From contig CP141135.1 in NCBI GenBank assembly GCA_035236585.1, positions 7,598,001-7,662,000 of the forward strand: a DNA stretch of 64,000 nt. Reading direction: 5' to 3'. The position numbers and the translations under genes were made by a program. The notes beneath the pieces are model-generated. The model did not search any database, had not been told where the DNA came from, and was given only the letters and a program-made list of their open reading frames with translations. Position 1 is the first letter of the stretch, and each line of letters begins with the position of its first letter. The DNA comes from Warburgia ugandensis (taxonomy: Eukaryota > Streptophyta > Magnoliopsida > Canellales > Canellaceae). Below, piece by piece: positions 1 to 64,000 of the stretch.

Positions 1-1249
1 GCAGATGAAGAAAGTTGATGTAACTGACACATGGGTTCAGTAGAACTGAAAACAAACCCACGAAATGTGAGAAATTCCATGCAGAGACCTTATCGAAAGA
101 ACAAATTTTCGCAGGAGAAACGAAGGAAGTTTAGGGAAACCGACCGGCAAATGACGAAATGAGGGGCTTTTTGCGGGCTCTGGCTACCGTAGCGCTGTGC
201 ACAATTACGGTGCTATAAATCCGAGGAGAAATGTTTCACTTGGGAAATTGCTATATGCACCCCCGTAGAGTTTTGATACTCGCACCCTCTTTCTTTGTTA
301 TGAAATTCTCGCCAACTTGGATTGGAGTCCATTGACTTAAAAACCAGTGTTAATGACAGCTCCCATATACAAACGATTTATATTTAGATTGAGATGAGAT
401 TCCTCTCCATTGCAAACGGTATCTCCAAGTTGTTAAGTGAGGAAGCTGGAGGTGTGGGTTCAAGTCCAGTGGTTATTCATTAAATTAAAAGATAAAAAAT
501 AGGAAAATAAAAAGGATATCCTCATTGTTCATTTGGGGGTTGGTACAGCCCCAAATCTGCATTTATAGGCTTAAATGCTTAACTATAATCCTGAATAAAG
601 AGACTTATAGCACTTGCAAGCCAGCAAAGAAATTGGACAGGTTGATAATAACTGCCTTGTTAACTTTATTTTTGCTCTCTTGTTTTTCCCCATTTTGCTT
701 TTTCAATGGGGCTGACTCGTCACTTACCCACAAGTTAGTGGTTGTGAAAAGGGAGCACTTTGAGTCCTCCTGCAAGGACTTGAACTGCTCATGCCCAATC
801 TTCCTAGTGAAATCTTACCCATAAAATGTCGCTTTACCATTGACAGGCGAGTTAAACAAATTGTGTACATTAAATTCCTGTGGAAGTTTTGCCATCCATC
901 GCGAATCTTCTCTTCATTTCGTTCCTATTCTTCATAGTTCATGAATTCGAATGTTAGGCTTACAAAGCCAAGGACACTAAAATTTACATTTTGACAGCAA
1001 AAGCTATTGATTTAAGCACAAACATGCTCCCTTTTCTGAATGATTCACCAAAAAACTCAAATGATAAGATTATAACCTTGATAACCAGTGTTACATGTTG
1101 AAAAATCTTAATGAGAAGTTCAAGACATAATAAACATGCCATTACCAGACAATGCACAGACCTGCAGATCACAGAAAAATTCTACAAGAGAAGGTGAAAC
1201 AGATAAAATACAACATAAGCATCCCTTCTTCAAAGAATTTGAAGTAGAT
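1..1249. other. intergenic, no gene recognised
   Basis: Apart from the tRNA-like motif near 424-474, I see nothing with coding character. The longest open frame (525-824) has no recognisable domain and its composition fits chance. Confidence 0.5.
424..474 (+). repeat. tRNA-like pol III promoter remnant (possible SINE head)
   Basis: A box-B-like motif GGTTCAAGTCC lies at 457-467. An A-box-like stretch, AAGTTGTTAAGTGAGG, sits about 25 bases upstream. The spacing suits a tRNA-derived SINE head. No tRNA cloverleaf can be drawn, so this is not called a tRNA gene. No target duplication was found. Confidence 0.35.
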
Positions 1250-1321
1250 ATCTGAATTCAAAATTTGGCGGACCCCTAATGGCAATAAGGTCTTGATGAT
1301 GATGATCTGAATTCAAAATTT
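1250..1321 (+). mobile_element. 38-bp RTE LINE 3' tail with perfect 17-bp target duplications
   Basis: The insert at 1267-1304 reads GGCGGACCCCTAATGG... and ends in (GAT)n. This matches the 3' tail of the larger RTE LINE in this window (GACCCCTAATTGGGATAAGG...GATGATGATG at 52764 on). It is flanked by identical 17-bp copies of ATCTGAATTCAAAATTT at 1250-1266 and 1305-1321; the next base may also be shared. This is an extremely 5'-truncated LINE insertion made by target-primed reverse transcription. The exact flanks suggest it is recent. Confidence 0.85.
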
Positions 1322-4300
1322 GAACAACTCTGTCCAACAGTTGGTTCTTAAGAGCATCGATGGAAGTAAAGATTACACGTTAAAGTCCAACTCTTCCAAA
1401 CGGTTAGAATTGAGGCAAGACCAAAGACACAATTGCTGCAAGGTTTACACCAGTTGACCATGAGAACTATCAGGAACCTCTAACAATTACAATCACATTA
1501 CCTGACTTGTTAAAAGAACCAATACAAGGACACAAAGAATACGAAGGAGAGCAGCAAACATTTAGGGACAATTGTCGATCTGTTAGCAATGGAAGCAGAG
1601 TCGGTTTACGGTTGATTGTGAGAGGCTTTCCGGTCGTCTAGCTGCATACACAAACTCTGGGATTAGCTGTACCTCATGCAATTGCTTCAAGAACACAACG
1701 CAAGCATTTGGATTTAACAACAATTAGTCAGTGTTTTTACATGAGTAAATCAAGAAGTAAATATTGCTCAAATAGGTACTTAGTGAGAAAGAACAAGAGG
1801 ATAACATAGCAGGTTCAAATAAGTACCTGCAAACCAAGATGCCATTGAGCAGCACTGACTAGCTGCTCTTTAGTAGATGAGTAAGGACCAGTTACCTACT
1901 TATCGAAAAATAACATGTGCAAAGAGATTAGCAAATGAAATGCTTCTTCTTTCAATTTTGAAATCACCTAACCACAATGAAAAAGAACTCAAAGGTTATA
2001 GCTCCGGCAGTATGGCTACAGAGAACGTTCCAAGCTTGATTATATCAACCTTCTGCACAGAGATGTGAAACATTCAAATACAGAAAAAAGAGGCTAAATA
2101 ATTCTACAAGTTGCCTCTGAAGCACAAATTGAAATATGACATGCAGAAAATTAATTAGGCCATACTCTGCAAGGATTATGAAACTGATAGCTTCGACTGC
2201 AAATCATGGGAAGGAGACCGGCTTGCTGCTTTATGAGCTGACCCAATTGCTTTAGGTGGCGAACATCTGGGAATTGGGGGCTTTGTGAGCCATCAGATAA
2301 TGCAAGCATCAGGAAAGAAAATGCCATTTAGACAACACAAGTATACTACCAGGAGGAGCATCTAGAAATACTTCAGACATATTGCTCCCTGTATAACAAA
2401 ATGACTTCTTTTTCTAGATAAAATTTCATGTTCGATATAAAAAATCTGAACAAGTTGATTAATCTTCTCCATTGCTCTTAGTAGCATTTTTATTTAATCC
2501 ATATCACAACTTGATCGGAGACTGATTGAATCTGGGGCCTCAGCTCCCCTTAGAACATGCTAACAAAATCAAATGCAGCAACAGGTGCTGCACCCATTTC
2601 CCAATCACAAAGTCATAAAGAAGCAGTTTAATGTGCATGACAGGATCTTTACCAAAGCAGTGATTAACGATGAAAGCTATCACTTTTGCAAGAAAATATC
2701 ATAAGACAACCCAGAACTAAAATCCCAAATTCTGAATTACATCCCTGCCTAAATCAATCAAACACAACAGAGATTAAGGTAAATTTCATCTCAAACAAGT
2801 TCGAAGAAAACACAGAGTAAAAAAAAAAAAAAAAACAAGGACAACTATTTCTCTCTAATCAAGTGTATTTGATTCGCAAACTTTTGTATTGCTACTGTTA
2901 AGATTGCCAGTTGTGGATCTTCGGTGCAACAATCACAAATCACAAGCTAAAGAAGATTAATCAAACTTATCCATCTTTGAGCTATTGCAATTCATTATTT
3001 CATATCCCATACTATCGTTAGTGCTTGGTGGGTCGTTCTCAATACCAACATTCTTATGTAACTTCACTCTCAATGCAGTAAGGAGGCTGAAACACCATAA
3101 CTTGGAGTAAATCAAATAAAACTAACATTGTTGCAGAAAATACATGTTAAAGAAAATGCAAGTATGAAACCCAATACATCAAAACAAGAAAGAAAGATCA
3201 TCTATGGAGAATTCACAAACCATACCATGTTTGGCGTTGCATAGATGTGATCTTCAGGACTGGAAATCCAAGTTGGGGAAGAACAAATGAGAAGCAACAT
3301 TTAGGAAAGAGCAGAATGAGAGAGAAGTAGGAGAGGAATGCCTCAATAAATCCAGTTTCTGTCCTCACACGGCATGACATCACTTAGAATGCAGTTGGGT
3401 ATGCTACTCAGCCGTTGATTGGATTGGACTGCTTAGATTATAGCATCAGCTTCTATGGAAGGTATTGACTATGCACTGTGAGCTTTAAAGATAAACATAA
3501 AGCTACTGTAACGCTTCTTTTACATAATATCATCTCCAAGTAAGTTTTAGATGTTAAGAAAGGAGGCCATTAATGTATCTATGAGATAGTCTAACCATTG
3601 GAATGTGTGCAATTTCTTTCCTATGGATGCCGAGGATATTTCATTTTGTAACCACACCATCTTCAAGTCATTGCTGAAAAGGCTTGGATCAAACAATGTT
3701 ACATTTCTTCGGTAGGCCATCCCCATGAAGTCCATTGAATCAGTAATCTTGATCATCTTTAAGTTTGTACCACTTGTCGCCTATCGGGTAGAAATAAAGC
3801 GCGGAAAGGCATTTGTTAGGTTTAGATTAAACAGCTGAGATCAGGATGATTACAAAGCAAATTCATAGCGAACCTTCTGTAGGTGATTTCTTAGCATCAA
3901 GTACTACGTGGGCTGGTTTCATAAATAGACTCTTTCAACAATTTCTTCGTGCACCAGGGCTGCCCCCTTTACTCTTTCAACAATTTGAACTTCAATATGT
4001 AATTTTTGGAGATAATTTAGATGCGATCTAAGACAGAATACTTGTTTATTCGAGGGTGAGGAACAGTTAAAACCAAAGTGTATTTATTCTAAACTTGATG
4101 AGATTGCTGACCAAATGGCAATCAAATAATCGTTGTGATTTTACTGTAGACCCATCTGTAAGGTTGCTCACTAAATCAACAACCTTAATCACTTTCCGTG
4201 TGAAATTGTGTAACGTAAGAGATTTTGGAATAATGGCTCTGTATGGTGCTCGACCAAGGTATTGTTTATGTATTTGGTGGTTGGAATAAACATGAGCAAC

Positions 4301-4354
4301 TTAAGAGCAAAGTATAGGCACTACTGTGGCCCTTATAGTCCTGCTCAAATTAGG
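1322..4354. other. intergenic, no gene recognised
   Basis: AT-rich sequence with an A-tract at 2821-2835. Open frames at 1877-2068, 3547-3756(-), 3846-4031 and 4095-4289 are short, lack recognisable domains and have no convincing splice partners. Nothing here can be supported as a gene. Confidence 0.45.
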
Positions 4355-4830
4355 CTACAACAGAGGTCTAGGAGATTGAGACCCCCAAAATGTGTCTACT
4401 TTAGAAGACATGGCAAAATTGGCTAAAGCATCCACTACTTTATTCCCCTCCATGAAGATGTGGTTGAGCCTGGCTTCTTTCCATTTTGCCAGTAGATGAT
4501 TGACCTCCCTCCTCTTTGTTGGAGTCATATATGGCTGTGACATGTTCCCCGCTCTCGTAATGACTGCCATCTTCAAGTCTCCCTGCACCAACAAGTCAGG
4601 AATCATTTATTTGTTAGCAAAATCAAGTCCTTCTATGAGTAGAGCAGAGTTCATTCAGCATAGTTATTGGTCTGCTCATGAAGGTAAATACTATAACTTG
4701 CAATAAAATTTCCTCTATGATCGCTTACTAACACCTATAGCTCCAGCTTCTCCTAGATTTCATTTGTCTGCTCATCAAATTTAAGCATAATATGGCCTGG
4801 GATGGGGGTTGCCAAAAAATGCATTTTGTT
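4355..4830 (-). pseudogene. L1-like LINE RNase H domain remnant
   Basis: The C-terminal part reads ...LNHIFMEGNKVVDALANFA, the 'EGN..ADALAN' signature of the RNase H domain in plant L1-type LINEs. Moving upstream (higher coordinates), translation in shifting frames gives ALLIEGLDFANK, and before that IPGHIMLKFDEQTNE, which resemble the middle and start of the same domain ('NFDGA...', 'AE..AL..GL..A'). Stops and frameshifts separate the pieces. It is a dead 3'-end fragment; no reverse transcriptase part was seen nearby. Confidence 0.7.
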
Positions 4831-4953
4831 TCTGTTGTGAACAGAATAGTATTCCTGCGGATCCACTTGTTCAGGAGAGTTCTTCCTCTCTGCTGAACAA
4901 TTGGGAGTAATAAGACTGTCTGTAATCTCCCCGGCATCATCATTTAGCAACAA

Positions 4954-5970
4954 GCCTACTCCACATTTGGATCTGATTCTCGCTCAAGTTTTTGTATCAC
5001 CCAATTGGTATATTGCAGCACAAGCAACTCATGGCTTGGACATGGAACTCACGGATTCTCGTCCAGTTTGAATGCTGCAACAGGTGGAGAGCTCCTCCAA
5101 TTTGGTAATGATTTGGTGGACGAGGGAGATTACAATCACTGAAGAGCTTGAACTAGAATAATCGGATGGGTATATCTCTATAAAGAATTGGCCCATCGGA
5201 CCTTTCATACCGGGACCCACTTCATAGATCAAGATTAAATGATGATCCTACAGATGGAGGCATCAAATTATGAGCACGTACTCCAGTTGGGTGTGTTACT
5301 CGAAGCGTACCATGGTGATGGAGACAAGTTTCAGTTGAAGTAGACCACCTTTCTTTCTGTTCCGCACCTGAATTCCCACCATTTTTCGTTCTTTTCTCTG
5401 AAACTACTAGTAGTATAGAAATGGTTATTAAAATGGGTTTTCTTTTATTTGTAAACTCGAACTCTATCAATTTGTTTGCACGAGTATTTCAACGGGAAAA
5501 TTCTTGTTTCTGCATCTGAATTTCCACTACTACTAACAGTATAGAATGATGACTACAATGGATTTTCTTAGTGATTATGAACTCGAACTCGATCTATTTT
5601 CAGCGAGTTTCTTCAAGTTTTTCAACAGAAAGATTCATGTTTCTGCATCTGAAATTCAAGTTGCCTGTAGTAGAGACATCTCTATAAAAATAACAAATTA
5701 GGATCAGGAAGTCATCTGCAAGATGGGTTTTCCTAAAAATGGAATTTCCCGCCGAGATTCACCTTTAAAGCAATAAAAGAGGCCCATTTTACCAACGTTT
5801 CCCAGATGTTTTTGTTGAATTTCTGATCTGAACTTGGACTTTTGGAAGTTCATTGTTTTAGCGAAATGACTAAATCACCCCCAGAACTTTAAGGAAATAT
5901 ACAATTTCGTGAACGTGTGCTTGGCAAGAACAGTTGACTCCGTCAGAATTATATTTTTCAGAAAGAAGGA
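4954..5970. other. intergenic sequence upstream of DPMS1
   Basis: It contains related sequence pieces: 'TTTCTGCATCTGAA' occurs at about 5508 and 5640, each followed by similar text and preceded by 'GAACTCGA', which suggests an old local duplication of roughly 130 bp. No gene recognised. Confidence 0.4.
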
Positions 5971-5982
5971 GAATTAACTCCT

Positions 5983-5989
5983 TTATAAG
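5983..5989 (+). promoter_or_regulatory. possible TATA box of DPMS1
   Basis: TTATAAG lies about 45 bp upstream of the DPMS1 start codon. If functional it implies a very short 5' leader (about 15 bp). That is unusual, so this may be chance or a secondary start. Confidence 0.25.
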
Positions 5990-6029
5990 CCCCAAAACCC
6001 CTTTCCTCCCTCTCTGTATCAAGGGGAAG

Positions 6030-13132
<7,103 letters not shown>

Positions 13133-14405
13133 ATGGGGGGAAAGATGGTTATAATTAATTCCCCCGCCTTCTTGTATGATTAACTTTCAGAGACATGCAA
13201 ATAATGAGAGATTAATGAGCCACTTTATGAAGAGTGACTCTTGTGTCGGCCTTTTGTCTTTCTCTTCAACTTAGTATTCATTAATCCGTGCTAATTTTAT
13301 TTCATATTTTTTCATTTGTTTAATCATTTTGAGCAATGTAGTTACTGAACTGTTACGGCTGATCTTAACCATTTTGAGTTTTTCAGTGTTATTAGCTGAC
13401 TATGTCCCTTCCAACAAATTACAATACTTGGAGATTTGATGCTTTGGGATGGTGATATTTTGTTTGAAGTGACTGTGCATGAGAATGGTTTACCTGTGAT
13501 GGCAGAAGCTTTTTTCGAAAATAAAACAGAAAATTACAACAGAGGTGGGGATTGCAAAGACAAACAAGTTAGTGTTATGAAACTAGAATGAAGAAACTTG
13601 AAGAAGAGAGGATAGAGAGTGAGAGATGGTTCATAATTTCGCGGAAATACGGGGTGATCTGTTCAGCTGCTTAAGTGATGTAACAACGTCCTCATCAAAT
13701 GAGACAGAGAGTTCGCGTGGTCTTAAACAAGGCGACTCTTAACTGGAGCTGCCTCCTTTTAGTGCTCTTAGGAAGAAAGTAGAAATTATGGGCTTTTTCA
13801 TTTTTCTTTTTTGAACTGGGTAGACAGGTAGTACACACTGCATGGGTCTTTATGTATACATTCTTCCTAAACATATCATTGGAACACCCTACTCAACGTG
13901 CAAACCACTATTCTTGCATCTCCTAAAGGGATGTGATGCACTATCGCAAACTAACAGCATACTTATGGGAGAGGCACCTCAGCCTAACTACGGGGCTGTA
14001 TTAACTTTTATAAAATTGGAAATTATGGTTGAATTGGAGAGTTTTCAATGTGGGGAATAATTCAACCAGATTACACCTCTAATATCTGGATTGTGATTCT
14101 TTTGCAGCCTGAAGAGTGATCTTTGGCAGTTAGGAATCCCAAGTTTGAAGATCAATCGTGGAAAAATACAGGTTGACACTTGATGTAGACATGGGAATGG
14201 GCTGCCAGTTTAGTTTGACACTTGACATCAACATGGAATAGGAGGAAGGTAGCCGAGTTTATGGAGCATCTTGACTGCAACGTGAGCTTACGTTGTATGT
14301 TGGCCTCCCTCTCATCTTTGGTGCCAATTCACTATAGGGAACAGCGGTAGGCTGGATGCAGCGGAAGTTGACACATCAGGAAATGGAGGACGAGACCTTC
14401 CTTGG
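13133..14405. other. DPMS1 3' flank
   Basis: Contains the DPMS1 3' UTR; the poly(A) site was not fixed. Candidate signals such as AATAAT/ATTAAT at 13200-13215 are weak. The open frame 13842-14060 has no domain. Nothing else recognised. Confidence 0.4.
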
Positions 14406-14425
14406 TTTACGAAAAGGACTTGTAA

Positions 14426-14649
14426 ACTAATAAAAGTTGTCGTCGGTAAAAGAAGGGGAGCCTTGGGGTATGGTAAAAGTTGTCGTCATTTGACCTTGAG
14501 GTTACGGGTTCAAGGTGTGGAAACAGCATCTTGCAAAAGCAAGGTAAAGCTGTATACTTTAAGCCTTTATGGTCCACCCCTTCCCCAAACCCTGCATAGG
14601 CGAGAGCTTTGTGCACTGAAGCTGCCCTTTTACCTGTATACTAATAAAA
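14426..14649 (+). mobile_element. Au-type SINE, nearly full length
   Basis: A forward Au SINE spans about 14436-14639: AAGGGGAGCCTTGGGGTATGG, pol III A-box region around GGTAAAAGTTG, B-box GGGTTCAAG at about 14508, the typical GGAAACAGCATCTTGCAAAAGCAAGG block, and the end ...GCACTGAAGCTGCCCTTTT. A 10-bp target duplication ACTAATAAAA occurs at 14426-14435 and 14640-14649. The open frames here on both strands are products of the SINE. Confidence 0.88.
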
Positions 14650-15269
14650 CCCACAGATTTCAATCCAATTGATTCATCATTCAAATTGATGTGGTCGTGC
14701 TAACAGGATATTAGAAACTAAGAGAGATCCATGCCAACTTTGGCATGGAAAGGAGGAAGTGAAAACAATGAAGTTAGGCTGGAAACGGGGACAAGCAGAA
14801 GCTTAAGGCGATTGAGCGTCTTGGCATAATTTCATAGAATCTCCCAAATAAAAAACTGTCGGATGGCATATTGTTGTATTTTGTGCAAGGAATACGAATG
14901 GCGTTGTCAGTTGGTTTTGACTTGCAATTTTACTCTCAAAAGGAACACGCTATCATTTTACTATCGTCATAGCAAGGGCAGCAACGAGTGGCAGATCTAT
15001 CATAGGGGTCTTGCTGTAAAAAATAGGCCATTTTTGTTTTAAAACCGGGTAAATGAAAACTACTGATAAAATTACTAAAATGACTTTTCATTTCAAAATC
15101 TCATAACTTCTTTGTCTGAACTTCTATATTAGTGTTTTTTGGATTGTTGAATTCGTTTTTTCAAGTATAATCTAGATATTAATGTTTCAATACCTGGTTT
15201 GGCTTCTATGAAAAGCTCATTTTTTAGAATTCAAAACTAGAAATTCTATTTTTTCCTTCCTTCACAATA
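14650..15269. other. intergenic, nothing recognised
   Basis: AT-rich sequence between the Au SINE and the decayed LINE. No coding character or repeat structure seen. Confidence 0.4.
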
Positions 15270-16940
15270 AAAATTATAAGAAATCAGTATTTAAAAATTA
15301 CGATTATTACAATAAGCCCTAGAGGTAGGGTTAGAAGATAGAATCAAGAGATAGTGCTAGGAAGATATATATAGTAATGCAAGAAATACAAAAGGGTATT
15401 TATAGGAATAGACATAAATAGTTATATAAGAAAAGAAAATAAAGGACATAATAGGGTATAGTATTGGAGAAGAAATAAAAACGGAAAAAGCTATCTTCAA
15501 TTTTGCTTTAACATATATCTTAGCTTTAACAAACACATACTTTAAGAAGAGGGATGAAAACTTACTAACCCTTAAAAATAGATCGTATAAAAGCCAAATA
15601 GATTTTTTTCTACTTAGGATTACTGAAAAATCAATGTGTAAGGATCGTTAGGTGATACCTTGTGAGACTTTAAACATACAACATAGGTTAATGGTTATGG
15701 ATCTTTACACTAAGATATGAAAAGAAAGAAAATTAACTTAATATATATCTAAAAACTAAGTGGTGAAACTTATAAAAAGAGAAAATAGCATTATTCACAA
15801 ACAAGTTGATGATAGAAAGAAAGTGGAATAATGAAATAGAAGTAAATTATGTGAACTAATATGGCTAAGTCAGTTAAGAAAGTGGCAAAAGATGTTCTAA
15901 GAGTATTTAAAGGTAAAATGCAACCAGTAAAGAAAACTTGCTGGTAGAGTAAAAAAGAACTAGAAATAACAAAAACTTTGAGGATCACAAGAACGCTAAA
16001 AAGGTACTAAGAGAGTAGCAAGTAATGTTAAACTCAAGATGTATGATGATCTCCATAATAGATTAAGGTCGAGAAAAGTTGAAAAAGATGTGTCTAAACT
16101 TTCAACAAATAAGAGAATAAAAAAGTAAGCACTTAGATCATGTTAAATGTATTAAAAGTGTAACCTAATAATGGTACTAGTAAAAAATGATGAGATGGAT
16201 GGAGGTGAGAAAATTACTTCAAAAATTGCCAAAATAACAAATGTTCTATAAATATAAAGAGTATAAAGAACCTCCACATAGTCTTTATTACTTAGAAAAA
16301 TCTTATGATAGGGTCACTATAAAGTTAATTAGTAGGTGGTAGGTGAGAAAAAGGTTTCAGTGGAGTATATAGACGTAATTAAAGATATATATGAGAGAGC
16401 AATTTGGACCACTAGTGGAAAGACTAAGATCTCTCTATCACTATAGGATTGCATTAGGAATGGGCACTGAGCCCATACCTTTTCACGTTAGTCATGGATG
16501 AGTTAACAAAATATCTACACAAAGTTTGATTGATCAGACAAGGGAGAGTGTAAACACAAAAGTGGATTTGTAGAGAGATGCTATAGAAATTAAAGAATTT
16601 AAAATTAGCCAAACTAAGACAGAATATATAAAATGCAATTTTAGAAATGAGTGAATTAGGAGTGAAACACCAATAAAGATTGATAAAGAAGTTCATCAAA
16701 AAGATAACTTTTGATACTTGAGATTGAAAACTTATGAGAGTGAAGAGGCTGAGAAGGATGTTTCCTAGGGAATACAAGTAGATTGTAACAAATAGAGATG
16801 TGCCTCTAGAGTTGTATGTAATCACTGAGTGCCACTCAAACTAAAAGGAACATTCTATGCAATGATTGTAATGCTGGCCATGCCCTTTGGATCAGTGTTA
16901 GATAGTTAAGGAACAATATATACTTAGGATGAATGTTGAA
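15270..16940 (+). mobile_element. decayed RTE LINE (end of endonuclease through reverse transcriptase)
   Basis: Colinear with the RTE copy at 61656-64000 and with the one starting at 47256. 15325-15480 matches 62219-62398 (AAGAGA..GGAAGATAT..ATGCAAGAAAT), 15530-15620 matches the 62461-62530 region (CTTTAAGAAGAGGGAT), and 16290-16330 reads like the motif A segment (LEK-YDRV). Every frame is full of stops and short indels, and neither end is intact. It is clearly the oldest of the three RTE copies here. Confidence 0.8.
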
Positions 16941-18713
16941 TTACGCCATTACATGTTCTTTGCAAGATTGACGATTGAAGAGGATAAAGCGTGGTTTTGT
17001 TACCTATGATTGTATTATTCCAAAGCAGAAAGCAAAAGCAAGGAAGGGTTGTTTAGCAAAACACCTTTTTCAAATGAATACTTAGCCAGACCAATTGAAG
17101 CAGATCTAGTTTTATAAAAAATTTAGTGATCCAAGTCATTCATTGGATTCTCTTAACCAGAAAGATAACCAGTAGAATCTTCCTTTCCTCTATTTTCTAG
17201 TAGTAAAATGATGGTATTTGGTGCTTTTAAGCAGTTGTATTTTTCAGTGTATTTTACCACTACACTGCAAAATGGGATAAAAGAAAAGGATATGCACATC
17301 CGCCCCTTGTTTTTTATTCATTAATCCTTCTGCAAAATGCTATGCACAGCTAGATTTCTGGATATCTAAATGGTTCATAATGTTTTCTTTGATTTAGATG
17401 GCAACGTTTCTGAATACATCAAAAAGATGATCCTAGCAAGTCTTGGCTTCAGTTGTCAAAGGAACCATGAATCTTCTTTACGTTCGATTTTTTAACTCGA
17501 GGAAGTGGCTAGAATCATATAAGAACTTTGAAACATTGCCTATGTAAGCCAAAAATAATATTACGAAGGATTAACATATTCAGGAGCTTGGGATAGCCTA
17601 GAGTTATAGCCGTGCTTTTCATTTAGGGAGTGGCTGATGAGGAAAAACAAGAGGCGCAAAAGAGATTCAAAAAGGCCCTCCATCAACTTGCATGTACGCC
17701 TAAGATACAACCATTATAACAATAAAGTATGATAAAATTGGCCCAAAGTTTATATATTTTGTGAGGCAGCTGTCTCATCAAAAAGGAATTTTTGCCCTGG
17801 ATGACTCCTTCAGCAGTGTCTTTAAGTCTTAAGCATAGGCTTCTCCCAGGACTCATTTAAGTTAATTTCAAGGGGAGCAGTAATTTCAGCAACATTCAGT
17901 TTATAATTTTTTATGTTTTTTTACTTTTTTTCTAGAAACAGCTGAAATTAACACGCCCCTAATTTTAAAACTATAAATTTGTAAGTCTTCCAATATTATT
18001 AATTTACTACATTTGTCCAAATTGAGGTCAGAGATACTATTATTTTAGCACGATTATCAATTTATCGGTGAGTTAGTTCATTGAAATTCAGTTAATTAAT
18101 TGTCTCCTAAATTGATAAATTAATCCAACTCCAGGAGAAAACAAGGCATGAAAACCAATCAGCCATCTCCATGGAGTTGGCTAGTATGAGGATAACAAAT
18201 CATGGACAAAGCTATCGACGGGCAGGGATCTCATACAGCAAGTCTCTCAAACAGTTCAAACATAAAATAAACAACCCTAAACTAGGCTTGTCATTCTTCA
18301 ATAACTCTAGTTATGTTTAGGCAATGACCACCATCCACGAAGAATCTGATCCAAGTGTGATTATCCCGTCCTAAACACCCGCAAAAAAGCTTGAAGCAAT
18401 TCCTCCAAGGTGATGATCAATCCACCCTCTCTTTAATGGAGGCTGCTGATTCAATTGGTTTTATGGAATTCCATTGCAGCAGAACACATACGAGAAGGAC
18501 ATGTTAAAAGCAGGATGTTTTATTTCACACAGCCATTAGAAGGAGGGGAAGGAGTATAATTAAACACTATTTTCCAGTGTGAAATAGATGTATTACAACT
18601 GTCAGAGAGGCCTAATATATCTAATTAGATGTGTATGTACTCTATATGAACCAAACCAACAACTATTTTTTAAGGGTCTGTAATCTATGAACTGAATCTG
18701 CAACATGTAATCT
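16941..18713. other. intergenic, nothing recognised
   Basis: AT-rich. Position 18700 and below is the 3' flank of the ARID-HMG gene on the opposite strand. No coding frame of note. Confidence 0.4.
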
Positions 18714-21363
18714 CTAAGGATTCGTGCTATGTTTCTTGTTTACTTGAGTTGAATGGACAGCGCTTCCAACTTCCACAGGTTGCACCAGCTTCAGTCTCTC
18801 CTTGTATTCCTGCATTTCTCTCTTGTACCTCTCCTTATCCTTCATTCCACAGTCCTGATAGACCTGTAATACCACAAATATAGCAACCAAATGACCAGCC
18901 ACAAAATGAGTAATCAACAAAGAACTAATAACTTAGGAAGATTGACATCTGTACTCCCTTGCTCAAGAAAGTTACCAGTTTGGACTGACATTATTTACAA
19001 GAAACCTTTTTTTTATTTTTTATTTTTTATTTGACGTTGTTAGCCGGAACCATTCATCTCGAGGCCTCAACTTAGGCGCATTCAACCCTCAAAATCTTCT
19101 CCTTTGTAAGATAATAACCCTGTAATCAGTACAACGTTCAACATTTCTTCTACACTTTCTTAGTCGTCAATCATCCACTACAATGTAATAGCAGTTAGGA
19201 TCATCTGATGAAGATGTTTTCTCTAGTGTATACTGATCCAAATGCACACCAAGTAATGGAGGCATGCCTTCCCTTAGAAAGTTTGGCTAAACTATGAACC
19301 TATCCACACTTTTTAAGGCATGATATGTAGGCACTCGAAAGGCTACTGTCTAGCTTCATTAACAAACTTTCCAAAAATCAAAGGATCAAATTACGGTGGA
19401 GAGCTACAACCGAGTCATCCACAGCAAATTATACCAGATAAACGGTCAAGTTTAGAAAGTTTGCACTAAACTTTGAACCTATCTACATTTTATTAAGACA
19501 AGATATATAGGCATTCGAAAGACTACTGTCTAGCTTCATCAACAAACCTTCCAAAAATCAAAGGAACAAATTTCGTATGAGAACTACAACCGAGTCATCC
19601 GCAGCAGGTTATACAAGATAAACGGTCTAGTTGATTTGAAGGTTAGAGCCCCCCACTGTTACTTTTCATTCAAATACAACTTCACTGAAGATATGTACTT
19701 CACCATAGAAGAACCCCACCTTAACAGAACATGTTAATGGAGATATCATACCCATAATCATAGACACAAATCAATATACTAACCATCCTTTCTTCTTGGG
19801 TGAGTTTATTCCAAGACTCTCCAATCATCTTACTGAACTCTCTTTCTCTCCGTGGGTAGAGCAACTTGAGCTTGGAGTGCTTCTCAGCAAAGAAGAAGTT
19901 ATAGCCGCTGCGGTTCGGTTTCGGATGGCCAGGATCACGTCTTCTCCGATCTCTCTTCCACCGGCGACGAGGGCGTGGAGGAGGAGCACTGTAAGGAACT
20001 ATGGCATTTTCGGTGGTCACAGAAGAAGTTGATCCCCCTGAAGATGGTGGGTGATATAGTATCCCTCGAAAGGTCTCCGAACCTATCTTCACTGTCACCA
20101 AGTACCCGTGGTCGAACTTGCCATCGATCAGTCCGATCACTGGATAGTTTACTGGCACTAAGAAACAAACAAAGACGATGAATAGAGAAGAGAATATGAA
20201 CAAATGATTTCTGTAGCTGATGATTTAGGTGAACTAGGAATGACTCGGACGAGTTAAGCCAGGTAGAGAGTATGTCTTTTTCTGAGTCATTGAAAGTAGC
20301 CGTCTGAAACTAGCATGGCCACGTTTCTTAAATGAAAAACCAGCCAAAGGGGCAACTTAACAAAGAGTCAAAGACGAGTCAACTCAGTTAAGTTGCAGGG
20401 ATAAAGCGAGTTGCACTAGTATTTTCCAAAGGTTAACATATAACTCACCTCCCATTTGAGTTGCTGAGAAGTTTCTTCTCTTCCTCTGATTCTGCTGCTG
20501 TTGCTGCCGCATTTGCTCAGTCGCAGACTCAGCTATTGCACCAGAGAGATTCAATGAAGGAGTCTTCACAGATATTGTCACTGCTGAAAACCCAGAACCA
20601 GAAAATGATCAAACAAAGCCGAAGAACAGACAGAAAGATACAACAAAGCTGCATTTACAGAGAGAGAATAACAAAACAGAAAGATTTCATCTGTCTCTGT
20701 ACCACGTACCTGCTGGAGGAACCAAAGGCCCCTGCAATTTGAAGAAGTAAACCTGCTCAAAATGATGTAATAGAGTAATGTAATACTTCCTCAGAACAAA
20801 TGAAGCGCTTGTTGTTGTGGGCGGGAACTTGAAGACTGCTATCACATCCTTCCACTTCTTCTCTCCAACAACCTAGAAAAATGACATTGACAACCATTTT
20901 TTGTAACTATCTTGACCCGTTTCGAAAGAAATACATAAACAATCTCTTCAATGCTGCAACCTTTTCAAAGCCTCCCCTGCTTGTCACTTCCCAGTATAGG
21001 AGATGCAAATCCAGCTCCTTCCCTCCAATCACCGGAATCCTTGAAAAATCCAAATAAAATAAACCCAAAAACCATTTCAAACAAATAAAGAAGCCCAAAT
21101 AAGAGACTCGAAGTAAGATTCAAGATTCTAGCAAGCCCAAATAAGATATTTGAAGTAAGATTCAAGATTCTAGCAACATCATTTTTATCAGAAAAAACTT
21201 ACAAGAATCTGGTACCAAGAGAAGAATGAAAATGGCGGAGGGTATCCATGAAAAGTGTTGGATTTCTGGTAACTTCTTCATGAGTAGCTACTGGTGTAGG
21301 ATAAACCTTAACATCCACCACTTCCGACGCCTTTTTTGTGGCTTTGTTCTCTGATTCCGTCAT
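18714..21363 (-). CDS. ARID and HMG-box DNA-binding protein (HMGB9/10/15-like, 6 exons, complete)
   Basis: Plant-specific ARID-HMG protein, a nuclear DNA-binding factor. Coding exons in transcript order: 21203-21363, 20961-21039, 20710-20872, 20449-20580, 19784-20157, 18714-18863. All are GT-AG, total 1,059 nt, 352 aa. The ARID spans roughly residues 33-121: [59 protein letters not shown]-rich/basic linker follows near 160-175 ([14 protein letters not shown]), then the family's conserved middle block [20 protein letters not shown] basic stretch [13 protein letters not shown] is a likely nuclear localisation signal. The HMG box (about 257-325) reads [29 protein letters not shown], then [17 protein letters not shown]. 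The start is the ATG at 21363; the reading frame continues upstream only to a TTG. There is no acidic tail as in HMGB15, so it is closer in form to the shorter paralogues. Confidence 0.95.
19275..19630 (-). repeat. 178-bp tandem duplication in ARID-HMG intron 5
   Basis: TAGAAAGTTTGGCTAAACTATGAACC.. (from 19275) is repeated from 19452 (TAGAAAGTTTGCACTAAAC..). The copies share TACTGTCTAGCTTCAT, TTCCAAAAATCAAAGGA and CTACAACCGAGTCATCC blocks at the same offsets. Both lie wholly inside the intron between the HMG-box exons. Confidence 0.88.
21094..21177 (-). repeat. 42-bp tandem duplication in ARID-HMG intron 1
   Basis: AAGCCCAAATAAGA......GAAGTAAGATTCAAGATTCTAGC occurs twice back to back (about 21094-21135 and 21136-21177) with few differences, which suggests a recent slippage event close to the branch-point side of intron 1. 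Confidence 0.85.
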
Positions 21364-21700
21364 GACGTCCGCCGTCCGGTACTGGAAAAACGACAAAGCG
21401 GGAAGAAACCCAGAGACCGTTTACAGCAAGATTAGTAAATAAAGCGATAGGCAGAGGTAAAACGGAGAACCAAAAGAGACCCAAATCGCGGTTCCGAGCC
21501 AAACCAACGAGGGTTAAAATACAGGGGATTGAGCCTGAGACAGGCGCGTGGAATTTAACGGCCATTTAATATTGGGTTTTGTGGGGAAGGATTATTTTAA
21601 GATTTGAAGGCAATGAACAGAGTTTTGTTGGGGGAGTGTGTATTTATTAATCCGGCGGGCCAATAATTATAGTTTACAGAATGTCAGCGGCGCTTCCACT
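21364..21700 (-). promoter_or_regulatory. 5' UTR and promoter region of the ARID-HMG gene
   Basis: On the minus strand, CTATAATTATTGGCCCGCCGG...TAATAAATACACACTCCC (about 21675-21625) offers a CCAAT-type ATTGG and a weak TATA-like AATAAATA. Just upstream of the ATG the text TCGTTTTTCCAG|TACCGG looks like a splice acceptor, so a 5' UTR intron is possible. Confidence 0.35.
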
Positions 21701-22430
21701 GCTTCTTATGCGTCCTCCTTGTTTGGACGTATCAGGAGGCGGATCTTGTTCGTACATATATGCAGTTATTACCATCTTTGAGAGGGAAATTTCATGTTGA
21801 CCAACGGTTGATATTGAGATTTTATTACATTATTAAAATTATCTTCTTGTCATATTTGAAATGCTAGTGTCATACTCTCCAGCTTTCTTTCTCGTCATTG
21901 TACTGAGATTATCAATGAGCGAATTTCACTAGCATTCTAGATAATCTATCACTTCACGTGATGTCACGAGCTCCTTGGGCTTTGGCAGGACTGCGAAATG
22001 TCAAAACTACCCTTCAGGTGCATCATAGCGTGTGCATGGGCTGTTCGTGTCGATGGGATTCGTGCATGTGTGAAGGAACAATGTAGCGGCATGCATGGTC
22101 ACATGCAATCGGTGTCATGTGCATGCTATGCCATCTATGATGGCCCACCTATTTATCGTCATCTGCAATGGTCTCTCGGGTTAATTGGTCATCAGAAATC
22201 GGATGTTTATGGATGAATGATGATGAGATGTGTGGTTAGTTCATGCGCCATCTTATTGTTTGAGGGGAAATGAGATGTACTTAGATTGGAGTTATTCCGA
22301 TATGAAAGTGATTGGACTCACCAAAGCTGACATTACTGTGACAAATTATCCATCCCATGAAAACTTCATCGTGCAAAAGGCACAGCAGGAGGCTTGCCGA
22401 TAATTCTACTTTGAAGACGTTTATGTGTCA
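21700..22430. other. intergenic, no gene recognised
   Basis: The open frame 21998-22216 lies in a stretch rich in GCATG words and has no recognisable domain. Its composition differs from the AT-rich sequence that follows. Confidence 0.35.
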
Positions 22431-22479
22431 GATTTTGACTCATTTGTGAATTGGTTACTGATCAAATTTTTATTATTTT

Positions 22480-23700
22480 TATTTTATCATGCCTTATTAG
22501 TTAGATAAATGGCCCTCAGATGATTTCCTTCATTTTTTAAGTCACATATCAACTTTTTTATTATCTCTTTCATCTTTAATCTTTCCTTAAATTTTTTTGT
22601 AAGCTATATTTCTCTCTATTTCATTGGTACTTTTTCTAAATTCTTTTTATATGATATCTTTTTTATATTTTCATTAACTTTTACATTAAATCTATTATAT
22701 ATTAAGCTAATCACTGTTTTTGTTTGAACACTTGAAACCCTATATTTTCTTGTGCCATGTCAACATATTTAAACTTTTTAATTATTTTTATTTTATCTAT
22801 TAGTTGTATAAATGTGTCCGTAGAGGGTTTGCCTCTCTTTTATGTCACATGTCAATTCATTAGATCTCCTTCTCTTCTTTAACTTTTTCTAAACTCTCTT
22901 TGTAGGCTATATTTCTTTTTATTTCCTAGGTATCTTCCTAAAATCTCTTTATATATATATATATATATTTCAAATCTTAATAATCAAAGACATCCATCTA
23001 ATAGTTCATGAACCTTAACTATTACTAAATCTCTTTATAGGCTCTGTCTCTTTATATTTCCTAGGTACCTTTCACAAAATCTCTTTATATTATGTTCTTT
23101 TTAAATTTTAATGATCAAAGTCAATTCATCTAATAGCCTATATTAATGTAAATAAATCAATCAAATAAGAAATCTAAGCCTCATACTAATGATCACAACT
23201 ATCTACCTAATAGTTTATATCATCATAATAAAAAAAATTAATTTAAAAAAAATCCTAAGAGGTTTTTCTTTGAGCACTTGAGATGCTATTTCTTTTTACA
23301 CCATGTTAGCACATCTAAATTTTTTTATTTTTTATTTTACCTTGGTTTATTAGATGGAGAAATGAGCCCCTAAGAGGATTTGCCTCTCTTTTTCATTCAT
23401 CTTAAAGTCTCTTTGTGGACTCTATCTCTTTGTATTTTTTAGGCACCTTTTCTAAAGTCTTTTTGTATTATACTCTTTTATGTTGGCAATAAAAAACAAA
23501 GAAATTCGAACATCATCTTAATGATCAAAGTCATACATCTAATACTCTATATTAATCTAACAAATAAGTTTTTATATTATTATGAATATATAAATCCTAA
23601 GAGGAAGCAAATATTATTTAAATAGGCAATCTCCTCTTAATGATCTAAGCTTTCCATCTGATAGTCTATAAAGATAGAACTGCAAAGAGAAATCAAATAT
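22480..23700. repeat. worn long-unit tandem repeat, about 3 copies
   Basis: A block reading TTAGnTnGATAAATG(A/G)GCCCCTAAGAGGATTTGCCTC.., then CTCTTTGTAGGCTATATCTCTTTATTTCCTAGGTACCTTTTCTAAAAT.., then ATGATCAAAGTCATCCATCTAATAGTCTATATTAAT.. recurs starting near 22480, 22797 and 23340. Copies differ by many substitutions and indels. It could be an old tandem array or overlapping copies of an unrecognised element. Confidence 0.6.
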
Positions 23701-25615
23701 GAGACTTATGCTAACCCAGCCAAGATTTTTCTTTTTATATATTACATAGTTGTTAAGCATTTATTTATTAATCTATCAAGAGATATAAATATTTATCTCT
23801 TTCTATTTCATACATATAAACAAATTAACATCTAATACAACTTTATCTTATTCCATTTTATAGAATCCTATAACTTTTACTACATATAAGTCTAGATCTT
23901 TAGCAATTAGAACCATTCATCTTCTTAACACATTACTAAGTAGGCCTTAGAGTAAATTAGATTTTCAATGAATTATCTAGCTCTATTATTTAATTCAACA
24001 ACTAAAACAAAATGATATTTGAGAGTGAAATTATCCATGTCTTATCCCAATTATCTTGGGCATTACCAAGTCTCCTTAATAGCGCGCGCGCGTGTGTGTG
24101 TGTGTTTATTTATTTACAAGTCCCAATAGAAGTCCACACTCAAAGAAGTGCGGAAGGAGTCCACACTCTTGATGAACCACACCCTTGAGTTTTTGAGTGA
24201 TCCAATTTGTTCATTGGATTCACAACCCTTTAGATGGATGGCGAACAAAAATTTCTTGCAACAACTGCATCTTGGGCTGGTTTCCTTCTCTTGAAATATG
24301 AACGACATTGTATTTTCTCTTAATCTCTTTCATATTTCAGTGGGTGGGGCCTATTAGAGAGGTAAGAAAATAAAATGCTTGCTTCATAAGCAGAAGATCA
24401 TCATTGTACATCAACTGGGTAACAAATATCGTGTATAGTTAACTAAGGGAAAGGCATGGGACTATGAAGGATAGCTCCTTTCAAAATATACCCCTTCACT
24501 GAAAATTAAACACAATTATGCAAATGGCACATGGGTAAACTCCAATTACAAAGACCCAGTTGGATTTAGCCTTCCTTTGACCATGCTTTGGGTGGAAAAT
24601 TACTTAGATTATGAGAGTTAAATCAATTCCATACTATAAAGTAATATACATGAACATAGGTAATATCCATTTCAAATGCATCCATGCATTATACAAAGAC
24701 AGTTTTGAATTAGGCATAGGCTTTCCTAACATTTAACTTTTGGGCTTCACGCATGGTGAAGAATGAATCAACTCTATTGTACGTTTGTTCTTTTAAATGT
24801 TAGAGACTTAGAGAGTCTTAAACTCATGACCTTCGCGATTGAAACTCACTCTTGTGCCATTGTGCCACACTTACACAGCTGCTATGTTTGTGTTGGGAAG
24901 GTTGAAACATATCTCCTCCTATTTATGTGAATCGCTTAGGAATTTCTATAAATAACTAAGATGCCAAATAGAATTGTGTATCCAACCAACACAAATTACC
25001 AAATAATAAATAAATAAAACTAATGAAGTATAAAGAGCTAAGAAAATACACTAATTTTACAAGAAACTTTTTCAAATGGAGAGGTAAAAACTGAGAAGCC
25101 AACCTATATATAATAAGGATTAAGTGTAATCTCTTTTTTCTGCATCAAATACTTAGTTTTTTTTTTTCTGTTTTCTTATATTTTTAGATGTACAAAACAA
25201 CTCTTTCTTCTCTTCTCTAAAATCACCCTAAACAGTGAAGCAAGAAAAGCCTCTTCTTTGACTTCTTGTCTCTCCCTCTCAAGGAAGAAGAAAAAACCAC
25301 TTTACCAATCTTCCTAAAAGGAATGCACGCACATAAAGAATAAAATAAGTCTTAACTTCATGTTTAATGCCGTTATTTTTTTTTGTACATGATTTATAGG
25401 CTTATCATAAAGTGGCATTAGTGACTTGAGTTGTGGCACCCATTTCATAAGATGTTATAGATCCAAGCACAAAACCCCAACAAACATAGATCACATAAAC
25501 AATTAAAAGCCCACGCCATCATGCTTAACATTACCTGGATTGGTCGATCCTAAATTTGGTCCATCAAGCATAGCTTAAGCTTCTTATAAGAAAAATTGAG
25601 TCACTTAATGTTAGT
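23700..25615. other. AT-rich intergenic DNA
   Basis: Contains a (GC)n(GT)n microsatellite at 24083-24104 and a stretch at about 24815-24880 with weak tRNA-like words on the minus strand. No gene recognised; the open frame 24114-24308(-) has no domain. Confidence 0.4.
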
Positions 25616-28600
25616 CTATATGTAATATCCTTAATTTTTAAGATAAAAATAGGAAATTATTAAATAAATTAAAATAAAAATTTATGGATGAAATTCTTTC
25701 CTGAAAACATAATAATTAGGAAGTGCTCGTCGATACGAATCCAACGCCACCAAGAACGCGAAAAACGGAGCTCAAACGAGGGAGTTATGAGCCGTCAAAG
25801 TTGGAAGGGCAATTTGGTCATTTGGTAGAGACGTATTAGACAGGGGTCCAAATTGATACTGGCACCCCTGTCTTCCACACGTCTCTACCAGTGCCGGAAA
25901 AATCGCCGGAGAGACGTGGAAAGAGGCGTGTGGGGAAGAGTTTCTCTTCCCCAAGACTCTAAAACCCTATATCTATGCTCCTCTAGGAGCCAAAACGCTC
26001 CACTTTGAGCGTTTTCCATTAATGCTACGCAAAACCCTAGACCTGCAAAAATCTGAAGTTTCCGGCGAGTGGAGCCCCGGCAACACGAGCAACCCCGACC
26101 AGGCACAAGGTAAGCCTCAAATCCGTGTTTTTCTGTATTTATTAATTAGAAAATTAATTAGGGAAAGTATTTAAAAATTAGGAAAAAATCAGATTTTTAG
26201 GAACTTTGTGCACACTACTGTTGGAGCGTGATTTCACGGATCAAACCTAGTCCGTTTGAAAATCTCACCGTCCAACTAGTGCACAAGAGACCCAAGAGCA
26301 TACCCTTTAAATTTGGGAGTGATCCAACGGTGGATTTCTCCAGAAAACTCAAAAACCAGTACCTAGGGAGGTTTTTAGGAACTTGGGAAAAATCGTTTAA
26401 AAACCATGGTTTTTGGCAAAATCAGTGCAAAAGGAGGGCATAAATGGATTCTAGAGAGAATTCTGAAGAAAATGGCGCAAAAATCACCCAAAACGGAGCC
26501 CTGTAGCTCCGCCGGAGGCGACCGGAATCCGGTCGTCTTCTCCGGCATCGTCAACGGCGTCGGCGCCCTGCGCTGACGCCAGGACGCACTCCATGACGCC
26601 CGAGGGACGACGTCACATGACGTCGTCGTCGCATGCGTGCGCGGCGCCGCGCCCGTGCGGGGGGAGAAGCCAGTGGCAGTTGCGGCGGAGCTGGGACGCG
26701 GCGCGTCCTAGCGACCGTGACGCACGCGCGGTGCCGAAGACGCACGGCGCGCGTCCCGTAAGACGTCTGCGTCTGCGTGCGTCTTCGTGCGCCCGTGTAC
26801 GTCGGTGTAAACCGGCGGAAAAGGGTGCCGCCGGTTTAAACCACCTTATGGTGGTCCGGCAGGCCCCATTTTAGCGTAGTTTTCACTAAAACTTGATTTT
26901 TGGGAGCTAGAGAGGTCCAAATCACGATCCGGAAGAGGCGTTGTGACCGTATTGACGACGCGGACTTAGTTTTAACTTAAAAACTTAGAAATGACCACTT
27001 TTTATTTAGAAAAATTTTTAAATAGTGATGTAACATGTACAGGTGCACTTGAATATACCAATTAAAGGGAGTTATTAGCAAGCTAGTGATCTCACACTGA
27101 GGTAGGTGACGACAACTAATGTTTTGCCTTGATTTTAAACCATGTTTAAACAATAGCATCATGTGTGATTGTGTTTTAAAATGCAATTATTATTTACCGT
27201 GGATTTCATGCTACATTGCGTACAGGATGGTTTTTCCAAATTGAAATCTTTTACTGAATAAACTTATTTCAAATGCTTTTACAAGCATGATGTTAATTTG
27301 TTATGCTTACTTAGAGATTTATTTCTTATTATATATATAGAAAATGCATGGATTTACATGGAAATGAGTATAGAGGCTTAGTAAATTTGGTCCTTTTATA
27401 GGCTAACCCCAGGATGAGGGGCATGTCTTGGGGATTTCAAGCTATAAGTGCTCTTGAGTTTTAGCATATACATATGATTTCCGTGTTTTATATTTGATGA
27501 CGGGTGCTCTCGCCCGGTGGGCGTCATGCTAGGAGGGATAGGGCCGGCCACCCACCTTCCGAGATTATGATGTGATGAGTTTGTGATATGATAGACACCT
27601 GCCCATAGATGGCATTCGGTAGGGGTTTGGTAACATGGATAGTCCACACTATCGGTCTGAGCCTTTCCATGGGGACAGACGTTAAGTCTCCCGTTATGGT
27701 GTCGACGGGGAGCGGCGGTGGTTGATACCCATGGAGGGTTGCCACCGGCAAAGATGATGGCCCATATTCTTGTTATGTGTGCATGTATGATGAGCATGGT
27801 TATAGATGGTATGCACAGGTGTGACGACACTCAGAGGTTGACTATGTGTACTCCTGATCAGGGATGTTAGTGCGATGTGGTGGGACCCATTACCTTAGGG
27901 TGCCCTTATTCTTGTTGTATGCTCCATGTTATTGATTCATGTCATGTTTTAACTCAGTGAACTTCATGTTTTAGCATTTGGAATAAATTGGCATTTATTT
28001 GAACATGGCATTATGATATCACTATTTCCATAAATGTTAGACTTTTCATCAATGTTGTTCATTATTTCTTGCATTTATTACATTAATTGTCTATGTACCT
28101 ACACAAGCGATAGCTTGCTGAGGCATTGCTTTGTTTTGCAATGCCTTAGATCTCGAGCGCGACACCAGGAAAGGAAATGCGGTTGATAAACCTTGAGAGC
28201 TGCTGAAGACTAGTTTCCCTATAGTTTTAGACAGTAATGTGAGTCATTAGAGTGGATTATCATTTGAATTTCATTATGGACTGCATACTTTATATTTGGA
28301 TGTGATTTAGATCTTTGGACATATATTGGACATTTATATGGGATGTTATGATGGATAGACCCTGGGCCATATTATTATTGTCTTTTGGACGTTTATTTGA
28401 TTTAAAATAAAGGCGCCTATTTATTTGACGTTGATTTATACGCAGATTATTTATTTATGTTTAAATTACATGTACGCCATTTTGAGAAAGGAAAAATTAA
28501 CACCCGGAGTTTTAAGATAGGTTTAGTAAAATGTTGAATAAATCTTTTCTCATGGGATCCCAAATGCTCTTATTTAAATTGCCATTATAAAAAAAAAAAA

Positions 28601-28631
28601 TTGTCTTAAAAATCCGGGGTGTGACACTATA
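25616..28631 (-). mobile_element. solo LTR 'A' (3,006 bp) with exact 5-bp target duplication
   Basis: The LTR occupies 25621-28626, starts TGTAATATCC and ends GGGGTGTGACA (5'-TG...CA-3'). It is flanked by CTATA at 25616-25620 and 28627-28631. Read on the minus strand it starts TGTCACACCCCGGATTTTT, matching the starts of LTRs C and D in forward orientation. It shares CCTCAGCAAGCTAT with D (here about 28105-28125) and the block near the 3' end CTC.TTTGAGCTCCGTTTT..GGTGGCGTTGGATTCGTAT with C and D (here 25730-25792). No second LTR or interior is present, so it arose by LTR-LTR recombination. The size and termini are of the kind seen in plant Ty3/gypsy (Del/Tekay-like) elements; the lineage is inferred, as no coding interior is present. 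Open frames inside it are chance. Confidence 0.92.
26495..26845. other. CpG-rich block inside LTR A
   Basis: About 350 bp of very GC- and CpG-rich DNA in otherwise AT-rich surroundings. It has an inverted pair of ACGT motifs, GACGTCA-CA-TGACGTC at 26609-26624, and a near-palindrome CGACCGGA.TCCGGTCG at 26519-26535. It lies about two thirds along the LTR in its own orientation, upstream of where transcription would start. Open frames on both strands (26551-26745, 26593-26874) reflect the lack of AT-rich stops and are not genes. Confidence 0.8.
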
Positions 28632-29205
28632 GACTCAATCTTAGGGATTGATCATCGATCCTATTTCAAATGGGATATGGGATCCTATAATCACTAATAT
28701 ATCAATGTTGTCTATTATACCAGCAAGTAATGAGATAAAGTAGGAGAGATTGATAATTGAGGAATTGGCTGAAAGATGGATTACTATGTTGTATAAATTG
28801 CAACTTGTTCATTTGTACACAAGCCACGAACCAAAAATGCATATAATTTCATACATAGAAACAAATGATGGAATATATAAACAAATAGATTTTACTTTGG
28901 GTCTTCAAAACAATTGAATCACAGATAACATTATATTAAAAGAAAAGTAAATAAAAAAATTACATAGTTATGGATATAAAGTACTAGCATCTTCAAATAA
29001 GATAAGCCTAATAAGGTCTAGTACAAAATCCTTCCAAACAAAAGTTTTTGGATAGGAAATAGGAAAATTTTGTCAATAAATCAATAGCCTAATTTCCCTC
29101 TCCAAAGATATTAATAGTGCTTTGGAGAGAAACCTAGGGGTGAATTGATCCCACTCCATGCATCATCCTCTTCGTCTCCCATTGCAACAACTTGTCCTCC
29201 TTGTT
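28632..29205. other. intergenic sequence between LTR A and the nested LTR element
   Basis: AT-rich, with no gene or repeat recognised. Confidence 0.4.
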
Positions 29206-29211
29206 GACTCT

Positions 29212-30532
29212 CTCTGTCACCCGATGTTTTGATGATACCATAACTAGATAAGGGAATATTATGATTTTGACAAGAAATCTTGCTTTTGAATACTCCAAGA
29301 TCAATACGAAGTCATTGATCATTTTTACTTTTTTTTTCTTAAAGATTTGGATGTTTTAGGATGATCCATAGATAAATAATCATTTAAAACTTTGATTTTT
29401 TCAAGTGTCATGATCATTCATTACATTTTCTTCAAGTTTTGAATTTTTGTTAGTGTTCTATATGGTCATTTGTTGATAGACAACCAAAACGGATCAAATA
29501 ACTACCAATACTAAAATTAAAAATGCAAGTTTTTGGGGTAGCTGCCGACATACTTGGGAACTAGACGCCCTTTGCCAAACAAAAGAATGTCTTTTCCATC
29601 AATGGATAAGTCACCCATTGACGAATGGATGTCTGCATTTATCAATGGACTCGATAGTTTCTCAATGACAAACAATGCAAACATTTTTCTTCTTGATCTC
29701 ACTTGATCTTTATCAAAATTGCTAAAAATTTAAAGGCACATTCTATTTTATTTAATCTTTATTATGAATGGATCAAATCGATATTTGGATTCATGGATCA
29801 TGAGTTTTACGAGATTAAAGATCAGTTGAAAAAGTTACTCATTGCTACTCAAAGGCTAGTTTTTAAAATCACCCAATTCTAATGGTCATTTGATATTAAA
29901 GAACATTGGAGGAACATCTGGAAATGATGTTCAACAGATCTCTCAACCTCAATAATAAATTGGATGTCAATCCAAGCAAGTTTAACAAATAAAATTTTCA
30001 AGCTATTCAAGTAAAATCATGCAAGTATTCAAGTTTTTCAATTCAAATATCAGCAAAAAAGTGTACTCCTTTTAAATCAATTTTGGAGGACTAAAGCAAT
30101 CTCATTGTTCTCAAGCATCATCAACCAACAAGCTCCAATATGGATTTTTTCAATTCCAATTTGGTGGAGTCATTTTATTTCACTTATATTGTTTTGAAAT
30201 TCAAGTCTAAACAAGTTCTTTCTCTCTTTCTTAAACTTAAGTTTTTCTAGTTATTCAAGAGAGTGTGTTCCCTTGGTTAGTAATTGGGATAGTTTATTGA
30301 TTGAGTGGTGTACTCAACTACATTGTAAAATGTAAAATGTAAGTCTTCGGGTATAATATTCATTGAGATTAGTAGAGGAGTCAAGAGAAGGGATATCCTT
30401 GAGAGAAGGAAGCAAATGTCATATATGCTGGTTGAACCTCTATAAAATTCTTGTATCTTATGTGATTGTTTGCTTCAATTCTTCTTTCATCCACAAGTGC
30501 ATTCGGTTTTACTTGAGCTTAGTTTTCAATCA
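29212..30532 (+). repeat. 5' LTR of the nested element
   Basis: Homologous along its length to 37090-38643. It carries a single copy of the ATCAATGGATAAGTCACCCATTGA-type block (about 29595-29650), where the 3' LTR has two. Confidence 0.82.
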
Positions 30533-31729
30533 CAATTTAATTGATCCACCTTCTTGTATTAATAAGGTATGATATAGGATATATGTCACGCTTGTGTCCT
30601 AAATAGTGGAGTAAAATGTAAGGATTAGCTATACATTCTTCGCATGATCTTTGGAGAAGCAACAAAATGCTAGTACATTCATCACAAAATAAACAAGATA
30701 GACCTGAACATCATCTTCTTGTATTTTCCTTCAGAAAAATGAGAATCTTAATTAGTTCAATCTCTCCCAATCTACTGACCACCCAACACGGCTTAGCAAA
30801 TCTCAAACATGAATGGGAAAAGATGTTCCCTTGCCTGTGGACCTTAAACTTGAGAAGAATTAACAGAGGGTTGGAAGCTCCAATATATGGTAAATTATGC
30901 TAAGAATGTCATCTTCTTCCTCAATTTTATCAACCTCTAAGAGAAGCACAAATAGTAATAAACAAGAATAGACTTTGACGTCTCATGTTCAACGGTTGTG
31001 AAATTTATAAGACAACACGATTTTTTTTGGAGAGCATGATGTTGTTATTTTTCTCTAGTTACCAGAATAATAATAAAGCAGATTGCTTCAAAAGCTTTTT
31101 TAGACCTTAAGGTACTTAGTTTGTGTTCCTATATAAAATCCCATTCTTCTACCTGCCAACGAAGGCCATTTAAAGATACGTAAGTAATTTGGATAGCGAC
31201 CAATTGGTGTGCAGATCCTTGATCTAGATACATGAGGTTAGATTAAGAACATGGGGAAAGTAGAGCTAGAAGTGATTTTAGGAACTGGCATGAAATTCTG
31301 AAATTTATTTAGAACTGGTATTTGTTGCAAAGGTTTGAGAGCAGTGTGAACGGCTCTAGCAGTAGAACTTTAAATTGTACACGGAGAGCAAGTAAGGACC
31401 CTGAACCCTTTCATTCCTTAAATTCTTGTTGATCTGCTCTCTTGAAATTAACTTTATGCATGTGTAAAATGTATATATTGTCACCTTGGTTCAAGGGATG
31501 ATAGAAATTGTAATTTCTTATTAAAAAGGGTCATGTTATAGTATGATTTACTATACTTAACTGCTGTGATGATGCAAACTGTTATAAAATGGTCAAGCCT
31601 AAGATAGTAAGCCCTGAGCGCTACCCGGTAAGCTATGATGACGCTTTCTAAGATGGTAAACCCTAAGAGAAAGGGCTACCTGGTTGCTTGCAACTAAGGT
31701 GAAGCCACCCAAGACAGTAAATCCTGAGG

Positions 31730-34412
31730 ATTGGTGTGACAACCTGGGTTTTCCCATGCATTTTTAAATGAAAAATCTAAATTCCTAAGGTGGGATCCCG
31801 ATTTGAAAAACAGTGCAATGCAGCGGAGAAATCTTTTATTTGAAATTCAATTTGAAAACCCCTAGTGTCATTTGCTTTCACAACAACCAAGGTAGCTTTT
31901 GAAAAAAGCTTTAGAAATCATAACCGTTTTTCCCCAGGTCTATCCAGTCACAGCACATAGCCCAGCTGTAATTAAATACAAATACATGTCCAAAGGGTAG
32001 AGAGTTTACTCACATGTATAGTTGTCTCCTTTGTTTATTCACTTGCTCGTAGCATTAACATAGATGTCCTCTACTCATGGATGGAATCATCCTGAAAAAA
32101 TGTTAAGGATAGGGTGAGTATATACTATACTCAGTAGGAGTCTATCACTACTAGTTTTATAATGCATGAGATGTTTTAAAATGATATGCCCTTTCAAATC
32201 ATGTGCGAGTCTGAATACTCAATTTCAATATCGATAATAAAAATCCGTTGTCAAACTGAAATACTAATGTCTTAAGAATCTCACAAACCAAGTTGAAAGT
32301 ATCATATATATCATAACATAATGATATGCATAAGATGCTTCATTGAATCCAACTCATGGATATCTATCATGGTATGGTTGACCAACCTTATATCATGCCA
32401 TATGCAATGCACATAAATCCACGAAACCATAGGGTCCCACTATGCCCACGACCTCACCGCCATGGGGTCCCCAGGTACTTAGGGACATAGGATCATATAC
32501 CTCCACGGGGCATATGACACTTATTTGTCATAAATCATGCAATTTATGCAATCGGTTGCAAAACGTGCATGAAATGCATAAAATCTGCTCATGCTAGTAT
32601 TGCATTCAAAGTCATAACCCTGCCTAGATGCCTAACAGCCTAGAAGCCTGCCAGCCTAGAAGCCTTGTCAGCTCTCTTTGGCCTGCCCTCATCAGCCCAC
32701 CCTCATCAGCCTGCCCTCATTGGTCAAGGCTACACTTATCATGCAATCTATGCATGTAGCACATGTCTTGGCAATATATGCGCGATGTATTTTTCAAAAC
32801 CTGTCCTCTTTGGGTCTCTCACAACTGCCTGGCCTCGGCAATTCAGCGTCTTTTGGTAATCCTCAAGGACATGCAATTTTTGCAAGAACTAAATCATACA
32901 ATGTATGCAATTGTTTGCAAAACATACCTATGCATAATGTATATGCAATCATTTACAAAACATGTCTATACATAAAGCATTTATCACATGCATGTTGAAT
33001 TAATGTCATGCTAAACAAGTCATATACTTAAAACATGTGTTCTCAAAACAATAATAGTTCTTTTAAAAGAATCTAGTAGAGATAGAACACCTACCTGACT
33101 AGGTCGCGCTGACCCATTTGTCCTCGTACGCTCCTAAACATGGTTTGGGGACTCAAGGTTAGTTTAGCCCATCTTTTATGGGTTTTAGAGTAGCCGGGTC
33201 TTATTACTTAGGCATTAGGGGTCCATCCCTATGCCTATGGGTGTCTTAAGGTCCTAATTGGGCCTTGGTATCATCAATTTTTCAAAGGTCTAGTGGCCAC
33301 GCGCCACCATCCTATTCTAAGAGTCATGCCCACCTTTGATTGGTCCTTGATCAGGGATTTTATAGTTTGAATGTGTCTGTGTCGTCGACACAGACACAAT
33401 GCCTTTTGCGGTGCCTCAATCGGAGCTCTAGATCTCAAGTTATAAGCGTTTTAGTGTCGTATGTATATAGGAGTCTTAAAAATAAAAAAAACGGAATGTT
33501 AGGGCGCTGCGCGTCTGCGATGTGCGCCCTGGCTTCCTTAAGGAATGAAAAAAAAAAAAAAAAAAGTGTCGCTAGCGCACTGCGCGTCTACAGACGCGCC
33601 GAGTTTTTCCGCTTTTTCGCTCTTTTGCCAGGACGCGCCCGTTGGTTTTCTTCATACGCGTTCGATGCGTCACATTCCAACTGAAACGTCTTCGTCGACT
33701 GGGGGACCGGGGTGTCCTCAGGACACCCTGGTTCGACCCTGTCGAACCAGTGCGGCCCAGGGGACGTCCCTAGGTCCTTGGTGGCTCTCCCAGGCTCCGT
33801 TTTGCATGGTTTTTCATGCAAAAACCTAGGGAAATTAATCTTGGAATTATGGTGGAGATGGGTTTTGAGGGATTTTGGGCGTACCTGGCTCGTTGCTGGG
33901 TTTTTCTCCTTGTTTTCCCCTCTAGGTCACTACTCTTCAACGGGTTTTCTTCCATGTTTTGGGCTGCCATTAGAGGCGCCAAAGAGCTCTATTTATAGAG
34001 CTAAGAGAGGGTTCTAGAGGGGGCTCTCACCGCCTTTGAATGGTAGTGGAGAAACCTCCAGAATGGCGGTGATTTCCCCTCCAATCACCGGCGTTCTAGA
34101 ACTCTCTAGGAGGTGGAAGATGAAGGGTGCCCGTATCAAAATGGGCCCCTGTGTTTTGCAATTAAATCCGTTTGTAAAAATTACAGTTTTGCCCCTATAC
34201 CTCAAAGGGCCATAACTTGCTCATTTTAACTCCGTTTTGGGTGATTTTGGTCTTGTTGGATTCCTTTTTCTGAGACGCATCTAATGGTACCATTTTTAGG
34301 ACCAAGTTTCTGGGTTTAGTCAAGGAGACTGAAATGACCAAAATGACCTTATCTTTAAAACTGAACTTTCATGGGATTTTAATATTACAAAAATTGGGGT
34401 CATTACAATTGG
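31730..34412 (+). mobile_element. solo LTR 'C' (2,673 bp) with exact 5-bp target duplication
   Basis: The LTR occupies 31735-34407, starts TGTGACAACCTGGGTTTT and ends GGGGTCATTACA. It is flanked by ATTGG at 31730-31734 and 34408-34412. Inside are a TATACTCAGTAGGAG block (about 32125-32148) matching the CTCAGCAAGCTAT block of A and D, a GC-rich block at 33500-33690, and near the 3' end CCATAACTTGCTCATTTTAACTCCGTTTTGGG..TTGTTGGATTCC (34209-34265), matching A. It sits inside the tandem array of LTR B. Open frames within it (32665-34205) are chance. Confidence 0.92.
33988..33996 (+). promoter_or_regulatory. candidate TATA box of LTR C
   Basis: CTATTTATAG lies about 300 bp after the GC-rich block and 420 bp before the LTR end, a plausible U3/R boundary. 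LTR D has GTATAAAACCC at the corresponding place. Confidence 0.45.
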
Positions 34413-36046
34413 ACTGTCTGGTATTGAGCCTCCCAAGATGATAATTCCTGAGGGAAAGGGCTGCCTGGTTCGTTGGAATCATGGTGGAGCCGCCCAAGAT
34501 GGTAAACCCTAAGGGATGACCTGTCAGGTATTGAGCCTCCCAAGATGGTAATTCCTGAGGGAAAGGGTTGCCTGGTCTTTTGGGATCACGATGGAGCCGC
34601 TCAAGATGGTAAACCCTGAGGGATGAGCTGGCATATTAAGTTACTCAAGATGGTAAACCCTGAGGGAAAGGGTTGCCTAGTTGATTTCGACTAAGGTGGA
34701 ACCACCCAAGATGGTAAATCCTGAGGGAACCTGACTTTGGCGCTGCCCAAGATGATAAATCCTGAGGGTTTGGCTGCTTTGATGAGGATACACATAGTAG
34801 GCCGGCCAAGATGGTAATACTTGAGCAAGATGACTATTGAATCCTGGTGTAATGCTAGGCATATTTAATATTATTGAGAAAATTATCAATGAGTATGCAT
34901 CTTTGTTGGATGTAACGCTCATGGCTTGCATTTAACTTTAGAATGAAGTCCATGACTTAGTCACTCATCTATTGAATGTCTTGTTGTACTGAACCCAAAT
35001 GGGAAATCCGTATTGGGTGTGCTTGTTTGCATGCGTTGACTGTTGCGTCATATTTGAATTTGGAAAAAAAACTGTAACTCTGCTCTAATACCCATAGGCC
35101 TTACTTGATAGCACATGCTAACTACGTTGTATATGACTAGTTAAAATGGAAATGAATGCTCATGTTATATTGAATATGTTTTTAAGCGTAGCAATGAGAA
35201 TGACTGGATATGCATGGGTTTAGTTCTTTTCCCTTATTGGGCTTCGCAGCTCGCCTTATTATTTTGCATGTACCAGTCAGGCAGAGAAGAGAAAGGTCGT
35301 TGAGTGAGTTGAAGAAAGCTTGCTTGAAGATGTTAAATTTTGAGTTGTATATAAATACATGTATATATGTGTTAATGCTGTAAACGAGTTATATCTTATT
35401 TTTGACACTGATCCTTATGCATCATATATGTCTTATTATGATAGACAGTATGGAGATTGAGTCTCCCTTCAGGAAATTATGATTGATATATTGTCTATCA
35501 GATGAACCGCATAGCATGCGTTAAATGCATAAGTCTAAAAAACAGAGGAAACTGCCAAAATTTCAGTAGGACTCGGTTGTTAAAGGAGAAAAATATTTTA
35601 CTAGTAAACTGTGACTTGCACAGGACAAGAGCATCTAGCTCTCTCAACACTTCCGCTGTGAAATAAATTATGAAAAAAAAAGAGAAGCAAGGTCATGTAG
35701 GCCTAACTTGCCCAATCATTAGGCTTGATTAAGGCAAATCACGGCCCTGGGGATTAGGGTTGTGACAATATAGGGTAAAAATTGTATTAATAAAGTATGA
35801 CATGTTAAAAGGTTAAATCATAATTTACTAAGTATTAGTCAATTGTATGAGAGTCAATACTAAGTAAAATTTTAATCTTCTTATTGTCTCTTAGTTAATA
35901 AGGATGATAAATTTGTCAACTATGTAGGATGTAGAAATGATAATATGTATTTGTTTGATTTCGATTCATATGATTCAAATCAAAAGTGCTTAGCATCACA
36001 AAAATGTGAAATTGCATAGCAAGGAAGAAGAGTTGCCATTTATCCC

Positions 36047-36510
36047 ATGACATTTTTTCAACTTCTAGAGGGAGCAATAAAGACTCTCTATCCTAATACT
36101 AATGAATTTGGCTACAACACGCTTGTCAACATGAAGTTCAAACTATTTGACGATTCTACATGGATTAGAGGCAATGGAGTGCCAAAAGAGTTATGCATCT
36201 CCTCAAGACTAAGCTCCATCATAGAATGTGGAATAGATAGAAGAAGAATAAGAAGAAGAACTAGCACAAGAAAATATAGTTCAAATTCAAGAAGCAAGAG
36301 AATCCTCTAGGACCAGAGGAAATGACCACACTGATTATGATAGAATAGTTAGCATGTTTAAGAGACTTGAGACCAGAATTAACAGCATGAATGCCAGACT
36401 AAAGATTGGCACAAGGATGGATGCAATGGAAAAGAGGCTTGGTAGTTGGATGAAGAGGATTGAGATTTTCTACTTATTTCTCAAAGTATTCTTCATGAAC
36501 TTTTGTTTTT
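36047..36510 (+). pseudogene. remnant open frame in the interior of the nested LTR element, function unknown
   Basis: From the ATG at 36047 comes MTFFQLLEGAIKTLYPNTNE... to about residue 87, ending in an Arg/Ser-rich tail. In a shifted frame downstream, GNDHTDYDRIVSMFKRLETR.., MDAMEKRLGSWMKRIE follows. This looks like a heptad-like helical segment such as is common in plant transposon-encoded gag-like proteins. No zinc knuckle, protease or reverse transcriptase is visible. The assignment to a gag-like product is an inference from position and composition. Confidence 0.35.
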
Positions 36511-37089
36511 AAAGTTGAAAATTTGATGTATTTGGACATCTTTTGGAATTTTCTTTTTGCACAATACTCCACACTTTCTTTTGTTAGCTATCTTATGCTG
36601 CATTATAAGCTTAGAATCATTCTTTAATGCCCTACCATGTAGTTACTCTCCCATATTGTATGAATTGAATGCTTTCCCATAGTTAATTATGAATAAAATC
36701 TCTAAGAACTTGATGGGCTAAATGTAATTTTCAACATTTTAAGATGAGCTTGTATAGCTCAACCTAAGAAATAGGGGGAGCTTCTCTTATAATTTTCAAG
36801 ATTAGTTATTTCATTATGCTAATATTGTGTGGGAGATATATTATTTCTCTTTCAACTAACCATTTTTAGCCGGAGAAGCTACAAGTTATTTATTAGTCTC
36901 TTTCTCCCTCTAAGCCACTTTTTTGCTTATGGTGAAAGGAGAAGATATTTGATAGCTCAAGACAATGAATATGGTTGTTTGATTGTATGCGTTTTCTCAA
37001 GGAGAGTTTTTCACTTTAAAAATGATGTTTCTATTTAAAAAGTCCCCAAGTCTTGCCCTAAGTTTTGTCACCATTAAAAAGGGGGAGAT

Positions 37090-37092
37090 TGT

Positions 37093-37176
<84 letters not shown>

Positions 37177-38643
37177 GATGTTTTAATGATAACCTAATCA
37201 TTGACAAAGGAGTATTAGGATTTTGACAATCTTGCTTTTGAATACTCCTAGATTAATCATTGGTTTAATCTAAAGTGATTGATCATTTTGATTTCATTTC
37301 TCAAAGATTTTAGAAACTTTGATTTTTTTCAAATGCCATGATCATTCTTTGCATTTGTTTCAAGTTTTGAATTTTTTTCAACATTTTAGATGGCCATCTA
37401 TCTACTCACAAGTCACCCATCGATGGACAAGCAAAATATATTAAATAAAGCTAAAATTAAAATTCAAAATCCAATTTTTTAGGGTGCTCGTTGATTTACA
37501 TATTGTTCATTGAAGGGCTTAGGGATTAGATGTTTTCTACCATACGGAAGAATGCCTGTGTCCATTGATAGACAGGTCACCCCATTGATAGATGAATGTC
37601 TGCTTGTTGATGGATGGCTTAGCCATCAATGGACTCAAGGACTAGACACTCTCCTAGATAGAAGAATGCTTGTATCCATTCACTGGCAAGTCATCCATCA
37701 ACTGATGGATGTCTGTGCTTGTTGATGGATGCTTCCCCGTTGAAGGACTCAGCAATTTGTAAGTGACAGATAGTGAAAATATCTTTCTTCTTAATCTCAC
37801 TTCATTTTTATAATCAAAGGATGAAATTTTGTAGGTACACTCTATTTTGGTTGATTTTTGTTATGAACAAATTAGATCATCATTTGGATTCATGGATCAT
37901 GAGTTTTACAAGATGAAAGATCAATTGAAAATTTTTATCATTGCTGCTCAATGGCTATTTTTTAAATTTGGCTAGTTTTAACTATCATTTGACATTGAAG
38001 AACATTGGAGGAACATCCAGAGATGATACTAAATAGATCCTTGAGCCTCAATAATAGATTGGCATCCAATCCAAGCAAGTTTAAGAATCAACTTTTCAAG
38101 TTATTTAAGCAAAACCAAGCAATTCTTCAAGTTCTCCATTTCAGAGATCAAAGAAAGGATGTGCTTCAATGCAAATCAATTTTAGAGGATTGAGAGCAAT
38201 CTCATCGTACTCAAGTATCATCAACCAAGTGCTGCTTTATCCTCAACAAGCTCTTGTAGGAATTCTTTCAATTCCAATTTGGTAGAATCATTTTATTTCA
38301 CTTGAACTTATATTGTTTGAACTTCAAATTTATACATGTTCTTTCTTTCTTAAACTTGAGATTTTTAAGTGATTCAAGAGAATGTGCTCTTGTTAGGAAC
38401 TGGGTTAGTTCCTTGATTGACTGGGGTACTCAATTGTATTGTAACCAGGCAAATTGTAAGTTTGGGGTTATAATATACAATGAGATTGGTAGATGTCTCG
38501 AGGAAAGGGATATTCTTGAAAGAGAGGAAGTAAGCATAATTTAGGCTGGTTGAACCTTTATAAAATTATTGTGTGGTTGTTTGCTTCAATTCTTCTTGCA
38601 TCTAGAAGTGCACTCACCTTCACTTGAGCTTAGTTTCCAATCA
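37090..38643 (+). repeat. 3' LTR of the nested element
   Basis: Directly follows the polypurine tract. It is 233 bp longer than the 5' LTR. The (CT)n run at 37096-37174 and a tandem duplication of a 115-140-bp block (about 37509-37645 and 37646-37760, each with CCATTGATAGACAGGTCA-like text and TTGTTGATGGATG) explain most of the difference. Confidence 0.82.
37096..37174 (+). repeat. (CT)n microsatellite, about 79 bp
   Basis: Nearly perfect CT repeat starting six bases into the 3' LTR. The 5' LTR has only CTCTCTCTG at the same place, so the run expanded after insertion. Confidence 0.95.
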
Positions 38644-38692
38644 CCTCATGATAAATCTTTTCTCATATATCAAGTCGTTTCATTTCTACTTA

Positions 38693-39640
38693 GTTAAACT
38701 TGACTTTGAGCATTTCCTCACTCTCTCTTGCATTCAAGATCTGAAGTTTTAAAATTCTAAGACACTCTGCGAAGGCCCAATTCAACCCCATCTTCAGACA
38801 ACACTCCTGCTCCCCTCCCCTAGCTTGAAGAAATGTTAATAATTTGATCATGAGCATGGAGTCCCCTTCCATTTGGACATTACATAAACCCATCTCACAG
38901 ACGATATTAAGACACAAAAAATAAGGCACACCATTCTGCAAAGTTTTTAGTTTTGTGACCCAAAGAGACATAAAACACCACAATCAATTTTCCAAAGTGC
39001 TCACGAATAATGCCATCAGCCGCAGCCACTCCTGGATTACCTCTGCTGGCACCATCAAAATTAAACTTGTGTTGGTGTCTAAGAGACTCAGGTAACAAGA
39101 GGACAATTTTGCTCCAACCCAACCCGATGCCATCAATTAAGGAATTCAAGCTGAGAAAGGTGAAACACATTTGACGCCCTGCCAGCAAGTTCTTGAACCA
39201 AAATGAGCATGAATTTCCGGATTTTTCCTCTTGGGAGAGGGAAGATGAGTGAATCAATGAGTTTCTGAAATTCCAAATAAATCACGCCAGAACAGAGCCG
39301 GCAAGGCAAAACAAGGTGCCTTGTCTACCATAGAAAGCTGGTTTCAAGAGAAGAAAAGAATAGCCTCTAACTCGTTTTAGGAAGAAGTGATTTGGAGTGA
39401 TCCGAAATTCATTCCAAAGGGGGGAAATGGAACTACAGGAGATTACAAGGAAATTTGATTCCTCTTCCACAAGACAGAATAAGCATCCACTCTGCGCCGC
39501 ATTAGGGTGCCAACAAGTAATACTTTGAGTAGGGAGAAGATAAGCAGATGCATGTGCAGGGTGAAAGACAGGTTCCAATCTAATAACCGAATGACTTCGA
39601 AGTGGAATGAGACATGGTGATCAAAACTCAATCTTAGTCT
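38693..39640 (-). pseudogene. L1-like LINE remnant: zinc-binding knuckle and RNase H
   Basis: Transcript order on the minus strand: 39631-39282 gives a zf-RVT-like segment (..AAQSGCLFCLVEEESNFLVIS..SPLWNEFR..) with the C-x2-C arrangement. Then 39257-38907 gives the RNase H start HKFNFDGASRGNPGVAAADG and GHKTKNFAEWCALF. 38983-38690 continues in another frame with MCNVQMEGDSMLMIKLL-like text (read from the sequence as CNVQMEGDSMLMIKLL). Frame changes and stops break it. It starts only about 50 bp beyond the 3' LTR of the nested element. Confidence 0.8.
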
Positions 39641-40496
39641 TCCACATGTGGGTGATTTAGCAAGCCTAGGGAGTTCTACCCATTCCTCTGTAACAGTAGA
39701 TGGATTGTGTAGACTTTGAGCAGCAAAAGGAGCAAGCCATTGTAGGAATCAACGACCTTCAAGTAGGACGGCAAGACAATAATGTTGAGACTCATGTATG
39801 AATTATTACTTTCCCTAGCTTATACGCCTTATTACGGGTCCAATAACCATCCCATAGGCCATATCAGACAAGGAGGACCATTTCCACTGCCCCATGAGAG
39901 GCAGTGGTTAGGCTGTGCACTAAAAGCTTGGCGCGAACACATCGGAACAATTAAAAACCGAGTCTAGCAAATGTTCCAAAAGCATTTGGAGAGGTACACG
40001 ACACCCCGGAGCCTTTCTCTGGAAGATCCAAGCCATTAATCATGTCCTGCGTGTAAAGTTGGTAATCTGCAAAAAATTAATTTATTCGGATGATCGTAAT
40101 TACCTTTTTTTTTTGGTGTTTAAATATATTATGAAAATTAATGGTCATAACTTTTATACCCAGCAGATACAAAATTTGGTATTAGGCTTATCAAAGCCGT
40201 TTTAAAATCCATATCAATGGAACGTGTGACTCATTAGTTCAATGAATCATTTTTTTTTTATATAGAAGACGATTCTGTAAACACTTGAAATCTCACTTAT
40301 ATAAAATTTCATCGCAGAAATGACAAATGGCTTTATTCTCTCGTGTGTTTCAATGAATATGAGCCGAGATTGAGTTTATGAGATGGAACAAGGCATGCCA
40401 TGCTTAGAGTTGTTATCGTGTAACTTTGAAACTACATGTTTAAGACATAAAGAATGTCTCTTACAAAATGCAAAATAAAACTACATAACTCTTGTG
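39641..40496. other. intergenic sequence upstream of LTO1
   Basis: No gene recognised. The open frame 39782-39967 has no known domain. Confidence 0.4.
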
Positions 40497-40556
40497 ATCG
40501 GTCCTTCCTGAACCCATACGCCGAGCTTTGTGCAACGGGCCGCCCTTTTATAACAA
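40497..40556 (+). mobile_element. Au-type SINE 3'-end fragment
   Basis: GGTCCTTCCTGAACCCATACG..GAGCTTTGTGCAACGGGCCGCCCTTTT matches the last about 55 bp of the Au SINE at 14436-14639. It lies about 180 bp upstream of the LTO1 start codon, in the likely promoter. Confidence 0.7.
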
Positions 40557-40733
40557 GGCATATTGATATCTATAGAGTGTAGTCCACGAGATGGATGGTC
40601 TAGATCTAATACGGAACTAGCCAGAACCTCTTGCCCGTCCCCCTCCCCCCGGTTACATCATTTTGCTATTCCCAGCAGTACCTAACATTTGGGCCTCCTG
40701 AAAGGCTGAAACAAAATCAGAGAGAGCGAGGGT

Positions 40734-40844
40734 ATGGGGCTGATGGCCAATCTGGTCGGCGTCTCTTCTTTCCCGCTCTTCTCTCGCTCTCCACATCTCT
40801 CCCCTTCCCGTACTTTTTCTTCTTCAGCCCGTTTCAAGGTACTG

Positions 40845-40882
<38 letters not shown>

Positions 40883-43800
40883 AAGTTTTGGCTGACTAAA
40901 CTGGAAACAACAACGTTGGCATTGCAGAGTCTGGCAATACGACCCGTTCGATGCTTTGCGTCTCGAAACACCGACGCTGAAACGGATACGTCGTCTTCTT
41001 CTTCTCCTAGCAGTATTTCGACATACAACTGGTGCGCGGCGCTGGGGGGTATAGGGTTTGTCGAGACTGGATATTTGACATACCTCAAGCTGACGAATTC
41101 CGCTGCTTTCTGTCCTATAGGAGGAGGAACTTGCAGTGATGTTCTCAACAGTGACTATGCTGTTGTTTTCGGTAGGATTCCTATTTCCTTTTCGGCTTCG
41201 CGCGCTGTAATTTTCATCTGCCTAATATGCTTTTGGGTGCGGATCCAAGTTTCAATTTTGGGAATTTTTGGATTAGAGCTGAAAATGGACGCCCAATTTG
41301 CAAAAGACTGCTTTTTGGTTGTACACTGGAAAAAACTGTTAGTTGCCCTGCAGTAATTCAATTTTCTGGTATTTAATTGTTGAAATTTCAGTGTAAGCTG
41401 GCTGTTGATTGGGATTACTTAAAGTTCCTTCCGTTCTTTCGTTGTCCCCGTCTTCATTTTTTGTCAATTTTAATGGGTTTCCTTAGAATAATGTTTGGTC
41501 TTTGTTTAAACCGTGAATTATAGGTTTCAATCGCATAATTGGAACTCGAAGAAGATGTACATGTGAATAGGAAGTTTATTGCTTGCTTTTTGGAGTGTTC
41601 CTCGATTGTAGCTTGGAACTACTAACAATTTCTTGATTAAGTATTTTTCCATACTTGCTGGTGGTTCATGAGTCGTTGGAATGTCCATGTACCTTCCAGA
41701 ACCCGGGGGGTTTTCTGGAGGGCGGTATTGGAGAGGATTCAAACACTTGATGTTTTGAAGCGGAAAAGCTTCTATTTGAGGTTTGGTCTCTATAATTGTA
41801 TGGAACAACTTGTCAAGAATATTCTAGTGACTGGCTCAATGTGTGGGGAAGGTGGCCCGCAAATGATTTCAAATGCTTTCATTGGCCAGGAATCTTTGGT
41901 ATAGCTAATTCCATGGATAGTAATGCACACATTTGAGAAGAAGGCGGCGAATTCCTTTGCTCTTTACCTTTTGCTCTGATAGATGTTATCAGCAGAAAGA
42001 ATCGAAAAATGTTCATTGTTCAAGTATCCTAGCCCGATGTCTTGGAAATTCAAATATATGTCTATAACTTAGGCATTGCTGAGGGAACAGTTTTGCGAGT
42101 GTAAATGCAAGATTATTATGTCAGGAAAGAGATTAAGGACTGGTTCGTGGCACAGAAGCTTGTTAGACATCAGAACTTAATATCATGGTAAAGGCTTGTC
42201 AGACACCCTCTTCCATCAAAACTAGACATCAGGACTAGTTTATAGCAGAGAAGGTTGTCAATCTGATTATTTGATATCATGATAAAAGATAGCAGGTCTT
42301 TAGATGCTTTCAGCTTATGAAAACAGCAGATTCATGTGAAACCTAGAAGACATGGTAAACAGTGGCCGAGGAAGGAGTCAGATCATGATGATTGTGGGTG
42401 GTGAATCTATTACTGACTAAGGTAACTATCTAGAGTGGGGTTTGGGTTTTTTGACTAAAGGTTAATTCTGTAATTTTGACAAGATTGACAATTTTGCTGT
42501 TGTTTTTTCTCTACTATAGCTCTTCACCTGTTCCTTTGAATTTCCTTTTCTGCAAGGCAGTTGCTTTGTGTCTTTATGTTCTTTTTAACTTATATTTATA
42601 TGTTGAATTGTCATTGGTTACCATAATGAATGTCTGTATGACTAGCAGTTTATACCATTACATTGCAGGTGAATGATTTGAAAGAGGATTTCATGATTGA
42701 TCGTTTTGCCCTTGCCAGGTGTCCCTCTTCCATTAATTGGTATGGTTGCATACGGATTAGTTGCAGCTGTTGGTCTGCATCTGGCTGGAAAGAATTTACT
42801 TTTTGGACTAGGTGAAACCAATGCCCGGTTGGTTTTACTTGGGAGCACTACATCGATGGCAGCAGCTAGTGCTTATTTTCTATACCTCTTAAGCACAAAG
42901 TTAGCAGGAGCATCATGTTCATACTGTTTATTTTCTGCTTTTCTAACTTTCAGCATGTTCTTCATTACTTTGAAGGTGAGTTTTGAAACTTTATTATTAG
43001 AATAAATTAATTTTGATGAACCATAGACAGTCAATGACCAGTTAATTGCTATATTTATGTGATAGGATTTTGGGTTGGATGAGGTGCAGAAAGTGGTTGG
43101 ACTGCAGTTATCAGTTGCTGCCATTGTTGTTGCTGCTTTAAGCGCTTCATATAGTAGCCCTCGGTCTGAGGTGACTAGGTCAGTCCTTTAACCTGAACAT
43201 TCTAAACTATCACTTCTGTATTCCTAAATTTATTTGATTCCAGGCAGCATTTCTTTCTTTCTGTAGCTTTGTCTTCATACTGCCTGCTGTCGCATGTTTT
43301 AGACTCCATCAGTGTACTACAAACTTCCTGCCATGTAATTGATTATGTAATCTATAATTATTTTAGTCAATTGAGAATGATGACATTTGTGGATGTTGGA
43401 ATGAGTTCTGCATGTTGAATAGCATGAAGGCAAACTGTCAAAGAGTGAAACTTACTCCAGCTCCTGTCATTTTTATTTACTTTGATAGCAGAACTCCATT
43501 CATTCTGACATACTAGGTCTTTATACATTGAAGAAGACAGTTAGGATACCTTCATTTTCAACTCCTATGATTATTGGGTGCCCAAAAATGCCAATGTGGT
43601 ATTTCTCACATAGTTTTGAATTGATAGGATACTCTTACAAGGGGAATTGCATAAATGCTTTTTGTGGCTCAGTTTAGTGCGCATGTGAAGTCAGATAATA
43701 TCGCTAAGTGATGTTCAGCCTGGAGGATTGGGAATGCCATCACTTTGTGTATTTTGTGTATCAGTTATTCTCATACTAGTTATCTATAACAGTCCCCAAA

Positions 43801-46657
43801 AGGTTCTGAATATTGGGAGGATCTTCTCATTGAGTGGGCTGAGGAGAAGAATGCTTTGTCTGGGCTCTCTACGGATGTGGCTTCAGTTATTCAAGCTATA
43901 TCTCTTGCTCCTTTACATGAAACAGGTTATAATTTAGGGTTAAGTCCTCCTAAATGGTGGTCATGCTCAATTTTGACAGAAGCAACCAGAGAAATCAAGG
44001 CCTATATGACGTGGGGCATGATTACACTTTTGGGAAGGTGTTTGGCATCCATCAGATGAAAAAGTAACTGCTGGGAAGGCTTTCGGCTGTTTACATCTTG
44101 CGGGTATTGGTTGGTGCGAAGGGGAACCTTGGCGAAACAGTAGAGTTGTTACTGTGTGACCTGGAAGTCACGGGTTTGAGGTGTGGAAACAGCCTCTTGC
44201 AAAAATGCAAGGTAAGACTGTGTACTATAGACCCTTTGTGGTCTGCCCCTTCCCTGGACCCTGCATATGTGGGAGCTTCATGCACTGGGCTACCTATTGA
44301 AGACTTGCGCATTGTCTTGATGGTGTTGGACTTGATCACTTATTCAAGTTGGTTAGGTGCCTTGCCTCACAAGTCACAACCTGGATGTTGTAGGTTCAAG
44401 ACTGTGCTTCCTAGGAAAATAATGTCTTGATGGTGTTCCGTGGTTAGGTTTGTAGGACCTGAGTAATCACAGCTTTACAGAAGCAAACTTCTTGCTTGAT
44501 TAAGATAGCGGCTACGTTATGGTGGTTTATTCTATTAAAGTTATTCCATTTCATAATTGACAAAAACTGGCTTGAAAAGGAAGCTGGAGGTCATCATCAG
44601 TATCATCTATCTCACTCTCTCCCCCCAAATCATCAAGCTTTTGCTTTTGTTGCTGGAGAAATCCCTAGCTGAAATAGCTTTGTCCACCTTCAACCTAGCC
44701 CAATAATACCTCTCCTTCAAAGACACATATTTAAGCATAAAAGAGAAGGTAACAGAGATGGAGAAGCAAATAAAAACTTTTTAGATAAGGTCCTAGAGAA
44801 GGGAATGGGAACAGAGGTGGAGAAGAAAAACTATATAGTTCTTTCCAGATCTGTATGAACAAATACCCAGCAAGTGAAAATCTGAAATCTGTTTCTTGTC
44901 TTCTTTCCATTTCAATGTTTATTCTTTATTTTCGTTTCTTTTAAAATCTATGCAAACAAGGTCTTAAACCATTCTTTTGGAATCTTCTCCGCCGAACTTG
45001 ATGTTGTGTTGCTGTCAAGGAGAAACGATCTGTTACAGAGAGAATTAATTTTCTTGTTCGGTTGCTGTCAAGGAGAAACTATCAGTTACAGAGAGAAGTA
45101 ATTTTCTGTTTAAGTGTAGCCTTGTCATTTTGGTAGTAACCATTGTCTCTTGAATGAAAGGGGGGGTGCAGATATCATTCCCCCATATGCGTGTGCACAT
45201 GCGCATGGGTGTGGGTCCATGAGCATGCTTGTGTATGTGTAGCATGTACGTGGGTTTTGTTTTTAAAAACTAGAATTTTTATCTCCTCCCTTAACAAAAA
45301 TTCCACTTCTTTTCATTGCTTTGAATCTTGTAACTAAACCTGAGATATTGATAGGATTTCTCTCTCTCTTTCTTTTTTTTTGGATATAAAATGTAGAACA
45401 AAGAGCAAGAGAACAAACTTTTTAAAAATTAAACAGTAGTAGAATGATTCAAGATCCTTTTTGGCTTTCTTTAATATTGCTGTGGTAGATGTAAAAGTGT
45501 GAAAAACAAATAGCAATGTGCTTATAATCTGCAGAAGGAATGGGAACTGTTAAACTGGTTTTCTCTGTGCTTTGCATGGGCAAATGGACCTATAGTGTCA
45601 TAATATTTCTGAATCATAACAGAATTGGATTGCTGTGTTTCTTTGCTTTCTTCCGAAGCTCCGTAATATTTCCATTCTCTATTTATTATTTTTACTGGAT
45701 TAGGTATTTTGTCTGTTAGAATATGTAGATGTCTGTAGACATTTCCTTGTATAATTCATCTTAAATTGCCTTGAAATAAGCAGCTGACTAGTTTGCTGTT
45801 ATAGTATCCATTTATATATTGTAGTCACAAACATAAAAGCAAGTACAAGAAAGCTGACCGTATATCAATGTGCTTCTGAGCAGCATGGCTGAAATTGACC
45901 TTGAACCCTTTCAAACTGAGATAACAACACAATCAAGTCCATTGGCTATATCTCTAGCAAAGCACCTGCACTCTATAGGAGCCAAAATGTATGGTGCTTT
46001 CTGGTGTTCGCACTGTTTAGAACAGAAACAGGTATTTGCTCCTCCGTAAAACCATCCACATAAATTACATTGGAATGGCAAGATATTTATACAACGGATG
46101 CTATGTATATTAGACTTTTTGCGATCAGCTTCACTGATTGTCTGTGCAGATGTTTGGTCATGAAGCAGCAGAGATTTTGGACTATGTTGAGTGCTTCCCT
46201 GATGGAGTTGGCAAAGGAAGAAAAATAGCTGATGAGTGCAAGAATGCTGGAATTGAGGGTTTCCCAACCTGGATGATAAAGGGAAAGGTAAAAATATGTT
46301 TTCTCAAGGTTGTTTGTGTCTATTCTTAGCCAGTTTCAATCTTATTCTAGTTTTAGAGAGGGTATTGACTGTTCTCATTAAAATTCTTTCAGCCAGAATC
46401 TTTGTTCATTTTTTTACAGTCATGATTCTGCTGTAATTTGTTGAAAGTTAGGTATACAAACACCCATATAAGCCAAAATAATCAATCCTACTCATTTCAT
46501 AGAGAAATCTGCTGTCAATTAAAGAGGACATGCTATTTTTGAAAGACTTGGTCCTTTCTTACTGAAGGGTATGCTGGTGCAGGTTTTGAGTGGAGAGCAA
46601 AACATGCAAGAGCTCATTGAAGCATCTGGTTTCGTTGAAGATTACCAACCCACATGA
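40734..46657 (+). CDS. LTO1: chloroplast thiol-disulfide oxidoreductase LTO1 (VKOR-thioredoxin fusion, 7 exons, complete)
   Basis: Thylakoid-membrane enzyme that forms disulfide bonds in lumenal proteins, needed for photosystem II assembly in Arabidopsis. Coding exons: 40734-40838, 40928-41171, 42719-42975, 43066-43178, 45884-46031, 46150-46287, 46583-46657. All are GT-AG and in phase, 1,080 nt, 359 aa. The N-terminus (MGLMANLVGVSSFPLFSRSP, Ser/Arg-rich, no acids) is a typical chloroplast transit peptide; the ATG at 40743 is an alternative start. The VKOR domain starts near residue 70 (STYNWCAALGGIGFVETGYL) and has the loop cysteines in FCPIGGGTCSDVLNSDYAVVFG, four hydrophobic helices, and the active-site CSYC in exon 3. 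The thioredoxin-like domain (exons 5-7) has WCSHC, then the second cysteine pair in VECFPDG and DECKNAGIEGFPTW. All eight expected redox cysteines are present. Confidence 0.96.
40847..40879 (+). repeat. (CT)n microsatellite filling LTO1 intron 1
   Basis: Intron 1 is only 89 bp (40839-40927), and about a third of it is CT repeat starting a few bases after the donor site. Confidence 0.9.
44115..44300 (+). mobile_element. Au-type SINE in LTO1 intron 4
   Basis: GAAGGGGAACCTTGGCG...GTGTGACCTGGAAGTCACGGGTTTGAGGTGTGG (B-box region near 44170), CTCTTGCAAAAATGCAAGG, and the end GGGAGCTTCATGCACTGGGCTACC. Same sense as LTO1. It gives the open frames seen on both strands here. Confidence 0.85.
44313..44437 (+). 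mobile_element. 95-bp tRNA-derived SINE with perfect 15-bp target duplication
   Basis: The insert at 44328-44422 contains an A-box-like GGTTAGGTGCC and a B-box-like GGTTCAAGACT spaced as in tRNA promoters, and ends GGAAAATAA. It is flanked by identical TGTCTTGATGGTGTT at 44313-44327 and 44423-44437. It is distinct from the Au SINE, which lies immediately upstream, and is shorter than most SINEs, consisting of little more than the tRNA-like head. Confidence 0.82.
45007..45114 (+). repeat. 55-bp tandem duplication in LTO1 intron 4
   Basis: GTTGCTGTCAAGGAGAAAC..TCnGTTACAGAGAGAA.TAATTTTC occurs twice in a row (about 45007-45061 and 45062-45114), with a few substitutions. Confidence 0.8.
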
Positions 46658-46842
46658 GCTTGTTTCTGCTCCAAAATTAGCGGGAATTCATCCTACCACT
46701 TGGGAGAAGATGCCCGCAAATTTGGCAACGTCTTATGAATCATGAACATATCTTTCAGAATGGTAGCCTATTTACTTCATTGTCGCCTGGCTTAAGATAG
46801 ATATTTGCTTTTGGCAGTGCCAGTGTTGGATCTTCATGTATA

Positions 46843-47010
46843 GCAATTTTCAATGTAATGAATTTCTGCAGTTTCAATTGTTACTGAAGTAATAAGAAAA
46901 GATTTGCATTTAGCATGGACAATATAGCAAATTTCAATTTATTGAATTTCTGCAGCTTCAATTGTTACTGAAGTAATAAGAAAAGATTTGCATTTAGCAT
47001 GTACAATATT
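46843..47010 (+). repeat. 84-bp tandem duplication in the LTO1 3' region
   Basis: 46843-46926 and 46927-47010 share GAATTTCTGCAG.TTCAATTG, TTACTGAAGTAATAAGAAAA and GATTTGCATTTAGCATG in the same order with about five differences. Each copy contains an AATAAG poly(A)-signal-like hexamer. The first copy lies about 185 bp after the LTO1 stop, so the duplication may have doubled the 3'-end processing signals. Confidence 0.9.
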
Positions 47011-47093
47011 AAACACTTGAATTGGGAATTCGGATATAGTTTCTTGAGGGGACAATCTTATCAGTCCATTTGCGTTTCTGTGAATATGATAAA

Positions 47094-47165
47094 GGGCAGT
47101 CCGGTGCACTAAGCTCTCCACAAGGGTTTATAGTATGCAGTCTTATTTTTGCATTTACGAGGATG
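47094..47165 (-). mobile_element. Au-type SINE fragment
   Basis: GGGCAGTCCGGTGCACTAAGCTC and GGGTTTATAGTATGCAGTCTTA match the reverse complement of the Au SINE 3' half. Internal parts are lost. Confidence 0.7.
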
Positions 47166-47255
47166 AATATAATATTATTGCATAATAAATGTTTTAAAGA
47201 TCTGATCAGCAGTTCTCGAAACATGCTGTTTTTTAGATGTTTTATGAACTTGGAG

Positions 47256-49160
47256 TAAAGGAAACGTGGTGGTGGAGTGAAACAGTGCAAAAATTTATTA
47301 AAGAAAAATGGATGTGTTTTAAAGTATTACAGAAGATTAGAAATAACGAAAACTATGAACAATATAAGAATGCTAAAAAAGTTATTAAGAAAATAGTAAG
47401 TGAGGCTAAACTTAAGACATATGATGAGCTCTATAATAGACTAGGAACAAGAGAAGGTAAGAAAGATGTGTTTAAACTTGCAAAAGTAAGAAAACAAGGG
47501 TAAAGACTTAGATCATGTTAGGTGCATTAGAAGTGATGGTTAAAGGGTATTAGTCAAAGATAATGAGATTAAACAAAGGTCGGAGATATATTTTTCAAAA
47601 GTTGTTAAATGACAATGGCTCTGAGAATATAGGGATTGAAAATATTATAAATCTAATAACATTGGATATTATATTTATGAATGTAGGATTAGAATACTTG
47701 AAGTGAAAGAGGCTTTGAAAAAAATGAAATCAAGAAAGGCCATGGGGCCCAATGGTATACCGATAGAGGTTTAGAAGCATATGGGAGATATTGGGGGTAG
47801 TTTGGTTGATCAAGTTGTTTAAAAAAATTATAAAATCAAAGAAAATGCCTGATGAGTCAAGGAAAAGCTTTATTGTACCAATTTATAAGAGTAAAGGAGA
47901 CATACAAAGCTACACTAATTATCGATGAATTAAACTTATGAGCCACACTATGAAACTTTTTAAAAGACTGATTGAGAAGAGGCTACGGCATGAGACAAGT
48001 ATATCGGAGAATTAATTTGATTTCATGCCTGGGAGGTCTACAATAGAAGCTATTTTCTTACTGAGATAATTAGTAGAGAAAAATAGGGGAAGAGGAAAGA
48101 CCTCCACATTGTCTTTATCGACTTAGAAAAAGTTTATGATAGAGTCCCTAGAAAGTTAATATGGAGGGTGTTTGACGAGAAAGGGGTTTCATGGGGGTAT
48201 ATGGACATAATTCAATATATATATATATATATATGAGGGAGACGTAACAAATGTTAAGACCGCTAAGGACGAGATCAGTAATTTTCCTATCAATGTAGGA
48301 TTGCACCAAGGATTGACATTGAGCCCATACCTTTTCACGCTGGTTATGGATGAGTTAACAAAACATCTGCACGAGGAGATTCCTTGGTGCATGCTATTTG
48401 CAAATGATATAGTCATACTTGATGAGACAAGGAAGGGTGTAAACACGAAGCTAGAGTTATGGAGATGAGTATTAGAATTTAAAGGATTTAAAATCAGCCG
48501 AACTAAGATTAGAATATATGGAATGCAATTTTAGCAAGGAGAAGAGTGGGAGTGGGACACTAGTTAAGATTGATAACCAAGAAGTTCCCATAAAAGACCA
48601 CTTTCAGTACTTAGGATCAATGATTCATGAGAGTGGAGAGATTGAGATGGAGGTTATCTAGAGAATCCAAGCGGGTTGGAACAAATGGAGATGTGCATTT
48701 GGAGTTTTGTATGATCTGTGGGTATTACTCAAGCTAAAAGAAAAATTCTATAGGATAGTCATAAGGCCAGTCATGCTCTATGGATCAGAGTGTTGAGTAG
48801 TTAAGGAACATCATGCTCATAGGATGAGTGTCACAGAAATGAGGAGGTTAAGATGGATGAGTGGTAAGACAATAAAGGATAGAATTAGAAATGAAAATAT
48901 TAGAGAAAAGTTAGGGGTGGCACCAATGGATAATAAGATGAGAGAGATTAGACTTAAATGGTTTGGACATATCCAAAGGAGACCAAAAAAGGCACCGGTT
49001 AGGAGTGAGGTGATGCAAATAGAAAGTTCTAAAAGGGCAAGGGGAAGACCCAAAAGAACGTGGATAGAAGTGGTGAGGAAAAATTTTAAAACTTTGGGAC
49101 TAAATGAAGGCATGATACTTAATAAAAGAGGAATGAAGGAATAATACTCATATGGCCGAC
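47256..49160 (+). mobile_element. 5'-truncated RTE LINE (reverse transcriptase and C-terminal region)
   Basis: It starts within the region that matches 62853 of the downstream RTE copy (AAAGGAAAC.TGGT.GTGGA). RT-type motifs: AMGPNGIPIE (about 47740), motif A VFIDLEKVYDRVPRKLIWRV (about 48110-48170), GVSWGYMDII, and the GL.QG..LSPYLF..LVMDELT region near 48300-48360. A (TA)n run breaks the frame at 48211-48233. The C-terminal part 48824-49144 is open for 106 codons: VTEMRRLRWMSGKT, REKLGVAPM, IRLKWFGHIQRRP, RGRPKRTW. The 3' tail continues at 52767, after an inserted block. Confidence 0.88.
48211..48234 (+). repeat. (TA)n microsatellite inside the RT domain
   Basis: It replaces sequence that reads AAAGATATGTATGAGAGAGC in the downstream RTE copy (63813 on), so it grew inside a former coding region. 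Confidence 0.85.
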
Positions 49161-49694
49161 TGTAATAGCCCGAGGACCTCACACAACAATATTGTTCGCT
49201 TTGAAGATTGAGACCCATATCACCTAGCCCCCTCATGGCTTTGTCTTTCCCTTGCGGAAAAAGGCCTTGTTCCATGTGAAGTCATCATAACTCTTATCAA
49301 CAGCCCAGTAACTTTTTCCTTAGCGATATGAGACTAACTCTCAGTGCTACCAACTACCCACTTAACAATGCCCTACCCACCTTAGGGAACACGCATCCCC
49401 GCATGTTAGCAGCCACACATAACCTGGAAACCATGTGCCAACTAACCCACATTGGGTCAGGGGTTGGCTCTGATACTACTATAACAGCCTGAGGGTCCCA
49501 CACACAACAATATTGTCCTCTTTGGAGATTGTGACCCATATCATCTAGCCTCATCACGACTTTGTCCTTCCCTTGCAGGAAAAGGACTTGTTGCATGTGA
49601 AGTCCTTCTAACTCTTATCAACAGTCCAGTAACTTTCTCCTTAGTGATGTGGGACTAATTATTAGTGCTACTAGCCGCCCACTTAATGATGCCA
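49161..49694 (-). mobile_element. TRIM-type miniature LTR element
   Basis: Two direct repeats of about 213 bp: 49161-49372 (TGTAATAGCCCGAGGACCTC..) and 49480-49694 (TATAACAGCCTGAGGGTCCC..ATGATGCCA). They share ACAACAATATTGT, TCCAGTAACTTTCTCCTTAG-like and GTGCTAC blocks. Between them are about 107 bp, with GGCTCTGATACTAC just before the right copy. Read on the minus strand this is GTAGTATCAGAGCC, a primer-binding site complementary to initiator tRNA-Met (TGGTATCAGAGC) with changes, placed immediately after the 5' LTR. With no coding capacity and these sizes, it is a TRIM. Confidence 0.82.
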
Positions 49695-49695
49695 T

Positions 49696-52600
49696 TGTGA
49701 TAACTTGCATTTTTATAATATATATATATATATATATATATTCTTTGCATGAAATTGACAACAAAAAGTTAATTGCCATAATGGTTATAGAATTAATAGG
49801 CAAAACTCTAGAATTAGAGTTAAAGATAACTATTTTGGAGAAATTCCCTACCCAAAGCCAAGAAGTGATGGGATAAAATAGGAAGGAGATAAGAATTGAG
49901 AATCAGGCTATACTAATAATCACTACCCATTTTGTGCTTTAGATAAGAAGATTGTAGAAGAACAATTCCATCTATGGGGTAGGGGATTGTTGAGGAACTG
50001 ATCTAAATTAGCATGACTTTTAACTTAGGTTAGGAAATCATGCATGTATTTTGACATGAGAAATAGTATTAATGCATAAAGTTTTTAATTATCACAGATT
50101 TGTTTTGCCTGAATACCTAGCATGATCGGATATGGTTTCACATTGACATGCATACTTGCGAATGATACATGCTCTTGCTAATTATTACATCTGTTGGATT
50201 TGATAGGTGACCCATACTTCTATTATGTTTTGAATCGTTGAACTTTGATCTAAATCTTATGAGATGCACACTCATTAGCATAGTTTAGATTAAATTTTCC
50301 ATTGTTGATCTGGAAAACACATTGTAAACTCCACATGTATTATGCGCATTTAATTAGGTTTTTAAAAAGGCTAGATGTCACCACATAAGGTAGGATTACT
50401 TAGCATAAAAGAATGGGTCGTAAGGAAGATTAAAAGTTATCATATGAAATGTTTGGTTAGACAAATGGATAAGACACCATGGAATAGCTTAGATTTACCA
50501 TGTATTATATTAATCAATGTGCACATGCTTTAAGAATGAAGTATCTTCAACATCCTTGCATGTAATTGTGAATGCATGGCTTTTATGTGTTCACCTTACA
50601 AGAAGGACCTTTGGGTATGTTGTTCTTGCATGAACTAAGTTGTTTGAGCATGGTTTGTGTTATCAACCATGCGCATGATGGGAACAAGATTATGTATTCC
50701 ATGCACATGGTATAAGATTAAAGTGTTATCTAGATTCAATGCAAGTGGACATTGGATGAATGAATAATGACCATATACCTTTTTACACAAAAGGGATTCA
50801 CATCTAAGAACCACTAAATTTATGTTTTTGAGCCGCATGGAAACATTTTCAACTCGTTAAACCTTATTTACCTAGCTTAGTAAATGATGCCATTCCACTA
50901 TTTACTCACATGTGCAGATGCCCAATTGGTAACATTAGGTCCTCCAAAGTGAAATGATGCTTTTGAATTGTATGTTTTATAATACCGTAAAAGATTGTGT
51001 ATGATTGCTTTTATATTGATGGAATGATTTAAAAACTATTCCAAGCATGGTTTGCAAATGATGGCTAATGGGGTTGCCATCTTGTGCATGGGTGACACTC
51101 CTAGCACCTGATGCTTGCATAACTTGCTTAGCATCAAGACGTTCACTCTTAGCGCATAGCATTGAGTGGATGGGCAGGCGCCCAGCACAGAGTGGAATGC
51201 TCGGCACTCAGTGCATGGACATCACGCATGGTACTCCAGCACTTGTATGGCATGTTTAGAATCTAGCACATGATTATTACCTATTTATGATACACATAGG
51301 TCATAGGCGAAGTACACACTCGTATGGTCAGTAGGCATAGACATATCCCATGGGACCCATTGCATGTATAGTCCCACAGAATTTTGATTTTTATCAATAT
51401 CATAAGAGTTTTTAAAAGTCTTGATCTATGAATAAATGTTTATACATGAGCATAGCCTCTAATTTTTAATACGTGTCGCTTACAACTTAATGAATTGTTA
51501 AGCACTGAGTTTAGCATGTGAAATAAAACAATTGATTCCTGCATACTAAATAGAGTGTAAACATAAGATCTTGACAATGTTGAGCTACAAATATATGTGT
51601 ATCTGTTCTATGACTAGCAAAAGCTAGTGGACGATTCATGTTTATTGAAATATGCTTACTAATGGAAAAGTTATAAATACTTTCATAAGATGTATTAAGT
51701 AATGTGAAATGATCTAATGAGTGAAAATTAGGTGACTAAATAGAGTTGTGTCTAGCCTAAAATTAGGCAACTCATAAGAGTTGGGCTTAGCCTAGGGCAA
51801 ATTGTACGACCCCTCTAATTGCTATGCTAGGAAGATCAGGAGACCACTGACTTCTGAAAGTTGATACCTGACCTAAGAGGCCTATTGTAGAGAGTATTGT
51901 ATCATGGGGAGACTGCTCTCTTGTGATCTAGTGCCCCTATGAGCCTGGTGTAGCTCGTGTGGTATTTACGACTGAACATAGTTGGATGTCAATACTCTAC
52001 GTGCATAGTATACCAAATAGTTATTGGATATTGATGGACATGTTGGTCATCTTCGAGGATATTGACCATCGCCCAAATGAGTTTGTGGTAGGACTCTACC
52101 ACTTAGTGATATAACAGATTATGATACGTCATTCTTTGATAAAAGTCCTAATAGGCTTGTATGTATGAGATTTGAAGGATATATTAGAATTTATTGGAAA
52201 CACTAAAGGCATAATTGTAAAATAATGTTTATATTATACTTATGACTGAGCATGTAATTGTTTGCGCTAAAATTATGCCAATGTCTTTGCCATGATTTTC
52301 AAATGGTTGGTTTTGACTTGTTCCTATTGAGTCTTTGTCCTCACCCCTACAAAACATTTTAGGACAAGCACGATTGGATTAAGCGATCAATGAGAAGAAA
52401 TTAAATAAGGAGAAAAGAAGTATAGATAAGTATTTAGTTAGACTTTTCAATTATTATTTTGAAACAATGAATATTTGAGATGAATGTAATAAGACATGTG
52501 ACATTGATATATTAAATTTGAACTACGATTTGAACTTATATTCCTTATTATTTGGGCCATAATCAAGGAGATCCTGTAATAGCATATTTTTATTATGCTA

Positions 52601-52761
52601 TTATATGTGTAGGTTTTAATGTGACTCATGGTTGAAGGTGGAATTGAGAAAAATAAATATGTAATATATATTCCAAATGTTTAAAAAAAATCCTACAGGA
52701 AAGTTTTATTTTCAGATTTTATTTCAAAAAAAATTTCTTTTCTAAAACCTGGGTCACCACA
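49696..52761 (-). mobile_element. LTR-like block 'E' in the RTE tail
   Basis: On the minus strand it starts at 52761 with TGTGGTGACCCAGGTTTTAG, the family start seen in C (TGTGACAACCTGGGTTTT). Further in comes TCGTGCTTGTCCTAAAATG..GTAGGGGTGAGG, matching C's ATCATCCTGAAAAAATG..GGATAGGGTGAG. The other end near 49696 (plus-strand TGTGATAACTTGC) is only suggested by a TG...CA fit. No matching target duplication flanks 49696-52761. The block 51060-51260 is rich in GCAT/AGCAC words. No gene seen. Confidence 0.5.
49718..49740 (+). repeat. (TA)n microsatellite
   Basis: About 23 bp of TA repeat near the inner end of block E. Confidence 0.85.
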
Positions 52762-52805
52762 ACGACCCCTAATTGGGATAAGGTCTGGGTAATGATGATG
52801 GAGTA
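52762..52805 (+). mobile_element. detached 3' tail of the RTE LINE at 47256
   Basis: CGACCCCTAATTGGGATAAGGTCTGGGTAATGATGATGG is the RTE 3' end, ending in a GAT-type repeat like the 38-bp insert at 1267. The LINE body stops at ..ATATGGCCGAC (49160). CCGAC (49156-49160) and ACGAC (52762-52766) look like a 5-bp target duplication with one change, showing that the 3.6-kb block in between was inserted into the LINE. Confidence 0.8.
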
Positions 52806-52984
52806 GTTTGGGGTTAATTGTTAAACATATTTTTTTTGTATTGATATGGACCAATGAATATAAGAGTGTAAATATTAGAAAAGGTTATAGCCAAAGTTGA
52901 GACTTCAGAAACTCAATTTTCAAAATGAATAGAATACTTAGTTACAAATCCCAACAGTTTGGGAATGCTCAAACAGCCAAGAGG

Positions 52985-53129
52985 TTTATCATAAATAAAA
53001 GGGGCAGCCCAGGTGCACAAAGCTCCCTCCTATGCAGGGTTCGAAGAAGGGACAAACCACAAGGGTCCATGGTACGCAATCTTACCTTGCATTTTTGCAA
53101 AAGCTAAGAGGCTTTCTTTATCATAAATA
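52985..53129 (-). mobile_element. Au-type SINE (3' half) with 13-bp target duplication
   Basis: The insert 52998-53116 is a reverse-oriented Au SINE: GGGGCAGCCCAGGTGCACAAAGCTCC, GCAATCTTACCTTGCATTTTTGC, ending AAGAGGCTTTC. It is flanked by TTTATCATAAATA at 52985-52997 and 53117-53129. 5'-truncated in its own orientation. Confidence 0.88.
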
Positions 53130-53379
53130 GAAAAGTGTAATATCAGAAAAGAACTGATATCCTCTGGGTCACGGATTGTATGGAACAAAGCCGAAATCCT
53201 AGTGTTGCATATGAAGCAAGCATCATAGTCATTGAATGTATTTCATTTTATTACAATCCATATATGTACTCATTGTGCTCTCTCCTCGCTTATTTCTTAC
53301 CTTCTGCAAACTATCCCCTGCCCTCCACCATTAACACCTCCACATGATACACTCAGAGCCTTCCCCTTCTCACCTTCCT

Positions 53380-54005
53380 CCATTTTCAACCCGAAGATTG
53401 AAACAGCACAATCTACAGCAACGAACATTTTCTCACCTCCCATGATGGGCTTTCCTGCTGCCATCTTGAATCGGGGGCTGGTGACCAGGCAAATATATCT
53501 GTCCCAACACTCCATGTACATTCTGACTTAGTGAATGGAACTTGAAATTGAGCTCCAAGTGTGCAAAGCAATTATCATCTGTTATATCATACCAGTTACT
53601 GTGGATTCCACCTTGGTAATGGGTGCCACCTGTGCCACCACCTTGAACAGTTCTTCCACCTCAACTATCACTTCAATAGCCTCCTAGTTTCTTCCAGTTC
53701 TCAACCCTGTCTCTGATGACCACCATAAGATGCCCTCAGCTGCTAGTATCATGATCTCAAACTCCATCCAATTGAATAAAAATGTTGTTTATGGATTCAA
53801 CCCACTTAGCAACTCTTCAAGCACCCAAGTAAGGCTCATGTGATCCAAACAACTGACCCATGGATTGGATCCAAGTGAAATCCCTGCCCTTCTTACCTCT
53901 CTTCCCAATGAAGCAAGCATTAATGTGGATGTCAGGGTCAGAGACCAGGCAGAAATCTTTCTTCTTGTTACCATGCAAATAGAAACACGATGTTGTCACC
54001 ACCTA
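53380..54005 (-). pseudogene. root-cap domain (LEA-like) protein pseudogene
   Basis: Transcript order on the minus strand: GNKKKDFCLVSDPDIHINAC, FIGKRGKKGRDFTWIQSMGQ and LFGSHEPYLGA (about 53990-53817), then a stop, RVAKWVESI, several stops, then DDNCFAHLELNFKFHSLSQN with VHGVLGQIYLPG, and in another frame GKPIMGGEKMFV. The order and the motifs (FC.VSD.D.HINA.FIG, RDFTW.Q, FAHL...F.F..L...V.GVLG..Y.PG, PMMGG) match plant root-cap domain proteins of unknown biochemical function. A frameshift near the start, at least four in-frame stops and a frameshift near the end make it dead. It lacks its 5' part, and LTR D lies 90 bp upstream of it. Confidence 0.8.
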
Positions 54006-54740
54006 TGAAACATTAGGAGAAAATGGAAAAACAAACAAAATCTTTAGAGACCCATTCATGACATAAAATAAAAATAAAAATACTTATATGGTGTAACGCC
54101 CCAGATTTTTGAAACACATTTTATAATATATTTTTCAAAGGCAAGGGCGTCCCCTCAGTAAAAAAATTTTTGCAAAACAAAGCAATGAAAATTCTTTTCT
54201 TTTTGAACTTGTTTTGAAAACCCAAGTCACCACTTCATACATAACATCAGTACAATTTGTGTACGAAATAAAATTCCATCGAAGGAATATGATTTTATTA
54301 AACTTCCAGGATCCATCCACTGGTTCACAGTACAGCACGGTATCAGTACAATACCTGTCCAAATTATATAATCCAAAATATACAAACCTCAACATACATT
54401 AAAACTCTCAATGCAATTCCCTCAAATAAAATACATGTCTTCAAGAGGATGTATCTTAATTGATTATTCATCCACATCTTCTTAAGTCTTCTATAGTCCT
54501 GAGCTTCTAACCCTCCTTCTCTGTATCTGAGGTATTGTAAACATGAAAACATGTATAATACCTCAGCAAGCTATGCTTGGTAGGGGAATACAAAAACACA
54601 CTACTTCATCAACATAAGAGTATATACCTCAGTCCTTATTTCATCATAGTTATCCATTCATAAGATATCTCCACAGAGGGTACATACGTTATTTATGTAG
54701 TATATGACAAATTAGTTAATATAGTGAAGATTGCTCAAAA

Positions 54741-55033
54741 CTTGTTACTTTCCCTGGCTATACTCCCACTTAGGAGAGTAATACCTAACCAAAGATTATT
54801 CAACACTTGTTCCTTCCCCTAGCTATACTCTCACATAGGAGAGCAAGACCTAGCCAATCCTCATACGGGGTTTTCATTCTAAGAACTCATGTAATAGCAT
54901 ATCATCATGCCATACTTGTTCCTTCCCCAGACTATAGTCCCACTTAGGAGAGCAATACCTAGCCAATTATCATATGAGGTGTTCATGCTAGGAACTCATG
55001 TAATGGCATATCCTCATGCCATGGCATTATACT
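54741..55033 (+). repeat. three tandem units inside LTR D
   Basis: ACTTGTTCCTTCCCC.(G/A)ACTATA.TCCCACTTAGGAGAG.AATACCTAGCCAA recurs starting near 54738, 54807 and 54912. The last two units also share TCATGCTAGGAACTCATGTA and GGCATAT..TCATGCCAT, giving a unit of about 110 bp. Confidence 0.8.
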
Positions 55034-55496
55034 ATGCCTATCATATGTGCATCATAATGCAAAATACATTAGAACTACTATGCTTACAGCCTCAATCCGT
55101 ATAGCGCCCGGATAACTGTATAATCTTCCACTGACACCAATTGTGGAATAATCAATCCATGTCCTCATGGGGTGGACCATGGCTGTTACAGTGGGGCCTT
55201 CCCATTATTGCCCCACCCAACATTTAGCCTCTTTTTGGGCATGGTATCCATCATATAAATTTCAGGAAGTAGGTGGCCAAACCCTCATAACTTCCCTAGC
55301 ATAGCATCCCCAGTCTCTATCTCTGTGTAAATCAAAATCCACAAGTCTCCATACTTGTATGGAAAATATATTGTACATATCAGACGGTCTGTCTGTTTAG
55401 CTAAGGCTGGAATATTGTACATACCCTATTCTTAGGGTTTCCTTAGTCTTCATATCTTAATACTTTCACCTCATTATACTTGATCATTAAATTAGA

Positions 55497-55980
55497 TCAA
55501 GTGGATTAGATTATGACGTTAGATCTCTTTGTTTGATCATTTGGTTAGATCCCATGTTTTGGATCACTTTGTTTGATCATTTGGTTAGATCCCATGTTTT
55601 GGATCACTTAATTGGATCATATGTTTTGGATCACTTAATTTGATCATATATTTTGGATCCCTCAATTGGTTCATATGTTTTGGATCCCTTAATTGGATCA
55701 TATGTTTTGGATCCCTTAATTGGATCGTATGTTTTGGATCCTTCATTCGATCATATGTTTTGGATCCCTTAATTGATTCATATGTTTTGGATGCCTTAGT
55801 TTGATCATATGTTTTCGGATCACTTAGTTGGATCATGTATTTTGGATCACTTAGTTGGATCATGTATTTTGGATCACTTAGTTGGATCATCTGTTTTGGA
55901 TCATAAGTTTTGGATCACTTATTTGGATCATCTATTTTGGATCATAAGTTTTTGATCACTTGTTTGGATCATGACTATGC
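55497..55980 (+). repeat. GGATCA-rich minisatellite in LTR D, about 19 copies
   Basis: Imperfect units of 22-31 bp built on TTTTGGATC(A/C)CTTAATTGGATCATATG. Each unit carries one or two GATC sites. The open frame on the minus strand (MIQLSDPKYMIQLSDPK...) is simply the translated repeat. Confidence 0.92.
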
Positions 55981-57639
55981 TAAGGTACTAAGCATACTGA
56001 TATAATGAAGGTCTATATTTTTTGACAGATAATCATGTATATCTATACATAAATATCTAATATATCATTGTATATCCACCTACCTCAAAGTAGTATCTTG
56101 ATTCATACATCTCCAGTGTATTCTTCCACAATGTCCATCATGGTCTGGATTCATCCATCTGTCATACCATATATATAAGGTTATTTCCCTATTCAAGTAT
56201 GTATTCTTATAGATGATACCCTAATTTTCTTTGAATCAAATTTGATCAAGGGTTTGGGATTCTCTATCTATGTTCTTCTACATATGCATACATACTATAC
56301 AATACTACGTTAGTATTTGTTTTTTATCATCCAAGATCCTATGGATCTTGTTTGATCATCTTTATCTTGATTTCCAATTTTTATCAAGATTAGATGATTT
56401 ACTACATTTTATGCTCTCATTATTATTACTCAACTAATTAATGTTTTATTGGTTGAGGGTAGCTTATTTCATTCTAAGTCTAGATTGCTCCTCTTATGTC
56501 AAATTGGCTAAGGCTTACTAGTTAAATGATTGAACACAAAGTGGCTACTTCAATCCTCATGTAAGGAGACGTTTAAACTTCACAAATGTCAATGGAAGGT
56601 GGGGGGAGAGCGTGGCTCTATTAGACAATCCCCTTAACCACTATGTCCATCATTCGCTAGCTTGACCTTAACTCAACATTTCATAAGGTTCCTATGAGCA
56701 TTTAATCCTAAGTATTCTTTCTAATTGTTTTTAATTAAATCCATGAATTAAAATGTCATTCATGGAGATTTATTATTCTCCTAATTTGGACCAAGGAATT
56801 TATATTCCTTATATTATCTTACTAACTATGGTCCTTACTATCATTAAGTCCATGTCATACATTCCATGTGAATGCCTCTTCCTTCTAATTTCATTTAATT
56901 TCCATTTCAATGAAATTACAATTACTTAAGCCTTGAAGCACAAATTTAAAGCATGAATAAACAATTAACTAAACACTTAAATAAAAAATTAAATAACCAA
57001 TTAAATAAATAATTCAACTAAGAAATGAAAGACAATTATCATAATGTTCAATAATTGAAATAGAAATCTAACATGTTATTATGATCCAAAGGTCTTAATT
57101 GATCCATAGTCATTTTTCATCTTTTTAAGGTTTAGATCTTGATCCTTCATTTTATTTTAGATCTAACATATTATATTGATATAATTTAATTATTAAATCA
57201 TGGATTTATCTCATCCATTGATTTGATCTTCCTTGATCTACCAGATCAAGGAGATCATAGGTTACTTTGTACCATTTAAGGGCATAGATCTTGATCTAGC
57301 CCAAATCCACATCATCCATTCATTAAATCCCTATGATCTTATCTCAAGATCATCATCAAAATATATCCATGCTGTCCAATCATCCTGGATCATCTTGATC
57401 TAGGAGATACTATTCATTTTTAGGGATTTTCATAACTCTTAAGGCTAGATCTCTTAAGATCTGCCTAAATAATACCATTTAATCCACTGATATTATTGAT
57501 TATATTATAAAATCATCATCCAACAAGGTATTAGTGGTCTGATCATCCTAGATCTTGTAGATCAAGGATGTTAGTTACTTATTACAGAAATTTTAATTAA
57601 TTAAAATTAAAATTTTATATGTTCAGTCCATTTTTATTA

Positions 57640-58260
57640 TAACAAGGAATCCATCACAACTTTTCGATCTCAATTTGGATCTCAATTGAGATCGAAATTA
57701 AAATTTTAAGATTTCAGCCCTTTTTAAGGGCTGAATTTCACCTTACAGTTTTGAGTTAATTGGACTGATATAGAGACATAAAAATTCTACTGTGAACATG
57801 TTTTTTAGCGTTTTGGAACCTTATAAACACATCCAACGGTTCCGATTTTATGTTTGGGGTCATGTGGGCCATGATCCATAATCAATGGCAAGGATTTGAT
57901 TAAATAGATCATGTATATACTAACTAAAAACATGATCTAAAATGTTCAGTGTATTCTTAACATCAATATGAATCTGATGAAAGTCTCAGATCTAAATTTA
58001 AAGGTCAATTACCATCATAATTAAGATTTTAAGATTTCAGCCCGTTTTAAGGGATGAATTCCATCTTTACTGTTGTTGATGAATTCATTCATATATAAGA
58101 ACATAAATCTGATTATGAAAATGATCCTAAGGTATTAGAGTGTCTCTAAAGACTTCCATCTGTTTAGATTTGTCTTTTAAAGTCATCTGGTCCATGATCT
58201 ATGATCATGGATACTGATTTTACAAAATAACTATGTAAATAAAACTTAAAACATAGATAT
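57640..58260 (+). repeat. direct repeat of about 330 bp inside LTR D
   Basis: Around 57700, ATTTTAAGATTTCAGCCCTTTTTAAGGGCTGAATTTCACC followed by ACATAAA..TCTACTGTGAACATG and GGGGTCATGTGGGCCATGATCCATAATCA. Around 58030, ATTTTAAGATTTCAGCCCGTTTTAAGGGATGAATTCCATC followed by ACATAAA..GATTATGAAAATG and AAAGTCATCTGGTCCATGATCTATGATCA. The CAGCCCTTTTTAAGGGCTG hairpin is intact only in the first copy. Confidence 0.78.
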
Positions 58261-58803
58261 AATAATTTCAGTACATGATAAATGATATAAGGAACCCATA
58301 GAATTTGTTAGATCTAAAATCAGAGTCCTATAGAGCTCTGAATTGAAGAAATAAATTCTTTAGTTAACTGAATGGATGGCCCAGATCATATCTGGGTTTT
58401 GGGTACGGGACGACCAGTGTCCCGTGCCTGTTACCGCCTATCCCAGGTACCAGGGTAGAGGTGACCTGCTACAGGCGAGACGGTTCGATTTGGACCGTCA
58501 GATCGCCTATGGCTGGATGTCCTCCATCCAGTAACATTTGATGCCCAGATTTCATATCCTAGGGTTTTTGGTCCCCAAGAATCCATCCAATGGCTTAGAA
58601 GTTACATTTGAGCTGTGGATGGATGGGATCTCAACCATCCAAGCCGGATCCATCGTTTCCGATAGATCAACAGCAAGAAGATCCCTCCTTTGCCGGAAAG
58701 CCCAAGATACCTACCGGAAATGAAAGAAGAGGTGCCAGTGCACCTACCTATGCCGGTATGGAGGGGAGGAGCTCACTGGAGATTGAGAAACCAGCTGGAG
58801 AAG

Positions 58804-58812
58804 ATGTATAAA
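58804..58812 (+). promoter_or_regulatory. candidate TATA box of LTR D
   Basis: GTATAAAACCC lies after the GC-rich block and about 740 bp before the LTR end, the position expected for the U3/R boundary in this family. Confidence 0.5.
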
Positions 58813-59556
58813 ACCCTAGCTTTCCGAAAAAATATACAGAGCTTGATTATTCCATTGCCAATGCCGAATAATGGGGAAAACCATATGTTTTTTTGTATAT
58901 CATCCCATTTTGGAGATGACCAAAGGTTCAAGATTACCATTGGATGGCCGGATTGGTCGGAATATCATAAAGAACGTGCTGGATACGGTAACCCTTACTG
59001 GGTTAAATTTCATTTTCATTGAGTGGTTTTCATAATTCCCACTACCACCTCCTTCTCCACTAGCAGGTGGTAGTGGTTTGACTAATGATTGCATGTTTTC
59101 CAAATGTTGAATCCCTTTGTGGGTCCCTTGTGGGCCCCATGTGGGGCTTACATGAGTGTGAAAAGACCAAATTGCCCTTTTATGGAGAAAAATCCATTTT
59201 ATTCTCTCGAGCTCGGAATTGAGCGTACTTAGTGGCATTGGATTCGTATTTCCGAGTACATTTCAGATTTTGATGTCTCAGGTCTTGATTATTTTTAAAA
59301 TTATCATTTTACCCTTTCATTCATTAAAATGAAGAAAAATACAAATTTTTCATCGTATTCAGAAATTGTCGTGCTTACAGTTATTTTGAAGCGTTCGTCG
59401 CATATGTTTTCAGTTATACATCTCTCATATCTTGATTTCACTTCTATGAGAAGTGCATATTTTATAACCCTAATATTCCAGCCTGATTTTCATTGAAATT
59501 CTCAATTTTAATATTTATTTAATTTCATTATAAAAATTTTGTGGTGTTACATATGG

Positions 59557-60800
59557 TGTGGGAAAATAGGATTTAAGTGTTCAAAGAAAAATGTCACAAA
59601 CTTAATATAGAATAAATATCTTAAGATTCCGCTGAAACCTACAAACTACCCTTGAGACTTCGTAAATAGGCTCCTCATTTAGACCCACATTTGCACTAGG
59701 ACTTAGAAAGCTCCTCCGCTCATTCATTGTGATATTTTCTTAAATAATTTTTATTACTATTTTTTTATTCTTATTAGGATTGTAAGTGTCATTTCCTTAC
59801 GGTTGAGAATTTAATGTTAGTATCAGCTCATTTCGATAAGTTAACGGTGGCTTGTAGAAATTGTCTATTTCATAGGCTATCTTGAAGGTTAGGATTTCTA
59901 TGATCGTTGTTTGAGAAGATTTAGGGATCAATGGGGTATATCATGAAAGGGAGGGACCTAGATCATCCAAAATTGATTTCCTGGCATACATATCTATGTT
60001 TCTAAGCTACACCTTTCTGATCTTTTGAAAATAAGCCATTTGACTATGTACACCATATAATTCCTTATTCAAATGAATAATATAATTTGGATCTTCGTAA
60101 AACAAATGACTAGATTCTTCTAAGGGATTAGAGTTTTAGGATGGTCCATTAAGAAAGCACCAAGAAAATGAAATTTTTATTAGGTTTTCATTTTTTCTGT
60201 TACTAGGTGAACAATTACAAGATAAATCACTTGTATGCTCTTAAATTTAATCCTTAGCCAAAGAAGAGAACAGCAATTCAAAGTGCGACCAAGATAGACG
60301 TGCAAAGATCAAAATCAAGTTATATGCAATCAGCTGCAGGACCTTGTTGGCCAGAAAATGTGCAATTTAGATCACCAAAAGTTGGTGCCTATTTTTAAGC
60401 TGGTTGTACAACATAATCCGAACTATTCTTCAAACAACTGTACAACTTCATTAAGGCTTTTGAGGCACTATCTGGGCCTACATTAAAAAACATGTATACT
60501 GTGAGGTTTTGGTCCCATGCCAAATGGATATCTAATAAAACAATGAAGGGTTTATATTTTTCACGAAAAAAACCAAAATAAGCATCAATCAAGGAAAAGC
60601 AACATCATGTGAATGCACTTGTCATCAGCTCTCAAATTAAAGGATTCAATTACTTTGACATGACACATTTGGGATCTAAAAAGCGCCTAGCTTGCTCAAG
60701 CAAGCAAGCACAGATTTTCTCCTCACTTCTTCTTAAAATCAATGCAACTGCATGTTCCTATGTGTTAGCATCGTGATTTAGTCATGCCATATTGGAGTTG
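59557..60800. other. intergenic; one open frame of unknown origin
   Basis: The minus-strand frame 60592-60395 (..HLAWDQNLTVYMFFNVGPDS and ..ALMKLYSCLKNSSDYVV) has protein-like composition but I do not recognise it. It has no clear splice partners. A TTA/TTG trinucleotide microsatellite lies at about 60820-60852. Confidence 0.35.
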
Positions 60801-60880
60801 CAAAGTGAAGGTTAGATGGTGTTTATTATTATTGTTGTTGTTATTATTATTGAAAATGAACAGCCTTCCTTCCGGTTATC

Positions 60881-60889
60881 ATAAATACA
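60881..60889 (+). promoter_or_regulatory. possible TATA-like box of the C2 gene
   Basis: CATAAATAC about 200 bp upstream of the ATG at 61088. A weak match; placement is plausible for a plant 5' leader of about 170 bp. Confidence 0.3.
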
Positions 60890-61087
60890 CGGCTCAGGTA
60901 ATGAGTGCCGTTGCCTTTGTTGAATAAGGAGAAGAAAACAAATATCAGGGAGAAAGGAGAAGAAGACCCACGAAGCACATTTCTCAATCAACGCCTAGGC
61001 GCACATACAGGTGGGGTCTTATTCTTGCTACATTTCTTTTCTCCTCTCGTTTGTGGTCATCACCATTTTCTTCTTTCTTCTTCTTCA

Positions 61088-61294
61088 ATGGAGCATTTGT
61101 TGGGGCTCCTTAGAGTCAGGGTCATTAGAGGGGTAAACCTGGCCGTCAGGGATGTCAGTAGCAGCGATCCTTACGTCGTTCTTAAGATGGGCAAGCAGAA
61201 ACTGAAGACTCGTGTGGTGAAAAAGAATGTAAATCCTGAATGGAATGAAGATTTGACCCTCTCCATTTCTGAACCTGTTGTGCCAATCAGGCTT
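61088..61294 (+). CDS. C2-domain protein, CAR (C2-domain ABA-related)-like, first coding exon only
   Basis: 69 codons from the ATG at 61088 to the splice donor CTT|GTACGC at 61294, phase 0. The protein starts MEHLLGLLRVRVIRGVNLAV and continues DVSSSDPYVVLKMGKQKLKT, then NVNPEWNEDLTLSI. This is the start of a C2 domain in the short plant CAR and AGD12-like group, with the first calcium-binding aspartates in RDVSSSDPYV. CAR proteins bind membranes in a calcium-dependent way and recruit PYR/PYL abscisic-acid receptors. The next exon (expected to begin with a VYD..T.. segment) is not in the window. The open frame running in from 60905 is 5' leader. AGD-type C2 domains cannot be excluded, although those sit at the C-terminus after an ArfGAP domain. 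Confidence 0.85.
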
Positions 61295-61511
61295 GTACGC
61301 ATCTTTGCTACTCTTTATGTACTGCATTGCACTGTAAGCTATGACATACAGGAAAAGAATCCATTATCTCCTTTCTATACATCTTAACACGGATATGTAT
61401 GACTTGTGTAGCTCTAATTTATGGCAAGGGGGAAGTTGAAGATGATTCTATTATTTCTTTTTTACAAATGAATATGCATTTATATATGCTAGTTTGTGAG
61501 GAAGAAAAGAA

Positions 61512-61620
61512 AATCATCTCCAGCTTCTTAAAATATGGCCACCCTTGCGTCAGTTAGCCAGCTAGCAAGAGTGAAATTGAAGATCATCTTCAGCTTTTTA
61601 AAACTATGGCAACCCCAACA
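61512..61620 (+). repeat. 69-bp tandem duplication in intron 1 of the C2 gene
   Basis: AATCATCTCCAGCTTCTTAAAATATGGCCACCC (61512) recurs as GATCATCTTCAGCTTTTTAAAACTATGGCAACCCC (61581). It sits just before the LINE 5' end. Confidence 0.65.
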
Positions 61621-61655
61621 TGACATAAATCGAAATTTGACATTCGCTCAAGCTA

Positions 61656-64000
61656 GGGCATTCCCTATAAGCGACAGGCTACATCGGATTCTGAGTGTGG
61701 TGAAAAATAGGCAAGGGTTGATAGGGCGTTCTCCCAGAAGCAACGCGCTACATCGGATCTTGGGTGTAATGAAAAATGAGCAAGTGCTGTTAGAGCGTCC
61801 CCTCGAACGCGACGCACTACATTAGAACCTAGGTGTAGTGAAAAGTAGACATGGGTTTATACAATGAAGGTCGAGAAAGGCAATAGTAAATAGGGTCTCT
61901 CCGGAACATAAGATTCGCATCGTTACATGGAATATAGGAACACTTTCAGGTAAGAGTTTGGAGTTAGTAGATACGATGAAACGTAGGAGAGTCAACATCG
62001 CTTGTATCTAAGAAACCAAGTGGAAATGGGCTAAAGCTAGAGAAATAGATAAGTATAAATTATGGTACGTAGGAAAGAAAAATAACAGAAATGACGTAGG
62101 AATAATAGTGGATAAGGAATTAAAGGATAAAGTTGTAGACGTTAAAAGAATCGGTGATAGAATTATAATAATAAAAATTATTCTAGGAGAGCAGATTATA
62201 AATATTATAAGTGCATATGCACAACATGTAGGGTTACAAGATATAATCAAGAGACAGTTTTGGGAAGATATGGAGAGAGTCATGCAAGAAATTCCCAACA
62301 TTGAGGGGATATTTATAAGAGCAGACTTAAATGGCCATGTAGGAAAAGATAAGAAAGGATATGATAGAATACAGGGAGGGTATGACATAGGTGAATGAAA
62401 CAAGATGGGGGAGAATATCCTTGATTTTGCTTTGTCATATAACTTATCCATTGCAAATACACTCTTTAAGAAGAGGGATAAACACTTAATAACCTTTAAA
62501 GGTGCACTTCATAAAAGCCAAATAGACTTTTTTCTACTTAGGCATAATGAACGATCTATATGTAAGGATTGTAAGGTAATACTCGGTGAGAGTTTAACCT
62601 CACAACATAGGTTATGATTATGGATATTCATATCAAAAGATAGAGTAAAAGAACTGAACTTAATACACATCCAAAAACTAAGTGGCGAAACTTAAAAGGA
62701 AAGAAAATAACCTCATTCAAAAATAAGTTGATGGTAGAAGGAAATTGGAACTATGAAATATAAGTAAATACCATGTGGACTAATATGACTGAGTCCATTA
62801 AGAAAGTGCCAAAAGATGTCTTAGGAGTATCTAAAGGTAAAAGGCTATTAACAAAGGAAACATGGTAGTGGAATAAAACTGTGCAAAAAGCTATTAAAGA
62901 AAAACGTGTGTGTTTTAAAGCATGACAGAAGATTAGAAATAATAAAAACTATGAATAATATAAGAATGATAAAAACGTTGCTAAGAGAATAGTAAGCAAG
63001 GCTAAACTTAAAGCATATGATGAGCTTTATAATAGACTAGGAACAAGAGAAGGTGAAAAAGATGTGTTTAAACTTGCAAAAGTAAGGAAGCAGAAGGGTA
63101 AAGACTTAGAGCATGTTAAGTGCATTAGAAGCGATGATCAAAGAGTATTAGTCAAAGATGATGAGATCAAACAAAGGTAGGAAATATATTTTCAAAAATT
63201 GTTAAATGACAATGGCCCTGAGAATAGAGGGATTGAAAATATTATAAATCTAAATAAAATTGGATATTATAGATATGAATGTAGGATTAGAATACCTAAA
63301 GTAAAAGAGGCCTTGAGAAAGATGAAATTAGGAAAGGCCTTGGGGCTTGATGGTATAGTAATAGAGGTTTGGAAGCATATGAGAGATGTTAGGGTAGTTT
63401 GGTTGACCAAGTTGTTTAACAAGATTATAAAATCAAAGAAAATGCCTGATGAGTGGAGGAAAAGCTCTATTGTACCAATCTGTAAGAATAAAGGAGACAT
63501 TCAGAGCTGCACTAATTATTGAGAGATCAAACTTATGAGCAACACCATGAAACTTTTTGAGAGAGAGATTGAGAAGAGACTATGACATGAAACAAGTGTA
63601 TCGGAGAATCAATTTAGTTTCATGCCTGAGAGATTTACCATGAAAGCTATTTTTTTACTAAGACGATTAGTAGAGAAATATAGGGAGAGGAGAAAAGACC
63701 TCAATATGGTCTTCATCAACTTAGAAAAAGCTTATGATAAAGTCCCTAGAGAGTTAATATGGAGGGTGTTGGGTGGTAAAGGGGTTTCTCCGGGGTATAT
63801 AGACATAATTAAAGATATGTATGAGAGAGCGGTAACAAATGTTAAGACCACTAGTGGCATGACTGATGATTTTCCTGTCACTGTCGGATTGCACCAAGGA
63901 TCGGCATTGAGTTTATACCTTTTCACATTAGTTATAGATGAGTTAACAAAACATTTGCATGAGGAGATTCCCTAGTGCATGCTATTTGTAGACGATATAG
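61656..64000 (+). mobile_element. near-full-length RTE LINE in intron 1 of the C2 gene, runs off the window
   Basis: The 5' UTR has three tandem units of about 69 bp (from 61656, 61724 and 61793), each with GCGCTACATCGGA..GGGTGTAATGAAAAAT-like text. The AP-type endonuclease starts near 61909 (RIVTWNIGTLSG, then NIACI*ETKW with a stop replacing Q, RNDVGIIVD, IISAYAQHVG, ADLNGHVG, later KSQIDFFLLR). The RT starts near 63200: GKALGLDGIVIEVWK, MPDEWRKSSIVPICKNKGDI, NQFSFMPERFTMKAIF, motif A FINLEKAYDKVPREL, GLHQGSALSLYLF, and MLFVDDI at the window edge. Several in-frame stops and the D-to-N change in motif A show it is inactive. It has the same orientation as the gene. Confidence 0.9.

Follow-up and report, generated by a model that had tools for sequence, protein, structure and literature searches.

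Three reduced LTR retrotransposons nested in an older decayed repeat, with an insertion order read from nesting and uninterrupted relatives

Nested insertions and solo LTRs are standard matter in the literature on plants, and the nested LTR retrotransposons of plant genomes have been surveyed in 15 species (PMC7251063). About one fourth of the nested elements in the 15 plant species were reported there to show an LTR divergence higher than that of their hosts (PMC7251063), and we therefore take nesting as better evidence of insertion order than divergence. The locus described here is of the same kind as the nests of wheat and maize: younger elements lie within older ones, 5-bp duplications and solo LTRs are present, and the order of events can be read from the nesting. 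It differs from those nests in the reduced state of all three LTR elements and in its lowest level, an older repeat of non-LTR type. Such nests are commonplace in plants, and the evidence at this locus is unusually complete.

The window, the whole stretch of 64,000 nucleotides that was analysed, corresponds to C10:7598001-7662000 in a genome of 1,122,538,268 bases and 14 contigs (C1, C3, C8 and similar names denote contigs). Its elements and genes were plant-like in appearance. Outside the nest, ORFs with an HMG-box (19724-20224, minus strand, E 4.1e-6) and a C2 domain (60905-61384, E 7.8e-17) were detected, together with a VKOR-domain ORF (40610-41353, E 7.5e-10) that lies about 1.8 kb beyond the right end of the outer element and contains a CT run (40849-40879) inside its frame. 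A young repeat of high copy number has its right end at 27900-28626 and stops 575 bp before the outer element; these approximately 727 bases recur at 97-98% identity in at least 39 other places, as judged from the best 40 of 3057 candidates scored. In addition, a direct repeat of about 1.16 kb (47257-48412 and 62853-64000, 84.7% identical), to which further stretches at 15266-16936 are related, represents another dispersed element in the window.

We consider it very probable that the nest was produced by four successive insertions through ordinary retrotransposition, namely an old repeat, a copia-like outer element, element B and element C. In this history, an RNase-H-bearing repeat, probably a LINE, would have come to lie on the minus strand and decayed. 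A copia-like LTR retrotransposon would then have entered this repeat at CTCCT in plus orientation, after which its LTRs would have diverged to 77% identity and the tail of the 5' LTR, the primer site, gag and most of pol would have been lost. Subsequently, a Ty3-type element of family B would have entered the remnant at ATATA, in plus orientation; LTR-LTR recombination would have left one B LTR, from which approximately 1.25 kb of U3 would also have been lost. Finally, a family-C element would have entered the tandem array of the B LTR at ATTGG in minus orientation, and likewise one LTR would have been left. The target duplications at three levels and the family copies were observed directly, as were uninterrupted relatives for the second and fourth steps, that is, for the outer element and for C. 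The initial annotation had proposed a nest of three LTR elements, the outer one first, then B, then C, and this order was borne out; it had missed the lowest level, and with the older repeat the nest has four.

Element B occupies 30584-35767 on the plus strand between exact ATATA duplications (30579-30583 and 35768-35772). Its first part (30584-31734) runs from the 5' end to C, its last five bases being the first ATTGG of C, and its second part (34413-35767) runs from the tandem array to the 3' end GTGACA. A genome search with the right part of B returned 2073 candidates, of which the best 40 were scored, giving 20 loci including the window. Both the left end (31479) and the strand (minus) that the initial annotation had assigned to B were replaced. 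Among the 17 left-end rows listed, all but L011 share sequence left of 31479, so a start at that position was rejected; the shared sequence of the B copies mostly reaches 31189, and 30616-31193 or more is common to five other places at 94-97% identity. A 38-bp stretch at 30584-30621, beginning TGTCACG, recurs in 18 other places, seven of them near B copies (three on C4 and one each on C13, C6, C5 and C1), and it also opens both LTRs of the relative L063. A 5' truncation of B at 30617 without a target duplication was ruled out by this LTR start and the exact ATATA. The right end was seen in 16 of the 19 other loci, with sequences diverging from there, and in L005, L020, L061 and L063 it is followed by primer-site-like ACTTGGTATC, which indicated that B lies on the plus strand.

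A two-LTR relative of B, L063, exists on C6 and has its own exact duplication AGGCT on both sides. In L063 the two LTRs showed 94.7% identity across 2151 columns (part of the LTR only, compared before the true start was known), and the RVT_1 (E 3.8e-27) and SH3_Tf2-1 (E 1.7e-25) domains lie in Ty3 order. The presence of a reverse transcriptase and a Ty3-type integrase C-terminus in this two-LTR relative placed family B among the Ty3-type elements. We take the family to resemble the Tekay/Del chromoviruses, a label drawn from LTR length and the integrase tail, and the primer site of L063 is presumably tRNA-Met-like. Unlike chromovirus-like long-LTR elements of Ty3 type, B is represented in the window by an LTR only, carries a AAGATGGTAAACCCTGAGGG-type tandem array and has a deletion in U3.

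With a single LTR, both ends, exact ATATA flanks and no interior, B was confirmed as the solo LTR initially described, one with an internal U3 deletion. The joint of this deletion lies at about 30616-30621 and shows the short overlap AYGTAA. From the LTR start to the equivalent of 30619, the distance was 1285 bp in one relative (C4:42.17 Mb) versus 35 bp in the window, so that the window copy lacks approximately 1.25 kb of U3 relative to it. B is thus not simply one clean solo LTR, a point that weighs against the proposed history. The joint shows that a deletion occurred, and a credible alternative, if on balance a doubtful one, is that B is a 3' LTR left behind when that same deletion removed the 5' LTR and interior of its element. 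An identical sequence would result if the deletion had begun just inside the 5' LTR and ended within the U3 of the 3' LTR, and this path would require one event versus two for solo formation plus U3 deletion. Nothing decisive stands against it, and such a deletion would also keep both ATATA copies. For B we infer LTR-LTR recombination alongside the observed loss from U3.

The leftover interior of the outer element amounts to about 1.4 kb, comprising 50 bp left of B (the junction segment 30534-30583, plus strand, which links the outer 5' LTR to B) and 1322 bp right of it. A 2.3-kb interior with no recognisable polymerase genes had been reported initially; this description gave way to the smaller size and to a weak trace of copia pol. 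The trace lies in a remnant directly right of B (35782-36020, plus strand), in which a peptide from 35786 (three stops read as X) matched positions 57-81 of 81 in Pol_BBD with E 0.0047 and 17.7 bits, below the Pfam cut-off of 27. The same peptide contains HNLLSISQL, which we take to be a motif from copia pol. The Pol_BBD tail and this motif suggested that the outer element is probably a copia element, and a further likeness to Ty1/copia, which we assume to be characteristic, is the TGTTG with which the LTR opens after the polypurine tract. It is unlike Ty1/copia in being deleted, and no readable integrase, reverse transcriptase or RNase H of the outer element was found in the window.

The pol remnant 35782-36020 recurs elsewhere in the genome, as do parts of the outer 3' interior (36079-37074, plus strand), of which 36079-36628 recurs separately (17 rows including the window). 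In L045, as in the window, some 0.9 kb separates the stretch 36079-36457 from the CT run at the start of the LTR that follows. A possibly fuller relative was located on C5 (75.60-75.61 Mb), where 4923 bp lie between the counterparts of 35787-35993 and 36917-37092, compared with 924 bp in the window, and where an LTR match adjoins the second matched stretch; the difference of about 4 kb reflects either a loss in the window or a gain on C5. Pfam gave nothing useful for the ORF at 36020-36310. A frame at 36240-36510, before the outer 3' LTR, contains a coiled-coil-like stretch and a hydrophobic end and had no confident Pfam match (DUF6847 E 0.032, HSBP1 E 0.4); our impression is that it recalls the env-like ORFs of some copia elements. 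The tail of the 5' LTR and the primer site of the outer element are missing in the window. The segment 30534-30616 was considered as a diverged LTR tail and rejected, as 51-90% of 300 shuffles scored equally high against four tails.

A 22-bp repeat, identical at 20 of 22 positions, flanks B, with one copy in the junction segment (30554-30575) and the other at the start of the pol remnant (35782-35803). Its score was reached by none of 2000 Markov shuffles and none of 945 real stretches, and relatives of the outer interior begin matching at or after 35782. We tentatively put forward a reading, unlikely as it stands, in which 22 bp of the neighbouring pol sequence served as the template for filler that repaired the deletion in the outer element, and B then entered this fresh filler. 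If this were true, the site would record break repair between two insertions, and the deletion of the outer element would be placed before the arrival of B. The repeat may equally well be a plain small duplication.

The outer element spans 29202-38803 and is bounded by exact 5-bp CTCCT duplications (29197-29201 and 38804-38808). Its 5' LTR (29202-30533, plus strand) lacks about 159 bp of the 3' end, and its 3' LTR (37090-38803, plus strand) is immediately preceded by the polypurine tract TAAAAAGGGGGAGAT (37075-37089, plus strand), which the initial annotation had correctly noted. Comparison of 29202-30533 with 37090-38644 gave 77.2% identity and a K2P of 0.278 over 1276 aligned columns (182 transitions, 109 transversions; 335 gap columns), and the alignment covered the whole left copy. 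Identity per 100 columns ranged from 66% to 87%, and shuffled versions of the right LTR (n = 3) reached only 43-46% with the left. An earlier alignment with 10-bp flanks had given 76.3% and a K2P of 0.292. We assume a grass rate of 1.3e-8 per site per year, at which a K2P of 0.278 would correspond to about 11 million years, and at half this rate to about 21 million years. The relatedness of the LTRs first drawn at 29212-30532 and 37090-38643 was upheld, and the right end was moved from 38643 to 38803. Other family copies (L043, L044 and L054, with L049 in part) match the right LTR past 38643, to 38720-38762, and in the alignment of the ends of outer-LTR copies the likeness continues towards 38790. 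In L043, TACA is followed by ATTGGTTTAGAG, which we take to resemble the usual tRNA-Met primer site. Setting the right end at the matching ACA, 38803, gave CTCCT on both flanks; from local composition, the probability that a fixed 5-mer equals CTCCT is 0.0005.

Two LTRs, TG...CA ends and exact CTCCT identified the outer element as an LTR retrotransposon insertion. End-to-end alignment of the two LTRs, on which the initial annotation had made their pairing depend, was obtained for the left copy and failed for the last 159 bp or so of the right (38645-38803); the exact CTCCT and the placement of the two LTRs in a tree nevertheless mark them as one insertion. In a FastTree analysis of 16 LTR sequences (without L055, L057 and L060; L052 repeats L043), the two window LTRs were sisters with a support of 0.855. 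The branch joining them was short (0.021), which weighs against the proposed history, as does a C6 member of nearly the same similarity. That member, C6:61115470, was the best non-window match to the right LTR among those scored (74%). The search with the right LTR gave at least 48 matches, and no near-identical copy was present among the best 40 of 59 candidates scored, which suggested that the LTR family is old. Just within the outer 3' LTR lies a perfect 79-bp CT run (37096-37174). CT runs occur at the equivalent place in L043, L044, L045, L050 and L059, and since several family copies carry them there, the LTR start of this family seems to contain an expandable microsatellite.

Sequence comparison indicated that the outer element lies within an older, decayed repeat and divides it in two; on C8 and C3, copies of this repeat pass through the target of the outer element without a break. 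The left part of this repeat (28984-29201, minus strand, including the first CTCCT), an RNase-H-like remnant, matches C8:8958427-8958642. The right part (38809-39366, minus strand) has counterparts on C8 and C3, and 38837-39154 within it matches C8:8958670-8959005. The gap between the two C8 matches is 27 bp, compared with 28 bp expected once the outer element and one CTCCT are taken away. The same order was found on C3, where the equivalent of 29126-29182 is followed by that of 38825-39366. Alignments through the joint gave 135/198 on the left and 205/293 on the right for C8, and 88/149 and 191/295, respectively, for C3. A search with the left flank returned five rows including the window, and two of the four others match the left side only. 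The right part matched RVT_3 at positions 1-49 of 123 (E 0.0024), the C8 C-terminal piece at 105-121 of 123 (E 0.14) and the C3 N-terminal piece with E 0.075, all below the Pfam cut-offs. Pfam gave no RVT_3 for the two pieces beside the joint or for the peptide across the joined target of the outer element. These RVT_3 results, like the low Pol_BBD score, weigh against the proposed history, and with every RVT_3 score below the cut-off, the LINE label is a guess and the older repeat is the finding.

The identity of only 77% between the outer LTRs, the 74% of the C6 member to the right copy and the absence from the left LTR of a 3' end that is present in the right would also suit two independent insertions, solo or truncated, of a single old family. 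We regard this as very improbable, because exact CTCCT occurs at the outermost ends only, the C8 and C3 relatives of the flanking repeat continue without a break from flank to flank, and the right LTR is preceded by a polypurine tract and by a 3' interior stretch common to L045.

Element C occupies 31735-34407 as a solo LTR in minus orientation; it has TGT...ACA ends and exact ATTGG duplications (31730-31734 and 34408-34412). Its single LTR, both ends and both ATTGG flanks agree with its initial description as a solo LTR at these coordinates, a description that gave no strand. Exact 5-bp duplications around one LTR were found at seven of 20 C loci (the window, L025, L027, L032, L033, L039 and L040), and duplications with one mismatch at two (L022 and L023). 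Minus-sense primer-site-like sequence lies left of the relatives L024, L026 and L030, and minus-sense polypurine-type sequence lies right of L028, L031 and L037, indicating that the element to which the C LTR belonged lay on the minus strand. The remaining loci are incomplete or have neither signal. On C13, two C LTRs are separated by about 1.8 kb; their alignment gave 92.7% identity across 1873 columns (811 gap columns). The examined 1499 of the 1789 interior bases contained no ORF longer than 80 aa. In these respects C is like the large non-autonomous LTR elements, and no coding relative of C was found.

The AAGATGGTAAACCCTGAGGG array of B continues across C. The empty site of C was examined in 18 of the 19 other B loci (L005, whose alignment starts at position 155, was left out). 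Seventeen of these 18 copies run through the target, ten with exact ATTGG and seven with a variant such as AATGG, and one (L017) has a gap there. Removal of C therefore rejoins the array, as had been proposed. No B sequence above 60 bp was found in the 1.5-kb flanks of the 19 other C copies, and a targeting of the B array by C was rejected on this count (0/19). That C and B are parts of one composite element moving together, a possibility raised in the initial annotation and suggested by the place of C inside the B array, can be dismissed as extremely improbable, given the 17 continuous B copies without C, the 19 C copies without B in their flanks and the separate target duplication of C.

The right part of B had a K2P distance of 0.078 to the closest of the six copies compared, and C had one of 0.089 to the closest of three. 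Taken with the 0.278 of the outer LTR pair, these distances agree with the nesting order in part, a nearest-copy distance not being an insertion age. Since the value for C is not below that for B, the conclusion that C is younger than B rests on nesting, not on copy distances. The nest leaves the general view of retrotransposons unchanged. It provides a worked example of a four-level insertion history in which the order is read from nesting and uninterrupted relatives, not from molecular clocks, and such an example has value in that LTR divergence, taken by itself, can mislead.
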